A DNA stretch of 58,331 nt, taken from assembly GCA_013290025.1 (NCBI GenBank), contig JABCYV010000003.1, positions 1-58,331 of the forward strand, given 5' to 3'. The first letter of the stretch is position 1, and each line of letters opens with the position of its first letter. Source of the stretch: Acidobacteriota bacterium. GTDB lineage: Bacteria; Acidobacteriota; Terriglobia; Terriglobales; Acidobacteriaceae. Made by a program: the position numbers and the translations under genes. Below, piece after piece: positions 1 to 58,331 of the stretch. Under the pieces are notes generated by a model. The model was not told the DNA's origin and did no database searches. It saw nothing but the letters and a program-made list of their open reading frames with translations.

Positions 1-29
1 GAGCGCTCACAGCCAGAGTTGCGGCATCG

Positions 30-467
30 GTGGCAACGGCCGTAATGGAACGAGATGTCTGTTGCGATCGCAACTCGGCGCTGGAAGATCAGGTCGCTTC
101 TGCTGGGAAGTCGTCTCTGAAGGAACTAGGCGAAAAACTTCGCGGTAAGCACTATCTGAGCAGCGGGCTGCCAATTCTCGTCGAGGAGCAATATTGGCCG
201 GCAGCATCGGTAAATCCGGAAGGCATCATAGGTTCCCTGATGGCGCAATGTCCGTTGTTAATGCTTTGGAATGGCCGCTTGTACGTTATGTACGGAGCCG
301 TACTCGACGAGTACAAATATTACAGCGGCACGAACGTACACGTAATCAGGACGTTGTTGCTGGTTGATACCCGCTTCTCGGATCAGAGGAGATATGTCTC
401 CTTCAATAGGCAAAGTGACGATTGGGGAAGAGTAACCGGAGTTCTGGCGCTGACGATCAAGCGATAG
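30..467 (+). CDS. hypothetical protein, possibly 5'-truncated by the window edge
   Basis: The reading frame runs open from base 3 of the window to the TAG at 465-467. The GTG at 30 and an ATG at 45 are only the first internal candidate starts, and the true start may lie outside. The visible product is about 145 residues, mixed alpha/beta, with no signal peptide or membrane segment. Its centre has aromatic-rich stretches such as LLMLWNGRLYVMYGAVLDEY, and it ends in a basic TIKR. I do not recognise the family. No convincing ribosome binding site precedes the GTG. It converges on the minus-strand pmbA gene with about 70 bp between stops. It could be the C-terminal part of a secreted or regulatory protein. 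Confidence 0.45.
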   Translation: MATAVMERDVCCDRNSALEDQVASAGKSSLKELGEKLRGKHYLSSGLPILVEEQYWPAASVNPEGIIGSLMAQCPLLMLWNGRLYVMYGAVLDEYKYYSGTNVHVIRTLLLVDTRFSDQRRYVSFNRQSDDWGRVTGVLALTIKR

Positions 468-536
468 AAGAGCGAATTGCTGATGCCGTCAGGCCGGCAC
501 CGTTTCATCGGCTTCCGGTGCTAGCCATTGCGGCAC

Positions 537-1928
537 TCAGAACTTGGTCACTTCGGTGAAATTAAAATCCTGAACCTTCATCGCTGGAACCACCATATCG
601 AATGATTCTTCGCCGCTGGCCCGGACCGGGGTTCCCATCTCTTCCACGTTCGAAAGCATGTGAATCAGGCTCTGGTTGAAGCGGAAGTTAAGCACGCCAT
701 GACGAATCTTCCCATTCTCCACCAGGAAAGTGCCATCACGAGTCATGCCGGTGAGAATCTTTTCGTAAGGATCCACTTCACGGATATACCACAAGCGCGT
801 CACCAGAATTCCGCGTTCGGTTCCGGCAATCATTTGGTCCACGGTCTTCGGCTCTTTGGACGGGTCGAAAACAATGTTCATGGGAGCTTCTCCCATTTCG
901 TTGGGAACAGGGAAACCGTGGCCGGTCGGTTCGATCAGACCAACTTTCTCTTTGTATTCCGATTTTTTCATCTGCTCCGCCGTGGAGCGAGCGTAAACCA
1001 GACGTGCCACCGCTCCGTTCTCAACCAACTGGACACGTTGACGAGGTATGCCTTCGCCATCAAAGGGCGCGCCCGACTGTTGCGGATGAGAGACATCGTC
1101 CCAGATATTGATGTTCTCGCCAAAGAGTTTTGCTCCAACCCGGTTATTTAAGAAGGACCGCTGATCGAGAATCGCCAACCCTCCAAAATCGAAAAACATG
1201 AACCCGACCAGATCGAGCACTGCGGCTGGCTCCAGAATGACCGTATACTTTCCGGGGGGAATCTCGAGTGGGCTGGCCGACTCGAGTGCTTTCTGTGCCG
1301 CAATATCGGCCAGTTTCAGCGGATCAAGATTCGCGACATTTGGTGAGTTGGCTTTCTGCCAGCCCGATGAATTGCTGCCCAGCATAGTGATCGAGAGTTC
1401 CGACGAAGTCTGCGTATGCCATTGGGCGAGTCCACGCGAATTGAAAATTCCTTCTAGCGATTCCGCTGTTGAGAAGATTCCGGCGGTGGTGAGATTGTGC
1501 TTGGCCGCCACGGCCACGATCTTCTTCACCGCTTCAGCCCGCTGCTCCGGAGTTGTCGCCGCAGTCAGTTCAAGGTGTCGGCTGGGAATCGCTGCTGTGG
1601 CACGGACACGCTCGCCCGGTAAGCCTGCCGGTACCGGCAACAAATCCGCATCCGGATGCTGGACCTTTGCCAGATTCTCCGATGCCTGGACTACTCGTTT
1701 CAGACTCTCATCGTCGAACTTATTGGTTGTCGCCCGTGCCGTCTTCTGGCCGAACGCCGTCCGCACCGAGACACCGTAGTTTTCTTCCGCAACATTCTGA
1801 TGAATAGTGTTGTTGGCAAAGCGTGTGAGCGCACTCTTACCGCCGAAGAAAAGTACCTCGACTTCATCGGCAGTCGAGTACCTAATGATGCGTTCGAAAA
1901 TGTCGCCAGCGGTTTCCTTGTTTAACAT
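537..1928 (-). CDS. pmbA: TldE/PmbA-type subunit of the TldD/TldE metalloprotease
   Basis: This is a 463-residue member of the TldD/PmbA (U62) family, about the usual length. It lacks the HExxxH zinc motif, which its neighbour at 2079-3545 carries, so it corresponds to the non-catalytic TldE/PmbA partner. Family features seen are an N-terminal alpha/beta domain and a C-terminal beta-rich half containing GKYTVILEPAAVLDLV and later PFDGEGIPRQR. In characterised bacteria the TldD-TldE heterodimer degrades unfolded peptides and trims modified peptides such as microcin B17. I chose the ATG at 1928 (MLNKETAGD). An upstream in-frame start at 1961 would place 11 extra residues inside a REP-like repeat. 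It lies downstream of tldD on the same strand, separated by 150 bp that hold two hairpin elements. Confidence 0.88.
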   Translation of the reverse strand: MLNKETAGDIFERIIRYSTADEVEVLFFGGKSALTRFANNTIHQNVAEENYGVSVRTAFGQKTARATTNKFDDESLKRVVQASENLAKVQHPDADLLPVPAGLPGERVRATAAIPSRHLELTAATTPEQRAEAVKKIVAVAAKHNLTTAGIFSTAESLEGIFNSRGLAQWHTQTSSELSITMLGSNSSGWQKANSPNVANLDPLKLADIAAQKALESASPLEIPPGKYTVILEPAAVLDLVGFMFFDFGGLAILDQRSFLNNRVGAKLFGENINIWDDVSHPQQSGAPFDGEGIPRQRVQLVENGAVARLVYARSTAEQMKKSEYKEKVGLIEPTGHGFPVPNEMGEAPMNIVFDPSKEPKTVDQMIAGTERGILVTRLWYIREVDPYEKILTGMTRDGTFLVENGKIRHGVLNFRFNQSLIHMLSNVEEMGTPVRASGEESFDMVVPAMKVQDFNFTEVTKF

Positions 1929-1956
1929 GTAGCACTGGTAACTGAACTCTGATCTT

Positions 1957-2014
1957 GTCATCCTGAGCGAAGCTTTCCGGTTCGCATGCGAACCGGAAAC
2001 GAGTCGAAGGACCT
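1957..2014 (+). repeat. REP-like hairpin repeat, solo copy
   Basis: The ends are GTCATCCTGAGCG (1957-1969) and GTCGAAGGACCT (2003-2014). They enclose a perfect 26-bp palindrome at 1974-1999 whose half is TTTCCGGTTCGCA. The same ends occur at 18715-18773 and, inverted, at 19083-19140, with unrelated palindromes inside. It sits between tldD and pmbA, so it would be transcribed as a strong stem-loop if the two are co-transcribed. Repeats with these ends are, from general knowledge, common in many bacterial genomes. Confidence 0.85.
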
Positions 2015-2038
2015 GGTGTTTCGCTTGCGGTGAGTCTC

Positions 2039-2064
2039 CCTTCGTGCTCTTAGGGACACGAAGG
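2039..2064. repeat. short intergenic hairpin
   Basis: CCTTCGTG (2039-2046) and CACGAAGG (2057-2064) form a perfect 8-bp inverted repeat with a 10-base loop, 14 bp beyond the tldD stop. No T-run follows on the minus strand, so it is not a clear intrinsic terminator. A related string (GGACACGAAG, then TCACGAAGG) occurs at about 11579-11602 between lptB and rpoN. Confidence 0.6.
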
Positions 2065-2078
2065 AGGAATCCAAAGGT

Positions 2079-3545
2079 CTAATTTCCCTTATACGCACTG
2101 CCTGCCTTAATGTTTCTAAACCTTGCCGGCGCCGCTCCGTGCCCTGTTCCCATTACCTGCTGCGGTTGTCCCTTGCCACAATGCGGCGTTCCCCAAAGCA
2201 CCCATTCGTCGCGCGAGCAGATCGCATCCATCGAATTCCAGAATTCCGTGGTAATTCCGCTGTAAGAGGGGTTCTTTAGCATACGCACGCGCTTTCCGTT
2301 CTTGATCTCCCAACCTGCCTCGCATCCAAATTGAAAGTTGTAGCGCTTGTCGTCAATCGACCACGAACGGTTCGTCTCCATGTAAATGCCGCTCTCGGTC
2401 GATGCAATCAACTGTTCCCGAGTCAGCGGCTTGTCTCCGGGCAGAATGCTGATGTTCGTCATGCGAATAATGGGCAGCCGATTCCAGCCTTCGGCCCGAA
2501 GCGTTCCACCAGAACGATTGGCGCCGATAGTGTGAGCCGTCTCCCGCGAACTGAGATACCCGGTGAATAAACCATTCGTAATGATCGGCGTGCATTGCGC
2601 GGGCACGCCTTCGTCGTCGAATCCAAAAGTCCCGAGCCCGGGCCCGTGGTCCTGGCGCGCGTCGGCGACAATGTTGACCAGATCGCTGCCATAACGCAGC
2701 TTGCGCAACTTGTCGAGGGTGAGGAACGACGTTCCGGCAAAATTAGCTTCCATGCCCAGCACGCGGTCAAGTTCAATCGGATGTCCAACCGATTCGTGAA
2801 TCTGCAGTCCGAGCTGGGAGGCGTCCAAGATAATGTCAAATACGCCCTCCGGACATCGGTCCGCCTTGAGCAGCGCGACCGCTTCTTCGCCCACGCGGCG
2901 GACATTTTCTATTAACTTCAACTCTTGAACCAGTTCGTATCCTTTGTTCTGCCACTGCCCACCGAAAGAGTTGGGATACGATCGCTTCTGAATTTCACTG
3001 CCGGCAAACGCGTACGCCGCGTAACCAGCTCCAGTGGTGTATTTCGTCTGATGAATGTTGGCGCCTTCGGACGAGACAAACCACTGCTCCTCGCGATGAA
3101 AATTCATATTGGCTTCGGCCAGGGTGACGCCCGCGACCGACCGTAGTCCAGAATCGATCTTGAGTAGCAGATCGATGTTTTGCTCAACCGAAGTAGTGAA
3201 GGGATCAATCTGGATAGGGGTGGTCCACTCGGCGCTGACCGCCTTTTCAGGCGCGAGTTGAATATCGTGTTGCTTCACTCGCGACGACGCCTTGGCAATC
3301 TCCACCGCGCGCGCTGCCGTGGACTCGACGGCAACCCGGCTCAGGTCGTCAGAGGCCGCATAACCCCATGCCCCATCTGCAATGACGCGTACACCGATAC
3401 CCCGAGATTCCGAATCCGAAGCGCTGCTGACCTTGCCGTTCTTGGTGGATAGCGCCCGGCTGCGCTCGTCACCAATGCGCGCGTCGGCATAGGAAGCTCC
3501 GCGAAGAGTAGCGGTATTCAGAGCCCAATCAGCGATGTGTTTCAT
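2079..3545 (-). CDS. tldD: TldD metalloprotease, catalytic subunit
   Basis: This 488-residue U62-family protein carries the zinc-binding motif HESVGH at residues 250-255, within LQIHESVGHPIELDRVLG. This identifies it as the catalytic TldD. The N-terminal half (about residues 1-220) is the alpha/beta domain and the C-terminal half is the beta-rich metalloprotease domain. In characterised systems TldD pairs with TldE/PmbA to form a cytosolic protease chamber that cleaves unstructured peptides, including modified-peptide precursors and antitoxins. The ATG at 3545 opens with a plausible amphipathic N-terminus (MKHIADWALN). pmbA follows 150 bp downstream on the same strand. The pair is separated by a REP-like repeat rather than being tightly coupled. 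No peptide-modification gene is nearby, so a general proteolytic role is more likely than maturation of a local product. Confidence 0.93.
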   Translation of the reverse strand: MKHIADWALNTATLRGASYADARIGDERSRALSTKNGKVSSASDSESRGIGVRVIADGAWGYAASDDLSRVAVESTAARAVEIAKASSRVKQHDIQLAPEKAVSAEWTTPIQIDPFTTSVEQNIDLLLKIDSGLRSVAGVTLAEANMNFHREEQWFVSSEGANIHQTKYTTGAGYAAYAFAGSEIQKRSYPNSFGGQWQNKGYELVQELKLIENVRRVGEEAVALLKADRCPEGVFDIILDASQLGLQIHESVGHPIELDRVLGMEANFAGTSFLTLDKLRKLRYGSDLVNIVADARQDHGPGLGTFGFDDEGVPAQCTPIITNGLFTGYLSSRETAHTIGANRSGGTLRAEGWNRLPIIRMTNISILPGDKPLTREQLIASTESGIYMETNRSWSIDDKRYNFQFGCEAGWEIKNGKRVRMLKNPSYSGITTEFWNSMDAICSRDEWVLWGTPHCGKGQPQQVMGTGHGAAPARFRNIKAGSAYKGN

Positions 3546-3895
3546 AGCGGAAAATCAAATCTATCACAGAGAGTGGGACGCGAAGGAAGCATCGACACGA
3601 TGCATTTTTCGTCACGCAAAGAAAGCCTACCGCCCGCCACTTCGCGTGAAGCCCGGCAGGAAAAGCGTTGCCTGATATCACAATTTATTTCTTCTCGCGC
3701 CGAGAACTATGGTGAATCCTTATGCAACTCTTCGCGGAGCAACATATTCCCAAGATCTGAGTTTGTATACAGGACAGAGATTTCAAGATCGGGCCTGGAC
3801 GTTTTGGGCCGAAACTTTCGCCCTTCATCCGCGCAACCCGTGGCGGCAAAGCAGCATCGGGCAAGCGAAGGATGGTCGGGCAGGAGGAGAGCGCG
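3546..3895. other. intergenic region between divergent tldD and the WxPGYW-protein gene
   Basis: About 350 bp. The open frames here do not look protein-like. A strong Shine-Dalgarno (AGGAGG at 3883-3888) lies just ahead of the next ATG. One stretch near 3573 (GTGGGACGCGAAGG) recalls part of the c-di-GMP-I riboswitch consensus, but the rest of that fold is not visible. Confidence 0.5.
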
Positions 3896-5212
3896 ATGCA
3901 TATCAGCCGCTCTATTCGTTTGTTGTTTCTTGCACTAGTGATGTTGGCCCTGCCGGCCGCATCGTTCGCCGGCGTCTTCGTGTCTATCACGGTTGCTCCG
4001 CCGGTGCTGCCGGTCTACGTGCAGCCGATATGCCCAGGCGAGGGCTATATTTGGACGCCAGGTTACTGGGCCTACGGCGAGGATGGCTATTACTGGGTGC
4101 CGGGTACCTGGGTGCTGGCTCCCGAAGTAGGTTTTCTCTGGACCCCTGGCTATTGGGGTTGGAGTGAAGGCTTCTATGTCTGGAACGCCGGCTACTGGGG
4201 GCCGCATGTCGGTTTCTATGGCGGCATCAATTACGGCTTCGGCTATGGGGGTATCGGCTATGAGGGCGGATACTGGAACCACGGCGCCTTCTACTACAAC
4301 CGCACAGTGAACAACGTGAACATCACCAACATTCACAACGTTTACAACAGGACAGTAATCAACAACACCAGCGTGAACCGCGTCAGCTTTAACGGAGGCA
4401 GAGGCGGAATCACCGCCAGGCCGACCGCTGCTGAAGAAGTTGCCGTGCGTGAGCACCACGTCCAGCCCACCGCCATGCAGACCTGGCATGAGCATGCCGC
4501 AAGTGCCAACCGCTCGCAGCTTGCGTCCGTGAATCATGGCCGGCCGGCAGTAGCCGCAACTCCCAAGCCGGGAGAATTTCGCGGCCATGGAGTGGTAAAG
4601 GCAAGCCGAGCGGGAGCGCCGTACAAACCTGCCCCCGAACGCGCTGCGGCTGCACCACGGACCAACAACCCGGCTTCACGGCCAGGAAATAGTACGGAAA
4701 ACAAGGTTGCTCACCCAGAGACATCGTCGCGCAGCGCTAAGGCCCCTCGTCCCAGCATGACTCGCTCGCCGAGTGCATCTGAGTCTGCTAAAGCGAATGT
4801 GCACCGTCAGGAGAGTACGCCTCGGGCGCACAATGTGCCTCGTCCGAGTAGCTCTCGTTCGGAGAGCGGGACCCGTACCAAAGCGGCGTCTCGCCCGTCG
4901 AGTGCCCCTCGTCCGAAGAGTGCATCTGAGTCTGCTAAAGCGAATGTGCACCGTCAGGAGAGCGCGCCTCGTGCGCACAATGTGTCTCGTCCGAGTAGTT
5001 CTCGTTCGGAGAGTACGCCTCGCACGCAAGCGGCGTCTCGCCCGTCGAGTACTCCTCATCCATCGAGCGTGCCCCACCCCCAGAGCGAACCTCGTGCGCA
5101 GAGTATGCCGCGTCCGAGTGCGGCGCCCAGGGAGACGGCCCATGCGCAAAGCCCTCCTCGGCCGGAGAAACAAGTTCATCCACCCAATGGCCGCGAGGAG
5201 CGTCCTCACTAG
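3896..5212 (+). CDS. secreted WxPGYW-repeat protein with Ser/Arg/Pro-rich repetitive tail
   Basis: The 438-residue product starts at the ATG at 3896, 7 bp after AGGAGG; an in-frame start at 3872 has no such site. It begins with a signal peptide (MHISRSIRLLFLALVMLALP, cleavage near ASFA). Residues about 25-115 contain repeated Tyr/Trp/Gly units (YIWTPGYW, YYWVPGTW, FLWTPGYW, FYVWNAGYW) of the WxPGYW/YXWV family found in exported proteins. A Gly/Tyr-rich stretch and an Asn-rich segment (VNNVNITNIHNVYNRT) follow. From about residue 255 to the end the protein is low-complexity Ser/Arg/Pro/Ala, including two 49-residue tandem repeats. The tail is strongly basic, which suggests binding to acidic surface polymers. 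No function is established. A bidirectional terminator follows the stop. Confidence 0.8.
   Translation: MHISRSIRLLFLALVMLALPAASFAGVFVSITVAPPVLPVYVQPICPGEGYIWTPGYWAYGEDGYYWVPGTWVLAPEVGFLWTPGYWGWSEGFYVWNAGYWGPHVGFYGGINYGFGYGGIGYEGGYWNHGAFYYNRTVNNVNITNIHNVYNRTVINNTSVNRVSFNGGRGGITARPTAAEEVAVREHHVQPTAMQTWHEHAASANRSQLASVNHGRPAVAATPKPGEFRGHGVVKASRAGAPYKPAPERAAAAPRTNNPASRPGNSTENKVAHPETSSRSAKAPRPSMTRSPSASESAKANVHRQESTPRAHNVPRPSSSRSESGTRTKAASRPSSAPRPKSASESAKANVHRQESAPRAHNVSRPSSSRSESTPRTQAASRPSSTPHPSSVPHPQSEPRAQSMPRPSAAPRETAHAQSPPRPEKQVHPPNGREERPH
4771..5064 (+). repeat. two 147-bp tandem coding repeats
   Basis: The string GAGTGCATCTGAGTCTGCTA recurs at 4771 and 4918, giving a 147-bp (49-codon) period. 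Unit 1 is 4771-4917 and unit 2 is 4918-5064, with unit 2 more diverged toward its end. Each encodes SASESAKANVHRQES followed by RAHNV and a Ser/Arg-rich stretch. Because the period is a multiple of three, expansion or contraction would keep the frame. Confidence 0.9.
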
Positions 5213-5233
5213 TTGCGGATTGGCTTGAACAGT

Positions 5234-5268
5234 CAAAAAGGGGCGGCTGACGCCGCCCCTGAATTTTG
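5234..5268. terminator. bidirectional intrinsic terminator
   Basis: AGGGGCGGC (5239-5247) and GCCGCCCCT (5252-5260) form a perfect 9-bp GC-rich stem with a TGAC loop. An A-run precedes it (5234-5238), which reads as a T-run on the minus strand, and GAATTTT follows on the plus strand. It sits between the converging genes at 3896-5212 and 5378-6565 and can serve both. It is the clearest terminator in the window. Confidence 0.85.
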
Positions 5269-5377
5269 TCCTAGAACTTCGTGGGTAATGAGTCCGAGGC
5301 GGTGCTGACTTTACTTTCCGTGGTGGAGAGCGGGCTCCGGCTTCCGCAGGCGAAATCATAATGGTTGGGTCGGACCA

Positions 5378-6565
5378 TCAGATCTTCAGAAAAATGCCTT
5401 TGCGATACAACATCCACATCGCTACCCAGCAGATAAGCACATAAACCAGGGCATAAATAAGTGATAAATTCGGAGGGCTAACCAGACCAGCGAATACGCG
5501 CTGATAAATCATTTCCTGCCAGGTCAGGGACCGTCCATTTGCAAGGTGGACGTACATGTGCTCAATCCAGTGCGAGATGATTTCCGCAAAGACGTAAGCG
5601 GCGATGGCATTCATGCCGAATACGCGAAATGGCATTGCCCAGCCAGCACGCCAGCGCTTGACGTCAAGCACCCAATAACAGACCGCGAGACAAACCAGCG
5701 CCATCCCGGCGGTGAAGATCACGAAAGAGCTGGTCCACAACTTCTTATTGATAGGAAACCAGATGTCGAAGAATTTTCCAACGGCCAATCCGGCCACTCC
5801 AAAAATTGCCAGACCCAGCGCTTTGGCCCTGGCGCTGCGCTCTGAGCGTAGCCATTCCCCTGTGAGTACTCCGAGCAAGCTGGTCGCAATCGCCGGGATG
5901 GTGCTTAGAACACCTTCCGGATCACGTGTGCCTTCGTATAAATGCCCAAATGGAATTGTGCGGTCGAGCCAGGCCGCCAGGTTGCGATCGGGGTCAAGCA
6001 AGGGAATGTCACGCGTGGGCACGCCAAACCCGGGCACGGGAACAAAGCGCATCAGAAGCCAGTAGCCTACAAGAGAAGCAACGATCGTGATGATCCAGCC
6101 ACGCCGGTCAGACCACAACACCAGGACCGCCGAGACGACGTAACAAATCGCGATCCGTTGCAACACACCGTAAAAGCGCCACGTGCCCGTATGATATTGA
6201 TCAGGAAAACCGTTCAGAAATACTCCTAGTGCGAACAGAATCAGGCCCCGTCGAAGCACATGCGACAAGAGCTGTGCACGTGTCTCACCGCGCCTCAAGC
6301 GCGAGGAAAACGAAAACGCCAAGGATACGCCGACGATAAAAAGAAAGAAGGGAAAGACCAGGTCGGTCGGCGTCCATCCGTTCCAGTTTGCATGCTTGAG
6401 TGGCCAATACGCCGTCTGCTCATCGCCGGGATTGTTAACTAGAATCATTCCAGCAATGGTGGCGCCGCGGAACAAATCGAGTGCCAGCAATCTGCCCGAA
6501 GATGACTGCGCTGATTGGCTTGTCAGCGTTGCCTGCCCCGCCGCAATGGGTAACGTGGGGGACAT
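5378..6565 (-). CDS. COG4299 membrane acyltransferase (HGSNAT-like, DUF5009 type)
   Basis: The 395-residue polytopic membrane protein starts near LLALDLFRGATIAGMILVNN, the hallmark N-terminus of bacterial relatives of heparan-alpha-glucosaminide N-acetyltransferase. It continues with family segments WTPTDLVFPFFLFIVGVSLA and a long series of hydrophobic helices (about ten predicted by eye). Lysosomal HGSNAT moves acetyl groups across a membrane to a glucosamine terminus. The bacterial homologues are mostly uncharacterised and are assumed to acylate envelope or extracytoplasmic sugars. The length matches the family. The start is the ATG at 6565. The next gene upstream on the same strand (creatininase-like) ends 65 bp away, so they may be co-transcribed. 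The substrate cannot be told from sequence. Confidence 0.85.
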   Translation of the reverse strand: MSPTLPIAAGQATLTSQSAQSSSGRLLALDLFRGATIAGMILVNNPGDEQTAYWPLKHANWNGWTPTDLVFPFFLFIVGVSLAFSFSSRLRRGETRAQLLSHVLRRGLILFALGVFLNGFPDQYHTGTWRFYGVLQRIAICYVVSAVLVLWSDRRGWIITIVASLVGYWLLMRFVPVPGFGVPTRDIPLLDPDRNLAAWLDRTIPFGHLYEGTRDPEGVLSTIPAIATSLLGVLTGEWLRSERSARAKALGLAIFGVAGLAVGKFFDIWFPINKKLWTSSFVIFTAGMALVCLAVCYWVLDVKRWRAGWAMPFRVFGMNAIAAYVFAEIISHWIEHMYVHLANGRSLTWQEMIYQRVFAGLVSPPNLSLIYALVYVLICWVAMWMLYRKGIFLKI

Positions 6566-6630
6566 GAAAGGGTGAATTGTAGCATCCGCCGGAACACAAA
6601 AAGTTTTTCCAATCGGGGCAAGATGCCCGG

Positions 6631-7500
6631 CTAAGGCCGCGTCTCGAGCGGGTGCTTCGCTTTTTCGAAAAACTCATTCTGCAGTTGCAGGCTGGTCTGG
6701 TCCGCTTTGACAGCACGAATAGCATTCACGATCGCCACTTGCCAGTTGGTCATCTCAAATTCCCCGCGCTCGCGGGTTGCGGCTGACCCGTCGCCAGAAT
6801 AGTGATTGGGAAACCGCGCGTACCACCAGATAGCGGTGTACACCGTGTCCGGCAGCTTGAGCCGAGTCTGGTCGGCACCGGATTCGCTGTTCGCCCGATC
6901 CAGGTGCACCAAGTCTGGTCTCGAAATCAACATTTTGGAAGTTTCGGACTCTCCCCCATGCATGTCGACTGAAGTCTTCTTCGGAGGACCACCAGCTGGG
7001 GGTTCGACTAAACCAAGAACATAAACCACATAATTATGCTGTTTCTCCAACTGCGTCTGGGCAAAGAACGGCAGCAGATTCTCATTTCCGCCGTGGCCGT
7101 TGACAATGATAACTTTCTTGCAGCCGTTCCGTGCCATTTCATCCGTTGTCTCCTGTAAGAGCTCCAACTGCAGATGCGTGCTATAGGCGATGGTGCCAGG
7201 TTGGTGCCGCGCCTCAAAAATCTGGCCAAAGTAATACTCGGGAAAAACGATTGCGTATTCTTGTTCTGCAGCGTGCAAGGCAGCATAGCGAACATCCAGC
7301 AGATCGGTGCCTAACGGAAGATGCGCGCCATGCTTTTCCAGAATGCCGAAAGGCAGCAGGCAAGTACCCTTTGACTGTTCGATCGCGCTGCGAAAGTCAG
7401 CGGCGGTCAACTCCTCCCAATGCACTGAGAGCTTGGATTGAGGCCAGGTAAGAGTTGTGGAGAAAATAAGCATCATGAGCACGACAACGTTATTCCGCAT
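6631..7500 (-). CDS. secreted creatininase-family amidohydrolase
   Basis: The 289-residue protein has an N-terminal signal peptide (MRNNVVVLMMLIFSTTLTWP) and a full creatininase domain. Recognisable metal-site segments are LLPFGILEKHGAHLPLGTD (about residues 46-64), VNGHGGNEN in the middle and DMHGGESETSKM after it, with the expected Glu, His and Asp ligands present. The family comprises metal-dependent hydrolases and peptidases: creatinine amidohydrolase, formamide hydrolases of riboflavin-type pathways, and MftE, which trims the mycofactocin peptide. Most are cytosolic, so the signal peptide marks a less usual, exported branch. The substrate is unknown. There is no mycofactocin gene nearby. 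It precedes the COG4299 acyltransferase gene on the same strand. Confidence 0.85.
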   Translation of the reverse strand: MRNNVVVLMMLIFSTTLTWPQSKLSVHWEELTAADFRSAIEQSKGTCLLPFGILEKHGAHLPLGTDLLDVRYAALHAAEQEYAIVFPEYYFGQIFEARHQPGTIAYSTHLQLELLQETTDEMARNGCKKVIIVNGHGGNENLLPFFAQTQLEKQHNYVVYVLGLVEPPAGGPPKKTSVDMHGGESETSKMLISRPDLVHLDRANSESGADQTRLKLPDTVYTAIWWYARFPNHYSGDGSAATRERGEFEMTNWQVAIVNAIRAVKADQTSLQLQNEFFEKAKHPLETRP

Positions 7501-7650
7501 AACGGTCCTTCTCCTGAGCGGCGCATTTTAGCACTCCTCGAACCTTCCCCTCGGGTGCCTGCTTGAGATACGTTCGGTTACCGTAGTCACTGTGTCGGGT
7601 CGAAACGTCGAGGTATTATTTGGGGACCGGGCATCCATACTCCCCCCGTC

Positions 7651-8583
7651 ATGAAAAAGCTGAATTTCTTAGTTTCGTTGACCAACAACGATAACGACTA
7701 TCAGATCGAGCAGGCTTCCGCCGCTGTGGAAGCGGCACGCCGGCTAGATGTGGACGTCCAGATCGTCCACGCCGACAACGATTCCATCACGCAGAGTCAG
7801 CAGATTCTGAAAGCGATTCAGTCCCGTTCGCAAGCGCATCCTGACGCCATCATCTTCGAGCCTGTCGGTGGACCTGCCCTGCCCCAGGCAGCTCGCGCAG
7901 CGGCAGCTGCCGGAATGGGATGGGTAGTGCTGAATCGCGATGTCGAATACATCGCCGAGCTGCGCAAGGTGTACCGTGTTCCAATCTTCGCCGTCACTTC
8001 CGACCATGAGGAGATCGGACGCATTCAAGGCCGCCAGTTCGCTGCCCTCATGCCCAAGGGAGGTTCGGTTTTGTACATCCAGGGACCCTCGGAGAGCCTG
8101 GCAGCAAAACAGCGAACCGCCGGCATGTACGAGACCAAACCAGTAGACGTGCAGGTGAAAGTCATGCGGGCAAATTGGACCGAGGCTGGCTCGTATCGAG
8201 CAGTGAGTTCATGGCTGCGCCTGTCCACGTCACATCAATACCGCATCGACGTCATTGCCGCCCAGGATGACGGCATGGCCCTGGGCGCTAGAAAAGCGTT
8301 GCAAGAATTGCCAAACGGACCGGCGCGGGACCGATGGCTCAGTTTGCCCTTCACCGGCTGCGACGGCTTGCCCAAGACTGGACAAGCTTGGGTGAAGAGA
8401 GGCCTGCTGGCCGCGACTGTCTTCGCGCCGCCCAACACCGATCAGGCACTGGAGATGCTCGTCAAGGCAGTCCATACCGGCACCATGCCACCCGAACGGA
8501 CCTTGACCGTGCCCGTCTCGGTTCCAGCGATCGATGCGCTGGCTGCTGCCCAAGCGGAAAAGGCGCGAGTCATGTCAGTCTGA
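7651..8583 (+). CDS. periplasmic-binding-protein-like sugar-binding domain protein without signal peptide
   Basis: The 310-residue protein is a complete Peripla_BP_4 / ribose-binding-type fold: MKKLNFLVSLTNNDNDYQIE, then ADNDSITQSQQILKAIQSR, DAIIFEPVGG, GWVVLNRD, and a hinge-like return with VIAAQDDGMALGARKAL. It has no signal peptide, no membrane segment and no DNA-binding headpiece, so it is neither a standard ABC transporter solute-binding protein nor a LacI-type regulator. No permease or ATPase gene is adjacent. A cytosolic ligand-sensing or enzyme-regulating role is possible. The start ATG at 7651 is the first in frame, and an upstream exported start is not visible. The family assignment is firm and the function unknown. 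Confidence 0.75.
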   Translation: MKKLNFLVSLTNNDNDYQIEQASAAVEAARRLDVDVQIVHADNDSITQSQQILKAIQSRSQAHPDAIIFEPVGGPALPQAARAAAAAGMGWVVLNRDVEYIAELRKVYRVPIFAVTSDHEEIGRIQGRQFAALMPKGGSVLYIQGPSESLAAKQRTAGMYETKPVDVQVKVMRANWTEAGSYRAVSSWLRLSTSHQYRIDVIAAQDDGMALGARKALQELPNGPARDRWLSLPFTGCDGLPKTGQAWVKRGLLAATVFAPPNTDQALEMLVKAVHTGTMPPERTLTVPVSVPAIDALAAAQAEKARVMSV

Positions 8584-8609
8584 AGTTATAGATTTGCTAG
8601 ACTCGGGCG

Positions 8610-8909
8610 ATGCGGATCGACATCCTACCTCTGTGCGACCAACACTATCGCACCATGGAGTTCTCGATCGCGCCCCACAACTTTAACTACTCCATCGAAT
8701 ATTTCCGCTGCACGGACAAATTTTGCCACCGCTGCTTTAGCGAATCGCTTGGATACGTAACTCCCATCAAGGATGCGCCACCGCTGGTTTCGGCCAACCA
8801 GCGGCGATGCGAAAAGCACGGCCGCCCCATGTTTATTTCCAGCGTCGACCGCCAACGCAACGTCGTGCGCTTTGCCTGCCCAGAGGAGGGCTGCCGCGAA
8901 GAGGCGTAA
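8610..8909 (+). CDS. small Cys/His-rich protein, putative zinc-binding
   Basis: The 99-residue protein has cysteines and histidines that could form metal sites: CDQH near residue 9, FRCTDKFCHRCF near residues 32-43, CEKH near 68, and FACPEEGC near 89. The spacing resembles zinc-ribbon pairs. It starts 27 bp after the stop of the preceding gene on the same strand, so the two may be co-transcribed. I do not recognise a named family, and a role in nucleic-acid or protein binding is only a guess. It faces the minus-strand hpf gene across about 100 bp. Confidence 0.6.
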   Translation: MRIDILPLCDQHYRTMEFSIAPHNFNYSIEYFRCTDKFCHRCFSESLGYVTPIKDAPPLVSANQRRCEKHGRPMFISSVDRQRNVVRFACPEEGCREEA

Positions 8910-9008
8910 AGTCGTGTCCACGCAGCAAGCATGCCCCTTATTAAACGCGGCCGCCGACAACGAGGAAATTAGGAGCGGCAAAGGCGGAAGCCAGTGCTCA
9001 AGGTGGTC

Positions 9009-9602
9009 TCAGGGTGCTTCGATCAGCTCCATCTTTCCGTCTCGCGTGCGATGCAGCACCATCAGCTTGCCTTGGGGATCGCGGAAAACGAACACGTCGC
9101 GGTCACGGAAATGGGCTTCCTTGATGGCCTCTTCCAACGTCATCGGGCGCATGGCTACGGAGTCTTCGGAGCGGATCAGGTGGACTTCGGTGGTTTTCGC
9201 CACAGCAGGAAATTTGTGCACCACCACATGGACGGCGGTCGCCTGTGTAAGACCGACTAGCGTCTGTAGGCTTTCCTGTCCACCTTGGCCGTTCCATTTT
9301 TTCTGTTGATGGCGTTTTTTGCTGCGCCAGCGTGTCTTATATTTGACTGCCTGCTTCTCTAGATGTTCGAGCGCTTCATTAACGGCGGAAGTCATGTCGC
9401 CGGCCTGAGCCAGTCCCACAATCGGTCCATTGCGTGGACTGATTGTGATCTCGGCTTTGTGTCGGTGCTTTTCCACGGCCAGGATCACTTTGGTGTCGAA
9501 CTTATCGCCCAGAATTTTGCGGATTTTTGCAAGGCCGGTTTCTACGGATTTGCGAATGGCGGGAGTGACTTCATATTGCCTGCCGGTATACTCCACGTTC
9601 AT
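9009..9602 (-). CDS. hpf: ribosome hibernation promoting factor, long form
   Basis: The 197-residue protein has the N-terminal S30AE/YfiA domain (MNVEYTGRQYEVTPAIRKSV to about residue 100). A basic linker (RWRSKKRHQQKKW) leads to a C-terminal dimerisation domain with RPMTLEEAIKEAHFRDRDVF. This is the long form, which dimerises 70S ribosomes into inactive 100S particles in stationary phase. A Shine-Dalgarno (GGAGG) lies about 7 bp before the ATG at 9602. It is the last gene of the minus-strand block lptCA-lptB-rpoN-hpf. The order lptB-rpoN-hpf is the same as in gamma-proteobacteria, which supports the calls. Confidence 0.95.
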   Translation of the reverse strand: MNVEYTGRQYEVTPAIRKSVETGLAKIRKILGDKFDTKVILAVEKHRHKAEITISPRNGPIVGLAQAGDMTSAVNEALEHLEKQAVKYKTRWRSKKRHQQKKWNGQGGQESLQTLVGLTQATAVHVVVHKFPAVAKTTEVHLIRSEDSVAMRPMTLEEAIKEAHFRDRDVFVFRDPQGKLMVLHRTRDGKMELIEAP

Positions 9603-9745
9603 GAGCGCCCCTCCGGGTACTTATCTTTCACGAACTGGGCACTACAACTTGGAAATTGTTTCTCTGCGGCTAAAGCCCTTCGACGCAAGTCGCTTGGTCG
9701 GCACGACTAGAGTCGTGCCCTCCCCATTTGTATTCGCCTTTCTCT

Positions 9746-11536
9746 TCATTGCTTCACTCGGCGCTGGTGAGTGCTGGGGATGCGCATGTCCTCCCGGTAC
9801 TTCGCAACGGTGCGCCGAGTCACCTGGATGCCTTGCGATTGCAGAATGCGGGTGATCTGCTCGTCAGTCAGCGGACGGGCCGGGTCCTCTTCCTCGATCA
9901 GTTTTTTCACGCGGCGCTTCAGGATGAGCAATGATGTGTTGCCGCCCTGAGGACCGTTCACGCTTTCGCTGAAGAAGTAGCGCAATTCGAACACGCCTTG
10001 GGGAGTGTGCGCATACTTACTCGACACGGCGCGGCTCACCGTGGAAGGATGCACGCCGATTTCTTCGGCCACCTCTTTGATCATCATAGGTTTCAGTTGA
10101 TCAATGCCTTTTTCCAGAAAATCTTGCTGCCGGGTGACAATGGCATAGCAGACCTTGGTAATGGTCTGTTTACGCTGCTCGATGTTCTTGATGAGCTGGA
10201 TGGCGCTCTTGTAGCGTTCTTTGACGTAGTTTCGGGTGTCTTTGTCGTTGTTATCGCGCGTCAACAGGCGTTTGTACGCTGGATTCAAGCGCAGCTGGGG
10301 GACATCGTCTTCGTTCATCATCACCAACCACTCGTCGCCGTGCTTTACGAAGGCCACGTCGGGCTCAATCAGACGGGGTTGGCTCTTGTTGTAGCGTAGA
10401 CCGGGGCGTGGATCGAGGGTCCGGACGTATTCCAAAGCTTGTTGTATTGCTTCAATCGGACGGCCAATGGCCTTGCCGATTTCTTTGTGTTGTTTGTTTT
10501 GCAGGGCGCGCAGGTGCTGGTCGACAATGGCGATCGCATCCGCGAGCACTTGCGCCGTGCCTTCACCATTGCCGTTTTTGGTCGTGGCCAGGTGGAGTCG
10601 GTGATAGCGCAATTGATAGAGCAGGCATTCGCGCAGATCTCGGCAAGCCACCCCTGGCGGATCCATCTGGCGCACGAGGTCAATTGCCTCATGGAGTTCA
10701 TCGAGGTTATAGGTCGGATGGAACGCTGGCTGCCTGGGAGGAGCGCTGCCAGGCGCTGGTGCCGGAGCGGGTGAGGTTTGCTCGGCTACAGCCTTTTGCA
10801 GAGCGGGTGCGACGGCAGTGGCTGCGGCGGTGTCGGATATTTCTGAACTCGCTTCTCCGGTTTGATCCCATTCCGGCGCTAGCGCTGGATCGGCCTCCTC
10901 ATGATCCTGCACTGCAGCGGGATCACCTACCTCCGTCTCAAGGCCGAGTGCCGCAGCCTCCTTCACTACGCTTTCCGCGATATTGGCATCCACCTCAGGG
11001 GGAGCAGGCGGCGCAATTCCCATCAACTCATCGTCGCTCGCGATCAGATACCCGTCCTCGCTCAGATTGCCGATCACCACCTCGGCCGCCTGGCGTACTT
11101 CAGGGCGTACAGGGAGTGCGCCCAGCTGCCAAATCAGATGATCAGAAAGATTGCTCGGCTTGGAGAGAAAGTTCTCGAACGAAGGCCGTTCTATCTCTTC
11201 CATCTCGCCCGGGCTGCGATAACCCGGATCAAGGTATTCCTGGAAGAAAGAGCCGAAATCGATCTCTTCAAAGGGGTCTTTCTTCTCGACTGCAGTGATC
11301 GTGTTTTCTTCGGGAGGAGTACGTTCGCGATCTTCTTCGCGCCGAGCAGCGTCATCCAGCAGAGGAACCGACTCTTCCAGCTCTTCGAGCACTGGATTCT
11401 CCACCATTTCGGCCGTGATCATGTCCCGCAGCTCGAGCTTATTGAGTGCCAGGACACTGACCATCTGCACCAGGCCAGGAGTCAGGATCTGCCTCTGCGA
11501 AACCTTCAAATGCAACTTGGGTTGTAACAAAACCAT
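9746..11536 (-). CDS. rpoN: RNA polymerase sigma-54 factor
   Basis: The 596-residue protein has region I at the N-terminus (LKVSQRQILTPGLVQMVSVL, Gln/Leu-rich). The core-binding region begins near FHPTYNLDELHEAIDLVRQM. The helix-turn-helix is at VHPSTVSRAVSSKYAHTP, and the RpoN box near the C-terminus reads TRRTVAKYRE (consensus ARRTVAKYRE). It directs polymerase to -24/-12 promoters together with AAA+ activators. It is longer than the usual 450-500 residues because of an acidic then Pro/Ala-rich insertion at about residues 190-275 between region I and the core-binding region. lptB lies 96 bp upstream and hpf 143 bp downstream on the same strand. Confidence 0.96.
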   Translation of the reverse strand: MVLLQPKLHLKVSQRQILTPGLVQMVSVLALNKLELRDMITAEMVENPVLEELEESVPLLDDAARREEDRERTPPEENTITAVEKKDPFEEIDFGSFFQEYLDPGYRSPGEMEEIERPSFENFLSKPSNLSDHLIWQLGALPVRPEVRQAAEVVIGNLSEDGYLIASDDELMGIAPPAPPEVDANIAESVVKEAAALGLETEVGDPAAVQDHEEADPALAPEWDQTGEASSEISDTAAATAVAPALQKAVAEQTSPAPAPAPGSAPPRQPAFHPTYNLDELHEAIDLVRQMDPPGVACRDLRECLLYQLRYHRLHLATTKNGNGEGTAQVLADAIAIVDQHLRALQNKQHKEIGKAIGRPIEAIQQALEYVRTLDPRPGLRYNKSQPRLIEPDVAFVKHGDEWLVMMNEDDVPQLRLNPAYKRLLTRDNNDKDTRNYVKERYKSAIQLIKNIEQRKQTITKVCYAIVTRQQDFLEKGIDQLKPMMIKEVAEEIGVHPSTVSRAVSSKYAHTPQGVFELRYFFSESVNGPQGGNTSLLILKRRVKKLIEEEDPARPLTDEQITRILQSQGIQVTRRTVAKYREDMRIPSTHQRRVKQ

Positions 11537-11632
11537 GGTTCGCTAGCTCTTTGTGAATAGCAAAATCAATAACCACTAAGGACACGAAGTATCACGAAGG
11601 AAATCTTTCTATCCCCTCAGGTCCTAAGCGGT

Positions 11633-12361
11633 TCAAACAAGCGAGAAACTCTCGCCCAGATACACTCGCCGCACTTCGGGGTCGCCGCCTAGTTGCTCCG
11701 GCGTCCCTTGGCGGAAAATCCTTCCTTCATTGATGATGTACGCCCGGTCCGTAACCGACAGCGTTTCACGCACATTGTGATCGGTGACCAGAACTCCGAT
11801 CCCGCTCGCCTTCAGATCGCTGATGATCTTCTGCAAGTCGAGGACAGCAATCGGATCGATCCCGGAAAATGGTTCGTCCAACAAAATAAACGTGGGGTTG
11901 ATGCACAAGGCGCGGGCGATTTCCACGCGCCGCCGCTCGCCCCCCGATAAAGCGTACCCGCGATTCTGGCGGATGTGCTCCAATCCCAATTGGTCGATCA
12001 GCTTCTCCATTTTCTCCCGGCGTTCGTGCCAGGAGATGGGCTGCACCTCCAAAACCGCAAGAATGTTTTCCTCCACGCTCAGTTTCCGGAATACGGACGC
12101 CTCCTGCGGGAGATAGCTGATGCCATACTGGCGCGCCCTCAAATACATGGGCAGGTCAGTAATGTCGTCGTCGTCGATTAGCACCCGGCCTGTGTCGGGG
12201 GGGATCAGGCCAACGATTGCGTAAAACGTCGTGGTCTTGCCGGCCCCGTTAGGTCCAAGCAAACCAACGACTTCGCCCTGTTCTACGCGAAGGCTTACAC
12301 CGTTTACGACCCGCCGACTACGGTAGGATTTGCCGATATCGTCGGTGGCCAGCGTCCGCAT
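11633..12361 (-). CDS. lptB: LPS export ABC transporter ATPase LptB
   Basis: The 242-residue ABC ATPase has Walker [10 protein letters not shown] (about residues 35-43), Q-loop LPQEASVF, signature [15 protein letters not shown], Walker [16 protein letters not shown] and a switch His in [11 protein letters not shown]. The lone-ATPase architecture, the motif SGIDPIAV and the neighbours identify LptB, which powers extraction of lipopolysaccharide from the inner membrane with LptF and LptG (not in this window). Its ATG at 12361 directly abuts the TAA stop of the upstream lptC/lptA fusion gene (TAAATG), so the two are translationally coupled. It supports a diderm organism that makes LPS. Confidence 0.95.
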
Positions 12362-14617
12362 TTATCGTGCCACTCGTGTGTGGGTAACGGTGGGGGATGT
12401 ATCGTTGCCTTCAACCAGCACTCTATCATCGCCTCTAAAGAAGGTCAACGAAACCCCGGTAGTCCTGCCCCGTTCGGCATCAAAAATGCTCGGAGGGCCG
12501 CCGGTGAGCACGAACTTGTCGTCCGCAGCCGTGTAAACCAAATTATCTCCTGTCCCCCGTCGCGTCGGCTGAGTCATAACTACATGCTCCCGGGCAATGA
12601 TGTGGTCAATCTTGCCGGGCCCTTCAAGTGGCTGATTGTTAGAGCCTTGCTCCCTGGGTTGGAGGAAAACGTCGGCCTGCACAGATGTGATAGTTGCATC
12701 TGCTCCCTTTGCCTCCACTCCTCCGTCGAAGTGCGCCTTGCGCTCACTATCCGTGTAGGTCAATTGAGCGGACGTGATCGCAATCGGGGTCACCTTCCCG
12801 TTCTTATCAACCTGAACCAGGGTTGTAGAGACTGGTTGCGTGGGGGAGCCTTCTGCAACCATAGATCGATGATCGCGGTCGAATTCGATTGAAGGCGCCT
12901 TGACGAGATTGGCGTCTTGCCACAGCCGAGCATCGCCACTGTAAACCGCAGCCGCCGAACTTCGATGACCTGTCATGCTTCGGGAAGTGACGTGGATCGG
13001 CGACGAAGAGGCCAGGAGCGCTCCGTTCGGTTGCTCCTTCAGCTCACTGTAAGTGCTCCTAATATCACCTTCGGCAAAGGCATCCCCCGTGGCACGATTC
13101 ATACGCATAGTGTGCGCGGTGGTGGTCGAGCTGCCATCGATTACACGGGGAGAGCCGGTGAGGAACAGCATTTGGTCGGCCGGAGTGTAGCGAGCGCGGT
13201 CCGACCAGGCTTTGCGCTCATCATCGACGTAGAAGACGCGTCCCTGTTGCACGATCGACTCAATTCCAACGCCGGTTCGGAAGGAGGCATCGAGAGTGTC
13301 GCTAGTGCTCACCCGCTCGTTCTGCCCCGGATTCTGATTGACAATTCGACCGTTGGGCGCGCCGTGGACAGACGAAAGCTGGCCGAACTGATCGAACCGT
13401 CCGGTGAACTTGCCCGCAGTAATCAGAGTCTGTTGCCCGGGACTGGATGTCGTAGGCCTGATGGTAATCTTCGCCGCGCCGGAAGTTTGTGCGCGTTTCA
13501 GAAGATTTCCTGGGGACAGCCAGAAATCGACTACGGGCGCCGTGAGTTCGAGATCCTGGGCTGTGGCTGATGCCGTAGCGGGTTTTTGATGCTGGGTCAA
13601 TTTGACGTTTTCTTCGGTGTGAACAATCGTCAACTGGTTCTTTCCGACAAAGTGCAGAATCGCCCGGCCGGCGCTACCTTGCATCGACTGCGTTCCGGAG
13701 ACTTCCATTTGTACATTGTGAGAAAAGGTAGCCGTGCGCACAGTATTCTGCTGTTCTCCCATGAGCATCTCTAATTGGTCTGATCGGACTTGTGCTGGCT
13801 GCTTGCCTTCTGACTCCACACGAACGTGGCCGAGTGCCAGCAGGCGCTCAACCGTGTTGTCGGGACGCAGGAAAAGAGTGGCCTGGTCAGCGTCGGACTG
13901 TTGCGAGTGGGCTTGCAAATGCGGGAGGTCTAGCACCACCAAGTGAGGGTCCTTGGTGATGGTTCCGTGGATGGCAGTCACCGTCGCCCCTGTCGAACCA
14001 CTGAACACGATGTTCACTTGTGATTGCAGTGTCAGCACGCTGGTGTTGGCGGCATAATCGACCCCCACGGCTGATCCGGTCGCCCCCGGAATATAGAAGT
14101 CAACCTTCTCTCGGGTCGAAGCGTTCCCCGTCTTCTGATTGAACGCTAGCTCGGTGGTCTTTAAATGAATGGGGTTCTTCAGTTCCTTGGGCGGCGACTG
14201 ATCGGGCTTGGTCACACCTTCGGGGTTGGACTGGAGATCGATTTGAACCTCGCCTTTCCCGACAACAGCGCCCGATTGCGGGTCGTAATCGAACGTCGCT
14301 CCGTAGATCTGATCAAAGCGGCTGGAGTCGCGTCCATATAACGTAATGGTTACGTCATGCAATTCGGCCTTCCCACCTTGCTTGAACTGCACCGCCTTAC
14401 TGGCTTGGACCTTGAACAAGGTTCGTCCCTGTTCGGACTTGGAGATCGTAAAACCATGCGCGGTCTGCTGGATATCAAGGCCAATTTTCTCCGGCACTTG
14501 GTTGAGGGCGTTCTGCACGCGCTGCTGGGAGTAGAAGTAGATCCCCGCCACCGCTAGGGTGAGAGTGATAGCCGCAATTGCGATCCAGCGGCGTAGACGA
14601 GATATTTCGGCTGGCAT
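12362..14617 (-). CDS. LptC/LptA-type LPS transport protein, fused and enlarged
   Basis: The product is 751 residues from the ATG at 14617 (MPAEISRLRRWIAIAAITLT). A GTG at 14671 in frame would add 18 residues. A single N-terminal membrane anchor is followed by an LptC-like beta-jellyroll (about residues 40-200: FTISKSEQGRTLFKVQASKA). Further OstA/LptA-like repeats follow (for example VLDLPHLQAHSQQSDADQAT, FRTGVGIESIVQQGRVFYVD and the C-terminal KFVLTGGPPSIFD). In E. coli LptC (about 190 aa) and LptA (about 185 aa) are separate and form the periplasmic bridge that carries LPS to the outer membrane. Here one anchored chain seems to contain both plus extra repeats. It is coupled directly to lptB. 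Confidence 0.85.
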   Translation of the reverse strand: MPAEISRLRRWIAIAAITLTLAVAGIYFYSQQRVQNALNQVPEKIGLDIQQTAHGFTISKSEQGRTLFKVQASKAVQFKQGGKAELHDVTITLYGRDSSRFDQIYGATFDYDPQSGAVVGKGEVQIDLQSNPEGVTKPDQSPPKELKNPIHLKTTELAFNQKTGNASTREKVDFYIPGATGSAVGVDYAANTSVLTLQSQVNIVFSGSTGATVTAIHGTITKDPHLVVLDLPHLQAHSQQSDADQATLFLRPDNTVERLLALGHVRVESEGKQPAQVRSDQLEMLMGEQQNTVRTATFSHNVQMEVSGTQSMQGSAGRAILHFVGKNQLTIVHTEENVKLTQHQKPATASATAQDLELTAPVVDFWLSPGNLLKRAQTSGAAKITIRPTTSSPGQQTLITAGKFTGRFDQFGQLSSVHGAPNGRIVNQNPGQNERVSTSDTLDASFRTGVGIESIVQQGRVFYVDDERKAWSDRARYTPADQMLFLTGSPRVIDGSSTTTAHTMRMNRATGDAFAEGDIRSTYSELKEQPNGALLASSSPIHVTSRSMTGHRSSAAAVYSGDARLWQDANLVKAPSIEFDRDHRSMVAEGSPTQPVSTTLVQVDKNGKVTPIAITSAQLTYTDSERKAHFDGGVEAKGADATITSVQADVFLQPREQGSNNQPLEGPGKIDHIIAREHVVMTQPTRRGTGDNLVYTAADDKFVLTGGPPSIFDAERGRTTGVSLTFFRGDDRVLVEGNDTSPTVTHTRVAR

Positions 14618-14712
14618 TCTGAGGATAAGTCTACCGGAACTGCTGTCGCTGTTTCTCTGTTCGCAGTGCACTGGGGCGGCGGTCGGCAGGGTTGGGCTAA
14701 ACTTGCAGGACG

Positions 14713-15495
14713 ATGAAATCGCCCCCGCTGTTGGACCTGCAAAACATCCGCGTGATGCGGGGAAATAAGGTGGTTCTCGATGATTTTAGTCTTCGCATTG
14801 GTGCCGAAGAACATGTCGCTATCCTGGGCCCGAACGGTTGTGGGAAGTCCACTCTGATAAAGACTATTACTCGTGAGTGCTATCCCGTTGTACGGGAACG
14901 TTCGAGCATAACCATCTTGGGTCAGGAGCGCTGGAATGTATTCGAGTTACGCACGCTGCTGGGCATCGTCTCCAACGACCTGATGTCATCGTGTACAGGC
15001 GAAACGGTTGGGCGGGATATCGTGCTGTCCGGCTTCTTCAGCAGCACCCGCATCTTTCCCCATCATCCCGTCGATCCCAAGCAGAAAGAACTAGCGGACG
15101 CAACTCTGGCACAGTTGCAAGTGTCACATTTGGCAGGGCGGCCGGTTTGCGAAATGTCTTCCGGAGAGGCCAGGCGGGTGCTGATCGCCAGAGCCCTGGT
15201 CCACCGTCCGCGAGCTTTGTTGTTTGATGAGCCCACCAATTCGCTCGACGTTTTCGCTCGGCACAGCTTAAAAGAAACTATGAGTCTGCTGGCTAGCTCT
15301 GGGATTGGAATCATTCTGGTTACGCATGAGCTGTCTGATATCGTTCCCGAGATCGAACGTGTGGTCCTGATGTCGAATGGGCGGGTTGCAGCTGATGGTC
15401 ATAAAAGCGAGATTCTGCAGTCGGAGCGTTTGGCAAGTGTTTTTGGAATTGAGGTCGAGATAGGACGTCGCGATGGCTATTACCATCTGTGGTGA
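14713..15495 (+). CDS. stand-alone ABC transporter ATP-binding protein
   Basis: The 260-residue single ABC domain has Walker A GPNGCGKST, signature MSSGEARRVLIARAL, Walker B ALLFDEPTNSLDVFAR and switch His in LVTHELSDIV. Segments such as ERWNVFELRTLLGIVSNDL and VGRDIVLSGFFSS resemble the YlmA/ModF-like group rather than LptB. No membrane subunit gene is adjacent, so it may work with a distant permease or be a soluble regulatory ATPase. It starts about 95 bp from the lptC/lptA start on the opposite strand, so the interval 14618-14712 should hold divergent promoters. It converges with recJ, with only 17 bp between the stops. Confidence 0.85.
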   Translation: MKSPPLLDLQNIRVMRGNKVVLDDFSLRIGAEEHVAILGPNGCGKSTLIKTITRECYPVVRERSSITILGQERWNVFELRTLLGIVSNDLMSSCTGETVGRDIVLSGFFSSTRIFPHHPVDPKQKELADATLAQLQVSHLAGRPVCEMSSGEARRVLIARALVHRPRALLFDEPTNSLDVFARHSLKETMSLLASSGIGIILVTHELSDIVPEIERVVLMSNGRVAADGHKSEILQSERLASVFGIEVEIGRRDGYYHLW

Positions 15496-15512
15496 ATGGC
15501 GTACTTAGGGGG

Positions 15513-17345
15513 TCATGCTCGGTCCACGGCGGCAGTTGCCCGCTCGTTTTCGTCCTTGGCTTTCCCAGGAGTTTTAAAATCACGCAGGGAGAGTTCCAGC
15601 CCGCCGAATTCGGGGTGATCGTTCTGACCAACGGTGAAAGCAATGTCGAGCGTATCGCCTGGTAGAAGCTGAGCGTGTTGGAAGCGTTCCGCCATGCGCC
15701 AGCCGAGAGCATCTAAGGTAAGCGATTTGCGCCAATCCGAATTGCCATCGCTCGCCATCCTAGCGGGGGCGAGCTTTAGCTTCACGTGCTTGTCTTTCAG
15801 CACTCGCGGCGGCGCAAGTAGGCGCACTGCCTTGGCGGCGAAAACTGGATCCGGATTTCCCACGCCAAAAGGTTCGAGGCGCTGCAGAATCTGGTGCAAC
15901 TCAGGCGTAACTTGATCGAGCGGGAGTACGTCATCGAAGTTAAGGACCGGTTCGAAATCAGCTAGAGATAGACGGGTCCGGGCATAGTGATCCAACTGGG
16001 CGCGCAAATCTGGCACGCGTGAGGTGAGCAGGCTGAAACCGACAGCATGCGCGTGTCCCCCGAACCGGCTGAACATTTCGGCGCAGGATTCCAGCGCGTC
16101 CAGCAGATGAAAGGCTGGAATGGAGCGGCCGGAGCCGTGAGCTTCGTCGCCGTTGCGAGAGACGATCAACGTAGGCCGGCCGTAGCGTTCGACCACACGT
16201 GTGGCGGTAATGCCGATCACGCCGCGGTGCCAGCCGTCGCCATCGATCACCATGCAGAATGCGTCGCGCAGTTCAGGGTCCTCCTCGATACGCAAGTAGA
16301 TAGCCTCCAGAATTCGCCGCTCTTCCTCCTGGCGATCAGCATTTAGCTGGTCGAGCCGGTTAGCAAGCTCGCGAGCGCGGGCAGGATCCTTCACGCTGAA
16401 CAGTTCGATGACATCGCGGGCCACGTCCATGCGGCCGGCAGCGTTAAGGCGCGGTGCGATGCGAAATCCAATTTCACCAGTAGTGAGCGGACGCCCACCC
16501 ACTTGCGCTACTTCCAGTAGAGCCTTAAGTCCCGGATTTACGGGTGAGCGCAGACCTTCCAGTCCAAGCTTGGCGAAAACGCGATTTTCGCCGGTGAGCG
16601 GCACAGCATCGGCGATGGTGGCGATCGCCACCACCTTCATGAAGGACATCAACAGGCGTGATCGGTCGCCGGACGGGAGCCTTCGCTCCATCAATGCCTG
16701 TGCGAGTTTGAAAGCCACACCGGCGCCGCACAGTGCTTTGCAGGGGTACTCGCAACCAGGCTGATTGGGATTGACCACCGCCAGCGCTATCGGAATACCG
16801 TTCGTCCCGGGCAGATGGTGGTCGGTAACGATTAGGTCAACTCCGAGCCGGCGGGCTGTTTCCGCCGGAGCAAAAGCGCGAATGCCCATGTCAACGCTTA
16901 TGATGAGACGAATGCCGGCGGCCGCCGCTGTCTCTATCACGTCGTCGCGCATGTCGTAACCGTCGCGGATCCGGTGAGGCACGTGGAAATCGGCGGTTCC
17001 GCCGCAAAGCTCAATCGCGGTCTTCAAGATCACAATCGCGGTGGTGCCGTCGACGTCATAATCGCCATAAATCAGAATGGATTCTTTGCGCTCGATAGCT
17101 GCCTCGAGACGATCGATGGCACCACGCACGCCGGTCATCAGATAAGGCGGGTGCAAGTGAGAGAGGGAGGGACGAAGAAATCGTTCTGCGGCTTCGGCAT
17201 CGGTGATGCCGCGCATTATCAGCAGGCGCGCAAGAGCTGCGGTGGTTTGGGCATTAAGATTGGAATGAACCGAAGGGTTGGAACGGAGACCCTCGGCCAG
17301 AGCTTGTACTTGATCAGGATCCGCGGTTTTGGCTACCCACCTCAT
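15513..17345 (-). CDS. recJ: single-stranded-DNA-specific exonuclease RecJ
   Basis: The 610-residue protein has DHH phosphoesterase motifs: LIYGDYDVDGTTA (motif I, about residues 90-102) and LIVTDHHLPG (DHH motif). The DHHA1 part contains GWHRGVIGITATRVVERY, and RFGGHAHAVGFSL follows. The C-terminal OB-like domain is present (LKDKHVKLKL). RecJ degrades single-stranded DNA 5' to 3' in recombination and mismatch/base-excision repair. I chose the ATG at 17345 (MRWVAKTADPDQ) because RecJ proteins usually start close to such a Trp. A GTG at 17396 would add 17 residues rich in Pro. The length is typical. The upstream same-strand gene ends 57 bp away. Confidence 0.94.
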   Translation of the reverse strand: MRWVAKTADPDQVQALAEGLRSNPSVHSNLNAQTTAALARLLIMRGITDAEAAERFLRPSLSHLHPPYLMTGVRGAIDRLEAAIERKESILIYGDYDVDGTTAIVILKTAIELCGGTADFHVPHRIRDGYDMRDDVIETAAAAGIRLIISVDMGIRAFAPAETARRLGVDLIVTDHHLPGTNGIPIALAVVNPNQPGCEYPCKALCGAGVAFKLAQALMERRLPSGDRSRLLMSFMKVVAIATIADAVPLTGENRVFAKLGLEGLRSPVNPGLKALLEVAQVGGRPLTTGEIGFRIAPRLNAAGRMDVARDVIELFSVKDPARARELANRLDQLNADRQEEERRILEAIYLRIEEDPELRDAFCMVIDGDGWHRGVIGITATRVVERYGRPTLIVSRNGDEAHGSGRSIPAFHLLDALESCAEMFSRFGGHAHAVGFSLLTSRVPDLRAQLDHYARTRLSLADFEPVLNFDDVLPLDQVTPELHQILQRLEPFGVGNPDPVFAAKAVRLLAPPRVLKDKHVKLKLAPARMASDGNSDWRKSLTLDALGWRMAERFQHAQLLPGDTLDIAFTVGQNDHPEFGGLELSLRDFKTPGKAKDENERATAAVDRA

Positions 17346-17402
17346 ACCAGGCTCAGGCGGATGTGCAGGAACACCTGCACCTACACAAATGAGCACAGTG
17401 CA

Positions 17403-17939
17403 TTAGTTTTCGTCGTCCTGATCAGGACCGTCGATAGGAATGCCGCCGAAGTCCTCGGTCATTTCGAACAGCCGCTGATAGCGGTCATACCACTCGGTGG
17501 AAGCTTCATAGACCATCATGATGCCCTGGTAAGCGAAGCCGAGCTGGACGAAGCCAGTCTTGCCAATATAAGTGCGCAACCAACGGGCGTCTTCCACATC
17601 TTCGTCGTTGGTGAACTCCGCGCTTCCGATGCGCTCAATCATCTCGTCAAGCTCTTCGCGGCGAAGCAGCCAGGCGTCCATGGTGAGAAAAGGCGCGCCT
17701 GCAGCCTTGGCAAGCTCCACGAAATCTTTCCAACTATCAGGATTGTCTGCGGTCTTCCACATCACGCTCTGCACTTCTTCGTAGTCCACGTAGCCGGGGA
17801 AGCGGCGCATGCCGTGGCCTTCAATGAAGGCGATCATGTCGTCTTTGAGACCCGCCAGATTGTCAGGAGCAGAGGACATGTAAGGGGCTCGTTCAGCATT
17901 GTATGCCTGAATGGACGGGAAATCATTCGCACTCGGCAT
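17403..17939 (-). CDS. conserved-looking hypothetical protein
   Basis: The 178-residue acidic soluble protein has no signal peptide or membrane segment. It is rich in aromatic residues and Asp/Glu (FPGYVDYEEVQSVMWKT, LTMDAWLLRREELDEMIERI, LGFAYQGIMMVYEASTEWYD) and ends in an acidic tail (DGPDQDDEN). The composition and clean start argue for a real gene. I do not recognise the family. It precedes recJ by 57 bp on the same strand and may share a transcript with it. A 324-aa open frame on the other strand overlaps it and recJ and was rejected as a shadow. Confidence 0.7.
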   Translation of the reverse strand: MPSANDFPSIQAYNAERAPYMSSAPDNLAGLKDDMIAFIEGHGMRRFPGYVDYEEVQSVMWKTADNPDSWKDFVELAKAAGAPFLTMDAWLLRREELDEMIERIGSAEFTNDEDVEDARWLRTYIGKTGFVQLGFAYQGIMMVYEASTEWYDRYQRLFEMTEDFGGIPIDGPDQDDEN

Positions 17940-18093
17940 TCAGTTTGACTAACACCGGGTAATTGGCATTTACTACTTGGCCAGTTCCCCTGAGAGACCA
18001 AGCGCAAAGTGCGAACTGCAACTGCTCGATGGCTGAGTGCTGAGGGACGCCATGCTAAACTATTTGTTTCACTCCGGACATCCGACCCGCACC

Positions 18094-18372
18094 ATGCTGC
18101 TTTCGAAAGAATATGTGGGCTATCTGGCCCGCGAAGTCGCTAAAAAATTGATTGCTGGTGAATTCATCGAGACCAAGGCAGCGGCTGCGGTCACAACTAA
18201 AGTACACTCTGCGATGCTCGATGAAATGTCGCTCGAGGACCGCATCAACGACGAGGTGCGCGTCATTCTCGAGGCCTATTCTGAGGAAATGCGCAAGAGC
18301 GGTGCTAACTATCAGGAAATGTTTCGCAAGGTGAAAAGCGAACTGGTGCGCAAATACAAGGCGGTCTTGTGA
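18094..18372 (+). CDS. DUF507 family protein, first of a tandem pair
   Basis: The 92-residue protein starts at ATG 18094 (MLLSKEYVGYLAREVAKKLI); an upstream in-frame start at 18037 gives an unlikely leader. It is helical and highly charged and ends with MFRKVKSELVRKYKAVL. The pattern (S-K-E-Y-V-G-Y-L at the front, a central LEDRINDEVRVILEAY, a Lys-rich end) is that of DUF507, a family of unknown function. Its stop overlaps the GTG start of the next gene (GTGA at 18369-18372), so the two are translationally coupled and probably made in fixed ratio. This suggests that they form a heteromer. Confidence 0.8.
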   Translation: MLLSKEYVGYLAREVAKKLIAGEFIETKAAAAVTTKVHSAMLDEMSLEDRINDEVRVILEAYSEEMRKSGANYQEMFRKVKSELVRKYKAVL

Positions 18373-18644
18373 GAGTCAGCCGCGATAAAATCAACAAAGT
18401 GGCCCACGTAGTCACTGACGCGCTGGCTGAGATGGACGAAGTGGATTTTGTCGAGGACCGCAACACCATCCGCTTGGAAGTGCGGAAGATTCTCGAAGAG
18501 CTGCTCAATCAGGAAGAGAAAATCGACCAGGCGGCTCGCCACAAGATCGAGAATCAGAAGCGCACCATCCTTGAAGGCAGCCAGGAGTGGGACATCCTGT
18601 ACCGCAAGTACTACAACGAAGAAGTAAAGAAGCTCGGAGTCTAG
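18369..18644 (+). CDS. DUF507 family protein, second of a tandem pair
   Basis: The 91-residue protein starts at a GTG overlapping the stop of the preceding gene by four bases. The sequence MRVSRDKINKVAHVVTDALA, then RLEVRKILEELLNQEEKIDQ, and the ending SQEWDILYRKYYNEEVKKLG match the same DUF507 pattern as its neighbour but are clearly diverged, so the pair is an old duplication. It is helical, soluble and charged. The function is unknown. The REP-flanked GIY-YIG cassette begins about 70 bp after its stop. Confidence 0.8.
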   Translation: MRVSRDKINKVAHVVTDALAEMDEVDFVEDRNTIRLEVRKILEELLNQEEKIDQAARHKIENQKRTILEGSQEWDILYRKYYNEEVKKLGV

Positions 18645-18714
18645 TCCCGAGCCGAAAAGAATGCCCTGCTCTGGGAAGCAATTGTACCGGTTCACACACT
18701 TGTTCGTCCCACCT

Positions 18715-18773
18715 GTCATCCTGAGCGAGGCTTGCTGTTCGCCACGCGAACGGCGAGCTGAGTCGAAGGACCT
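18715..18773 (+). repeat. REP-like repeat, left end of the GIY-YIG cassette
   Basis: It runs from GTCATCCTGAGCG (18715-18727) to GTCGAAGGACCT (18762-18773). Its internal stem is GTTCGC (18737-18742), CAC loop, GCGAAC (18746-18751). The minus-strand stop codon of the GIY-YIG gene (18716-18718) falls inside its outer end. Compared with the copy at 1957-2014, the ends are conserved and the stem differs completely. Confidence 0.88.
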
Positions 18774-19072
18774 GCATTTTCGTACCAGCCTTCGCTCAAG
18801 TCGAGCCAGGTGGGATTCTGGGATTTGATAAGCACAATTTTCTTTGCACGAATCCAGCCCTTGAGTTGCTTCTCGCGAAGTATGGCCTTTCCCACGTCAT
18901 CGAAACTTTCGTAGTAGACGAGACGGTCAATTTTGTATTGCGCCGTGAAGCCACTAAAACTGTGGTTCTTATGCTGCCAAACCCTCCTGTGAAGATTACT
19001 GGTCACTCCGATGTAGAAATTCAGAGATCGACTGGCTAGGATGTAGATGGCATAGGTTTTTCTATCGCGCAT
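18716..19072 (-). CDS. GIY-YIG nuclease superfamily protein
   Basis: The 118-residue protein starts at ATG 19072 (MRDRKTYAIYILASRSLNFY). The first motif is YAIYIL and the second is FYIGVTSNLHRRVWQHK, with the family Arg (RR) and a downstream Glu (REKQLKGW). This is the UvrC/YhbQ-like single-domain GIY-YIG fold, whose members cut or bind DNA. The ORF can be extended upstream to 19195, but that part only translates the flanking repeat (PERSSAFAREGATQSKD), so I reject it. The last 20 or so residues (GPSTQLAVRVANSKPRSG) are encoded by the other flanking repeat, which also supplies the stop. The gene is therefore built into the repeat pair. Confidence 0.85.
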   Translation of the reverse strand: MRDRKTYAIYILASRSLNFYIGVTSNLHRRVWQHKNHSFSGFTAQYKIDRLVYYESFDDVGKAILREKQLKGWIRAKKIVLIKSQNPTWLDLSEGWYENAGPSTQLAVRVANSKPRSG

Positions 19073-19082
19073 ATAGAAATAC

Positions 19083-19140
19083 AGGTCCTTCGACTGCGTA
19101 GCACCTTCGCGAGCGAAGGCGCTACTGCGCTCAGGATGAC
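19083..19140 (-). repeat. REP-like repeat, right end of the GIY-YIG cassette, inverted
   Basis: On the plus strand it reads AGGTCCTTCGAC (19083-19094) to CGCTCAGGATGAC (19128-19140), the reverse complement of the other copies' ends. The internal stem is GTAGCACCTTCGC (19098-19110), a GA loop, then GCGAAGGCGCTAC (19113-19125), 13 bp with one mismatch. It lies 11 bp upstream of the GIY-YIG start codon. Confidence 0.88.
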
Positions 19141-19212
19141 AAGGAGAGAAAGTTTTGGCGGTGCCGGGAATCACCAATTGCAGTGATATACGCACACTTG
19201 TCCGGAAGGAAA

Positions 19213-20301
19213 ATGGTTCAGACCGGTGAAATCACGGCAGTGATAAAACAGGCGGCTTACGATGCAGAGTTTGACCTGGTGGGCATCGCGCCGGTGCGCG
19301 ATTTCTCTGAGCTGGACCACTTTCCGAAATGGATCACTGATGGCTATGCCGGCGAGATGAAATACATGGAAGCAAAAGACGAAGCCGGACGCCTAAAGCG
19401 CGCATCCCTTCGATCGGCGATCCCGTGGGCCCGCAGCGTGATCGTTTGCGCGATCAACTACAACACGGCGCAGCCGTACTCAACCCAGACGACTGATCCA
19501 GAAAAGGGATGGATTTCCCGCTACGCGTGGGGCCAGGAGGATTATCACGACGCAGTGATGAAAAGGCTGCGCAAGGTCGAGGACCGCTTGCAGCAATCAT
19601 TCATGACAAGTGAGAGGCCAGCGCTGCAAACCCGACGCTACGTCGATACGGGCCCATTGGTCGAACGTGTATATGCGAAGTATGCGGGCGTGGGATGGAT
19701 CGGAAAGAATACCTGCATCTTGAACCAAAAGTTGGGATCATGGCTGTTTCTGGGTGTGATCTTGACTTCGCTCGAACTCGAGCCGGACTTCCCTGCACCC
19801 GACCGCTGTGGAAGCTGCACCCGCTGCATCGACGCTTGCCCGACGCATGCGCTGGTCGCACCTTATCAACTTGATTCCAACAAATGCATTTCCTATTTGA
19901 CCATCGAGAAGCGCGGCTCGATTGCCGAGGAAATGCGAGTCGGCATGGGCAGACACGTTTTCGGTTGTGATATCTGCCAGGACGTTTGTCCGTGGAACCG
20001 GAAATCTCCGGTGACGAGCGCCTCAGAATTTCAACCTCGCAAAGGACTGGTGAATCCTGCGCTCGAATGGCTGGCCGAGATGACGGCCGAGGAGTTCCGG
20101 GAAACGTTCCGTGCCTCTCCGATACGCCGCACCAAGCACGCTGGCCTGAGAAGGAACGCGGCGCTCGCGATGGGTAATAGCGGTGACCAGCGGTTCTTGC
20201 CTGTGCTTGAAAAGTTGGCGGCCGATGAGGATCTGATAGTCGCCGAAGCTGCGCGGTGGGCGGCGCAGCAATTGCAAGAGACTTCGCGGCCCGAGGGATA
20301 A
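19213..20301 (+). CDS. queG: epoxyqueuosine reductase QueG
   Basis: The 362-residue protein starts at ATG 19213 after GGAAGGAAA, a good Shine-Dalgarno; an in-frame start at 19183 lies upstream of that site. The N-terminal cobalamin-binding region contains RYVDTGPLVERVYAKYAGVG, including the conserved Asp of the family active site. Two [4Fe-4S] clusters are evident: CGSCTRCIDACPTHAL and CDICQDVCPWNRK. A C-terminal HEAT-like helical part (KHAGLRRNAALAMGN) follows. QueG makes the last step of queuosine synthesis in tRNA, reducing epoxyqueuosine to queuosine with B12 and iron-sulfur clusters. No other queuosine gene is in the window. Confidence 0.95.
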   Translation: MVQTGEITAVIKQAAYDAEFDLVGIAPVRDFSELDHFPKWITDGYAGEMKYMEAKDEAGRLKRASLRSAIPWARSVIVCAINYNTAQPYSTQTTDPEKGWISRYAWGQEDYHDAVMKRLRKVEDRLQQSFMTSERPALQTRRYVDTGPLVERVYAKYAGVGWIGKNTCILNQKLGSWLFLGVILTSLELEPDFPAPDRCGSCTRCIDACPTHALVAPYQLDSNKCISYLTIEKRGSIAEEMRVGMGRHVFGCDICQDVCPWNRKSPVTSASEFQPRKGLVNPALEWLAEMTAEEFRETFRASPIRRTKHAGLRRNAALAMGNSGDQRFLPVLEKLAADEDLIVAEAARWAAQQLQETSRPEG

Positions 20302-20359
20302 AACCCGCTTCGCGCCCGTGGTAGCATCGTTTCAGAAATTCCGGCTCAAACAACAAACC

Positions 20360-22348
20360 ATGCCAGCTTTTTGCGCTCTCCCGCCACGCCTTTTAACTGC
20401 CGCTTTGCTGGCCATAGCGGTTTTCGTCCATCCTGCTCATGCAGCAGAAAAGGAGCCGCAGTGGATTCGCCTTAACTCTGGCCACTTCTCCGTGCTTACT
20501 GACGCAGGCGAGAAGAAAGGCCGCGAAGTGATTGTGCGCTTTGAGCAGATGCGCGCCGTTTTTGCCCAACTTCTGATGAAGACCCGCGTGAACATGTCAG
20601 AGCCGCTGGAGATCATCGGTCTTAAGGGGGACAAGGAATTCGCGCAGGTTGCGCCCATCCGTCAGGGCCAACTCGTGAACAAACCTTCATTTTTTCTGCC
20701 GGGCGAGGATCGCACTTATATCGTCCTCAATCTCTTCGAGGACGAAAGCTGGCGCGCGATTTCTCATGAATTTGCCCACTGGTTATTGAACTACAACTAT
20801 CCGCCGACGCCGGGCTGGTTCGATGAAGGCTTTGCGGAATACTTTTCCAGCCTTGAGTTAGACAACAAACAGGCGCGTATGGGCGGTGATCCCGAACTAA
20901 AGTTATCGTGGGAAAAGGACCTGGTGGGCAATCAGCGTGAGATCCTCAATCCGCCTAGGTCGCTAACTGATCTTCTCGGCGGACCGGTGTGGCTCGCCAT
21001 GCCGGATCTATTCACCATGAAGCACGATGTTTCCGCCTACCAGGAGGGCACGCATCATACATTGTTCTATGCTCAGTCCTGGATCGTCGTGCACTATCTG
21101 CTCAACAAGAACAAGCTGCCTGAGACGGGAAAATATTTCGACCTGGTGCAGAACCAGAAACTACCGGTAGAAGAAGCGGTCCAACAGGCCTACGGTATGA
21201 GCGTGGCGCAGTTTGAACAGGCGGTGAAGGACTATTTCCACTCCCTTGCGCCTCTGTTCTTGGCGCAAGATGCGGCCAAATTGCGCGATACGATTGACCC
21301 TGGAGGACAGATGTATCAACTTTCCGCCACGGTCAGTTCCGACGATGTCGGAAGCAGCGTGGTCCCGGTTACTCCTCCCGAGGCGGCAGCGCTGCAGGCG
21401 GAAATGGCAGTGCGCCTGCCCGAGCATCGTGAGCAGGCGGTCAAGGAGTTGAACGCGATCGTTAACCAGCCAAAGCTGGAAAATGCGATCGCGCATCGTG
21501 CGCTGGCCTGGACACACCTGCAGAAGAAAGAATTCGAACCGGCTACTGAAGAACTGACCAGGGCGTCTGAACTTGATCCGCGGGATCCATGGGTGCGCTA
21601 CTACCTGGCGCTGGTTAAGTATCATGCCGCTCAGTCCAGCGGGCGGGAGGTTCATGGGCTTTCCAACATGATCCAGGATTTGCGGGCGGTGCTCGACTGG
21701 AATCCAAATTTTGCCGAGGCCTACAACATGCTCGCTATAGCACGATTGGAAGGCGGTGGAGTCAACTCTGCAATGGGATCGATACGGCAGGCGATCCAAC
21801 TTAGCCCGCGTAATGAAAATTATCTGCTGAACCTGGCGCAGATTGAGATGGCCGGAAAGAAGTGGGACGACGCGACGGCGCTGCTCGAACGCCTCAAGGG
21901 CAGCCAGAATCCGCAAATCGCTCGGGTCGCGCGGAAAAATCTGAATGACCTGCCAACCTTGAAAAAGTATGGTCTGCTTCCCCAGGCCGAGGCCACGCCG
22001 CAAGTGGCGGAAACAAAGCCGGCGGCAGCCGCGCAGAATCCCGAAGCAGAAGATGACTCGGCTCAGGAACATCCGGCGGCCGCTCCGGTTGAATCACTGC
22101 CAGACCAACGGAAAGTGCAATTTCTGAAAGGAAAACTGCTGAAGGTAGATTGCGCACAAACGCCTGCGGCCATTCTGACCGTCGCCGCGGGGTCGAAAAT
22201 CTTGAAACTCCGTGCGGAGAATTTCAAGGTCCTTACGCTGATCGGCGCCGAAGCGTTTTCCTGTGATTGGAAGAACCGCCCGGTATCAGTCAATTACAAG
22301 GCCGGGGGCAAAGCGGATGGTGATCTGGTATCGCTGGAGGTGCAGTAG
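20360..22348 (+). CDS. secreted gluzincin-like metalloprotease with TPR region
   Basis: The 662-residue protein starts at ATG 20360 with a signal peptide (MPAFCALPPRLLTAALLAIA, cleavage after HAA). A zinc-peptidase core is visible at about residues 130-165: ISHEFAHWLLNYN (HExxH) followed by the third-ligand segment WFDEGFAEYFSSLE, as in DUF1570 / peptidase MA-like proteins. TPR-like helices follow (ALAWTHLQKKEFEPATEEL, FAEAYNMLAIARLEGGGVNS, NYLLNLAQIEMAGKKWDDA; about residues 360-540). Then come an Ala/Pro/Glu-rich linker and a small beta domain. It probably acts in the periplasm or on the cell surface on unknown substrates. It follows queG by 58 bp on the same strand and is followed by the terminator facing cspA. 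Confidence 0.82.
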   Translation: MPAFCALPPRLLTAALLAIAVFVHPAHAAEKEPQWIRLNSGHFSVLTDAGEKKGREVIVRFEQMRAVFAQLLMKTRVNMSEPLEIIGLKGDKEFAQVAPIRQGQLVNKPSFFLPGEDRTYIVLNLFEDESWRAISHEFAHWLLNYNYPPTPGWFDEGFAEYFSSLELDNKQARMGGDPELKLSWEKDLVGNQREILNPPRSLTDLLGGPVWLAMPDLFTMKHDVSAYQEGTHHTLFYAQSWIVVHYLLNKNKLPETGKYFDLVQNQKLPVEEAVQQAYGMSVAQFEQAVKDYFHSLAPLFLAQDAAKLRDTIDPGGQMYQLSATVSSDDVGSSVVPVTPPEAAALQAEMAVRLPEHREQAVKELNAIVNQPKLENAIAHRALAWTHLQKKEFEPATEELTRASELDPRDPWVRYYLALVKYHAAQSSGREVHGLSNMIQDLRAVLDWNPNFAEAYNMLAIARLEGGGVNSAMGSIRQAIQLSPRNENYLLNLAQIEMAGKKWDDATALLERLKGSQNPQIARVARKNLNDLPTLKKYGLLPQAEATPQVAETKPAAAAQNPEAEDDSAQEHPAAAPVESLPDQRKVQFLKGKLLKVDCAQTPAAILTVAAGSKILKLRAENFKVLTLIGAEAFSCDWKNRPVSVNYKAGGKADGDLVSLEVQ

Positions 22349-22355
22349 CTTACCC

Positions 22356-22388
22356 AAATAAAAACCCCCTCAGGGGAAGCTGAGAGGG
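22356..22388 (-). terminator. intrinsic terminator of cspA
   Basis: On the minus strand CCCTCTCAG (plus-strand 22388-22380) pairs with CTGAGGGGG (22373-22365) through one G-U pair around a short loop. TTTTTATTT (22364-22356) follows. This is a good rho-independent terminator 25 bp after the cspA stop. It lies between converging genes, but the strong T-run serves the minus strand. Confidence 0.8.
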
Positions 22389-22412
22389 TGCCAGTGGTTG
22401 GATTCGGGGCTT

Positions 22413-22616
22413 TTATGCGCGGACGACGTTGGCTGCCTGGAAGCCTTTCGGCCCCTTCAGCAGATCAAATTCAACCGTTTCGCCCTCGTTCAGCGTGCGG
22501 TAGCCGTTCTCCTGGATGGCGGAGAAATGGACAAAAACATCTTCCCCCGTAGAGCGCTGGATGAAACCGTAACCCTTCGCCCCGTTGAACCACTTTACTG
22601 TGCCCTTCTCTCTCAC
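22413..22616 (-). CDS. cspA: cold-shock protein, CspA family
   Basis: The 67-residue single cold-shock domain has RNP1 KGYGFIQR and RNP2 DVFVHFSAI, and the core [14 protein letters not shown] and [21 protein letters not shown]. It binds single-stranded RNA/DNA as a chaperone, either constitutively or upon cold shock. The start is a GTG at 22616 with AAGGAG about 8 bp upstream. A 416-bp region without a gene lies upstream, compatible with the long leader that regulates many csp genes, although no cold box was identified. A clear terminator follows. Confidence 0.95.
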
Positions 22617-23032
22617 AAAGCACTCCTTTCGCTTCTACTTTTTCTATTCATTTAAACTCCCTCGCCCTTCGTGAAGCGCATGCTTCGTACCACCCCCTCA
22701 AAGGACGCGGAAGCACAACCAATTGAAGTTCTGGGCTGCTGAAGGCGTGCTCGCAAGAAAGGCCCCGGAGATCGGCGTCGCTGCGAAGCGGCGACGTCGA
22801 GCTTGGAGTCCATCGGGTTGCGCGAGTTCGACCGCGAGACACAAAACATCGACCCAAAACTTTTGACGCTGCTGTGCCCTGAACTTGGGCAATGAGCAGA
22901 AGATAATATTCAGGAACGTGGTTTCTGGCAAGAAAAGAAATCAGGGAGTGAAACGTTTTTGCTAAGCGGTTTGGCCGCAGTCAGGCGGCGAGCGCTCGGC
23001 GGGCGCGGAAGGAGCCGCAAGCCTCTGATAAG
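22617..23032. other. intergenic region between divergent cspA and the yihY-like gene
   Basis: About 416 bp. The open frames here are short and Arg/Ser-rich and do not look real. It holds the cspA Shine-Dalgarno and presumably both promoters. An imperfect stem (GTCGC near 22777 with GCGAC near 22791) is the only structure seen. A long cspA leader is possible but not demonstrated. Confidence 0.4.
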
Positions 23033-23929
23033 ATGGAAAAAATGGAGAAAATTGACCTCCAGTCACATTCCTCAACCTCGCCTTCCTCGGCCAAGCGCGT
23101 AGACCCCACCGACGCTGGGCGTGATTCCGGTGTACTCGCCTCTACGGTGAAATATTTGTTGCGTACAGAGGTCCACACCTTTGCGTTTTCGGTTGCGGCC
23201 AACGCCATCCTGTCGTTTTTTCCTTTCGTGCTGTTATTAATGACGCTGATTCGCCGCGTTCTCCACTCGCGCGTAATGTACGATGTCGTGGTTCAACTAC
23301 TGCGCGATTTTCTTCCCGCAGGACAGGACTTCGTCATCCGCAATCTGAACGCCTTGGTGGGCGCGCGAAATCGGGCGCAGCTGGTCTCACTATTGATTCT
23401 TCTCGTGACCTCGACGGGGGTATTTATGCCGCTTGAGGTCGCGCTAAATCGCATCTGGCATTTTCCCGAAAATCGATCTTATTTGGGCAACCAGCTCATC
23501 TCGCTGGGCCTGGCCTTTGGTTGCGGTGTGCTGGCCCTGCTCTCGATTGCGCTAACCGCCGAAAATGTTGCGTGGCTGCAATCGGCCTTTCATGGTCATG
23601 GCATTTTTGTGGTGCGGCTGGCGGGCTTTATTATGATGAAGATTTTTGCCATCGCCGCCAGCATTGCCATCTTCTTTTTGATCTACTGGGTGCTGCCAAA
23701 TGGCAAGGTTCCGGCGCGGGCCGTGTTACCCACAGCTGTGGTCATGGGATTATTGTCAGAGACACTCAAATACGCCTACATTCTGGCTCTGCCTCGACTG
23801 AATTTTCAGGAAGTTTACGGTCCGTTCGCTTTGTCGGTAAGCCTGATGTTCTGGGCTTTCCTCTCCGGACTCCTGCTGCTGACGGGCGCCCATTTGTCGG
23901 CGGGGCGGCAACGCCGACGCCGAATTTGA
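23033..23929 (+). CDS. YihY/BrkB-family inner-membrane protein
   Basis: The 298-residue protein has a charged cytosolic N-terminus (about 50 residues), then six hydrophobic segments. The family pattern is visible: FAFSVAANAILSFFPFVLLL at the first helix, LEVALNRIWHFPENRSYLGN in the middle, and KYAYILALPRLNFQEVYGPF before the last helices. These proteins (often misnamed ribonuclease BN) are inner-membrane proteins of uncertain transport or envelope function. Two start codons (ATG 23033 and 23042) are possible and neither has a strong ribosome binding site. It stands alone, divergent from cspA. Confidence 0.85.
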   Translation: MEKMEKIDLQSHSSTSPSSAKRVDPTDAGRDSGVLASTVKYLLRTEVHTFAFSVAANAILSFFPFVLLLMTLIRRVLHSRVMYDVVVQLLRDFLPAGQDFVIRNLNALVGARNRAQLVSLLILLVTSTGVFMPLEVALNRIWHFPENRSYLGNQLISLGLAFGCGVLALLSIALTAENVAWLQSAFHGHGIFVVRLAGFIMMKIFAIAASIAIFFLIYWVLPNGKVPARAVLPTAVVMGLLSETLKYAYILALPRLNFQEVYGPFALSVSLMFWAFLSGLLLLTGAHLSAGRQRRRRI

Positions 23930-24439
23930 CCCACGCTGCATCAGCGGGTTATTGAAAACCCTTATTTCGTCCTGCACCGCTTCGATTATCGCGGTGATGG
24001 GCGTCCAGACTACCGATGCTAGTGATCGCCGCTGTGTTCGACCGAAAACCCAGATCGTGTCCCATAAGCCCTGTCCCACCGCCACGTTGACCCGCGTCGG
24101 CGATATGGTGCTCCGTAAAAGACTTGCGCATGATAACTCAAGCGACAATGGAGGGAAAAAATTAGCTAGAATTTGGATTTCGCGCCGTCCCCCGCCATCT
24201 TGATCGCCAGATCAACACTGAGGAAATCTGCGAGCAAAGTCCAAGAGAAACAGCTCAAAGCCGCAAGCCCGACCCAATCAAGTACTTTTCCGGCAACTTC
24301 ACGGGCCTTCTCACAATCTAACCAACTGGGGAATCACCCTCTCTCTTCTGCCCGTCCCCTGAGTGCGAGAGGTACTGGTGCGGGGAGTGGCGGGTGGTCT
24401 AACCCACTTTCCTGGCGCAGCTTCGTTACACTATCTTCT
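23930..24439. other. gene-free stretch before the 24440 gene
   Basis: About 510 bp. Open frames exist on both strands, but their products look like random translation (Ser/Arg/Pro/Thr-rich, no domain). One frame continues into the 24440 gene and could be misread as an N-terminal extension of about 89 residues. No repeat or hairpin of note was seen. Confidence 0.4.
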
Positions 24440-25300
24440 ATGAGATTCATCGCTCGACTTGCATACCTCGTAATGGCGGCTGTCGCTCTCTCCCTCCTGG
24501 CCTCAGCCGACGAAGGTCCTCTTGATACTTCAGAACCCAAAGGCATTACCGCCGACGAGATTATTCATCGCTTCGCGGCCAAAGAAAAACAATTCAAGGA
24601 GGCCCGCGATCAGTACACCTACCGTCAGGATGTCCGAGTGCAGACTTTGGACGGCGATACTGTGACCGGCGAGTACCGGGAAGTCTTCGATGTTACCTTC
24701 GACGACCAGGGAAAGCGGCTGGAAAACGTCGTGTACGCGCCGCAATCGACGATCGAAAACGGTGGCATCTCCATGTCCAAGGAAGACCTGTTCGATATTC
24801 GCAATCGTCTGCCGTTCGTGCTGACCCGCGACGAAATTCCTGAGTACCAGATTCTGTATGTAGGGCAGCAGCAGGAAGATGAATTGCATTGCTACGTATT
24901 CGATGTCGCTCCCAAGGAAATTCAGAAGGATAAGCGCTATTTCCAGGGGCGAGTCTGGGTTGACGACCACGATTTTCAGATTGTCAAAACCTTCGGTAAG
25001 ACGGTCCCCGATTTCCATCTGAACAAGAAGGGAAAAGGTCAGGAAAACCTCTTTCCCAAGTTCACCACCTGGCGCGAGCAATTTGATGGCAAGTATTGGT
25101 TTCCCACATACACTAAGGCAGACGATACACTGCACTTCGCCCTCCAAGAAGTACACATTCGCGAGATCGTGAAATATGAGGATTACAAGCGTTTCGGATC
25201 CAACGTGAAGATCACTTACGAAGGCAAGGAAGTGCAGAAGGACACGACGAAAGGCCAGCCGCAGGACAAGCCCCAAACGTCCCAGCCGCCGCAAAAATAA
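24440..25300 (+). CDS. secreted hypothetical protein, outer-membrane lipoprotein-sorting-like fold
   Basis: The 286-residue protein starts at ATG 24440 with a signal peptide (MRFIARLAYLVMAAVALSLL, then ASADEG). The mature part begins GITADEIIHRFAAKEKQFKE and contains beta-rich segments such as YTYRQDVRVQTLDGDTVTGE, VFDVAPKEIQKDKRYFQGRV and WVDDHDFQIVKTFG. These recall the LolA/LolB-like or MucB-like half-barrel that binds lipids or lipoproteins, but the match is by pattern only. The C-terminus is a Gln/Pro/Lys tail. It converges with the alpha/beta hydrolase gene, with 14 bp between stops. Confidence 0.7.
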   Translation: MRFIARLAYLVMAAVALSLLASADEGPLDTSEPKGITADEIIHRFAAKEKQFKEARDQYTYRQDVRVQTLDGDTVTGEYREVFDVTFDDQGKRLENVVYAPQSTIENGGISMSKEDLFDIRNRLPFVLTRDEIPEYQILYVGQQQEDELHCYVFDVAPKEIQKDKRYFQGRVWVDDHDFQIVKTFGKTVPDFHLNKKGKGQENLFPKFTTWREQFDGKYWFPTYTKADDTLHFALQEVHIREIVKYEDYKRFGSNVKITYEGKEVQKDTTKGQPQDKPQTSQPPQK

Positions 25301-25314
25301 TCGAGGTCACTTAC

Positions 25315-26433
25315 TCACTGCTTGGAAGCTTCGAGCAACTCCTTTAAATATTGCTGCCAAACGGCGGCCCACGTATGCGTGCCGTGGCCGTGGGTTTGGT
25401 CAGAAATCGGAATCAAGACAAAGCGGCCCTTCTTTATGCGCTTAATTTCTCGTTCGGCGATCCCCAACTCCGGCGGATTGATGAAGTCGTCGCCGAAATT
25501 CACAAACATGACCGGCACCGAAATTTTTTCCAGCTGCGGAGAGGGGTCATAGTTCCTCGAAGCGCTCACGGCATACAGAAGATCGTTCACATCCAGGTTT
25601 GCCGTGACCCGCTCCGTGAAATCCTCGAGATGCTTATCAGCCGCGTCGCGCGAAGGGAGATTTTTCTGCATCTCTACCGGTCCGCCTCCGACGATCAGCA
25701 ACACATCCGCCGCAATCTGTAATGCCGCTCGAGGCTCAGTTGTGTATTCACCGTTCTTCCAATCTGGGTCTTGGCGGATCCCGTCGATGACCATCTTGCG
25801 CCAGATCCGATTGCGGCCGGCTATTTGTACCGGCAGGCAGGCCAGCGGCATCAGTGCATCCATAAAATCGGGGTAAGTCTCGCCCCAGACCCACGAATGC
25901 ATGCAGCCCATGGAAGTGCCCAACACCAGGCGCAAATGGTTGACGCCCAATCCCTTCTCCAGCAGCTCATGCTGCAACACCACCATGTCGCCGTAATCGT
26001 ATGGAGGAAACCGCGCGTGCATCCCATCACTAGGCTTGCTTGATTTTCCGTGACCGACGTTGTCCGGAATGATGACAAAGTAACGGCTGGTATCGAGAAG
26101 TTGTCCCGGCCCAAACAGCACGCCCGCAAATTGAGGCACCAGGAACTGTCGCCCCGACCCGGTCGTGCCATGAAGGATCAGTACCGCATTGGTCACCCGG
26201 CCGTTCGCGTCATGCGCAGGCTTGCCGAATGTCACATAATGGAGGCGCAACTCGGGCAGAATCTCGTCCGACTTGAAATGAAAGTCCCGGGTGACATAAT
26301 CGCCCTCCTGAGGCATCTGGCCTAATGCGGATGGCTGTGCGGGCTGCTGCGCGAGCGATTTTGTCGGAGAAAAGAACAGCAACACCAGAATCACGAAGAT
26401 CGAAGCTCGAATGCGACCGCCCACTCTCGTCAT
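25315..26433 (-). CDS. secreted alpha/beta hydrolase of the homoserine-acetyltransferase-like type
   Basis: The product is 372 residues from ATG 26433 (MTRVGGRIRASIFVILVLLF, a signal peptide). ATG 26454 and a start at 26514 are alternatives. The alpha/beta-hydrolase core shows NAVLILHGTTGSGRQF, nucleophile Ser in VLGTSMGCMHSW, Asp in FVNFGDDFINPPE and His in THGHGTHTW. The order and spacing resemble MetX homoserine O-acetyltransferases (which have GGSMGGM). Export makes a methionine-biosynthesis role unlikely, and no met genes are adjacent. It is better called an extracytoplasmic esterase or acyltransferase with unknown substrate. Confidence 0.82.
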   Translation of the reverse strand: MTRVGGRIRASIFVILVLLFFSPTKSLAQQPAQPSALGQMPQEGDYVTRDFHFKSDEILPELRLHYVTFGKPAHDANGRVTNAVLILHGTTGSGRQFLVPQFAGVLFGPGQLLDTSRYFVIIPDNVGHGKSSKPSDGMHARFPPYDYGDMVVLQHELLEKGLGVNHLRLVLGTSMGCMHSWVWGETYPDFMDALMPLACLPVQIAGRNRIWRKMVIDGIRQDPDWKNGEYTTEPRAALQIAADVLLIVGGGPVEMQKNLPSRDAADKHLEDFTERVTANLDVNDLLYAVSASRNYDPSPQLEKISVPVMFVNFGDDFINPPELGIAEREIKRIKKGRFVLIPISDQTHGHGTHTWAAVWQQYLKELLEASKQ

Positions 26434-26891
26434 CCTCGGGCGGCACTCTAGCATAAGTGATAAGGCCTGGGGAGCGACATTGGGATCCTCAATTCTGCAT
26501 GTTGACAAAAGCACCAGGTAACCTCCAAACCGCCCAAGTCAATTTCACGTGGCTGAAAACAATGTACTTGTCGGGTTCGTTTCGTAAAATATGCCGCTGA
26601 ACACGGTCACCAACAATCCGGCTAAATGCTTTGATCGGGGCCGATATATCGTTATAACGATATAATCTCAGACGGAACTGAGAGCTTGTTTGGAAAGGCT
26701 CAGGCGTTGATGAAAAACTTTGCCGCTTACTCGTCGTTATCGTTTACATTGTCCTTTCGAGCTAAGGTCCTCGTCGCTACGGTCAGGAGTCAATCCCCTT
26801 CCGTTCGCGTCTTTCTTTTTGCAAAGCACCCAAGGTCTCGATTGCTCGATAAAGATCGCGCTTCAGTACCGACTGCTAACGAGTCATCTTC
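26434..26891. other. gene-free stretch upstream of the hydrolase gene
   Basis: About 458 bp, relatively AT-rich compared with the surroundings around 26560-26680. It contains a 20-bp perfect palindrome described separately. Open frames here translate to low-complexity Ser/Leu/Arg text and are not supported. Confidence 0.4.
26645..26664. promoter_or_regulatory. perfect 20-bp palindrome, operator-like, overlapping a TATAAT
   Basis: TATATCGTTATAACGATATA is an exact inverted repeat without a spacer. A TATAAT hexamer begins inside it (26661-26666). An AT-rich dyad over a -10-like box is the usual layout of a repressor operator. No convincing -35 hexamer is at 16-18 bp and no regulated gene follows directly, so the target is unclear. 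It may be a relic of a lost gene. Confidence 0.4.
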
Positions 26892-27472
26892 TCAAAAGAA
26901 CTCACCAATGACGGCCTCCACCTCAAGGTGGCCAGCTTCTTGAGTGTTACGGTTTCGCGAGTTCTGAACCGCGCTTATTACCTTGTTCTGCACGACTGCC
27001 GGGCCACGCGAAGCGCTATTGTAACTCTCATCCTTGCCAGCAACAGCCCGAACGACTATCCGTTCACAATCCCAGCCGGAATCAAGCGGAAGATCCCAGT
27101 CACTGATGGGAAGTTTGAGTTCGCGATGGAAGACGCGGTCCACTTGACCTCGCACATCTTGACGAAGTGCAAGTTCCTTGGTCACAAGGTCTTCTAGGAT
27201 CTGGAGCTTCCAGCACACAAAATTGTGATCTCCTCAACCAGAGCGTTCTCCAGAAACCCTTCCGGTCTAAATTCGGCATTCCAGGATTCAAAGATCCTTT
27301 GATACTCCACCCGTTCTTCGTCGGTTTCCAGCGCGACTCTTTTCGCCAGGATGCCGTGCCGTAAAGCATTGTGCCTTGTATTCGATTTCCCCCCTTTGGT
27401 TCGAGGTCCTGTCGAGGATTGCGCGTTGGCTCGGTTGGCGGCCAGAACGGCTTCAGTATTTTTGTGTTTCAT
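26892..27472 (-). pseudogene. frameshifted ALRHG-family hypothetical protein
   Basis: The first frame (27472 down to about 27210) encodes MKHKNTEAVLAANRANAQSS, TGPRTKGGKSNTRHNALRHG and ENALVEEITI. This is the N-terminal pattern of a large family common in Acidobacteriota and Planctomycetes. The expected continuation (CWKLQILEDLVTKELA, then DRVFHRELKLPI) is in another frame from 27218 to 26892. The break lies near TTTTGTGTGCTGG on the minus strand, and removing one GT pair would restore the frame, so the gene is disabled or the base call is wrong. The far C-terminal part no longer looks family-like. The family's function is unknown. Confidence 0.65.
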
Positions 27473-27867
27473 GGGTCCCCCCAAGTGCCGTCAGCTGAGC
27501 CGGCAGCCAGCCATTGGCAGACAGCTCATCAACGCTGATAAGGCAACTTTTGAGATTTTCAGGAAAATTGTTCGGGCTCAGGGAACCAATTCAGAAGTTC
27601 ATACACATGATTCAAGAGGATGGGAACAAGTCTTGCACCACTACTTACAATGCTAGAAATTATTAGCCGGGATGTCAACTAGAACAGACACATAATCTCT
27701 ACTTACCGCAGAAGGAAAATAGTTGGACTCTTTTGCGCGCCGCACGAGGACACAGCAAAGGCCGGTTCGGGACAGCAACCTTGGTAACCTACGTTCTTTA
27801 GCTCCGGCAAAGGCACAATTTCTGTATTGAACACCTGCTTCCACCACATGGTACGAAGGCAGCGTAG
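27473..27867. other. gene-free stretch
   Basis: About 395 bp. Nothing clear is seen: no supported ORF, no strong dyad and no terminator. The short frames here have no recognisable features. Confidence 0.4.
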
Positions 27868-28341
27868 ATGATTAGCTTTGTATTCATTTTCATGGGAGTT
27901 GTGACTGCCCTGGCAGTATTCGCTGTCTTGCTGAAAATCTACGCAGGTGAGCCCAAAAGGGCAGAAAAAGAAGAAAAAGCAGAAATCATCAAACAGCTGG
28001 TGGCACTTTCAGAGCGTGAAAACGGCACGTCGGCAATCGCTTCTACTCCGACCAGGAGTCTCCGGCTCGCGCCTAGTTCTGCCGTAAGCAGGGACACGTT
28101 GCGAAAACGCACGCATCGGGAGAACAATTCAAAGGTGAGCGGTTCCCCGGTGAGTCCCAACTCTCCTACCCGACTCAGACCAAGCGTAGCGGGTGCGGAA
28201 ATCGAGGAGCAAATCCGCCAGCGCGCTTATGAGTTGTATCAAGAACGTGGCGGGGTGGATGGAGACCCAACGGATGACTGGCTGCAGGCAAAGGAAGATG
28301 TGTTAAGTGCCAAAGCCAAAGCAGCCAAGATCTCATCTTAA
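27868..28341 (+). CDS. membrane-anchored DUF2934 protein
   Basis: The 157-residue protein has an N-terminal membrane segment (MISFVFIFMGVVTALAVFAV), a charged linker (EPKRAEKEEKAEIIKQLVAL) and a Ser/Arg/Pro-rich disordered centre. A C-terminal DUF2934 motif (IRQRAYELYQERGGVDGDPT, then DDWLQAKEDVL) follows. DUF2934 is a short helical motif of unknown function, frequent in Acidobacteriota and some proteobacteria and often found in soluble proteins. The added membrane anchor is less common. The start at ATG 27868 lacks a strong Shine-Dalgarno. It stands alone. Confidence 0.75.
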   Translation: MISFVFIFMGVVTALAVFAVLLKIYAGEPKRAEKEEKAEIIKQLVALSERENGTSAIASTPTRSLRLAPSSAVSRDTLRKRTHRENNSKVSGSPVSPNSPTRLRPSVAGAEIEEQIRQRAYELYQERGGVDGDPTDDWLQAKEDVLSAKAKAAKISS

Positions 28342-28513
28342 CCAGTCCCATGTTCTTCTCGGGCCGCCCTGCGGCGTATTTTCGGCGCAAGATGGTGGTC
28401 AGACCGGAAGTCTAAAATCGTCTGCTAGGGGTGTCGTTTCCACGTGGGCGACAATTTCCCGATCGGCGGTGACTGCGCGAGCCGGTTGAGGACACCAACT
28501 CTACTGGGCTCTG

Positions 28514-28519
28514 TATAAT
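28514..28519 (+). promoter_or_regulatory. consensus -10 hexamer TATAAT before the LMF-like gene
   Basis: TATAAT at 28514-28519 lies 11 bp before the ATG at 28531. The best -35-like string, TTGAGG at 28486-28491, is 22 bp away, longer than optimal. If used, transcription would start only a few bases before the ATG, giving an almost leaderless message. No Shine-Dalgarno is visible, which is consistent with that. Confidence 0.35.
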
Positions 28520-28530
28520 GGCCGGCGCTC

Positions 28531-30195
28531 ATGAGCTGGGCTCCTGCCTCCGCCATCCACTCACTGTTCGACCCAAAGCACGGCGCTTCGGACCGCCTGA
28601 TTTCACGCTGGTTGTTCCTGCGGGCTCTCGGCTTCATCTATTTTTCTGCGTTTTTCTCGCTAGCCTTTCAAATCAGCGGCCTCATTGGCCCCGCAGGAAT
28701 TCTGCCGGCGAGCCAATATTTGCAGGTGGTGGCGCGTTCATTTGGACATTTTGCTCGCTTCTGGTTTGCACCAACATTGCTATGGTTTTCGAGCAGCCCG
28801 CGGATGCTCGTTGCTCTGTGTTGGGTGGGAATGCTGGCATCGCTGCTGCTTGTTTTCAACGTGTGGCCGCGGGGAATGCTGCTAATTTGTTTTTTGTGTT
28901 TTCTTTCATTCGTGAGCGCCGCGGAAGACTTTTCTGGGTACCAATCCGATGGCATGCTGCTCGAAGCCGGATTTATTGCACTCTTCTTTGCTCCGCCGGG
29001 ATTGCGGCCCCTCTGGGGCGCGGACCAACCGCCTTCTCGCGCAAGTCTGTTTCTACTGCAATGGGAGTGGTTTCGCATCTATTTCGAGTCCGGTGTCGCC
29101 AAGCTAGCGAGTGGAGACCCACAGTGGCGTCACATGACGGCCATGGACGAGTACTACCAGAACGGGCCGCTGCCCACCTGGATCGGCTGGTACGCACAGC
29201 ACCCGCCACACTGGTTCCATGTCTCGACGACGTATGCAACGCTCGCGCTCGAGCTTGGCTTGGTCTGGATGCTGTTCCTGCCACGGCGCTTGCGGATTCT
29301 GTGCTTCTTCATCGCGACTCTCTGGCAGCTCTGCGTCATCCTCACGGCCAACTACACGTTTCTGAACTATCTGGTCCTGGCGCTGGGCTTTCTGCTCCTG
29401 GATGATCACATTGCGTTGACCTTCTTACCGCGCCGCTGGAGAAGGTCCTTCGTTGATCACAGGGATCAGACCCGACGACCCGACTCCCACTCGGACTCGC
29501 GAAACGTTGTCCCCGCATCCAGCGAAACGATCCATTCCGAGGCCAGCACGGAAAATCGGGGGGACATCTTCCATTCACCTCTCGCCGTCCTCAGGATTTC
29601 TTTGACATCCGTGGGGCTTACCTGGATATTCTATGCAACCGCAGTGCAGCTGCTCTGGATGGTCTTCCCAACGATACCGCTGCCAACCGGACCGGTAGCA
29701 GCACTCGACCCGTTTCGAATCGCGAATCGATATGGTCTTTTCGCAGTCATGACCAGAGGCCGCTATGAAATCGAGTTCCAAGGCTCCCGGGACGGGCAAG
29801 TCTGGGTGGCATATCCTTTCCGTTTTAAGCCGCAGGATCCATTCAAGCCGCCAGGCATCTATGCTCCTTATCAACCCCGCTTCGATTGGAACTTGTGGTT
29901 CGCTTCGCTGGGATCATGGCGCGAGTATCCGATCGTGCCGAACACAGAAGTACGGCTTCTTACCAACGATCCGGATGTGCTCGCTCTTTTTGCGGGAAAT
30001 CCCTTTCCTGGCGAGCCGCCACGGGAGGTGCGCGCTGTCCTGTGGCAGTATTGGTTTACCACCATCGCAGAAAAACGTGCGCAGGGCCTCTGGTGGCGGC
30101 GTCAACTCATGGGGCTCTATGCACCCCTGCTTGAGCGCCAACCTGACGGGACGATCGGAGTCGTGGAGTGGCCCTCCCTCGCTCCCCGGCGGTAA
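28531..30195 (+). CDS. lipase maturation factor (LMF1)-like membrane protein
   Basis: The 554-residue polytopic protein carries the LMF family signature: SRWLFLRALGFIYFSAFFSL at the first helix, GPAGILPASQYLQ, SGYQSDGMLLEAGFIALFFA, LLQWEWFRIYFESGVAKLAS and HWFHVSTTYATLALELG. A C-terminal soluble part has FKPPGIYAPYQPRFDWNLWF. In animals LMF1 is an ER protein needed for folding of lipases. The bacterial members are uncharacterised. Here about eight to ten membrane segments precede a hydrophilic loop (Asp/Ser/Arg-rich near residues 305-350) and a final globular domain. A FAD oxidoreductase gene follows 49 bp downstream and may be co-transcribed. Confidence 0.85.
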   Translation: MSWAPASAIHSLFDPKHGASDRLISRWLFLRALGFIYFSAFFSLAFQISGLIGPAGILPASQYLQVVARSFGHFARFWFAPTLLWFSSSPRMLVALCWVGMLASLLLVFNVWPRGMLLICFLCFLSFVSAAEDFSGYQSDGMLLEAGFIALFFAPPGLRPLWGADQPPSRASLFLLQWEWFRIYFESGVAKLASGDPQWRHMTAMDEYYQNGPLPTWIGWYAQHPPHWFHVSTTYATLALELGLVWMLFLPRRLRILCFFIATLWQLCVILTANYTFLNYLVLALGFLLLDDHIALTFLPRRWRRSFVDHRDQTRRPDSHSDSRNVVPASSETIHSEASTENRGDIFHSPLAVLRISLTSVGLTWIFYATAVQLLWMVFPTIPLPTGPVAALDPFRIANRYGLFAVMTRGRYEIEFQGSRDGQVWVAYPFRFKPQDPFKPPGIYAPYQPRFDWNLWFASLGSWREYPIVPNTEVRLLTNDPDVLALFAGNPFPGEPPREVRAVLWQYWFTTIAEKRAQGLWWRRQLMGLYAPLLERQPDGTIGVVEWPSLAPRR

Positions 30196-30244
30196 CTCAT
30201 GGCAATATTCGTGAATTATCCGATCACACGCTGGGTATCTCGAG

Positions 30245-31657
30245 ATGAATGGTAGAGCGTGTGTGATCGGTGCAGGTCCGAACGGTCTAGCGGCCGCGAT
30301 CGTTCTCGCCCAAGCCGGGTTGCAAGTGGAGGTTTTGGAGGCGGAACCCAATCCTGGCGGCGCTGCGCGGACTCTTGAGTTGACACTTCCTGGTTTTCAC
30401 CATGACTTCGGCTCAGCCGTTCACCCATTGGCTGTGGGATCGCCCTTCTTTTCATCCTTGCCGTTGCGGGACTACGGACTTAAGTGGATTCACTCCCCCG
30501 CCGCGCTCGCACACCCGCTCGACGACGGCACGGCGGTGACGCTAGAACGCGACCTCGGTGATGCCGAATCCTCGCTCGGTGTCGATGGCAAGGCCTGGGT
30601 ACGTCTTATGAAACCGTTTGTTGAACAGTGGGCTGACCTGTCTCCGGAAGTGCTCCGTCCCATTCATTCGCCATCCCGGCATCCTTGGTTGCTCACGCGT
30701 TTCGCGCTAAACGCATTCCCTTCGGCAAAGGCACTTGCTCGTCGTCTATTTAGAGATGAGCGTACGAAGGCGCTATTCGCCGGTTTGGCAGCACATTCTT
30801 TTCTGAGTTTGGATGAACCTTTTAGCGCGGGAGTTGGAGTATTGCTCGGGGTGGCCGCTCATGCAGTAGGATGGCCAATCCCGTGGGGAGGCTCGCAGTC
30901 CATAATCAACGCTCTCTGCAGCCATCTTTCTAGATTCGGTTGCAGTGTGAAGGCGTCGACACGCGTTGAGAACTTGGCAGCGCTCCAGAATTATGATGTC
31001 ACTCTCTGCGACGTTGGCCCCCACCAGATGCTGCGGTTGGGGGGACATCTACTGTCGGAGAGATATAAGCGTCAGCTCGCGAAGTATCGCTATGGTCCTG
31101 GCGTTTTCAAAGTCGACTATGCGCTGCAGACACCGATTCCTTGGACAGCACCTGAGTGCCGGCGCGCTGCGACCGTCCATTTGGGCGGAAACATGGGAGA
31201 GATCGCCGTTTCCGAAGAAGCCATGCAACATGGGCGGCACGCCGAACGGCCCTTCGTTCTGCTGGCTCAGCCGAGTCTATTCGATAAGACCCGCGCGCCC
31301 GAAGGCCGGCATACCGCCTGGGCTTACTGCCACGTCCCGAACGGCTCCGCGTTCGACATGCTCAGCAGACTTGAGGGCCAGATTGAGCGCTTCGCACCTG
31401 GATTCCAGGACTGCATCTTGGCACGTCGAGTCTTTTCTCCCGCAGCTCTCGAAAAGATGGATGCTAATCTCGTCGGAGGAGACATCGGAGGCGGGGCGAT
31501 GGATCTTCGGCAGTTCCTGTTTCGCCCTACGTGGCGTCAGTATGCGACATCGGCCAGTGACCTATACATCTGCTCGTCATCGACCCCCCCGGGTGGGGGA
31601 GTTCACGGAATGTGCGGCTACCACGCAGCGAGTGTCGCTTTGTCTCGATTGCGCTAA
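30245..31657 (+). CDS. FAD-dependent phytoene-desaturase-like oxidoreductase (COG1233)
   Basis: The 470-residue protein has an N-terminal dinucleotide-binding motif CVIGAGPNGLAAAIVLAQAG and, after it, the desaturase-type GGAARTLELTLPGFHHDFGS. Near the C-terminus STPPGGGVHGMCGYHAA is the family FAD-contact motif. It belongs to the broad CrtI/retinol-saturase group that oxidises or isomerises isoprenoid or lipid substrates. There are no carotenoid genes around it, so the substrate is unknown. It follows the LMF-like membrane protein, which hints at a lipid-related pair but is not proof. ATG 30245 is the first good start. Confidence 0.87.
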   Translation: MNGRACVIGAGPNGLAAAIVLAQAGLQVEVLEAEPNPGGAARTLELTLPGFHHDFGSAVHPLAVGSPFFSSLPLRDYGLKWIHSPAALAHPLDDGTAVTLERDLGDAESSLGVDGKAWVRLMKPFVEQWADLSPEVLRPIHSPSRHPWLLTRFALNAFPSAKALARRLFRDERTKALFAGLAAHSFLSLDEPFSAGVGVLLGVAAHAVGWPIPWGGSQSIINALCSHLSRFGCSVKASTRVENLAALQNYDVTLCDVGPHQMLRLGGHLLSERYKRQLAKYRYGPGVFKVDYALQTPIPWTAPECRRAATVHLGGNMGEIAVSEEAMQHGRHAERPFVLLAQPSLFDKTRAPEGRHTAWAYCHVPNGSAFDMLSRLEGQIERFAPGFQDCILARRVFSPAALEKMDANLVGGDIGGGAMDLRQFLFRPTWRQYATSASDLYICSSSTPPGGGVHGMCGYHAASVALSRLR

Positions 31658-31723
31658 AGGCACTCCAGAGTAGCCAAAATCTGAGACACAGTTTGACCGT
31701 TGGGCGCCAGCGCTAGATCCTCA

Positions 31724-31972
31724 CTACCGCATCGACGCAGGACGAGGCTTTGACTGAGAAAGAAACGCCGTAAGTTCATTGGAGGTTTTCCGTTTGGATA
31801 GGCTCCCAAGCTCCAAGGCAATTTCGACGCGCCTCATCTGTCTCGCCATGAAAGCCGATACATCCAGTTCGTCGCGTCGAGGATTGTGGTGGAAATCGTA
31901 ATCCCAAAGCGCAATCGCCTCGAGTTCAAACTCCAGGCTTTTGAGGTGGCTGGCGATGCTGTCCATCGGCAT
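31724..31972 (-). CDS. small hypothetical protein
   Basis: The product is 82 residues from ATG 31972; a GTG at 31981 and an ATG at 31966 are alternatives. It is mostly helical with a Met/Arg-rich middle (VSAFMARQMRRVEIALELGS) and a basic end. Composition is protein-like, but I do not recognise it. A copy of the GTTCC-N6-GGAAC motif lies 168 bp upstream of its start, as for the PilZ genes in this island. This slightly raises the chance that it is real. Confidence 0.4.
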   Translation of the reverse strand: MPMDSIASHLKSLEFELEAIALWDYDFHHNPRRDELDVSAFMARQMRRVEIALELGSLSKRKTSNELTAFLSQSKPRPASMR

Positions 31973-31981
31973 AGCGTACAC

Positions 31982-32338
31982 AAACTTTCTAGCTGACTCG
32001 ACAATCTGACGATTCGAATAGCCGAGCTACGATCCCAGGCCCCACGTCTCCCACTTCTTTCACGCAGGGCCCCGGGCCATGTTCGACCTGAAATCAAGGT
32101 TGACACGAAAACCCGATTCGCAACGAAGTGACGATCTCGTTGTTCCGATTCTGGAACAAACTCTTTCCGGCAAGTCTTGCTCTCGCCGTCGGCAGCATAG
32201 ACAGGACGTAGGAGACCGGCCGCCTAACCATCAACATCATCCGGACAAACAAGGAGTTTCTGATGAGGGCATTTCTACGGAAGTGCATGGATCGGTCCTG
32301 TTTTGAGACAAATCATTTGGGGGCCAGGCATAACATAG
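31982..32338. other. intergenic region between small ORF and PilZ gene
   Basis: About 357 bp. It contains one perfect copy of the 20-bp inverted-repeat motif (32140-32159). Short open frames on both strands have no protein-like composition. Confidence 0.4.
32140..32159. promoter_or_regulatory. TTGTTCC-N6-GGAACAA inverted repeat, copy 1
   Basis: TTGTTCCGATTCTGGAACAA has perfect 7-bp arms and a 6-bp spacer. It is 168 bp upstream of the small minus-strand gene at 31724-31972. It shares the arms and the spacer start GA with four other sites at 32748, 32895, 44979 and 47054. Confidence 0.55.
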
Positions 32339-32692
32339 CTACTGGAGCAGGGCGAGAGTTCTACAAGTCTTACCTATAAGCTCGCGCTGGTCCGGCATCA
32401 AGTCCACGAATTCAAATCCGTACCGGTAGTCCGTGTGACTGCGCACAACTCCTTCAACCCTCACAGGCTTGCTCGTTACTAGCACTGAGAATTCCAGATT
32501 GACAGCCGTGCCCACATCCCATCCGGTCGTGAATACGCCTGCGATGCCCGTCTCGCTGATATTGAGAGAACGGCCTCGCATTACTCCGCGTTGTTCTGCT
32601 CCGAAGACGGTCGCCCTTAGTTCGGTTTCGAGTTCATACCTCGGACATCGTCGCTTATTTAGAGGCGACTCGTGTTCCTCTGGACGGTTCAT
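32339..32692 (-). CDS. PilZ-domain protein, predicted c-di-GMP receptor
   Basis: The 117-residue single PilZ domain has both ligand-binding elements: RRCPR (RxxxR, residues about 14-18) and NISETG (NxSxxG). The beta-barrel follows (GTAVNLEFSV, VRVEGVVRSHTDYRYGFEFV). PilZ proteins bind cyclic di-GMP and change partner activity, often in motility or polysaccharide secretion. The start is ATG 32692. A copy of the GTTCC-type inverted repeat lies 56 bp upstream (32748-32767). It is the leftmost clear member of the c-di-GMP gene island that runs to about 49.2 kb. Confidence 0.88.
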   Translation of the reverse strand: MNRPEEHESPLNKRRCPRYELETELRATVFGAEQRGVMRGRSLNISETGIAGVFTTGWDVGTAVNLEFSVLVTSKPVRVEGVVRSHTDYRYGFEFVDLMPDQRELIGKTCRTLALLQ

Positions 32693-32747
32693 CAGACGGA
32701 GAATTGTTTACCTGAACTACTGAGACACGGACACAACTTTCGTCGAA

Positions 32748-32767
32748 CCGTTCTGAAATCAGAACAA
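32748..32767. promoter_or_regulatory. GTTCT-N6-AGAAC inverted repeat, copy 2
   Basis: CCGTTCTGAAATCAGAACAA. Its perfect core GTTCTGA-AA-TCAGAAC is at 32750-32765. It aligns with the other copies including the spacer start GAAA. It lies 56 bp upstream of the PilZ gene that starts at 32692 on the minus strand. Confidence 0.55.
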
Positions 32768-32894
32768 GCTGGTCGTTAGTCTGAGAGATTTTCAGCGCGC
32801 GATGTTAGGGAGGTTCTTATTGCCCCTGGGATTGCTACTGAAAACGTAGTGTTCCGTTACACCAGCAGGCCTAAGCATCACCCGATGCTGGCTA

Positions 32895-32914
32895 GTGTTA
32901 CGAAATCCGAACAG
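32895..32914. promoter_or_regulatory. degenerate copy 5 of the inverted-repeat motif
   Basis: GTGTTACGAAATCCGAACAG keeps GTT, the spacer GAAATC (identical to copy 2) and GAACA, but the left arm has two changes. It lies 88 bp upstream of the plus-strand HD-GYP gene at 33002. It is weaker than the other copies and could be chance. Confidence 0.35.
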
Positions 32915-33001
32915 GACCCAAGGAAATGACTTCGGTAATTAGAAGTTCCTTACCCCCTGTGCCAATCTTAGGTGAACTTTGTCGCAGCGAGTAGATACCC
33001 A

Positions 33002-34018
33002 ATGTTTAGTAAGTCGCAGCACGCTGTCACGGGCACGATCTTAGTCGCGGACGACCAGGCCTCCAACCGTGAGCTGTTAGAGGAATTGCTAACGGCGGAG
33101 GGATTCAAGGTGGCGAGCGTTTCAAACGGTGCAGCCGCATTAGAGCAGTTGGCCATCGTTCCAATCGACTTAGTGCTGCTTGACGTGATGATGCCCCATC
33201 TCAGCGGCTTTGAGGCTTGTCAGCAAATCAAGTCCAACCCTGAAACTTATTTGATACCGGTGATTCTGATCACCGCCCTGTCCGACAAACAAGATCGCAT
33301 AGAAGGGATTAGATCGGGAGCAGATGACTTCCTGAGCCGTCCCGTAGACCGCTCCGAATTGCTCGCCCGCGTGCGCTCGCTCCTCAAGCTTAAGCTCCGT
33401 ACGGATGAGCTTGAGCGCGCGGAATCAGTGCTCTTTACGCTTGCCCGCAGTATTGAAGGGAAGGATCCTTACACGCACGGTCATTGCGAGCGTTTGGCGG
33501 AGTATTCGGCTTCGTTGGGAGAACATCTCAAACTTTCGGAAGATCAGGTTACTGCTCTCCGCCGCGCTGGCGTAGTTCACGACATCGGGAAAATCGCGAT
33601 ACCTGACTCGATTATCTTGAAGCCAACCAGTCTTTCTCCAGACGAATGGAAACTCATGCGGGAGCATCCGGTCATCGGAGAACGCATTTGCGCACCGTTG
33701 AAGTCCTTTCGCTCAGTACTGCCGATCATTCGTTTCCACCATGAAAGGTTCGACGGGTCGGGATATCCAGATGGGCTTGCGGGAGAAGCCATACCCATTA
33801 CAGCTAGAGTCTTGCAGATCGTGGATGTCTACGATGCGCTAACTACGGTAAGGCCGTATAAGCCCGCCTTCTCCATCACCGACGCGTTGCAGACCATGAA
33901 GACGGAAGTGGCCAACGGATGGTGGGACGCGCACATCTTCAGCCTATTCGAGCAGTTTGTGAGGAGCGGTACAGCTGAGTTCCTGTCGCGTGGCGTGGGA
34001 GCAGGTGGGAATAGGTAG
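33002..34018 (+). CDS. response regulator with HD-GYP c-di-GMP phosphodiesterase domain
   Basis: The product is 338 residues from ATG 33002; a GTG at 32972 is an alternative. The receiver domain (residues about 10-130) has acidic pocket VADDQASN, phosphoacceptor Asp in LVLLDVMMP and Lys-equivalent region FLSRPVD, where Arg replaces the usual conserved Lys. The HD-GYP domain (about 150-320) has VHDIGKIAIPD and HHERFDGSGYPDGL, so the HD and GYP signatures are intact. It is RpfG-like and hydrolyses c-di-GMP after phosphorylation. The odd Arg may affect signalling. It overlaps nothing, and the TonB receptor gene follows by 112 bp. Confidence 0.92.
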   Translation: MFSKSQHAVTGTILVADDQASNRELLEELLTAEGFKVASVSNGAAALEQLAIVPIDLVLLDVMMPHLSGFEACQQIKSNPETYLIPVILITALSDKQDRIEGIRSGADDFLSRPVDRSELLARVRSLLKLKLRTDELERAESVLFTLARSIEGKDPYTHGHCERLAEYSASLGEHLKLSEDQVTALRRAGVVHDIGKIAIPDSIILKPTSLSPDEWKLMREHPVIGERICAPLKSFRSVLPIIRFHHERFDGSGYPDGLAGEAIPITARVLQIVDVYDALTTVRPYKPAFSITDALQTMKTEVANGWWDAHIFSLFEQFVRSGTAEFLSRGVGAGGNR

Positions 34019-34130
34019 AAGCAGGACGTCACTCGGGTCGATGAGACCAGTCATGAATATACGATTTTGCCCCGTTACCGTCGCCAGAAAGAGCGCCGCG
34101 GGAGCTCCAGAGGCAGGTACGCGCTACGTG

Positions 34131-36137
34131 ATGACGTTTGTCGAACGAGCTTTCCTCATTGTCTTGGTCTATCTTGCGGGATTGGTCAACAATAGCGTTG
34201 CTGAGGCTGCACAAAATCAGGTGAGCGGCGGGCCCCTGAAGCAATTGAGTCTCGCTGAACTCGGCAATGTCGAAGTGACGACGGCCTCTAAGGAGCCAGA
34301 AAAGATCTCGAAGACCCCAGCAGCAATTTTCGTCCTCACTCAGGATGACATTCGCCGTTCCGGGGCCACCAGCATTCCGGATGTACTGCGTCTAGTCCCG
34401 GGAGTGGAGGTAGCACGAATTAGCTCCAATCAGTGGTCTGTGAACATTCGCGGACTTGGGAGTGGTTTTTCAAAATCAGTCTTGGTGTTGATTGACGGTC
34501 GAAGCGTCTATACACCGCTCTACGCGGGCGTGTACTGGGATGTACAGAATGTGTTGCTGGAAGATGTCGAGCGCATCGAAGTGATTCGGGGCCCTGGGGG
34601 AACGATCTGGGGATCGAACGCCGTCAATGGCGTGATCAACATTATTACTAAAAATGCCAGGGATACTCACGGGACCTACGCATCCACCAGGGTCGGAAAT
34701 GTCGATCAAAACCAAGGAGGAGTTCGCTACGGCGGGGCGCATGGAAACAATCTTAGCTATCGCGCGTACGCCCTGGGATTTGGCCAAACCCCGGAATTCC
34801 ATCCTGGCGGCGGCAACTACGACGCTTGGCAGCTAGGACAGGCGGGTTTCCGAACGGACTCCCAACTGACGGACCACGATACCCTCACAGTTCAGGGCGA
34901 TCTTTATAAAGGCAATGTTGGGCAGCAGGTGGCCATCGTGTCTTACTCGCCACCCGCTCAACGTAACATAAATGCAACGGAAGACGTATCAGGCGGCAAT
35001 TTCTTGGGGCGCTGGCGCCATCAATTCAGCAATACGTCTGACGTCCAAGTCCAGGCTTATTATGACCGGACATATCGTATCGGACCGCAACTGGGAGAAA
35101 CTCGCAACACGTTTGACATTGACTTAATTCACCACTTCGTCCTCAAAGAGCGCAATGGAGTTATCTGGGGGCTTGGAGCTCGATGGAGTCCTAGCGATTT
35201 CATACAAACTGTCGCTACGATCAACTTCCTGCCGCATCATCAAGACGACAAAATTTACAGTGCGTTCGTGCAAGACCAGATCGCAATCGTACAAAATAAA
35301 CTCTGGTTGACCTTGGGGTCGAAGTTCGAACACAACATCTTCACTGGTTGGGAGACCGAACCCAGCGGTCGTGTGTTGTGGACTCCGACCTCGCATCAGA
35401 CACTATGGGCGGCCGTGACACGCGCAGTACGCACACCTTCCCGTATTGATGAGGACTTGCAACTGACCGGGCTGGTACAGGCAAACCCTCCAGTGTTTGC
35501 TTGTATTTGCGACAATCGCCAAGTCGCGTCGGAAACGCTGCTCGGCTACGAAGCCGGATATCGTAAGCTGGTGACATCTAGCTTTTACGTGGACGTTGCA
35601 GCCTTTCATAACAAGTACAACGACCTCGTTAGTTACGGGGACGAATCGATTTCGACCGTGGCCTCGCCGCCTCCGCCATACACTCTTATTTCACTCCGGG
35701 CTGTCAACGGCATTATGGGAGCCACCAACGGGGGCGAAATCTCGCCGGACTGGAAAGTGACCCACTGGATGGATTTCAAGGCCACATATTCCTATGTGAG
35801 CCTGAATTTTGAGGATAAGGCGACCCACACGAAAACCAGTCAGGTGTCTTCATATGAGGGATCGAGCCCGCACAATGAGGCAACTGCACAGATTCTGTTC
35901 CACTTGCGCAAAGGGCTTGAGTTTGATCCCACTTACCGCTATGTCGGCGCTCTGCCAGCCCTAGGTGTGAATGCTTATCACACGGCAGACGCTCGCCTGG
36001 GTTGGCACTTTGCCAAGGAGTTTGAGCTGTCCGTGACTGGACAAAATTTGTTCCAGCCCCGTCATGCCGAGTTCGGTCCCGTGCTCGTCGAGAGGAGCGC
36101 GTACGCGCAGATCACCTGGAGACGGGCGGCGGATTGA
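34131..36137 (+). CDS. TonB-dependent outer-membrane receptor
   Basis: The product is 668 residues from ATG 34131, with a signal peptide (MTFVERAFLIVLVYLAGLVN, then NSVAEAA); longer in-frame starts back to 33990 overlap the HD-GYP gene. The plug domain is evident: LSLAELGNVEVTTASKEPEK, AAIFVLTQDDIRRSGATSIP, PGVEVARISSNQWSVNIRGL and EVIRGPGGTIWGSNAVNGVI. The 22-strand barrel ends in YAQITWRRAAD, close to but not ending in an aromatic residue. Members of this subgroup often stand next to YfiR-family genes and two-component kinases, as here. The ligand is unknown. The next gene's ATG is 5 bp after the stop. Confidence 0.93.
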   Translation: MTFVERAFLIVLVYLAGLVNNSVAEAAQNQVSGGPLKQLSLAELGNVEVTTASKEPEKISKTPAAIFVLTQDDIRRSGATSIPDVLRLVPGVEVARISSNQWSVNIRGLGSGFSKSVLVLIDGRSVYTPLYAGVYWDVQNVLLEDVERIEVIRGPGGTIWGSNAVNGVINIITKNARDTHGTYASTRVGNVDQNQGGVRYGGAHGNNLSYRAYALGFGQTPEFHPGGGNYDAWQLGQAGFRTDSQLTDHDTLTVQGDLYKGNVGQQVAIVSYSPPAQRNINATEDVSGGNFLGRWRHQFSNTSDVQVQAYYDRTYRIGPQLGETRNTFDIDLIHHFVLKERNGVIWGLGARWSPSDFIQTVATINFLPHHQDDKIYSAFVQDQIAIVQNKLWLTLGSKFEHNIFTGWETEPSGRVLWTPTSHQTLWAAVTRAVRTPSRIDEDLQLTGLVQANPPVFACICDNRQVASETLLGYEAGYRKLVTSSFYVDVAAFHNKYNDLVSYGDESISTVASPPPPYTLISLRAVNGIMGATNGGEISPDWKVTHWMDFKATYSYVSLNFEDKATHTKTSQVSSYEGSSPHNEATAQILFHLRKGLEFDPTYRYVGALPALGVNAYHTADARLGWHFAKEFELSVTGQNLFQPRHAEFGPVLVERSAYAQITWRRAAD

Positions 36138-36142
36138 TATCA

Positions 36143-36763
36143 ATGAAATTCCTTCGCGGCACAAACTCCGACCGGCGCGTTCCCCGTGGTGACACGACTT
36201 CGCCTGCTCTTAGCCTCCGTCCGTTGCTTCTAGCTATCGTCATAGCATGTGTATTGCTTGCCAGTCCTTCTCTGCAAGCGCAGAATCCGAGACCCGCTGA
36301 CTATGAAGTGAAAGCCGCCTACCTCTATAACTTTGGCCGATTCGTCGAATGGCCTGGGAAGGTTGGGGCAGCTCAAGGCGGCTTTTTTACTGTGTGTGTT
36401 CTCGGGCAAGATCCCTTCGGCCCCAGCCTCGACGCCACGCTTGCAGGTGAAACGATAGGCGGCAAGACCATAATCGCCAAACGAATTTCCAGTGCGGAGG
36501 AGTCGGGCAATTGCCAGATTCTTTTTCTGAGTCTTACGGACGACAGCCGTCTCAACAAAATTGTCGCCGACCTCGACAAGAAAGCTGTTTTGACCGTCAG
36601 CGATATGCCGCAGTTCGTTAAGCATGGCGGCATGATCCAGTTTGTCCTGGAAGGGAAGAAAGTTCGCTTCGAGGTCAACCTGACCGCGACCCAGCATGCG
36701 GGTCTGACGCTCAGCTCTGAGCTGCTCAAGGTAGCGACCGCCGTCAAAAGGGATAGAGATTGA
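36143..36763 (+). CDS. YfiR-family (DUF4154) periplasmic protein
   Basis: The 206-residue protein has an N-terminal hydrophobic export segment ([20 protein letters not shown]). The DUF4154 domain has [59 protein letters not shown] and [20 protein letters not shown]. In Pseudomonas aeruginosa YfiR is the periplasmic repressor of the diguanylate cyclase YfiN, relieved by YfiB. Here the partner encoded next is a CHASE8 hybrid histidine kinase rather than a cyclase. The gene sits 5 bp after the TonB receptor gene and its stop is 5 bp before the kinase ATG, so the three are one operon. Confidence 0.9.
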
Positions 36764-36768
36764 CACAC

Positions 36769-39105
36769 ATGTTCAACGTCCAAAACTATTCAATCTCTAA
36801 GAAACTCACCTGGATGAACATGCTGGTGAGTGCGGCGGCCCTGCTGTTGGCCTGTGGCGGCTTTTGTGCTTACGACCTGTACAGCTTTCGTGACGCCCTG
36901 GTGCGCAACGTCTCGATCCAAGCTCAGATCATCGGAGACAATACCGCCTCGGCGCTCCTGTTTGACGATCCACATTCCGCGGAGAAGACCTTGTCAGCAT
37001 TGGATGCCAACCGGCATCTCATGTACGCCCAGATTTACGCCCACGACGGCCAGCCTTTCGCGGCGTACTGGCGCGAGCGCGCGGGCCAGACTCTGCCCCC
37101 GCCGGTTATTCCCTCAGGTCAAACCCAGATCCACTGGTTCCGGGGCGGTCATCTGGGGTTGGCGCGCTCGATCATCTTCGAGGGCAAACCAAGGGGAATT
37201 GTGTACATCAGATCCGACTTGGGAGCGATGAACGACCGGCTGAAGAGCTACGCGGTAATCATCGTGGTCGTATTTCTGGCCTCGCTGGTGGTTGCCCTAT
37301 TGATTTCAAGAATATCGCAGCGTGTTATTTCCGAACCCGTGATGCAGTTGGCGCAGACTGTCCGAATCGTGTCCCAGGAGAAGAACTATTCGATCCGCGC
37401 AGCCACGACCACAAATCGCGACGAAGTGTCAACCCTCATCGAATCGGTAAACGAGATGTTGGAGCAGATTCAGCAGCGTGATAGCGCCCTGGGAAGAGCT
37501 CACGACGAACTGGAGCGACGGGTTCAGGAACGCACGACCCAACTTGCTGTTGCCAACAAAGAACTGGATCTCCGTAACCGCGAAGTCGAGCGCGCAACTC
37601 AAATGAAGAGCAAGTTTCTGGCCAGCATGAGCCATGAATTACGGACTCCACTGAATGCCATTGTGGGCTTTTCGGATCTGCTGGGTGACGAGATTCCAGG
37701 CCAGCTTAACGACAAGCAAAAGCGCTTTGTCAACCACATCAAGCAGGGGGCTGGGCATCTGTTGCAGTTGATCAACGACATTCTGGATCTATCGAAGATC
37801 GAGGCCGGACAACTTGAACTCCGATGTGAGCAGTTCCTGGTGAAGGATGCTTTGCCCGAGGTTCTTTCGACAATCCGTCCGTTAGCAATGGCAAAGGACA
37901 TTCAGGTTCAACAAAAGTTGAGGACGGATCAATCCGTCTACGCTGATCGGGTCCGCTTTAAACAAATCCTATACAACTTACTAAGCAATGCGGTGAAATT
38001 CACCCCCAAAGGCGGCCGCATTGAGGTCGATTGCTTTGAAAGCGAGAATCAAGTCTGCCTATCTGTAACCGATACCGGCGTAGGCATCCGTCAGGAGGAC
38101 CAGAAAGTTGTCTTCGAGGAGTTCCGGCAAGTTGAAGGTAGCCGACATGAGGTAAACGAAGGCACCGGCCTTGGGCTTGCCATTACGAAGCGCCTAGTCG
38201 AGCAACAAGGCGGAAAGATCTCACTGACGAGCGAACCCGGAAAAGGCAGCCGGTTTACGTTTACCCTTCCCGTAGGCAACACATCCAGAACAGAACCCAC
38301 GAAGCCTCATAGTCTCCTTGCCACGAGCAGTGGAAGTTTCGGGAAACCGCTCATTCTTGTCGTGGACGACGAGGCTTCTGCTAGGGAGCTCTTAGTCAGT
38401 TATTTAAATCAGGAATATCGCATTGCTATCGCCGAGTCGGGATCCGAAGCTGTCAACAAAGCTCACGAGTTACGTCCCGACGCCATCACTTTAGATTTGT
38501 CAATGCCCGGGAAGAGCGGCTTCGAAGCACTGGTTACGCTCAAAAAAGATCCCGAGACAACAAACATACCGATTATTATCGTTTCCATCGTCGACCAAAA
38601 GAATCTAGGTTTTGCCTTGGGTGCCGCGGACTACCTGATCAAGCCAATTCGCAAGCCGGTCCTCCTGGAGACGATTCGGAAGCATTTGCCCCTTCTGAGC
38701 AACGATGACTCTGAGATTCTGTTGGTCGACGATGATCCGAGAACGCTCGAAATGTTGGAAGAGACCCTGCGGTCGGCCGGCTACGAAACTCAAAGTGTGC
38801 AAAGCGGCGCGCGAGCCTTGGAAGTGCTTTCTTCCAAGCTCGTCAGCGCAGTCTTGCTCGATCTGCTTATGCCAGGCATGGACGGTTTTGAGGTCATCCG
38901 ACACGTACGGCAAGAAGCTACTCTGAAAAAATTGCCAATTTTTGTCATGACAGGTAAGAGCCTTACACCGGGAGAGTCGTCTCTTCTCGCTCGCGACACT
39001 CAGGCGTTGCTGCAGAAAAGCGGTTCCTGGCAGCAACAGCTCATTGTCGAACTGGCAAGAGTTTTTCAGCGCCGTGCGCTGGCGAAGCCCGCAGGACAGC
39101 CATGA
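36769..39105 (+). CDS. CHASE8-HAMP hybrid sensor histidine kinase with two receivers
   Basis: The 778-residue protein has a first membrane segment ([20 protein letters not shown]) and a periplasmic CHASE8-type domain (about 40-155, with [20 protein letters not shown]). A second membrane segment ([20 protein letters not shown]), HAMP and a coiled coil follow. The HisKA domain carries SHELRTPLN (His289). The HATPase domain has N box [17 protein letters not shown] and GTGLGLAI. Two receivers follow, with Asp576 (TLDLSMPG) and Asp698 (LLDLLMPG). CHASE8 is the periplasmic sensor type of YfiN, so YfiR encoded just upstream probably regulates this kinase. The final TGA overlaps the ATG of a broken receiver gene (ATGA at 39102-39105). 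Confidence 0.93.
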
Positions 39106-39215
39106 GCAGAATTCTCATTGCCGAGGACAATGTTGTTAAGCGGGAACTACCTCCTCTTTGCGCGCGTCGCATCCGAGATTCTAGAAATCGGGTAACAATT
39201 CTCCAGAGCAATTGA
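39102..39215 (+). pseudogene. truncated receiver-domain gene, 37 codons left
   Basis: The ATG overlaps the kinase stop as ATGA. It encodes [16 protein letters not shown], then unrelated residues and a stop at 39213-39215. The first 16 codons closely match the start of the single-domain receiver at 44617 (MTKVLIAEDNAVNREL), both in protein and at many DNA positions. The rest of the receiver domain is missing. It therefore seems to be the stump of a response regulator once coupled to the hybrid kinase. Confidence 0.65.
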
Positions 39216-39365
39216 ATGGGGAGCGGAAGCACAGATGATATTGGGAGGTAGATCCGCTTGGACTTCTTAGCAACGTATCGAACAGCCGCTGTCCGATAGT
39301 CGGGGAAGAGTTGGCTGAAAGACGTATCGTACCGTAAGCTTGCAGGCGAAAAAGCGAGCCAAACA

Positions 39366-40295
39366 ATGGATCCATCTCCGCCCAAACTGAAGGTCCTGGT
39401 AGCGGATGATTCTCCCGTATATCGCAAACTGGTCGAGCAGTCCCTTGTGCACGACCACTACGCCGTCCTACTGGCAAAGAATGGCCAGCAGGCAATGGAT
39501 CTGTTTGCCAAACACCAGCCTGCCCTAGTGATAACCGACTGGACCATGCCTGACATTAGTGGCGTCGAACTCTGCCAGCGCATACGTCGCGACTACCAAC
39601 AGTTCTACGCCTATATCATTCTGCTTACCGCGAACACCGACAAAAAAGAAGTGATCGAAGGCCTCGCCTCTGGAGCCGATGACTATTTGACCAAGCCTTT
39701 CCATCCTGGCGAACTACAAGCGCGCGTGAGAGTGGGCCGCCGCATCGCTGATCTCCACCATCAATTGCAGGCCAAAAATCATCAGCTACAAGAAATGGCC
39801 CTCACCGACCCGCTCACCGGCCTGCCCAACCGGCGAGCGATTGATGTTTGGGCACCTCGCCAATTAAGCGCAGCTACCCGCCACGGGTTTCCCATCTGGG
39901 CGATCGTTGCCGATCTGGATCATTTCAAGAGCATCAACGACTCCTACGGACACGATACCGGCGACTCTGTGCTCAAGACCTTTGCCGAAGTTCTCAAGAG
40001 CAACACCCGCCAGTCAAACATCTGCGCCCGTGTGGGGGGCGAGGAATTCCTTGTGGTCCTTACCCATGTACAAAAGGAGAATGTCAAAGTTGCCATCGAA
40101 CGCATCCGTGAAGAGTTTGAGATCCAGAAGTTCACCGTTGCTGGTCACACGTTCTGCGTTACCGCCAGCTTCGGAATCGCCGGCTTACAGGCAACGGCGC
40201 CCTCGGATTTCAGCGACCTGGTGAGTCGCGCAGACGCGGCCTTGTACACGGCAAAGCACAAAGGGCGTAATCGCATCGAATTCGCGATGGAATAG
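39366..40295 (+). CDS. response regulator with GGDEF diguanylate cyclase domain
   Basis: The 309-residue protein (MDPSPPKLKVLVADDSPVYR) has a receiver at residues 8-125 with VADDSP, phosphoacceptor Asp in LVITDWTMPD and YLTKPF. The GGDEF domain at about 140-305 has LTDPLTGLPNRRAID, ADLDHFKSINDSYGHDTGD and the active site GGEEF at residues 224-228. The inhibitory I-site (RxxD five residues before GGEEF) reads RQSN, so product feedback inhibition is probably weak or lost. It is PleD/WspR-like and makes c-di-GMP upon phosphorylation. It stands 150 bp after the receiver stump and could be the current output partner of the hybrid kinase; this is inference. Confidence 0.93.
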   Translation: MDPSPPKLKVLVADDSPVYRKLVEQSLVHDHYAVLLAKNGQQAMDLFAKHQPALVITDWTMPDISGVELCQRIRRDYQQFYAYIILLTANTDKKEVIEGLASGADDYLTKPFHPGELQARVRVGRRIADLHHQLQAKNHQLQEMALTDPLTGLPNRRAIDVWAPRQLSAATRHGFPIWAIVADLDHFKSINDSYGHDTGDSVLKTFAEVLKSNTRQSNICARVGGEEFLVVLTHVQKENVKVAIERIREEFEIQKFTVAGHTFCVTASFGIAGLQATAPSDFSDLVSRADAALYTAKHKGRNRIEFAME

Positions 40296-40714
40296 ACCGA
40301 TTGTGAAACTACCATATGTTCACTTGGCCCCGGTGTTCACACAGCCCTGCGCGACAGGACAGCCCGAAAAGCACAACCCTCCCCGTTATCCCCTCGACAA
40401 GTTAGACGGAGGCCGGTCCGTTTGTGCAAGTTGTCAGAACCGACTGCCGCTGGCTGAGCAGCTTCCGCGATGCTTCTGGCGGTGGAGAACGTCTCACCAA
40501 TGTTGCTGCGATCGAACCGCGTTTCAACGGCCTCGCAACACCCTGAAACCCCCTGGCCCGTCTGGTATTGAATCTCTGAGTGAACTACCCACTCTCTCAC
40601 ACTCTTCCTTCCGATCCGAATCTCTTGCTAGATGCATTCGTGCTCCAAGATGACCGAGCTGATTTCGACACAGGATGTGAAATATGGACCGAATTGGGGA
40701 TTACTTAGGTAATT
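40296..40714. other. gene-free stretch between two cyclase genes
   Basis: About 419 bp. Open frames exist but have no domain-like features. No copy of the island motif, no terminator hairpin and no strong dyad were found by eye. Confidence 0.4.
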
Positions 40715-43243
40715 GTGAGAGTCTTGAATTGTGACACAAATCGGGTTGAGCGTGTTCGACTTGTGGGTAGTGCGACGGTGCAGACCCCGGGGGGAGCTGC
40801 GGAGGTTGTTGAGCTGACCACTCGCGTCACTGACAGGAGCCAATCAGGCACTGAGATTCTGTTCATGCATCCGCGAGGCCTGATCATTCGCCATGCTGTT
40901 GTTTCCCTCTTGTTCGTGTTGCTATACCTTTTGCTGGACCGGCCCGAAGTCATTTTCCTTTCTCGCATTGGATTCGTCGCTTGGTACCCCGCCATCGGTC
41001 TGGTTATGGCGCTCTTGTTGGGCATTAGTCCTTGGTACGCGCTTCCGGCCTGTTTTTCCGTAGCGCTTGCTGGCCGCGTTATCTACGCCCAACCAGTCAT
41101 GTCTTTCAGCAACACCATCGATGCCGTGGGAATTGGGGTGTGTTATGGGGTGGCGGCATACGTGTTGCGCAGTCCGCTGCAAATCGATCTCGGGCTGCGT
41201 CGCCGACGGGACGTTGTTCGCTACGTGTTGGTGAGTGCTACGGCAGCTGCAGCAGCCACGATCATTGGAGTTGCATGCCTGATCGCAGATCACAGCATTA
41301 CCCCTGGTGAATACAAGTCTTCCGCGTTAGGATGGTTTTTGGGTGACGCCATCGGGTTGGTCGGCATCGCACCATTTCTTCTCGTCCATGTATTGCCGCA
41401 TATTCGTAATTGGCTCTCTCCAACGCCCTCCGCTGTGCTCCACAGAACCCGCGCGCGTTCCCCTGGAACAACCTTCACTCTTCGGGCGCTTGCAGAAAGT
41501 TGTGGCCAAAGTCTGACGATATTATTTGTCCTCTGGGTGATGTTCGGAACCAAGGACGGGCGCTACGATCATTTTTATCTGTGTTTCATTCCGATCATCT
41601 GGATTGCGATGTGTCACGGAGTCAGGCGCGTTGTTACCGGCCTGCTGGCGCTAAATTTTGGAATCGTAATCGCAATGCATTTGTTCCCCCCAACCCCAGT
41701 CCTGTTCGCCAAAGTCGCCCTGCTCATGCTGGTGCTCTCTGCGGTAGGACTCATCGTGGGATCCGAAGTTAGCGAGCGACACCGATTGGCAATTGATCTG
41801 AATGAACAAACCATCTATTTGGACTCGCTGATACAAAATAGTCCCCTAGGGATTGTCGTTCTTAATCGGCACGGCTGCGTCGAACTGGCAAATTCGGCTT
41901 TCGAGAAACTCTTCCAGTGTGACCGGCACGAACTCGCCGCGGCTGATATTGGGAGCACGGGGATCGACGATGGGGTCACGGACTCCGCGCAATTGATTCC
42001 ACAGATCTTCGACGGCAACGCGTTGCACAAGACGGTGCGACAACGACGCAAAGACGGGCGAATTCTAGACCTGGCTCTGCATGGCGTGCCACTACTTTTA
42101 AACAGTGAGGTCCGGGGCGCATACTTGATCTACGAGGACATTTCCGAACAAATCAGGGCGAACGAAGTACAACGGCAACACGCCGAATCATTGAACCGGT
42201 TAGTGAAGGAGTTGAAACTCCACACAGAACAAATGACCACACTGAACGAAATGGGGTCTCTGCTGGAGTGTAGCGGGACTGTGCCGGAGGCCTGCACCGT
42301 TGTCGCTAGGTCGCTGCAGAGGCTTTTTCCCGAGGCCCCTTCCGGAGCACTCTATTTGTTCAAGCCCTCACGAAACCTCCTCGAAGCAGTACTTCGCTGG
42401 GGCACCATGGGCTGTGCCTCGGTGCCGACATTCTCGCCCGACGACTGCTGGTCCCTACGCCGTGGCCAGCCTCATTGGAGTGAGCGTCCGAGAGGTGGCG
42501 TCTCGTGCCAGCATTTGGCGGAGAGATCGACTGCCGATTGTTTATGTGTGCCGATGGTTGCACAGGGGAATACGCTGGGCGTTTTGCATCTCGAGTTCGA
42601 GAGCACAGCGCAGCTCGGATACGAGTCTGTCACGGAGAGTTCTCGGGACTCTCATCAGCGACTGGCGATCAATGCGGCCTCGCAGATCGCTCTTTCCCTG
42701 GCCAGCCTGCAGCTGCGCCAAACCCTCCGTGAGCAGTCGATTCGTGATCCGCTGACTCGGCTATTCAACCGGCGCTTCCTCGAGGAATCGCTCGAAAGAG
42801 AACTGCAACTTGCTAGCCGCAAAAAACAGGTGATAGCCATTCTTTTCCTCGACCTCGACCACTTCAAGAGATTCAACGATGCTTTCGGCCATGACGCAGG
42901 AGACCTGGTGCTCCAGTCCCTTGCAGATCTTTTTCGCTCTTTCTTTCGTGCCACGGATATATGCTGCCGCTATGGCGGCGAGGAGTTCGCCATTATCCTG
43001 CCTGAATCATCCTCCCAGGATGCGGTCATCCGTGCGGACGCGCTGCGCTCCGAGGTCAAGAGCCTACGGTTGCAGCATAAGAAGCAGACGCTTGGGCCGC
43101 TGACGCTCTCGGTTGGTGTAGCTGCGTTTCCTGAGCATGGCTTAACCGCCGACGAGTTGCTCAAAATTGCGGACCAATGCCTCTATGAATCCAAATCGCG
43201 CGGCCGGGACGTTGTGACCGTGGCTTTGCCACAAAACGCATGA
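40715..43243 (+). CDS. MASE1-PAS-GAF-GGDEF membrane diguanylate cyclase
   Basis: The product is 842 residues from a GTG at 40715 (AGGT 6 bp upstream); ATG 40865 (792 aa) starts closer to the first membrane helix and is equally plausible. An N-terminal MASE1-type region of about eight helices is followed by a PAS domain (LDSLIQNSPLGIVVLNRHGC, about 368-480). Then come a linker coiled coil, a GAF-like domain (about 505-655) and GGDEF (about 675-835) with DPLTRLFNRRFLEESL, LDLDHFKRFNDAFGHDAGD and active-site GGEEF. An intact RATD I-site lies five residues before it. It is expected to synthesise c-di-GMP with product inhibition, in response to a membrane-sensed signal. Confidence 0.92.
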   Translation: MRVLNCDTNRVERVRLVGSATVQTPGGAAEVVELTTRVTDRSQSGTEILFMHPRGLIIRHAVVSLLFVLLYLLLDRPEVIFLSRIGFVAWYPAIGLVMALLLGISPWYALPACFSVALAGRVIYAQPVMSFSNTIDAVGIGVCYGVAAYVLRSPLQIDLGLRRRRDVVRYVLVSATAAAAATIIGVACLIADHSITPGEYKSSALGWFLGDAIGLVGIAPFLLVHVLPHIRNWLSPTPSAVLHRTRARSPGTTFTLRALAESCGQSLTILFVLWVMFGTKDGRYDHFYLCFIPIIWIAMCHGVRRVVTGLLALNFGIVIAMHLFPPTPVLFAKVALLMLVLSAVGLIVGSEVSERHRLAIDLNEQTIYLDSLIQNSPLGIVVLNRHGCVELANSAFEKLFQCDRHELAAADIGSTGIDDGVTDSAQLIPQIFDGNALHKTVRQRRKDGRILDLALHGVPLLLNSEVRGAYLIYEDISEQIRANEVQRQHAESLNRLVKELKLHTEQMTTLNEMGSLLECSGTVPEACTVVARSLQRLFPEAPSGALYLFKPSRNLLEAVLRWGTMGCASVPTFSPDDCWSLRRGQPHWSERPRGGVSCQHLAERSTADCLCVPMVAQGNTLGVLHLEFESTAQLGYESVTESSRDSHQRLAINAASQIALSLASLQLRQTLREQSIRDPLTRLFNRRFLEESLERELQLASRKKQVIAILFLDLDHFKRFNDAFGHDAGDLVLQSLADLFRSFFRATDICCRYGGEEFAIILPESSSQDAVIRADALRSEVKSLRLQHKKQTLGPLTLSVGVAAFPEHGLTADELLKIADQCLYESKSRGRDVVTVALPQNA

Positions 43244-43465
43244 CACTTGCTACCTTTTACGAGTCGCAGCTGGCAGTCGGTTGTAGACCGCCGACTGGGC
43301 GGCCAGACGGCTTTGCTAAAGCGGCAGTTGTTTGGGTCGCGATCCAGTTTGTGGTCAGCAATTATTCTCCAGCCGCAAACCGGACCTGACGAGGAGTTCG
43401 ACCTGCGATACATCATGGTCGGGTACAGACGGGTTTTTGGAGAGGTTTTAGAAGAGGATAGACGC

Positions 43466-44146
43466 GTGAAACCGCTGAAACTTCTTGTTGTGGAAGATGA
43501 CCCCGCCAGCCTGGAATTAATGGCAGAGGTTTTCACGTCTTTGAAGGCGGAGGTGCGTTCTGTCAGCGACAGCCAGAATGCGGCTGACCTAGTAAATCGG
43601 GAAAGATTCGATGGGATTTTCCTGGACTTGGAGATGCCCAACCTGCATGGTTTCGATCTGGCACGCCGAATACGCGAGTCCTCGTGGAATAAGTCCACGC
43701 CGATTACCATCGTGACTGGGCGGGATGAGAGAGACACGATGAAACAGGCGTTCTCGATCGGAGCCACCTTCTTCCTTCAGAAACCCGTCGATAGACAAAG
43801 ACTGAGCATGTTGTTCCGCACTGTGCGTGGAGGAATGTTGGAGAATCGACGCCGATACGCAAGAGTTCCCATGCAAACTAATGTCATTTGCACAGTGGGT
43901 TCTCAAACGCTACGCGGGGTGACCTGGAATCTCAGCCAAGGGGGGATGCAAGTAGAAGCTGGCGGCTTGCAACCCAAGGACACTGTTCGACTATCATTCC
44001 GGTTACCAGCTTCCGGCGTGTCGCTGGAGCCGATGGGTACCGTTGTCTGGACAAAAGAGAATCGGCAAGGAATCCAGTTCACAAACATAAGCTCCCAAAA
44101 TGAGGAGGCGATCCGAAAATTCATAGCCGAGATGGAAAAAGAATAA
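43466..44146 (+). CDS. receiver-PilZ response regulator
   Basis: The product is 226 residues from GTG 43466 (VKPLKLLVVEDDPASLELMA) with GAAGAGG about 8 bp upstream; longer in-frame starts (43415, 43247) give unlikely leaders. The receiver has VVEDDPAS, Asp in GIFLDLEMPN, the conserved Thr in TIVTGRDE and Lys in FLQKPVDR. A C-terminal PilZ domain (about 130-225) has RRRYAR (RxxxR) and NLSQGG (NxSxxG), so c-di-GMP binding is predicted. It joins phosphorelay and c-di-GMP inputs in one protein. The other REC-like/PilZ protein in the island (46125-46805) is also 226 aa. Confidence 0.9.
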   Translation: MKPLKLLVVEDDPASLELMAEVFTSLKAEVRSVSDSQNAADLVNRERFDGIFLDLEMPNLHGFDLARRIRESSWNKSTPITIVTGRDERDTMKQAFSIGATFFLQKPVDRQRLSMLFRTVRGGMLENRRRYARVPMQTNVICTVGSQTLRGVTWNLSQGGMQVEAGGLQPKDTVRLSFRLPASGVSLEPMGTVVWTKENRQGIQFTNISSQNEEAIRKFIAEMEKE

Positions 44147-44221
44147 GGATGGAAATCGAGAATCCGCAACTCTGCTTTGCCAGAGCCGACCGCCGCTATC
44201 TCCCAGGCGCCCGGCTCTCGT

Positions 44222-44617
44222 TCACTTGATTGGGAGGTGGGTTCGATCCTTTCGTTTACCCAAAAGGCGTTCGAGTTCATCCGCGAGGGCACGCGCGTTG
44301 ACCGGCTTCGAGAGGTAGCCATCGAAGCCCGAATTCAGGACGTTCTCCCGGTCACCTTGCATAGCATAAGCGGTAATAGCTAGAATCGGCAGCGCAGCCA
44401 AGCTGGGATTCTCCCGGATCTTGCGCGCGACAGCAAAGCCGTCCAGTACGGGCATGCCGATGTCCAGTAGCAGCATGTCTGGATGAATCTCTTCAATCAT
44501 CCGGAGTGCCTCTTGACCGTCGCAAGCTTCAGTCACGGTATATCCCCGTGCCTCTAGCAACTCGCGGAGCAGTTCCCGGTTAACAGCGTTGTCTTCGGCA
44601 ATGAGTACCTTGGTCAT
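44222..44617 (-). CDS. single-domain response regulator (DivK/CheY-like receiver)
   Basis: The product is 131 residues from ATG 44617 (MTKVLIAEDNAVNRELLREL); an in-frame start at 44728 overlaps the PilZ fragment. It is a full receiver: acidic pair AEDN, phosphoacceptor Asp in MLLLDIGMPVLDGFAVARKI, Thr in LAITAYAMQGD and Lys in YLSKPVNARAL. There is no output domain, so it relays phosphate or acts by protein contact, perhaps with the hybrid kinase at 36769. Its first codons resemble the receiver stump at 39102. Its start overlaps the end of the PilZ fragment ORF by 38 bp. Confidence 0.9.
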   Translation of the reverse strand: MTKVLIAEDNAVNRELLRELLEARGYTVTEACDGQEALRMIEEIHPDMLLLDIGMPVLDGFAVARKIRENPSLAALPILAITAYAMQGDRENVLNSGFDGYLSKPVNARALADELERLLGKRKDRTHLPIK

Positions 44618-44894
44618 GGTTGTTGTCCCGTGGACTCTGCACGCTAGCGGCCTGACCCAAACGGAGCCAATGCCGTCGCAGTGTGTCGCAGAAGGGAGTA
44701 TCGCTCGTGACGCCGGAATGAGAGGCAACAGCCTGGTACGATTCTGAAATGTCCCATTTGACCTTCAAATAGCGTCGTAACTCTTCCTCATCTTCAGTCA
44801 ACATCTTCAAAAATTCGATCCCATTCCCGACATGAGAATCGCACGTCACAACTCTGCCTAGCACTAATATTCGCTCCCCAATCTCAAAAATCAT
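44580..44894 (-). pseudogene. C-terminal fragment of a PilZ-domain protein
   Basis: The 104-codon frame starts MIFEIGERILVLGRVVTCDS and continues HVGNGIEFLKMLTEDEEELR. This matches the last strands of a PilZ barrel but has no RxxxR or NxSxxG half. A TAG stop sits immediately upstream in frame, and no frame of the preceding 150 bp encodes the missing part. It is probably the remnant of a degraded PilZ gene, although a short translated product is possible. A copy of the island motif is 85 bp upstream, so the ancestral promoter may persist. Confidence 0.5.
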
Positions 44895-44940
44895 TTGCTA
44901 CTCGGCACATGTGGCCTCTCATTTGCTTCTGCCGAACCCT

Positions 44941-44956
44941 AGCATGAGCTTAGCCA
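44941..44956 (-). promoter_or_regulatory. weak sigma-54-like -24/-12 element
   Basis: On the minus strand the string is TGGCTAAGCTCATGCT. The invariant GG and GC are 10 bp apart as in the TGGCAC-N5-TTGC consensus, but the remaining bases match only partly. It lies between the inverted-repeat copy 3 and the PilZ fragment at 44894. In GC-rich DNA such a match can occur by chance. Confidence 0.2.
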
Positions 44957-44978
44957 TGTTCAGCCTGGGGATACGTTG

Positions 44979-44998
44979 TTGTTCCGAAAGTGGAACAG
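44979..44998. promoter_or_regulatory. TTGTTCC-N6-GGAACAG inverted repeat, copy 3
   Basis: TTGTTCCGAAAGTGGAACAG has perfect 6-bp arms (TGTTCC/GGAACA) and a 6-bp spacer starting GAAA. It is 85 bp upstream of the minus-strand PilZ fragment. Confidence 0.55.
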
Positions 44999-45033
44999 AG
45001 CTCTTCGGGCGGATGTGAGTAACGTGATGGTCT

Positions 45034-45055
45034 GACTGGGCACGGACTGGGCACG
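45034..45055 (+). repeat. 11-bp perfect tandem duplication
   Basis: GACTGGGCACG occurs twice in direct succession (45034-45044, 45045-45055) in the gap between the PilZ fragment and the OmpA-type gene. It is close to one helical turn in period. No function is known. Confidence 0.7.
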
Positions 45056-45147
45056 ACCCTATTGGAGTCGGCCGATTATGGGCCGCTGTAGCAGAACTAG
45101 ACGAAGGGGCGGCGAGTCTCGTCGGCTCACACCATTCTTTCCTGGTA

Positions 45148-45984
45148 TCAGTGTTGCTCGGAACTCACCAGATCGTTCTTCAGAACGTCGATTTCGACCC
45201 GTCCCCCGGTGGTGTGCTTGGCCGTCTTTCCGCGGTTGTCAGCCGGACCGTTACCCATGCCCACCATGTAGATGCGGTGAATCGCAATTTGATGATTAAG
45301 CACCAAGTAACGCACCACTGAGTCCGCCATCTTTTGTGAGTTAGTGATTGCGGCGTGGCCCTGGCCAGGGGAATAGCCACGGACTTCAATAACGTAGTTG
45401 CGCTGAGTTTTCAGCGGGGCGGCCATCGCGTCGAGAGCTTCCTTCGCTCTCTTGCTCAGTACAGTCCCGCCGGGTCGGAAATGAATTTCAGTTTGCGCGC
45501 CAGCCTTGTATTGGTCCACGTGGCCCACCACCTGCTCTGCGGTGGAAAGCCGAGTCGTTAGTTCGCTTGCCGCTTGCTTCGCGGCAGTCGTGCGGTCGGT
45601 CGCGTCGAGGGTGTGCTGGTCGGCTTCCTTGGTCTTGGCAGAAGCCAGCTGAATGCCTTGTTGGGCGCTCGCATCCGCCTTTCTGATCATCTTGGTGTTC
45701 GTCGCAGCCGCATCATCCAGTTCGTCAAGACAATTCCGAATGGGCTGGATCTGCCTCTGCACGTCCTTCTTGCGCGTAAGTGCTTGGCGGACGAGATTTG
45801 CGAAGTTGGGCTCTTCCCCGTTCCAGGGGTCGTTGCTGGTTGCAGGCTGCAGCGGCTCCTTGCAGATGGTGTTCGTGCTTTGGGCAGCCGGCTGTGCGTT
45901 TGGATTTGCATTCGTTTGCTGCGCGAACGTGGAAAGGGGAAATACCGTGGACAAGAAGAGCGTTAGTAACGCGTGATTCTTCAT
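45148..45984 (-). CDS. exported protein with OmpA-like peptidoglycan-binding domain
   Basis: The product is 278 residues from ATG 45984, 5 bp after AGGAGGT. The signal peptide is MKNHALLTLFLSTVFPLSTF (cleavage after AQ). A low-complexity Asn/Ala/Gln stretch and a helical coiled-coil-like centre (KADASAQQGIQLASAKTKEA and on) precede an OmpA C-terminal domain: EIHFRPGGTVLSKRAKEALD, YVIEVRGYSPGQGHAAITNS, MADSVVRYLVLNHQIAIHRI and RVEIDVL. The domain usually grips peptidoglycan. In the Yfi system of Pseudomonas, YfiB is an OmpA-type lipoprotein that sequesters YfiR. This protein lacks a lipobox, but it could play that part for the YfiR homologue 9 kb away. That link is speculative. Confidence 0.85.
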   Translation of the reverse strand: MKNHALLTLFLSTVFPLSTFAQQTNANPNAQPAAQSTNTICKEPLQPATSNDPWNGEEPNFANLVRQALTRKKDVQRQIQPIRNCLDELDDAAATNTKMIRKADASAQQGIQLASAKTKEADQHTLDATDRTTAAKQAASELTTRLSTAEQVVGHVDQYKAGAQTEIHFRPGGTVLSKRAKEALDAMAAPLKTQRNYVIEVRGYSPGQGHAAITNSQKMADSVVRYLVLNHQIAIHRIYMVGMGNGPADNRGKTAKHTTGGRVEIDVLKNDLVSSEQH

Positions 45985-46124
45985 TTGACCTCCTGTCTGT
46001 GCTATCACCGGGAGCCCGACGGAACCGGTTCGAGGTCCATAATCATACGCCAATCCACGCGCAAACGGATTGCCGTCGTGGCGTATATACCAGTGTGGCA
46101 AGGCTTGACGTTACGAATAAATGT

Positions 46125-46805
46125 TTAGCGATCGACCTCGCCCTTATTCCTTTTGCTATCGAGCCACGTTTGCAGTCGCTTCTGCGCCACGGTCGGCAGG
46201 TCCAGAAAGTGCATCCCCGCTCGGCCTTGCGTGTCTGCCCAGACCACTTCTCCATCCGTTTCTATTGTTCCGCCTTGGGGCAATACAAACTCGAGGCGAA
46301 ACTTCTCAGCAAGCCCAATCAACTGCAGCGTCCGGAGAGCCAGACCGCCCATGCTGACGTTCGTGGTTTTGGCCCTGAACTCACGGCTGGCGGCGGTCAG
46401 ATGAATGGGCACCTCAAGTGCACATCGGAAGTAGCGCCGGTATTCGCCGACGAGCAGACCGGAAGCCGCCCGCAACGTGCGCCGTGCTTGCTCGGCTAAT
46501 ACGGGTTTAGCCATGATGAACTTGGCTCCCGGTGGCAAACCGTGACAAACGTCCTCCTCATGGACGATCGCAAATGCAACTGCAGTGCGATTGGATGGAT
46601 ACAAGTCAATGTCTTTGAGCACAGCGTCGGCGCCTTCCATGTCGTAGTCCACGATGACCGCCTCGAACTTTCGCTCTTGCAGGAGCCGGATAGCTCTCGG
46701 CACGTCAGTTGTAATCTCGGTTTCGATCCGCGCCTCGATGAGCACTGCGGGAACTACCATTTGGACCCCATCATCCCGAGACACCAGAAGAGCATTCGCG
46801 CTCAT
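46125..46805 (-). CDS. PilZ protein with degenerate receiver-like N-terminus
   Basis: The product is 226 residues from ATG 46805 (MSANALLVSRDDGVQMVVPA) with AGGGGG upstream; an in-frame start at 46859 is less likely. The N-terminal half has receiver-like strands (NALLVSRDD, FEAVIVDYDM, KFIMAKPV) with several signature residues changed, so phosphorylation is doubtful. The C-terminal PilZ domain has RRYFR (RxxxR) and NVSMGG (NxSxxG), followed by EFVLPQGGTIETDGEVVWAD, so c-di-GMP binding is predicted. It shares layout and length with the protein at 43466-44146. Motif copy 4 is 249 bp upstream. Confidence 0.85.
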   Translation of the reverse strand: MSANALLVSRDDGVQMVVPAVLIEARIETEITTDVPRAIRLLQERKFEAVIVDYDMEGADAVLKDIDLYPSNRTAVAFAIVHEEDVCHGLPPGAKFIMAKPVLAEQARRTLRAASGLLVGEYRRYFRCALEVPIHLTAASREFRAKTTNVSMGGLALRTLQLIGLAEKFRLEFVLPQGGTIETDGEVVWADTQGRAGMHFLDLPTVAQKRLQTWLDSKRNKGEVDR

Positions 46806-47180
46806 GCTTGTCCCCCTTGAAGCGAAATCACGATTGCGATTCTTGAACGCCGTCCCCACGGCGCCACGTGGAGATCCCGATTCATCCCGGAGCCATTTCC
46901 CGAGTGAGCGGGGACTTTCCGCAACGGTGCGAGCACGCGATTGCGCTAAGCAGTATTCCTTCGCTCCCGTTGAGGAAAAGAATTCGCGCCGTGTTCCAGG
47001 TTCACCGCCCCAAGATATGTGAAAGGCTGTGGCAGACTACAGTTTCCAAGTTTTTGTTCTGAAAATGGAACAAACTTCCAGATAGCCCGTGCCGGGCCAT
47101 GGGTTCTCGCAGGGGATTACTATCCTAGCCCATTTGACAGGGGCCCAAGGGTGACCTGGATGACTGTGTTGGGGAGCGTC
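46806..47180. other. intergenic region upstream of the PilZ gene
   Basis: About 375 bp. It contains motif copy 4 (47054-47073). No supported ORF was found, and no clear terminator follows the EAL gene stop at 47181. Confidence 0.45.
47054..47073. promoter_or_regulatory. TTGTTCT-N6-GGAACAA inverted repeat, copy 4
   Basis: TTGTTCTGAAAATGGAACAA has one arm mismatch (T against G) and a spacer starting GAAA. The dyad can be extended by one T/A pair on each side. It lies 249 bp upstream of the PilZ gene starting at 46805. Confidence 0.55.
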
Positions 47181-49169
47181 CTAAGTGCCGGCCGATGCTT
47201 GGTACGCCTTGGCCGAGCTGGAGGAGCTGTTCACTTTCAGCAACAGGGCGGAAATGACGTGCTGATCAGCCGGTTTGCAGAAGTAGTAGCCTTGTGCGAA
47301 GCTGCAATCCAGCGCCTTGAGTTGGTTGACGTGCTCCTCTGTTTCGGTTCCTTCTGCCACGGTCACCAAGCCAAGGCTCTGGGCGAGCATGATGATGATC
47401 TTGACAATCTTGTGACTCTCCGGATCGCTGTCCATATGAGATATGAACGAACGATCGATCTTCAGCGCATCCACCGGGAACTGCTGTAGGCGGCTGAGCG
47501 ACGAATATCCCGTTCCGAAATCATCCACGCTCAGGCGAACTCCAAGTGACTTGAGTTCGGATAGCACGGAAGCTGCTTTCTCCGGATTCGCCATGGCGAT
47601 GGTTTCGGTAATCTCCAACTGCAGATTGTAGGGATCTAGCGCGGTCTGCCTCAGGGTCTCTCCAATCCCTTTCGCCAGGTCGGGATGCGCGAACTCCTTC
47701 GAGGTAATATTCACGCTCATGCTAAGCGGCGGCTCCGCGGGAAATTGCCTCTGCCACGAGCGCAGTTGTTCGCAGGCTTCGCACAGCAGCCATCGATTCA
47801 TGGGAACAATCAGGCCGGTTTCCTCGGCCACCGTAATAAACTCGGCGGGCGAGAGCAAGCGGTTCCCGCGTTGCCAACGGGTCAGCGCTTCAAAACCGGT
47901 AATTCTGCCGGTCGTCAGGGAGATGATCGGTTGGTAGTGGGTTCTGAATTCGCCCAACTCCATGCCCTTACGGAGTTCCGTCTCCAGCTCCAGGCGCCTG
48001 ACCGCGCCCTCATGCATTGCGGTATCGAAGACTTCGCATCGTGCCTTGCCCGCTCGCTTGGCCCGATACATGGCGATGTTAGCGTCCCGCAGCAGATCTT
48101 CAGCATGGGCACAAGCTGCGGTACTCAAGGCAATTCCGACGCTAGCGTTTACTACAATTTCGTATCCCTGGACGGTGAAAGGAACCGCCAGCCTGCTCTG
48201 CAGCCGCTCGGCCACCCGTATGGCATCGCTGGGTGTTCGGATATCCTCCAGAAGTATCGTGTATTCGTCGCCACCGAGCCGGGCCAGCGTGTCATCTTTT
48301 GAGGATTGGCCTAGCAACGGACGTGAGATCGTGTCCACTTCCCGGAGCGAGGCGGTCAACCTCTGGCCGATTTGAACCAGAATGTCGTCCCCGACTTTGT
48401 GTCCTAGGCTGTCGTTAAAAACCTTGAATTCGTCGATATCAATAAACAGGACGGCGAATTTGTAATCTCTATGACGCTTGGAGAGCACTAATGCGCGCTG
48501 CAACCGTTCAAGCAAAAGAGCGCGGTTCGGCAGATTCGTCAGCCCGTCGTGGAAGGCGCTGTGCGCCAGCATCTCTTCCGCGCGTTTGCGCTCGCTGATG
48601 TCGCGGTTCACAATCACTAGCTTTTCGGTTTCCCCTTTCGCGTTTCGGATGGCGCTGGCGGTTGATTCCAGGATGCGCCATGAACCGTCCTTATGGCGCA
48701 TCCGGTATTCCAGCCTCTGTCCCTGGCCCGTGGAACGCGCCTTGCGCGCCGCCTCCAGTACTCCCAGGCGGTCATCGGGATGAATTTGCTCAATGGACGA
48801 GGTGGTCTTCAACTCTTCCACCGAGTACCCGAGGATGTGCTGGTATGCCGGGCTGTTGTAAATCCGGCGGCCGGCGTCATCGACGACTGCAATCATGTCG
48901 GCTGCGTTTTCTGTGATCAGTTGAAAGAGCTCGTCTCGCTCCGCGAGCTGGCGCCGGATTCGCTGTAGCTGCAAGTGCTGATAAAGCGTGTAAATGTCGA
49001 ATAACAATACGACAAGGGCCAATCCGCGGACCCATTCCTTGAGATCGGTCCAATACGTACCCTCGGTTTGCGGGTGCAACTGGAAGTAGGTTAAAGAGAC
49101 GATGCCGAAAGTCAAAACCAGAGTCACTACTACAGCCAGGCCCCATAGCCACCACTCGCGCCCCTCCAT
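47181..49169 (-). CDS. membrane PAS-GGDEF-EAL protein
   Basis: The product is 662 residues from ATG 49169 (MEGREWWLWGLAVVVTLVLT); an in-frame start at 49400 adds 77 unlikely residues. Two N-terminal helices are followed by a PAS/PAC domain (LFQLITENAADMIAVVDDAG to VIVNRDISERKR). GGDEF has active-site GGDEY and SKDD in place of the RxxD I-site, preceded by an insertion-like stretch (SRPLLGQSSKDD). EAL has FEALTRW, VSVDDFGTGYSSLSRL and the usual Glu/Asp ligands. The EAL motifs are intact, so phosphodiesterase activity is likely. Cyclase activity is possible, as GGDEY retains the key residues. It may be the main local sink for c-di-GMP. Confidence 0.93.
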   Translation of the reverse strand: MEGREWWLWGLAVVVTLVLTFGIVSLTYFQLHPQTEGTYWTDLKEWVRGLALVVLLFDIYTLYQHLQLQRIRRQLAERDELFQLITENAADMIAVVDDAGRRIYNSPAYQHILGYSVEELKTTSSIEQIHPDDRLGVLEAARKARSTGQGQRLEYRMRHKDGSWRILESTASAIRNAKGETEKLVIVNRDISERKRAEEMLAHSAFHDGLTNLPNRALLLERLQRALVLSKRHRDYKFAVLFIDIDEFKVFNDSLGHKVGDDILVQIGQRLTASLREVDTISRPLLGQSSKDDTLARLGGDEYTILLEDIRTPSDAIRVAERLQSRLAVPFTVQGYEIVVNASVGIALSTAACAHAEDLLRDANIAMYRAKRAGKARCEVFDTAMHEGAVRRLELETELRKGMELGEFRTHYQPIISLTTGRITGFEALTRWQRGNRLLSPAEFITVAEETGLIVPMNRWLLCEACEQLRSWQRQFPAEPPLSMSVNITSKEFAHPDLAKGIGETLRQTALDPYNLQLEITETIAMANPEKAASVLSELKSLGVRLSVDDFGTGYSSLSRLQQFPVDALKIDRSFISHMDSDPESHKIVKIIIMLAQSLGLVTVAEGTETEEHVNQLKALDCSFAQGYYFCKPADQHVISALLLKVNSSSSSAKAYQASAGT

Positions 49170-49726
49170 CTGCCACCTCTGGATCGGCGCCGCCGTAGGC
49201 CTATTCTCGCTAAAGGTTGGGAATTCTTCCTGAGTCACGCTACCGGTCGCCCCTCCCACAGAAGAGATTCTAGACCGATAAAAACATGTACCAAGGTTAC
49301 CGAAGTTGTTGAGTGAGTAACCCTGAACAACCTTTGAGGCATCTGCAAGACCAACGGCGCCTGCGCTTGCGTACGCTCCTCGCGATGGCAGCCAGAACAC
49401 GGTTGAGAAGCCGGTCCCGTGGCGTTCGCCGCAATAGTATTCAGTCTTACCGCCTTTTGGTTGTGATCGTGCTCGTCCCAGTCGCGAGACACGGACGAAC
49501 GAGCAGACGGGCCAATTATGAGCGCCCAGTTCACGCGAGTAACGTTAGTAATCTTTAGTAATCTTTTGCGAGAACTGACAGCTCCATAGAATCGAGCCAG
49601 TTCCCTACTCACAGGAAATGAACGCGTTCATCGACCCTTCTTATTCTGATGTTTAAAAGGGGCAGAAAAGTCTGGGGGAGCAGGGAAGGAACTGTATTCC
49701 GCAAGCCCGAAGGTGTAGGTGTACCG
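49170..49726. other. divergent intergenic region between the EAL gene and the EPS cluster
   Basis: About 557 bp between divergent genes. It contains an inverted repeat enclosing two 10-bp direct repeats at 49527-49577 (separate entry). No supported ORF. It should hold the promoter of the plus-strand polysaccharide cluster. Confidence 0.5.
49527..49577. promoter_or_regulatory. inverted repeat enclosing tandem 10-bp repeats, upstream of the EPS cluster
   Basis: Outer arms CAGTTCACGCGA (49527-49538) and TTGCGAGAACTG (49566-49577) pair at 10 of 12 positions. Between them TTAGTAATCT occurs twice in direct succession (49545-49554, 49555-49564), an exact one-turn spacing. It lies 149 bp before the wecB start. 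The arrangement suits a regulator-binding region, but it is unproven. Confidence 0.4.
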
Positions 49727-50965
49727 ATGAAGTGCCGAGTCATTGCGGTTTTGGGCACCCGTCCGGAAGCCATCAAACTGGCGCTGGTGATCCAGGAACT
49801 GCGCCGTCGCAGCGATGAATTTGAAATCGCGGTGATTCACACCGGCCAACACCGCACGATGCTGGATAGCGCCCTCAAACTATTCAAGATCAAACCTGAC
49901 TTCGATCTAGACGTGATGCGTCCCAACCAGACGCTCAGCTCACTGACGGCTCGCGTACTGGATACAGTAGAGAACGCGTGCAGCCGCTTCCAGCCTCACA
50001 TGGTGCTGGTGCAAGGCGATACGACCACAGCCTTTGCCTCAGCTCTGGCGGCTTACTACTGCAAGATCGCGGTAGGGCACATTGAAGCCGGCCTGCGTAG
50101 CCGAGACATTTACAATCCGTTTCCGGAAGAGGCCAACCGCCGGCTGGTCTCGGTGATGACGGAGATCCATTTTGCGCCCACAGCCTTATCCCGCGACAAT
50201 TTGTTGGCAGAAGGAGTACCAAGCGAAAAAATTGTAGTCACGGGCAATACGGTCGTCGATACGCTGCGTGCGCTGGGTGAGGTGCCGCATTCCTGGGAGC
50301 ATACGGCGCTGGAGGGAATCCCGCAAAACCACGGGCGGCTGGTATTGGTGACTTCGCACCGGCGCGAATCGTGGGGAACCGACCAGGAACACATGTGCCT
50401 GGCGCTGAAAGATCTGGTTACCAAGCACCACGATATTCGGATTGTTTATCCGGTTCACATGAACCCGAATGTGCGCAGCACGGTGAACGCTCTGCTACAG
50501 GACACGGAACGGATCCATCTTACAGAGCCGCTCGACTACATCACCTTCGTTAGCTTGCTGCGACATTCTTTCCTGGTGTTGACCGATTCGGGAGGTATTC
50601 AAGAGGAAGCGCCAACCTTTGGCAAGCCCGTGCTGGTCCTGCGCAAAGTCACGGAGCGGCCGGAAGCTTCACAGTTTGGTATGGCGAAGATCATTGGCAT
50701 GTCGCGGGAAGCAATTGTGCGAGAAGCGGACCGGTTACTTACTGACACGGATGCGTACCAGGACATGTCGGAGGGTGAGAATCCGTACGGGGATGGTCAC
50801 AGCTCGGAAAGAATCGTAGAAGCAGTCGCGCGCTGGTCACAGACAAAGACTCCATTGTTGGAGGCCGACAAAGAATTCAAGCTGCCGCCAAGGGTGCATC
50901 CCCGACGCCGGAGAAGTGACTTTTCGCAGAACGCCGCGAAAGCTGCCACGGCTGGTAAGGAGTGA
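49727..50965 (+). CDS. wecB: UDP-N-acetylglucosamine 2-epimerase, non-hydrolysing
   Basis: The product is 412 residues from ATG 49727 (MKCRVIAVLGTRPEAIKLAL); an in-frame start at 49649 is rejected. Family motifs are GTRPEAIKL, HTGQHRTML, VQGDTTTAFASALAAYY, GHIEAGLRS, PFPEEANRRL, TGNTVVDTL, HMNPNV and DSGGIQEEAPTFGKPVLV. The enzyme interconverts UDP-GlcNAc and UDP-ManNAc in the cytosol. It carries a basic C-terminal tail (PPRVHPRRRRSDFSQ) beyond the usual length of about 375. It is the first gene of the polysaccharide cluster; the GT2 gene follows after 37 bp. This implies that ManNAc or a derivative is part of the polymer or its precursor pool. No ManNAc dehydrogenase gene (wecC) is in the window. 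Confidence 0.93.
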   Translation: MKCRVIAVLGTRPEAIKLALVIQELRRRSDEFEIAVIHTGQHRTMLDSALKLFKIKPDFDLDVMRPNQTLSSLTARVLDTVENACSRFQPHMVLVQGDTTTAFASALAAYYCKIAVGHIEAGLRSRDIYNPFPEEANRRLVSVMTEIHFAPTALSRDNLLAEGVPSEKIVVTGNTVVDTLRALGEVPHSWEHTALEGIPQNHGRLVLVTSHRRESWGTDQEHMCLALKDLVTKHHDIRIVYPVHMNPNVRSTVNALLQDTERIHLTEPLDYITFVSLLRHSFLVLTDSGGIQEEAPTFGKPVLVLRKVTERPEASQFGMAKIIGMSREAIVREADRLLTDTDAYQDMSEGENPYGDGHSSERIVEAVARWSQTKTPLLEADKEFKLPPRVHPRRRRSDFSQNAAKAATAGKE

Positions 50966-51002
50966 AGGACCAGAAATTGCGGCGTGGTCCTGATGGCGAG
51001 TC

Positions 51003-52247
51003 ATGATCTATGTACTGTACGGCATTGTCTCCATCATTTGTGTTTACACGGCGCGCCATTACTGGTTCACGCTGAACCGGCTTTTTGGATTCCAGCGACA
51101 TCCTTACATCGATATTGATACCGCTGATTGGCCTCCGGTGACGGTGCTCGTGGCTGCTCACAACGAAGAAAGAGTCATCGCCAACATTCTGAGCGCCCTG
51201 ATGACCGTGAAATATCCCGGCGACAAGATGTTGGTGGTGCCGGTCAACGACCGCTCAACCGACCGCACGCGCGAAATCGTTGACGAATTTGTGAAGCGCT
51301 TTCCGGGACGCATTCGGCCGTTTCATCGAGTTACTGGCAGAGGCGGGAAAGCCGCGGCTCTGAAAGACGCGATGGAAATGGTCGAGACAGAAGTAATTCT
51401 GATTTTTGACGCGGATTACATTCCGGGCTCGGGCCTGATCAAGCAATTGACGGCTCCGTTTTTTGATCCGGAGGTTGGCGGGGTGATGGGGCGAGTAGTG
51501 CCGATGAATTGCGGCGCGAACTTGCTAACTCGCCTGTTAGACCTGGAGCGATCCGGCGGATACCAAGTGGACCAGCAAGCGCGCATGAATTTGCACTTAG
51601 TGCCACAGCATGGCGGGACGGTAGCCGGCGTGAGGCTGAGTGCGCTACGCGAAATCGGCGGATGGAACGATAGGACGTTGACGGAAGACACGGACTTGAC
51701 CTACCGGTTGCTGCTGCACGGGTGGAAGACGGTTTATCAGAACCGTTCGGAATGCTACGAGGAGGTGCCTGAGACCTGGCAGGTGCGGATCAAGCAGATT
51801 ATGCGCTGGGCCAAGGGGCATAACCAGGCCATGGTGACATATGGCTTGCAGTTGCTATTCGGGCAACACCGCGCAACCTTGCGCGAGCGGCTCGATGGCG
51901 CCTTGCTACTCGGGGTTTACATCATGGCGCCCTTCACCATGCTGGGCTGGGTGCTGGCGCTGACGGTTTTTTACCAAGGAGTCGCACCGTTGCACGGAGT
52001 TCTGGCCATTTTGGGGGTGACGGCGTATGCCACGGTGGGAAATATGGCAGCCTTTTTTGAAATCGCGGCGGCGGTCCGACTCGATGGCAACTGTAAACGG
52101 ATTCGACTGCTGCCGTTTCTGATTCTGGGCTTTACGGTAAGCATCTTTGCAGTCTCATGGGCCGCGTTCTCGCAGGTGAAGGACGCTCTAACGGGAGCGG
52201 AATTTCATTGGGACAAGACTGAACGCTATCGGAAGGCTGCCTCGTGA
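51003..52247 (+). CDS. processive family-2 glycosyltransferase, membrane polysaccharide synthase
   Basis: The 414-residue protein starts with a membrane helix (MIYVLYGIVSIICVYTARHY), followed by a GT2 domain. Its motifs are VTVLVAAHNEERVIANIL, VVPVNDRSTDRT, the DxD motif in VILIFDADYIPG, the acceptor-base motif TEDTDLTYRLLL and QIMRWAKG (QxxRW). Two or three C-terminal helices (VYIMAPFTMLGWVLALTVFY and on) complete a synthase layout like NodC, PgaC or hyaluronan synthase. QxxRW marks a processive enzyme that makes and extrudes a beta-linked chain. It has no PilZ domain of its own. Its stop overlaps the next gene's GTG (GTGA at 52244-52247). Confidence 0.9.
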   Translation: MIYVLYGIVSIICVYTARHYWFTLNRLFGFQRHPYIDIDTADWPPVTVLVAAHNEERVIANILSALMTVKYPGDKMLVVPVNDRSTDRTREIVDEFVKRFPGRIRPFHRVTGRGGKAAALKDAMEMVETEVILIFDADYIPGSGLIKQLTAPFFDPEVGGVMGRVVPMNCGANLLTRLLDLERSGGYQVDQQARMNLHLVPQHGGTVAGVRLSALREIGGWNDRTLTEDTDLTYRLLLHGWKTVYQNRSECYEEVPETWQVRIKQIMRWAKGHNQAMVTYGLQLLFGQHRATLRERLDGALLLGVYIMAPFTMLGWVLALTVFYQGVAPLHGVLAILGVTAYATVGNMAAFFEIAAAVRLDGNCKRIRLLPFLILGFTVSIFAVSWAAFSQVKDALTGAEFHWDKTERYRKAAS

Positions 52248-53305
52248 ATCCCTATCTCGCGGTTGCGGCCCTGGTGGTGCTATGCGGCGTCGTTTTCCTA
52301 TTGCCGTTGATTCCGGCGCTAGTGGAATTGAAACGGGAAGAAGACGGATTGGCGTTAAAGGTGATTCAGGAACATGCGGGCGAGATACGGTATTTTGCCG
52401 ATGGTTTTCGCAACTATATCAAGGCTTTGGAGCCGACGTTGCAAGAATGTCTCGTTTCTGGTGGAACGGCCAAGGGCAGGATGCCGGACGGAGCCGAGTA
52501 CTTGGTTCTGGGACGTCGTGAAGAGGCACCGTTGCTTCCGCTTGAACAGCGCGACGAGATCTGTCCGGTGGTGCTGGCAACAAGAGCGGACTTGGTGCTT
52601 CCTTCCGCAACTACTTTCTCAAGAGACATCTATGCAGGCGGCGGATTCATCGGCGGAATCGAGAACTGTTACCGGGCGATTCTTGGGGACAAAGACGTTC
52701 GGTTGGGACGCGGGAGCCGGGTCATGAGGTGGGTGCACGCGGTCGGGGAGTTCCGGGCCGATGAGGGGTGCCAGCTTTACGGCCGCATCTCCTCCGATTC
52801 CGCGATTCGGTTGCACGCCGGTTGCAGCTTTCTGCGATTAAATGCTCCGCGGATTGAAACTGGTCCGGCGACGCGAACCGAGGACCAGGGGAAGAGAACG
52901 TCGAGCAGGCCGCTGAATTCGCCGCGAATGTTGTACGACCACGACTTTCAGATCGGCGCCGGTAATGAGTTCGTCGGAGATCTAGTGGTCAGAGGAAGGT
53001 TGCGAGTGGGCGCCGGGGCGCGGGTGTGGGGCAACGTCAAGAGCGGCGGAGAACTGATTATCGAGAGAGATGTTCTCGTAAGTGGCACCTTGATCAGTGC
53101 GACCCGAATGCACATTGGCCTAGGTTGTACGATTCGCGGACCGGTGATCGCAGAACGTGAATTGGAGATGGAAGCCGGAACGCGATGCGGGAGTCCTGAG
53201 TGTCCGACGACAGTCAGCGCGCCCAATATCACGTCGGCAGAAGGAGTCGCTGTTTTTGGCACATTGTGGGCCCGGGAACACGGGCAGGTGGTGAAGAAAG
53301 CATGA
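52244..53305 (+). CDS. membrane-anchored bactofilin-like beta-helix protein
   Basis: The 353-residue protein has an N-terminal membrane helix (NPYLAVAALVVLCGVVFLLP). A middle part of about 150 residues shows few features except FSRDIYAGGGFIGGIENCYR. A right-handed beta-helix-like C-terminal region has short strand repeats (EFVGDLVVRGRLRVGAGARV, WGNVKSGGELIIERDVLVSG, TRMHIGLGCTIRGPVIAERE) typical of bactofilin / polymer-forming cytoskeletal domains. Bactofilins form filaments that localise cell-wall and polysaccharide machineries. The GTG start overlaps the GT2 stop, and the stop overlaps the ATG of the deacetylase (ATGA), so the gene is translationally coupled on both sides. It is likely a scaffold for the synthase. 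Confidence 0.78.
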   Translation: MNPYLAVAALVVLCGVVFLLPLIPALVELKREEDGLALKVIQEHAGEIRYFADGFRNYIKALEPTLQECLVSGGTAKGRMPDGAEYLVLGRREEAPLLPLEQRDEICPVVLATRADLVLPSATTFSRDIYAGGGFIGGIENCYRAILGDKDVRLGRGSRVMRWVHAVGEFRADEGCQLYGRISSDSAIRLHAGCSFLRLNAPRIETGPATRTEDQGKRTSSRPLNSPRMLYDHDFQIGAGNEFVGDLVVRGRLRVGAGARVWGNVKSGGELIIERDVLVSGTLISATRMHIGLGCTIRGPVIAERELEMEAGTRCGSPECPTTVSAPNITSAEGVAVFGTLWAREHGQVVKKA

Positions 53306-55134
53306 AGGTGGGGTGGATAGTGTTCGGGGCGACCACACTCGTAATTGCTTTGGCGGTTTGGTCCTGGTCGGCCCATGGGCGATGGGGAGCACCACCAGAT
53401 CGCCTACTCCTGTTGCTGCCGGATGAAGTCAGCTTGTCCGATCCCAAAGTAGCGCTTTGGCTGGATGCAGCGAGCGAGGAAGGCCTGCACGTCGAGCCGA
53501 TGCGAGACTCTGACTTCACGAGACCGTTCTTCAGGCAGCCCGCGTGTGCAGGAGTGATTCTTCCGGACACGGTGCATCTGGAGGCGAGCGATCTGTTCAT
53601 TGCTTCCCTCCGACGATACGTGGCGGGGGGCGGTCATCTGATGCTGGTTTACGACGCGGGCACGTTCACACCGGAAGGCAGGTACGCCAAAGGATGGTCG
53701 CGACTTTCGGATCTCGCGGGAGTGGACTATGCGCTGTATGACCGGTTGCAAAACGGCACCATCCACTGGGGTGGGATGAGCGGGAGTAGCGCAGTCGTGC
53801 GTCAGATGGACATCCCTCCGGGAAAGTACTATCCATTTCGAAGTGCTACGCAGGAAACGGGAAACTTCGAGGTCGAACTCAAGCGCTACGAATTCGGTGA
53901 TCTTCACTATCCCAGTTATGTGACCTCTGGGGATTACGACGGCCAAGTCCTGTTCCATTCCGATGCGGGGTTGGTGGCAGGGGAACGCAATTTCGAAAAG
54001 GGCTCGGTCCTATTTATCAACGCGCCGCTGGGATATCTCAAAGCCAACACCGATGGCTTGCTTCTGCACTCATTTCTGAAATACTTCGCCGCGCACACGT
54101 TGGGTCTGCCTTATCTCGTGTCGGCTCCAGACGGTGTGGGCGGGCTGGTGTTGAATTGGCACGTCGATTCCAACGCCGCGATTAAGCCGCTGCAGCAGAT
54201 GAGGTCGTGGACCATGCTGCAGCAGGGCACGTTTTCGATTCACGTTACCGCGGGGCCAGACACGGCGCAGGTGGGCGACCACCGCGGCTTTGATGTGCCT
54301 CACAACAAGGTCAGCCAGGAACTGATTCGGGAGCACGTGGCGCGAGGCGACGAGATCGGCAGCCACGGTGGCTGGATGCACGATTACTTTGCCTCGCATG
54401 TGGATAAAGACAATCCCAAGGATCTGGAGCACCTGCTGGAGCAGAACAAGACCGCTCTCGAAGCCATTACGGGCAAACCGGTGGTGGAATATTCAGCGCC
54501 CGAGGGGAATCAGCCGAAATGGGTCACGAGCTGGCTCGACACTCATGGGTTTCTGGCCTATTACTTCACCGGCGATACCGGCATGGGGCCGACGCAGGGC
54601 TACCGCGATGGCATGCGCGAGGGACAAAACGTCTGGGCCTTTCCGATTGTGCACTTGAATAAGGATGCGGCCTTCGAGGAGATGACGCAACACCGGTATA
54701 CCAGCGCGGAGATTGAGCAGTGGCTCGAAGCTATGAGCTCATTTACCGCCGATCACCGGTGCATCCGACTACTCTACTTTCATCCTCCTGGAATAGTGGG
54801 ATACCACAAGGCAGTGGATCAGTGGCTGGAGCAAACTGCTCGGTTGCAGGCGCAAGGGCAGTTTCGGTGGTACACCATGGCCGAGGTAGCCCGGTTCCTG
54901 AATTCCCGCAAAGAAGTGCGGTGGAAGACGTCAGAGAATGGGGGACACTTCACCATCGTTGCGACTCATCCGCAAACTCTGGAACACGAGACGTGGCGAC
55001 TTCTGGCAGTGAGGTACTCTGAGCCAGTTGTAGATCGTGGCAATGCCAAAGTAGTGCGCGACAACGATTCCTGGATGGTAATTGCCGGGCCAGGAACCGA
55101 ACTGCAATTCGAAAGCAAGGTTACAGGTCCATGA
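53302..55134 (+). CDS. membrane-anchored NodB-like polysaccharide deacetylase with an N-terminal GATase-like domain
   Basis: The product is 610 residues from ATG 53302. A signal anchor (GWIVFGATTLVIALAVWSWS) precedes an alpha/beta domain (about 35-265) that resembles class-I amidotransferase-like or beta-galactosidase trimerisation folds (YVAGGGHLMLVYDAGTFTPE). A NodB-type barrel follows (about 275-530): LVLNWHVDSNAA (metal Asp), EIGSHGGWMHDYF, VVEYSAPEGNQPKW and YYFTGDTGMG. The His pair is HxxxxH, not the usual HxxxH, and RxPY is replaced by SAPEG, so activity needs testing. A beta-rich C-terminal part ends the chain. It should act on the polymer in the periplasm, perhaps removing N-acetyl groups. 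It is coupled to both neighbours by ATGA overlaps. Confidence 0.82.
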   Translation: MKVGWIVFGATTLVIALAVWSWSAHGRWGAPPDRLLLLLPDEVSLSDPKVALWLDAASEEGLHVEPMRDSDFTRPFFRQPACAGVILPDTVHLEASDLFIASLRRYVAGGGHLMLVYDAGTFTPEGRYAKGWSRLSDLAGVDYALYDRLQNGTIHWGGMSGSSAVVRQMDIPPGKYYPFRSATQETGNFEVELKRYEFGDLHYPSYVTSGDYDGQVLFHSDAGLVAGERNFEKGSVLFINAPLGYLKANTDGLLLHSFLKYFAAHTLGLPYLVSAPDGVGGLVLNWHVDSNAAIKPLQQMRSWTMLQQGTFSIHVTAGPDTAQVGDHRGFDVPHNKVSQELIREHVARGDEIGSHGGWMHDYFASHVDKDNPKDLEHLLEQNKTALEAITGKPVVEYSAPEGNQPKWVTSWLDTHGFLAYYFTGDTGMGPTQGYRDGMREGQNVWAFPIVHLNKDAAFEEMTQHRYTSAEIEQWLEAMSSFTADHRCIRLLYFHPPGIVGYHKAVDQWLEQTARLQAQGQFRWYTMAEVARFLNSRKEVRWKTSENGGHFTIVATHPQTLEHETWRLLAVRYSEPVVDRGNAKVVRDNDSWMVIAGPGTELQFESKVTGP

Positions 55135-56009
55135 TGATGGCAGGAACAAGACAACTTCGCTGTTTTGCCTTGCTGGTTCTGTGGTGGAGTCTGTCGATTG
55201 CCAGCCAGGTGGAGGCGCAGGTTGTTAATGCACAGGCGGACGCCGCTCCCGCGCCCGTTGAAGCCTTGGTCAGGCAGACTCAACCCGAGGCCCAGACGAA
55301 AGCGCTGACAAATTACGTGGAAAGCGGAGGCAACTATCTGGCGCTGAGCAACGGCTACGGCTACTGGGCTGGTGGCTACACACGTGGCGTTTATCAACAA
55401 GGAAAAAACATCTGGAATGCTGAGGTGAATGGCCAGCACGAGTTTGGCGACGCTGGCGTCTATATGGCGGCTGGTGACACCTACAACTTCAACCCGGATT
55501 GGTACGGCTCGCTGACCCTGGGAACAAGCGTCGGCGGATTCTTCTGGCCGCGATATCGTGCCGATGCTTTCCTGAACAAGAAATGGCTGGGACGGAAACA
55601 GTGGATCACGACTGCAGGCCTTGGTTACTACGCGGCCAAAGATGTGCATCGTGACCACAGCTTCTATCTCGGCAGCACGTACTACTTTGAGAAACCGTGG
55701 ATCATCGAGGAAGGGATTTATTTCAACCTCAGCAACCCGGGGAGGGTCTTTGCGCCGGCCGGTTTCGTGGCGGTCACCTGTGGACGGAATAAGCGGCAGT
55801 ACCTTACAGTGCGCGCGGGGCTGGGGGAAGAAGCGTATCAACTGATTGGACCCACGTCCAGCCTGACTCAATTCAACAGCCAGACGCTGACGATCACCTG
55901 GCGTAAATGGATGGGAACGAATTGGGGCATGAACGTAATCGGTGATTACTATCACAGTCCGTTTTACGGAAGAGGGGGAAGCAGCTTCGGGTTGTTTAAG
56001 GATTTTTGA
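55131..56009 (+). CDS. YaiO-like outer-membrane beta-barrel protein
   Basis: The 292-residue protein starts at the first of three consecutive ATG codons, overlapping the deacetylase stop. It has a signal peptide (LRCFALLVLWWSLSIASQVE, then AQ). The mature chain alternates aromatic and small residues in paired strands: NYLALSNGYGYWAGGYTRGV, YGSLTLGTSVGGFFWPRYRA, ITTAGLGYYAAKDVHRDHSF, YLTVRAGLGEEAYQLIGPTS and QTLTITWRKWMGTNWGMNVI. It ends in Phe (GLFKDF), the usual signal for barrel insertion. The pattern matches the YaiO family of outer-membrane proteins, which in E. coli lies beside a glycosyltransferase (YaiP) and a deacetylase (YaiS). It is the candidate export pore for the polymer. Confidence 0.82.
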   Translation: MMMAGTRQLRCFALLVLWWSLSIASQVEAQVVNAQADAAPAPVEALVRQTQPEAQTKALTNYVESGGNYLALSNGYGYWAGGYTRGVYQQGKNIWNAEVNGQHEFGDAGVYMAAGDTYNFNPDWYGSLTLGTSVGGFFWPRYRADAFLNKKWLGRKQWITTAGLGYYAAKDVHRDHSFYLGSTYYFEKPWIIEEGIYFNLSNPGRVFAPAGFVAVTCGRNKRQYLTVRAGLGEEAYQLIGPTSSLTQFNSQTLTITWRKWMGTNWGMNVIGDYYHSPFYGRGGSSFGLFKDF

Positions 56010-56010
56010 G

Positions 56011-56832
56011 ATGCTGAAGCGCTGGAGACAGACATCGGAACCTTTGAACCCGGCGGAAGCGAGCCGCTTTCAAGGACATCGCGGAGGCCAGATTTCCATG
56101 CACCGCGCCCTGGCCCATTTCCGGCTTGGCCCAATGAATGTGGCAGCATCGTTGGCTCTGTTGGTTTTCTTTTCAGCGATCTGGCTCAGCGTTCTGCCCA
56201 GGGTATGTGAGTTCTGGAAGCGGGTCCTGGCATGGGGAGTACTGGTGTTGCCCCTGCACGCTCGCATCGATGTGGCGGAACGTCAATTCGGGTTCCTTCA
56301 CTTAAAGATTCCCTATCTCCGCCTGGCTGCGATCCTGCCGACGCTGGGAGTATGGTCGTTAACTTGTTTCGTGACGTTGCTGCTGTATGCGGCCACGTAT
56401 CTCATGCCGAAGAACCTGACGCCGATCGCATACCTGTCGCGCGGAATCTTGATTATTCAAGGTAGCGCGCTGGTTTACTTTGCTCTCTGGCCGATCCGTT
56501 TTCCGCACACGCCGGACCAATACATGGAGTCGCTGGTGACCGCGATGTTGGCGCTGATCAGTGTAGTGCCTTCCTTGTATGCGCTGACATACTACATTTT
56601 TGATTTCGGACTGTGGAAGAAGGCTCTACTGACGTTGATGACCATGGTGTACCTGGCGTTGTTCCTGCCGCCGCAACTCTTGCTGCAAGCCCTGGTGCTG
56701 CAGACTACCGTCCTATTCATGCCAGTGCTCTATATTGTGTGCGGGATGCTGATGAATGTCCTGCTGATTATCGCGTTTTATTCCTGGGGAATGACGTGGT
56801 CATTCCGAACGGCGCGAGCGGCGATTCGGTAA
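56011..56832 (+). CDS. multi-span inner-membrane protein of the polysaccharide cluster
   Basis: The product is 273 residues from ATG 56011, one base after the YaiO stop (TGAGATG); later in-frame ATG codons at 56098 and 56137 are alternatives. It has about seven hydrophobic segments, for example NVAASLALLVFFSAIWLSVL, PYLRLAAILPTLGVWSLTCF and AMLALISVVPSLYALTYYIF, and a conserved-looking turn PIRFPHTPDQYMESL. I do not recognise the family. Its position as the last gene of the coupled cluster suggests a helper of the synthase (chain extrusion, lipid or acyl donor handling). No catalytic motif of the acyltransferase-3 or Wzx/Wzy families was seen. Confidence 0.75.
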   Translation: MLKRWRQTSEPLNPAEASRFQGHRGGQISMHRALAHFRLGPMNVAASLALLVFFSAIWLSVLPRVCEFWKRVLAWGVLVLPLHARIDVAERQFGFLHLKIPYLRLAAILPTLGVWSLTCFVTLLLYAATYLMPKNLTPIAYLSRGILIIQGSALVYFALWPIRFPHTPDQYMESLVTAMLALISVVPSLYALTYYIFDFGLWKKALLTLMTMVYLALFLPPQLLLQALVLQTTVLFMPVLYIVCGMLMNVLLIIAFYSWGMTWSFRTARAAIR

Positions 56833-57052
56833 GGCGGTGTGCATGCACACGGGTGAGGCTGTATGAACTTAGTGTTGCTTGGCGAGTTCCCAAACGAGCT
56901 TGCTGAGATTGCCAAATTTTTGGCGATGCGGGCCGCTTGTCGCACATCGTCTTGCGGATACCCCTCTAGATTGCCGTTGTTTTTGGGTGGCCAAAGTTTG
57001 GAGCGCTAACTGCTTAACGAGAGGTGAGAATCATTTGGGGAGTTGTTCGACG
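56833..57052. other. end of the polysaccharide cluster, with a perfect 14-bp dyad
   Basis: GTGTGCATGCACAC at 56837-56850 is a perfect palindrome directly after the stop of the last cluster gene. It lacks a T-run, so it is not a clear terminator. Nothing else was seen. Confidence 0.4.
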
Positions 57053-57268
57053 ATGTCGAGTCCCAGCTTTAGTATCCATGGAGAAGAGAGTCTCGGCAGC
57101 CTCGTTGCCGCCGGTGGTATCGTCTGGTCCATACAAGAAGCTACTCAAGGCTTGGCCGAATTGTGGCAGCTTAGACTGCTTCCTCCTGGCCCGCTGGAGG
57201 TGTGCGCGATCGGAATCCTGATCTGGCTGCATGCCAAATGGCGGAGATCCGTGAACGTGAATCGTTGA
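57053..57268 (+). CDS. small membrane protein, hypothetical
   Basis: The product is 71 residues from ATG 57053 (MSSPSFSIHGEESLGSLVAA). The centre GGIVWSIQEATQGLAELWQL is followed by a Pro-Gly turn (LLPPGPLE), then a short membrane segment (VCAIGILIWLHAKWRR) with a basic end. The frame extends upstream to 56879, but that part is Trp/Cys/Arg-rich and looks random. No clear ribosome binding site. It could be a real small protein, but support is limited. Confidence 0.45.
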   Translation: MSSPSFSIHGEESLGSLVAAGGIVWSIQEATQGLAELWQLRLLPPGPLEVCAIGILIWLHAKWRRSVNVNR

Positions 57269-57780
57269 CTAGACGCAGTGAGAGGCAGTGGTTCTAGTCC
57301 CCGGAGAGTGTGAAGAGGGAGTCGGCGAGGCTGCCCCGTGTTCGACCCAGTCCTAGTTGTCGGGGAACAAGGGAACCAACAAGTGTAGCGCTTCGACCTC
57401 TTCCGCCGCGCGCCGGTTCTAACTCTTTTCCCGCAAAACCAGATTCACCTCCGTCATGACCCGTGATCCTCAGATTGTCGGACATTACGGCCCGCCTCCT
57501 CAGTTCCGAGTCAAGACTTAGATGCGGTGGCCCCGGGTTCGGTATGAATAAAAGCTATTGTGAGAGGCTTTTCCGCAGACTGGTCAATCTTGCAGATTGA
57601 TCTGATTCGCACACCGGGTTTTAGATTCGGGAGTGTTCATCTTTGGCTGAAATTCGCGACGAACTCGCTTGGCGCGGCAAAGTCTCGGAAGGTTTATAGT
57701 CGAGTCGTGGTGGACAACTAGTCGGGGAAGTTCAATAAATGAAGGCAGTGGCAATAAAGAAGGGTCAGAGCTGAGAGAAA
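57269..57780. other. gene-free stretch
   Basis: About 512 bp. The only structure seen is a perfect hairpin TCAATCT-TGC-AGATTGA at 57584-57600 without a following T-run. No supported ORF. Confidence 0.4.
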
Positions 57781-57969
57781 GTGGTCGGTTTCCAAGAGAT
57801 GGGCACCTTACGCTGTGACAGTTGCGGCGAGGAGTTCCTTATAAATCACCATCCCACGTCGGTGGATAAGTGGGTGGCCGACAAGCAAGCAAAGTGGCTC
57901 GAAAAAGTCCTTGCCGAGGAGAACGAGCGTGATAAGAAACACCCCGACCGGATCGAACTACCGGATTAG
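57781..57969 (+). CDS. small CxxC zinc-finger-like protein
   Basis: The product is 62 residues from GTG 57781, or 56 from ATG 57799 (MGTLRCDSCGEEFLINHHPT). It has one CDSC pair followed by NHH, a likely metal site, then a charged helix (KWVADKQAKWLEKVLAEENE) and an acidic end (RDKKHPDRIELPD). Similar small proteins occur in soil Acidobacteriota as far as I recall. The function is unknown. It stands alone. Confidence 0.65.
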   Translation: MVGFQEMGTLRCDSCGEEFLINHHPTSVDKWVADKQAKWLEKVLAEENERDKKHPDRIELPD

Positions 57970-58159
57970 CTGGGCAAAGTATGAGCGCCACCATCATCTC
58001 GTCAGGTGACTTCCCCCTCAGTTGGTCTCAGAGACAAGGCATCTTCGGTAGCACAGATTCTCGACCGTGGGCCGAAACTTCCAGATGCTGGGATCCAGGG
58101 CTACTCTGCGAGCGATCCCGATACGCTCGTTTGTTACAATCCCAGATCGAGGGGGACAA

Positions 58160-58331
58160 ATGGACATTCTCGCGCAGTTGAAGGCTGCACGCGACAAAGC
58201 TGCATTTGAATTAGGTCGGCTGGAGGCTGCTATTTCCGCTTTATCGGGGCTGGCCTCCAGGTCAATCAAATCCACCAGGACACGTCGAAAGATGTCGGCT
58301 GCCGCACGGCGGAAGATAAGTCTGGCGCAAA
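58160..58331 (+). CDS. small basic protein, 3' end cut by the window
   Basis: ATG 58160 follows GAGGGGGACAA, a good Shine-Dalgarno, and the frame stays open to the window end (57 codons visible). It begins MDILAQLKAARDKAAFELGR with a helical coiled-coil-like segment, then a basic stretch containing RRKMSAAARRKISLAQ. That motif is frequent in small Acidobacteriota proteins of unknown role and may bind nucleic acid. It is too short for a firm family call. Confidence 0.65.
   Translation, partial: MDILAQLKAARDKAAFELGRLEAAISALSGLASRSIKSTRTRRKMSAAARRKISLAQ

Follow-up and report, generated by a model that had tools for sequence, protein, structure and literature searches.

A TonB-dependent receptor, a YfiR homologue, and a CHASE8 hybrid kinase form a conserved cassette with a likely c-di-GMP output

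The window analyzed here, a 58,331-nucleotide stretch of an Acidobacteriota MAG, contains an operon at positions 34131 to 39105 in which three genes lie contiguously on the + strand. The first encodes a TonB-dependent receptor (TBDR; 34131..36137) that is TOL_0244-like and carries Plug (86.9 bits) and barrel (75.1 bits) as its only Pfam domains; an STN signaling domain, sought with Pfam at the N terminus, is absent. The second encodes a YfiR/HmsC-like periplasmic protein with a signal peptide (36143..36763), and the third encodes a hybrid histidine kinase with the architecture TM-CHASE8-TM-HAMP-HisKA-HATPase-REC-REC (36769..39105), in which the HAMP domain scores just below the Pfam cut-off. 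Taking the ATG codons at 36143 and 36769 as starts, both intergenic gaps measure 5 bp. The tight operon described in the earlier note is thus borne out by the coordinates and the Pfam scores, and its observation of a TBDR-YfiR-CHASE8 kinase trio is confirmed. Profile searches of this 82% complete genome returned a single YfiR match and a single CHASE8 match, side by side, and the genome also yielded ExbD and two HPt matches.

The YfiR protein reaches 157 bits against the Pfam cut-off of 24.9 bits for PF13689, and the periplasmic part of the kinase reaches 50.7 bits against that of 27 bits for CHASE8 (PF17152), so the identities first proposed for both hold. The AlphaFold model of the CHASE8 domain (pLDDT 90) is PAS-like, its nearest solved folds in a structural search being the sensor domains of WalK and CitA, and a search of PDB sequences with a CHASE8 alignment profile gave weak matches only, mostly to HAMP regions. 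That a kinase replaces the cyclase was also read correctly, as HisKA, HATPase, and two REC domains are found on the CHASE8 protein and GGDEF is not. All three proteins align nearly end to end with NCBIfam families whose model names give no function. YfiR scores 148.1 bits against a cut-off of 125 for NF053591 (TOL_0243 YfiR-like), and the kinase scores 208.7 against 194 for NF053592 (“sensor histidine kinase, YfiR-like protein-associated”). The receptor narrowly misses the cut-off for NF053590 (TOL_0244 TBDR; 619.6 versus 645) in a full-length alignment and is still among the best scores for this model across 149 acidobacterial genomes.

The YfiBNR system of Pseudomonas aeruginosa has a CHASE8 diguanylate cyclase, YfiN, under repression by YfiR, which is itself sequestered by YfiB. 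The window resembles this system in that a YfiR-fold repressor lies beside a CHASE8-HAMP inner-membrane protein, with the YfiR-binding motif and the hydrophobic patch kept, but it has a kinase with two receivers in place of GGDEF and a TBDR in place of YfiB. Its YfiR also differs in lacking two of the four cysteines and in falling under the cut-off of the canonical YfiR model, NF053586 (35.7 versus 85 bits); phmmer links it to P. aeruginosa YfiR (PaYfiR) at E=1.9e-6. The rewiring of a Yfi core to a kinase is not new, because Malone 2012 described Yfi cores with kinase outputs, such as a Thauera hybrid kinase (PMC3375315), and NCBIfam models exist for all three proteins. Those homologues likewise combine YfiR with a CHASE8/PAS kinase, and Acidobacteria Ellin345 was aligned among the distant ones; “TonB” has 0 occurrences in the text of that paper (PMC3375315). 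With the parts of the cassette already recognized in databases and partly in 2012, the novelty that the earlier note gave to the change from cyclase to phosphorelay was overstated. The FecA-FecR-FecI system offers another parallel, an outer-membrane receptor signaling to the inner membrane, but here the receptor is without STN, and YfiR plus the kinase replace the anti-sigma/sigma pair.

The surfaces through which YfiR and YfiN interact are recognizable in the window. Mutagenesis has defined the YfiR-binding AAVVF motif of YfiN and a patch around F162 of YfiR (PMC3375315). By sequence comparison, the window CHASE8 domain has SALLF in place of AAVVF, within an ASALLF motif encoded at 36946..36963 on the + strand. 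With the window YfiR numbered from the TTG at 36134, F179 corresponds to Pa F162, and V177, N182, and V200 of the patch are also kept. The F162 equivalent is a phenylalanine in 106 of 119 YfiRs. Among the 112 YfiR-linked CHASE8 sequences that cover the column, 109 retain the F of the YfiN-type motif, which is nearly invariant over about 110 YfiR-CHASE8 pairs. The N of a further motif, N-[ST]-x-[AS]-A, is present in 99/112 linked CHASE8 domains versus 3/9 orphans, which are too few to lean on. The Pa C145/C152 pair, part of the YfiB interface (PMC4655355), is absent from the window YfiR in the alignment. Of the structure predictions suggested in the earlier note, that of the periplasmic domain is PAS-like, and that of the complex took the form of a crude co-fold of the YfiR and kinase N terminus of a relative (L120) in one stop-read-through chain. 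This gave two good domains (pLDDT 91) but a pTM of only 0.52, so no docking was defined; being monomeric with a short linker, 16 paired rows, and no pairwise error map, it is weak evidence either way.

Related loci were fetched with a ten-sequence YfiR alignment, and those with full flanks, chosen on YfiR alone, comprise 37 from Acidobacteria and 54 from about ten phyla according to record titles. A TBDR is nearby in 29/37 and 50/54 of these, respectively, and the conservation upholds the proposal that the receptor is a partner. CHASE8 is adjacent to YfiR in 34/37 and 52/54, its carrier nearly always a kinase. Over the wider set of 119 related loci, the 2 kb immediately before YfiR are covered by a same-strand TBDR in 71%, compared with 0 to 5% in downstream bins and in those beyond 3 kb on the upstream side; because of this positional contrast, the adjacency is not due to chance. 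A survey from the receptor side, covering 149 acidobacterial genomes, found 16 TBDRs scoring at least 395 bits with NF053590 (two form a tandem pair, and one is split in two frames). Nearly all adjoin YfiR; the sole exception stops 18 bp before its contig runs out. The two matches ranking just below these 16 are broken fragments. The pair of TBDR and YfiR is also kept where the output is GGDEF-EAL (loci L165 and L184) and where a CHASE8 kinase does not adjoin (L062, L067, L084, L169, and L186). The trio is a conserved cassette, present in about ten phyla going by the record titles.

Among genes flanking the operon, one on the + strand immediately upstream (32972..34018) encodes a REC-HD-GYP protein, by Pfam a predicted c-di-GMP phosphodiesterase, with intact HD (VVHDIGK) and GYP (GSGYPDG) motifs. 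It is the best-conserved c-di-GMP neighbor and was absent from the earlier note; its orthologues, 57 to 80% identical (L109 to L113, L116, and L117), are all directly upstream of the TBDR. Downstream, a REC-PilZ gene (43466..44146, + strand; open frame from 43247) has operon-side orthologues 66 to 82% identical in L109, L110, L112, and L113, and a stand-alone REC gene (44222..44617, − strand) is the orthologue of the one that comes straight after the kinase gene in relatives, its product being 80 to 82% identical to those of L110 and L113. These two genes are displaced and inverted together in the window relative to its relatives. A tblastn search with the downstream REC proteins of L109 to L113 recovered a remnant of a REC gene, its first 16 codons, which overlaps the kinase stop (39102..39149, + strand), at the site where relatives have an intact gene. 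Because REC-HD-GYP, the lone REC, and REC-PilZ neighbor the cassette in close relatives, its output is likely c-di-GMP.

The c-di-GMP-rich neighborhood of the earlier note holds for the stand-alone REC and REC-PilZ but not for a REC-GGDEF gene (39366..40295, + strand; predicted diguanylate cyclase with intact GGEEF), which, along with the window's MASE1-GGDEF, is not conserved in close relatives' loci. This would fit a Yfi kinase system with an output other than c-di-GMP, whose kinase addresses the lone REC and partners beyond it, the c-di-GMP genes being an unrelated island. The distant loci would fit as well, since in most of them nothing but REC or more kinases follows; outside close relatives, a minority have c-di-GMP enzymes nearby (17/54 and 3/37 full-flank loci overall). 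We nevertheless consider such an output unlikely, given that close relatives have kept the REC-HD-GYP and REC-PilZ orthologues next to their cassettes. Furthermore, REC-GGDEF-EAL directly follows the kinase gene in L080, L082, and L178; REC-GGDEF occurs next to the kinase in L170 and near Nitrospirae kinases, its place after the kinase in L170 and L178 being similar to that in the window; and CHASE8-GGDEF-EAL accompanies TBDR and YfiR in L165 and L184.

We therefore favor, with a probability of roughly 0.58, a trans-envelope signaling cassette on a Yfi core, with TBDR input, YfiR, kinase, and c-di-GMP output. The data on which this rests are the gene identities, the synteny, the binding patches, the missing loop of the YfiB interface, the fusions of YfiR to TonB_C described below, and the c-di-GMP neighborhood of close relatives. 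From these we infer the binding of YfiR to the kinase and its sign, the TBDR as an input rather than cargo, the ligand, the direction from ligand through TBDR and YfiR to the kinase, and the phosphate route. By analogy with YfiN, periplasmic YfiR would control the CHASE8 domain, most likely via the SALLF patch, keeping the kinase off. The TBDR would be the outer-membrane partner in the slot held by YfiB in Pseudomonas, and its occupancy or TonB-driven opening would alter the amount of free YfiR. Phosphate from the kinase would pass to its two receivers, to an unlinked HPt, and then to the lone REC, REC-HD-GYP, and REC-PilZ, which in phosphorylated form may change c-di-GMP turnover and its reading. 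The trio is probably a general means of relaying external signals to the cell interior; if the TBDR is the input, it would be a relay spanning about ten phyla for TBDRs without a FecA-type signaling domain and would account for the replacement of YfiB in many non-proteobacterial Yfi systems.

More tentatively, TOL_0244-type TBDRs might signal directly via YfiR, with ligand- or TonB-driven plug movement capturing or releasing YfiR and so gating the CHASE8 kinase. If so, outer-membrane receptors would have a widespread way of signaling to the cytoplasm that does not depend on sigma factors. The TOL_0244 protein of Thalassolituus oleivorans is up sevenfold on the n-C28 alkane and resembles OmpS (PMC6304351), and OmpS of Alcanivorax dieselolei is reported, as cited there, to be an alkane-detecting TBDR. 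TOL_0244 names the family of the window receptor, and the alkane link as given in that source is that of TOL_0244 and OmpS, not of the acidobacterial receptor; for receptors like those two, direct signaling would be a candidate for the missing step from alkane sensing to the cytoplasm.

The authors of that work read TOL_0244 as serving detection plus uptake (PMC6304351), and the window TBDR could similarly be cargo, an uptake system served by the pathway and merely coexpressed with a YfiR and kinase that sense a small molecule or periplasmic redox state through C88/C127. These cysteines correspond to Pa C71/C110, a redox-sensitive pair (PMC4655355); C127 is present in 105/119 YfiRs and both are present in 66/119. 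The TBDR is also first in the operon, and in about 10% of the 119 related loci it is divergent from YfiR. However, the response regulators conserved beside the cassette are without a DNA-binding domain, and TBDR and YfiR stay paired where the CHASE8 kinase is missing and where YfiR is fused to TonB_C, which makes cargo a doubtful reading compared with the TBDR as input.

That an OmpA-type protein (45148..45984, − strand) completes a YfiBNR system as its YfiB, as the earlier note suggested, is scarcely credible and was rejected. The protein bears a Pfam OmpA/Pal-type domain but is on the opposite strand 6 kb off, and its sequence shows no lipobox cysteine. Its NCBIfam matches do not include a YfiB model, and the loci of relatives contain no homologue of it. 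In addition, the window YfiR is without the C145/C152 loop used for YfiB binding and scores far below the canonical YfiR cut-off. A YfiB OmpA-type lipoprotein is absent within the operon as well. With the YfiB cysteine loop lost, the TBDR rather than the OmpA protein would therefore fill the outer-membrane slot.

YfiR-TonB_C fusions were found in six genomes, one of them in the window's genus. Many short acidobacterial proteins also bear TonB_C domains, and as support for a YfiR-TBDR link the fusions are suggestive only. Four of the six lie directly downstream of a TBDR, which backs the TBDR as the outer-membrane partner. If direct signaling holds, the TonB domain to which YfiR is joined in some Acidobacteria would be the part that docks on the receptor, and these fusions constitute a compact, testable construct.

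The receptor, regulator, and kinase genes lie on the + strand as the earlier note had them: a TonB-dependent receptor (TBDR; 34131 to 36137; Pfam Plug and barrel), a YfiR homologue (36143 to 36763; DUF4154, YfiR/HmsC-like, 157 bits), and a hybrid histidine kinase (36769 to 39105), with intergenic gaps of 5 bp each when the ATGs at 36143 and 36769 are taken as starts. The kinase contains HisKA, HATPase, two receivers, and a HAMP domain slightly below the Pfam cutoff. Its periplasmic part, which the same note took to be CHASE8-like, matches CHASE8 in a profile search (50.7 bits; cutoff, 27), and thus that identification stands. Structure prediction agrees: the N terminus is modeled at pLDDT 90 (AlphaFold) as a helix continuous with TM1, followed by a short helix and then five strands ahead of TM2, and the nearest solved sensor folds in a structural search are WalK and CitA. 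CitA also served Malone et al. as the template for their YfiN model (PMC3375315). The YfiR retrieves the crystal sequences of Pseudomonas aeruginosa YfiR (PaYfiR; phmmer, E = 1.9e-6). This Acidobacteria MAG (82% complete) holds a single YfiR match and a single CHASE8 match, which adjoin each other.

The trio is a conserved cassette. Related loci were selected on YfiR only, from 149 acidobacterial genomes and a species-wide scan, and neighbors were counted at loci with full flanks (n = 37 and n = 54, respectively). A TBDR is nearby in 29/37 and 50/54 of these, and CHASE8 adjoins YfiR in 34/37 and 52/54, being carried on a GGDEF protein rather than a kinase at only one and two loci. Genes at related loci were called from open frames and locally built profiles seeded from the window proteins, so domains missing there may be undercounted. 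Record titles place the cassette in Acidobacteria, Nitrospirae, Desulfobacterales/Geobacteraceae, Verrucomicrobia, Omnitrophica, Gammaproteobacteria, Ignavibacteriae, Bacteroidetes, Armatimonadota, Nitrospinia, and Gemmatimonas, although such titles are MAG labels and may in part be mistaken.

Across 119 YfiR loci, each of the two 1-kb bins 5' of YfiR holds part of a same-strand TBDR in 71%, and a further ~10% have a divergent TBDR; the figure is 0 to 5% in every downstream bin and in those lying >3 kb upstream. With a single exception, which stops 18 bp short of a contig end, the best 16 receptors of the TOL_0244 type in the 149 genomes (at least 395 bits; including a tandem pair in genome G121 and one receptor split in two frames) lie at YfiR loci. 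Two matches rank just below these, truncated or frame-broken, one of them in the window's genome. That genome has, near 42249 to 43043 of contig C9 (L207:6004-7170), a second, truncated TOL_0244-type receptor without a YfiR that runs into kinase/receiver fragments, apparently a decayed or rearranged copy. At L063 (G121:C11), the tandem receptors precede one YfiR-kinase pair whose kinase is in two open frames. All three genes of L135, a close relative, are in two frames each, for which MAG sequence errors are likelier than decay. Four loci (L122, L123, L124, and L127) have YfiR, a CHASE8 kinase, and, upstream, a GGDEF protein; no TBDR was seen at them, and some are near contig ends.

In the account of Malone et al. 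(2012; PMC3375315), Yfi is a modular core, and distant bacteria often have GGDEF-EAL, HPT, or histidine kinases in place of its GGDEF. Their alignment of distant homologues includes the acidobacterium Ellin345, and the paper nowhere mentions "TonB." Three NCBIfam models (June 2026) correspond to the trio: TOL_0244 TonB-dependent receptor, TOL_0243 YfiR-like protein, and YfiR-like-associated kinase. The window YfiR and kinase clear their cutoffs, and the TBDR falls 25 bits below its cutoff of 645, which TBDRs from other phyla pass. Given these models and the 2012 precedent, the cassette counts as a further example of an already recognized kind of putative signaling system, although the literature searched did not describe the trio as one pathway. 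Thalassolituus oleivorans has sevenfold more TOL_0244 protein on n-C28 alkane, and this receptor is similar to OmpS, a TBDR reported to detect alkanes (PMC6304351).

Whereas YfiBNR has a GGDEF output on its CHASE8 protein, the window has a kinase with HisKA, HATPase, and two receivers. The TBDR-YfiR pairing is retained where the CHASE8 protein bears GGDEF-EAL (L165 and L184) and without an adjoining CHASE8 kinase (L062, L067, L084, L169, and L186), and thus the receptor tracks YfiR, not the kinase. At L084, in the window's family, YfiR carries a fused TonB C-terminal domain (7432 to 8298, - strand; DUF4154, 130.5 bits; TonB_C, 59 bits). Five other genomes, one of them from the window's genus, have full-length relatives of this fusion (L221:6644-7522, L222:478-1347, L223:1306-2169, L224:6877-7701 on the - strand, and L225:6943-7731); all six are from the window's family, and four are directly 3' of a TBDR. 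TonB_C domains normally engage TBDRs, and the fusions are therefore the strongest available hint that YfiR may act at the receptor's periplasmic face. They fall short of proof: TonB_C domains abound in Acidobacteria, and none of the fusion loci seen has a CHASE8 kinase. The window's genome encodes ExbD.

In P. aeruginosa, mutagenesis has YfiR binding AAVVF of the YfiN periplasmic domain through a hydrophobic patch around F162 (PMC3375315). The window kinase has SALLF at this position, and the motif F is kept in 109/112 YfiR-linked CHASE8 sequences. Window YfiR F179 corresponds to PaYfiR F162 (F in 106/119 YfiRs), and N182 to N165 (N in 110/119). The four YfiR cysteines are described as strictly conserved among complete YfiBNR systems (PMC3375315); C71/C110 have equivalents in the window YfiR, but C145/C152, whose loop is part of the YfiB interface (PMC4655355), do not, nor generally among the 119 YfiRs compared. 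By these residues, the face toward the inner-membrane partner is kept and the YfiB face partly lost. A one-chain YfiR-kinase co-fold of the relative L120 (AlphaFold) gave pLDDT 91 but pTM 0.52 and so did not confirm YfiR-CHASE8 binding; it is a weak test, as it had a short linker and only 16 paired rows and the native protein should be a dimer.

The window kinase has no HPt domain, and two HPt matches lie elsewhere in its genome; phosphate would pass from kinase to HPt to REC proteins. In close relatives (L109 to L113), the gene order is REC-HD-GYP, TBDR, YfiR, kinase, REC, with REC-PilZ at one end of the cassette in 4/5. The window retains REC-HD-GYP upstream (73 to 80% identical to its counterparts). 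Its REC (44222 to 44617, - strand) is 80 to 82% identical to those that directly follow the kinase in L110 and L113, whose REC-PilZ proteins are ~80% identical to the window's. In these two relatives, REC is on the kinase strand with REC-PilZ tail to tail; in the window, this tail-to-tail pair (43247 to 44617) is inverted and displaced by ~5 kb, with REC-GGDEF and MASE1-GGDEF genes between it and the kinase. Past the kinase stop, the window still has the opening 16 codons of a REC gene (39102 to 39149), although the REC that was displaced is whole, an extra copy that simple inversion fails to explain.

Enzymes of c-di-GMP adjoin a minority of cassettes (17/54 species-wide and 3/37 acidobacterial full-flank loci). 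The neighborhood in the window's group looks like a c-di-GMP island. At L080, L082, L170, and L178, the kinase is directly followed by a REC-GGDEF or REC-GGDEF-EAL gene. The window also encodes a PAS-GGDEF-EAL protein (47181 to 49400, - strand) with orthologues (60 to 67%) close to the cassettes of L113 and L121.

Follow-up and report, generated by a model that had tools for sequence, protein, structure and literature searches.

The window, a 58,331-nucleotide stretch of DNA from an Acidobacteriota bacterium, contains a module of six genes on one strand, encoding WecB, a PgaC-like synthase, a bactofilin-like protein, a deacetylase-like protein, a YaiO barrel and a membrane protein (Table 1). 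Four-base overlaps occur at three junctions, running from the synthase gene through the bactofilin-like and deacetylase genes to the YaiO gene. According to the open reading frame list and the translation, the deacetylase gene begins with ATG and encodes 610 amino acids; it overlaps by four bases both the gene upstream (stop at 53305) and the gene downstream (start at 55131).

Table 1 Coordinates of the six-gene module and of features predicted within the deacetylase-like protein
Feature	Position	Strand	Basis
WecB, non-hydrolysing UDP-GlcNAc 2-epimerase (makes UDP-ManNAc)	49649..50965	+	TIGR00236, 467.8 bits (cut-off 210.15)
GT2 synthase-type glycosyltransferase, PgaC-like, QIMRW motif	51003..52247	+	TIGR03937, 124.4 bits (under cut-off of 422.3)
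Bactofilin-like protein, N-terminal hydrophobic helix	52244..53305	+	PF04519, 25.3 bits (just below cut-off of 27.9)
CE4-like (NodB-fold) de-N-acetylase gene, 610 aa	53302..55134	+	ORF, PF01522, AlphaFold2 model, fold matches
N-terminal transmembrane anchor, residues 3-26 (predicted)	53308..53379	+	Model helix and hydropathy
α/β domain, residues about 31-270	53392..54111	+	AlphaFold2 model and weak PF08532 matches
NodB-type barrel, residues about 277-539	54130..54918	+	VIA-align to 3qbu and ArnD 8t0j
Motif 1, N285-W-H287-V-D289; His at presumed base position, Asp putative metal ligand	54154..54168	+	
Conserved loop T316-A-G-P-D320 after strand 312-315	54247..54261	+	Model; D320 in 32/32 rows
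Motif 2, H355-G-G-W-M-H360 (HxxxxH), putative metal ligands	54364..54381	+	Sequence and conservation
Motif 3, Y397-S-A-P400; Pro retained, Arg absent	54490..54501	+	Sequence and conservation
E460, proposed motif-4 carboxylate tuning H494	54679..54681	+	32/32 rows; analogy with PaPelA E723/H761
Motif 5, Y492-F-H494, proposed catalytic acid	54775..54783	+	Model and conservation
C-terminal β region, residues 540-607	54919..55122	+	AlphaFold2 model
YaiO-family outer-membrane β-barrel	55131..56009	+	TIGR04390, 165.3 bits (cut-off 32)
Multi-pass membrane protein; actual start probably later than listed	55942..56832	+	No Pfam match; hydropathy

The original prediction, made from the sequence, described a NodB-like barrel preceded by an α/β domain of roughly 230 residues, and both parts were recovered. 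The protein scored 26.6 bits with Pfam Polysacc_deac_1 (PF01522), whose cut-off is 23.1, and of 12 family members in an alignment, 11 matched the same model at E ≤ 0.1. An AlphaFold2 model built on a 12-sequence alignment (mean pLDDT 86.3, pTM 0.86) contained an α/β domain of about 240 residues ahead of the barrel, with some blocks of ten residues at pLDDT 51-66; PF08532 was weakly matched in this domain in 7 of the 12 members. A single-sequence model, with a mean pLDDT of 34.0, was dropped. The predicted barrel matched CE4 and related deacetylases in VIA-align, with HpPgdA (3qbu; Z 22.8, rmsd 2.5, 234 aligned) indicating the distorted NodB barrel of CE4 and ArnD (8t0j; Z 21.7, rmsd 3.2, 232 aligned) following. 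PelA (9cgy) aligned with model residues 31-608 over 439 residues at Z 14.8 but with an rmsd of 7.5, and human NDST1 was among the Foldseek matches (E 7.5e-10) but fitted loosely (TM 0.30, rmsd about 12). Agd3, IcaB and PgaB were not among the 50 VIA-align matches listed, an absence that is uninformative. When solved structures were searched by sequence, no credible relative was returned for the whole protein, its N-terminal part or the family profile, and the profile did not return PelA at E ≤ 5. Comparing A1 with seven individual proteins in hhalign gave partial alignments; L003 ranked first (probability 66.6), whereas PgaB gave no useful alignment. The C-terminal β region, the altered motif 1 and the six-gene module all lay beyond the original prediction.

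Relatives of the protein were sparse. Counting the central genome each time, family matches numbered 6 among 100 relatives, 20 among 397 genomes from the order and 2 among 369 from the class to which G428 belongs. Eleven further loci came from the species-genome collection, and one plasmid record carried two copies. Genomes G046 and G221, from the same acidobacterial family as the source genome, encode the protein that was also found as L018 and L013. No characterised member was present among the relatives found. A phage link, an idea taken from the deacetylase tailspikes reported for NGR phages (PMC8669472), was unsupported: 12 members had no PHROG match at E ≤ 0.1, and the phage collection contained no match to the window protein at E ≤ 1.

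We then recorded the motifs in an alignment of 32 rows reaching down to about 31% identity. These rows represent 30 genes, because L053/L054 and L056/L057 each count one gene twice; a further row, covering 235 N-terminal residues of a broken copy in G352, had been removed beforehand. H287, D320, D326, H355, H360, Y397, A399, P400, E460 and H494 were invariant in all rows. The position of D289 was Asp in 31 of 32 rows, the exception being a Cys in Cupriavidus sp. P-10, where a second copy (L116, outside the alignment) also has Cys.

Set against the CE4 motifs, these positions show several departures. Motif 1 reads NWHVDSN, of the form N-x-H-x-D, and lacks the TFDD of CE4. Motif 2 is HGGWxH throughout the alignment in place of H(S/T)xxH, and motif 3 is Y[SA]AP throughout, sharing the Pro alone with RxPY. 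Both sequences singled out in the original prediction are present, namely EIGSHGGWMHD (residues 351-361, with histidines H355 and H360) and SAPEG in place of RxPY (YSAPEG, residues 397-402). The YxH494 of motif 5, found in 32/32 rows, lies just past model strand 488-493 and supplies the His expected of CE4, with a presumed role in catalysis. In the AlphaFold2 model, H287 is inside strand 280-288 with D289 directly after it, H355 ends strand 351-355 and P400 comes after strand 396-398, such that the putative metal and acid positions sit at or just past barrel strand ends.

The HxxxxH spacing had been put forward as a non-canonical metal motif. In 33 ordinary Polysacc_deac_1 loci (5 plus 28 best-scoring ones), taken from the source genome and its relatives, motif 2 was HxxxH in 25 and unread in 8. 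Four of these 25 loci also hold HxxxxH strings elsewhere, which by eye are not motif 2. As an oddity, however, the spacing did not survive, since HxxxxH is already known from active enzymes: a review of PNAG deacetylases reports four residues between the metal histidines (PMC5855634), and E. coli K-12 PgaB, used as a control, reads SHTWNSH. Six matches exceeded the curated cut-off of the PgaB model, and among the five for which loci were available, HxxxxH was present in four and one was unread by the script. Among 25 PgaB-model loci below the cut-off, HxxxH was found in 13, HxxxxH in none, and 12 were unread. The four-residue spacing of PNAG deacetylases therefore explains the apparent oddity, and HxxxxH is compatible with activity. 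A motif 3 without its arginine has precedents too, in PNAG deacetylases (PMC5855634) and in published work on PelA. What was less expected is the change in motif 1.

The register of motif 1 was taken from the first aligned pairs in VIA-align for 2c1i (278 to 266), 6h8l (275 to 273) and 8t0j (279 to 1). Rows were usable when they started shortly before strand 1 and had an aspartate that could be named, and strand 1 was assumed to be ungapped; 2c1g, the same protein as 2c1i, gives no register because it starts 260 to 243 and must contain a gap. Under this assumption, H287 falls on D275 of SpPgdA (2c1i), D285 of PdaC (6h8l) and D9 of ArnD, which we take to be the catalytic bases. The titles of the structure entries name mutants only, D275N for 2c1i and D285S for an entry related to 6h8l. 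In the same register D289 falls on D11 of ArnD, whose sequence starts MTKVGLRIDVD. Since H287 aligns with the first motif-1 aspartate of the relatives if strand 1 is ungapped, this aspartate, their base, appears to be replaced by histidine. H287 may itself serve as the base, and D320 is another candidate.

An alternative register would make H287 the tether and D289 the base, leaving the metal on the two histidines alone or together with another residue, as in the H-x-D-x-D of PelA shifted by two; the enzyme could still be active. In PaPelA, the authors assign H526 of H526-x-D528-x-D530 to tethering, D528 to the role of base and D530 to the metal; in BoPDA, a His-Asp dyad is reported to bind the metal. 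In the PaPelA register, the window protein has N285-x-H287-x-D289. The usable VIA-align offsets, with strand 1 assumed ungapped, place H287 and not D289 on the first aspartate. At N291, the counterpart of D530, Asn is found in just 17 of the 32 rows, and this variability makes N291 an unlikely metal ligand in a shifted register. We consider the alternative register as a whole to be unlikely as well.

The altered motif 1 also bears on whether the protein is an enzyme at all, the original prediction having offered a choice between a divergent active branch and a binding protein. A catalytically dead, carbohydrate-binding pseudoenzyme might guide or anchor the polymer, and the apparent replacement of the first motif-1 aspartate by His would fit such a role, as would the Cys in place of D289 in two Cupriavidus genes. 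A precedent is BA3943, a CE4 pseudoenzyme with an altered motif 1, in which the wild type carries N-V in place of D-D; D-D is present in the entry whose title reads 'restored enzymatic activity'. Yet H287, H355, H360, E460 and H494 are kept in every row, beyond what binding should need, and family searches of eight window proteins around the locus found no second deacetylase. Together with D289 in 31 of 32 rows, these invariant residues argue for an active enzyme. Of the two options, the active branch is thus backed by conservation (seven residues in 32/32 rows, plus D289), whereas the binding protein is disfavoured; on sequence grounds the protein is probably active, and we regard a pseudoenzyme as quite improbable. 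That the protein uses its NodB fold to hydrolyse a different amide, as a deformylase or an allantoinase-like enzyme would, is very improbable: ArnD and PuuE allantoinase are among the best barrel matches, but PuuE is described as non-metal-dependent, while both motif-2 histidines are kept here, and the adjacent synthase and outer-membrane genes point to a polymer substrate.

We next compared the protein with known deacetylases. PelA of Pseudomonas (CE21) is described with an α/β domain, a CE barrel and a β region, an order that the window protein may share according to its model, and likewise without the motif-3 Arg and with a Glu proposed in motif 4. In PaPelA, E723 precedes H761 by 38 residues and is predicted to activate it; E460 precedes H494 by 34 residues, and by analogy the two may form the same pair. 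PelA differs in having a hydrolase domain, a different operon, an H-x-D-x-D motif 1 and the reported HxxxH (H600, H604), in contrast to N-x-H-x-D and HxxxxH in the window protein. PelADA of Bacillus cereus (CE26/CBM114) resembles the model in its α/β-CE-β layout, but its published description gives HxxxH, D262/D263, R458 and a pel operon. In Agd3 (CE18/CBM87) and human NDST1, an α/β or Rossmann-like N-terminal domain is reported before the deacetylase barrel, but both have HxxxH and keep the base Asp (D377 and D319, respectively). Against the published residues of Agd3 and PelADA, the window protein has neither the DD motif 1 nor the HxxxH motif 2 of CE18 and CE26. The added N-terminal domain of the original prediction is present in the model and has precedents before such barrels in the accounts of PelA, PelADA, Agd3 and NDST1. 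In PelADA and Agd3 this domain is reported to bind carbohydrate, and a putative carbohydrate-binding role here follows from the analogy with these two proteins and NDST1.

The PNAG deacetylases PgaB and IcaB (CE4) resemble the window protein in their HxxxxH spacing and in a motif 3 described without arginine (PMC5855634), but they are reported to be circularly permuted, with motif 5 first (PMC7229062). Because the motif order here is the normal one, with motifs 1, 2, 3 and 5 at residues 285, 355, 397 and 494, the window protein is not a PNAG deacetylase of the PgaB/IcaB type. E. coli PgaB also retains TFDD and is annotated with a glycoside hydrolase domain. Every CE family compared has one or more defining motifs that the window protein lacks.

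To describe the neighborhood of the family, we examined 19 longer loci, each available over 12 to 26 kb. Eight were hand-picked, and the set includes two same-genome pairs and both Cupriavidus copies. All six module genes were found in 17 of the 19, on one strand in each and in several gene orders. As the order differs between Acidobacteriota, L019, L020, L022 and Cupriavidus, it is the content of the module, not its order, that is kept. The other two loci, L119 and L120, do not have the full module and are extra copies in genomes that also hold it (L020 and L121). wecB-like sequence occurs at two more places in the source genome, at one of them split in two. No paper in the library searched combines three or more of the terms YaiO, bactofilin, polysaccharide deacetylase and exopolysaccharide, and the matches listed contained no description of such a six-gene module. 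A GGDEF-EAL gene lies upstream on the opposite strand (47181-49400); among the 19 loci, it has a close match in L017 only and a weak one in L013.

From the gene, its motifs, their conservation, the predicted fold and the neighborhood, we infer an activity, a metal, residue roles, a substrate, a location and a direction of export. The protein is likely to be a metal-dependent polysaccharide de-N-acetylase, anchored in the inner membrane and facing the periplasm, that acts on an amino-sugar polymer made by the adjacent synthase and exported via YaiO. The GT2 synthase would make this polymer, probably from the UDP-ManNAc supply suggested by the WecB encoded in the operon, and the α/β domain and barrel would hold the chain. 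A divalent metal on D289, H355 and H360 could polarise the N-acetyl carbonyl, while a base, which could be H287 or a carboxylate in the vicinity (for instance D320), would activate water. H494, tuned by E460, would then protonate the leaving amine, and the partly cationic polymer would exit through the YaiO barrel. The barrel fold match, the conserved sites, the precedent for HxxxxH, the conserved module and the layout resembling PelA and PelADA all count in favor of this explanation. Counting against it are a motif 1 without the TFDD pair, the site at which the pseudoenzyme BA3943 is altered too, the Cys at the D289 position in both Cupriavidus copies, and the two family members that stand without the module.

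Whether the polymer contains ManNAc we regard as an evenly balanced question, as WecB could feed ManNAc to another glycan instead. E. coli is described as exporting a polymer, proposed to contain ManNAc, in a way that depends on WecB: WecB, NfrB and NfrA are reported to be needed for this NGR glycan (PMC8669472), which also favors the explanation above. The NGR system resembles the module in combining WecB, a glycosyltransferase and an outer-membrane protein (PMC8669472). In contrast, the window GT2 scored 14.1 bits against the NfrB model (cut-off 1170) and is not NfrB, which is described as bearing a c-di-GMP-binding domain (PMC8669472). A further similarity is seen in E. coli yaiO-yaiX-yaiP-yaiS, where yaiO has genes for a putative glucosyltransferase and for a putative deacetylase close by.

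The protein is probably active and combines a known metal spacing with an unusual motif 1 and a conserved exopolysaccharide-type module; the altered motif 1 may mark an undescribed branch of deacetylases. We tentatively raise the further possibility of an undescribed CE family, defined by His in place of the base Asp (N-x-H-x-D), HxxxxH and no motif-3 Arg, which would partially de-N-acetylate a ManNAc-containing exopolysaccharide within a bactofilin/YaiO export module in Acidobacteriota and Proteobacteria. If true, there would be a deacetylase branch whose base differs from the usual aspartate, and such an enzyme would be tied to a compact six-gene polymer module of two phyla. The module predicts a polymer, possibly mannosamine-based; its closest parallel among those found is the NGR glycan of E. 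coli.

Both the bactofilin-like protein and the multi-pass membrane protein were found in 17 of the 19 longer loci examined for module genes, the former being retained together with the module. The multi-pass membrane protein is possibly a partner of the synthase. Across the same 19 loci, the PAS-GGDEF-EAL protein had a close match only in L017 and a weak match in L013, and it may represent a c-di-GMP input.

Proteins encoded in or beside the module
Protein	Position in window	Remarks
PAS-GGDEF-EAL protein	47181-49400	divergent from operon
Bactofilin-like protein	52244-53305	within module; N-terminal hydrophobic helix
Multi-pass membrane protein	55942-56832	no Pfam family

Sequence comparison revealed that cysteine replaces the putative metal aspartate in both plasmid-borne deacetylase copies of Cupriavidus sp. 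P-10 (L045, 12001-13719, and L116); motifs 2 and 5 are retained in both. This cysteine could serve as a metal ligand, or function could have been lost. Two further deacetylase family members, L119 and L120, with open frames of 789 and 741 amino acids, respectively, lie without the other five module genes close by; the module is present at another place in the genomes that carry them.

Apparently interrupted genes were also observed. On contig 493 of the related genome G352, one deacetylase copy (L042/L044) appears as two open pieces, with an internal stop in one match; either the gene is disrupted or the contig was misassembled. The synthase match in L015 (7680-8913) is split over two frames, indicating either a frameshift or a sequencing error.
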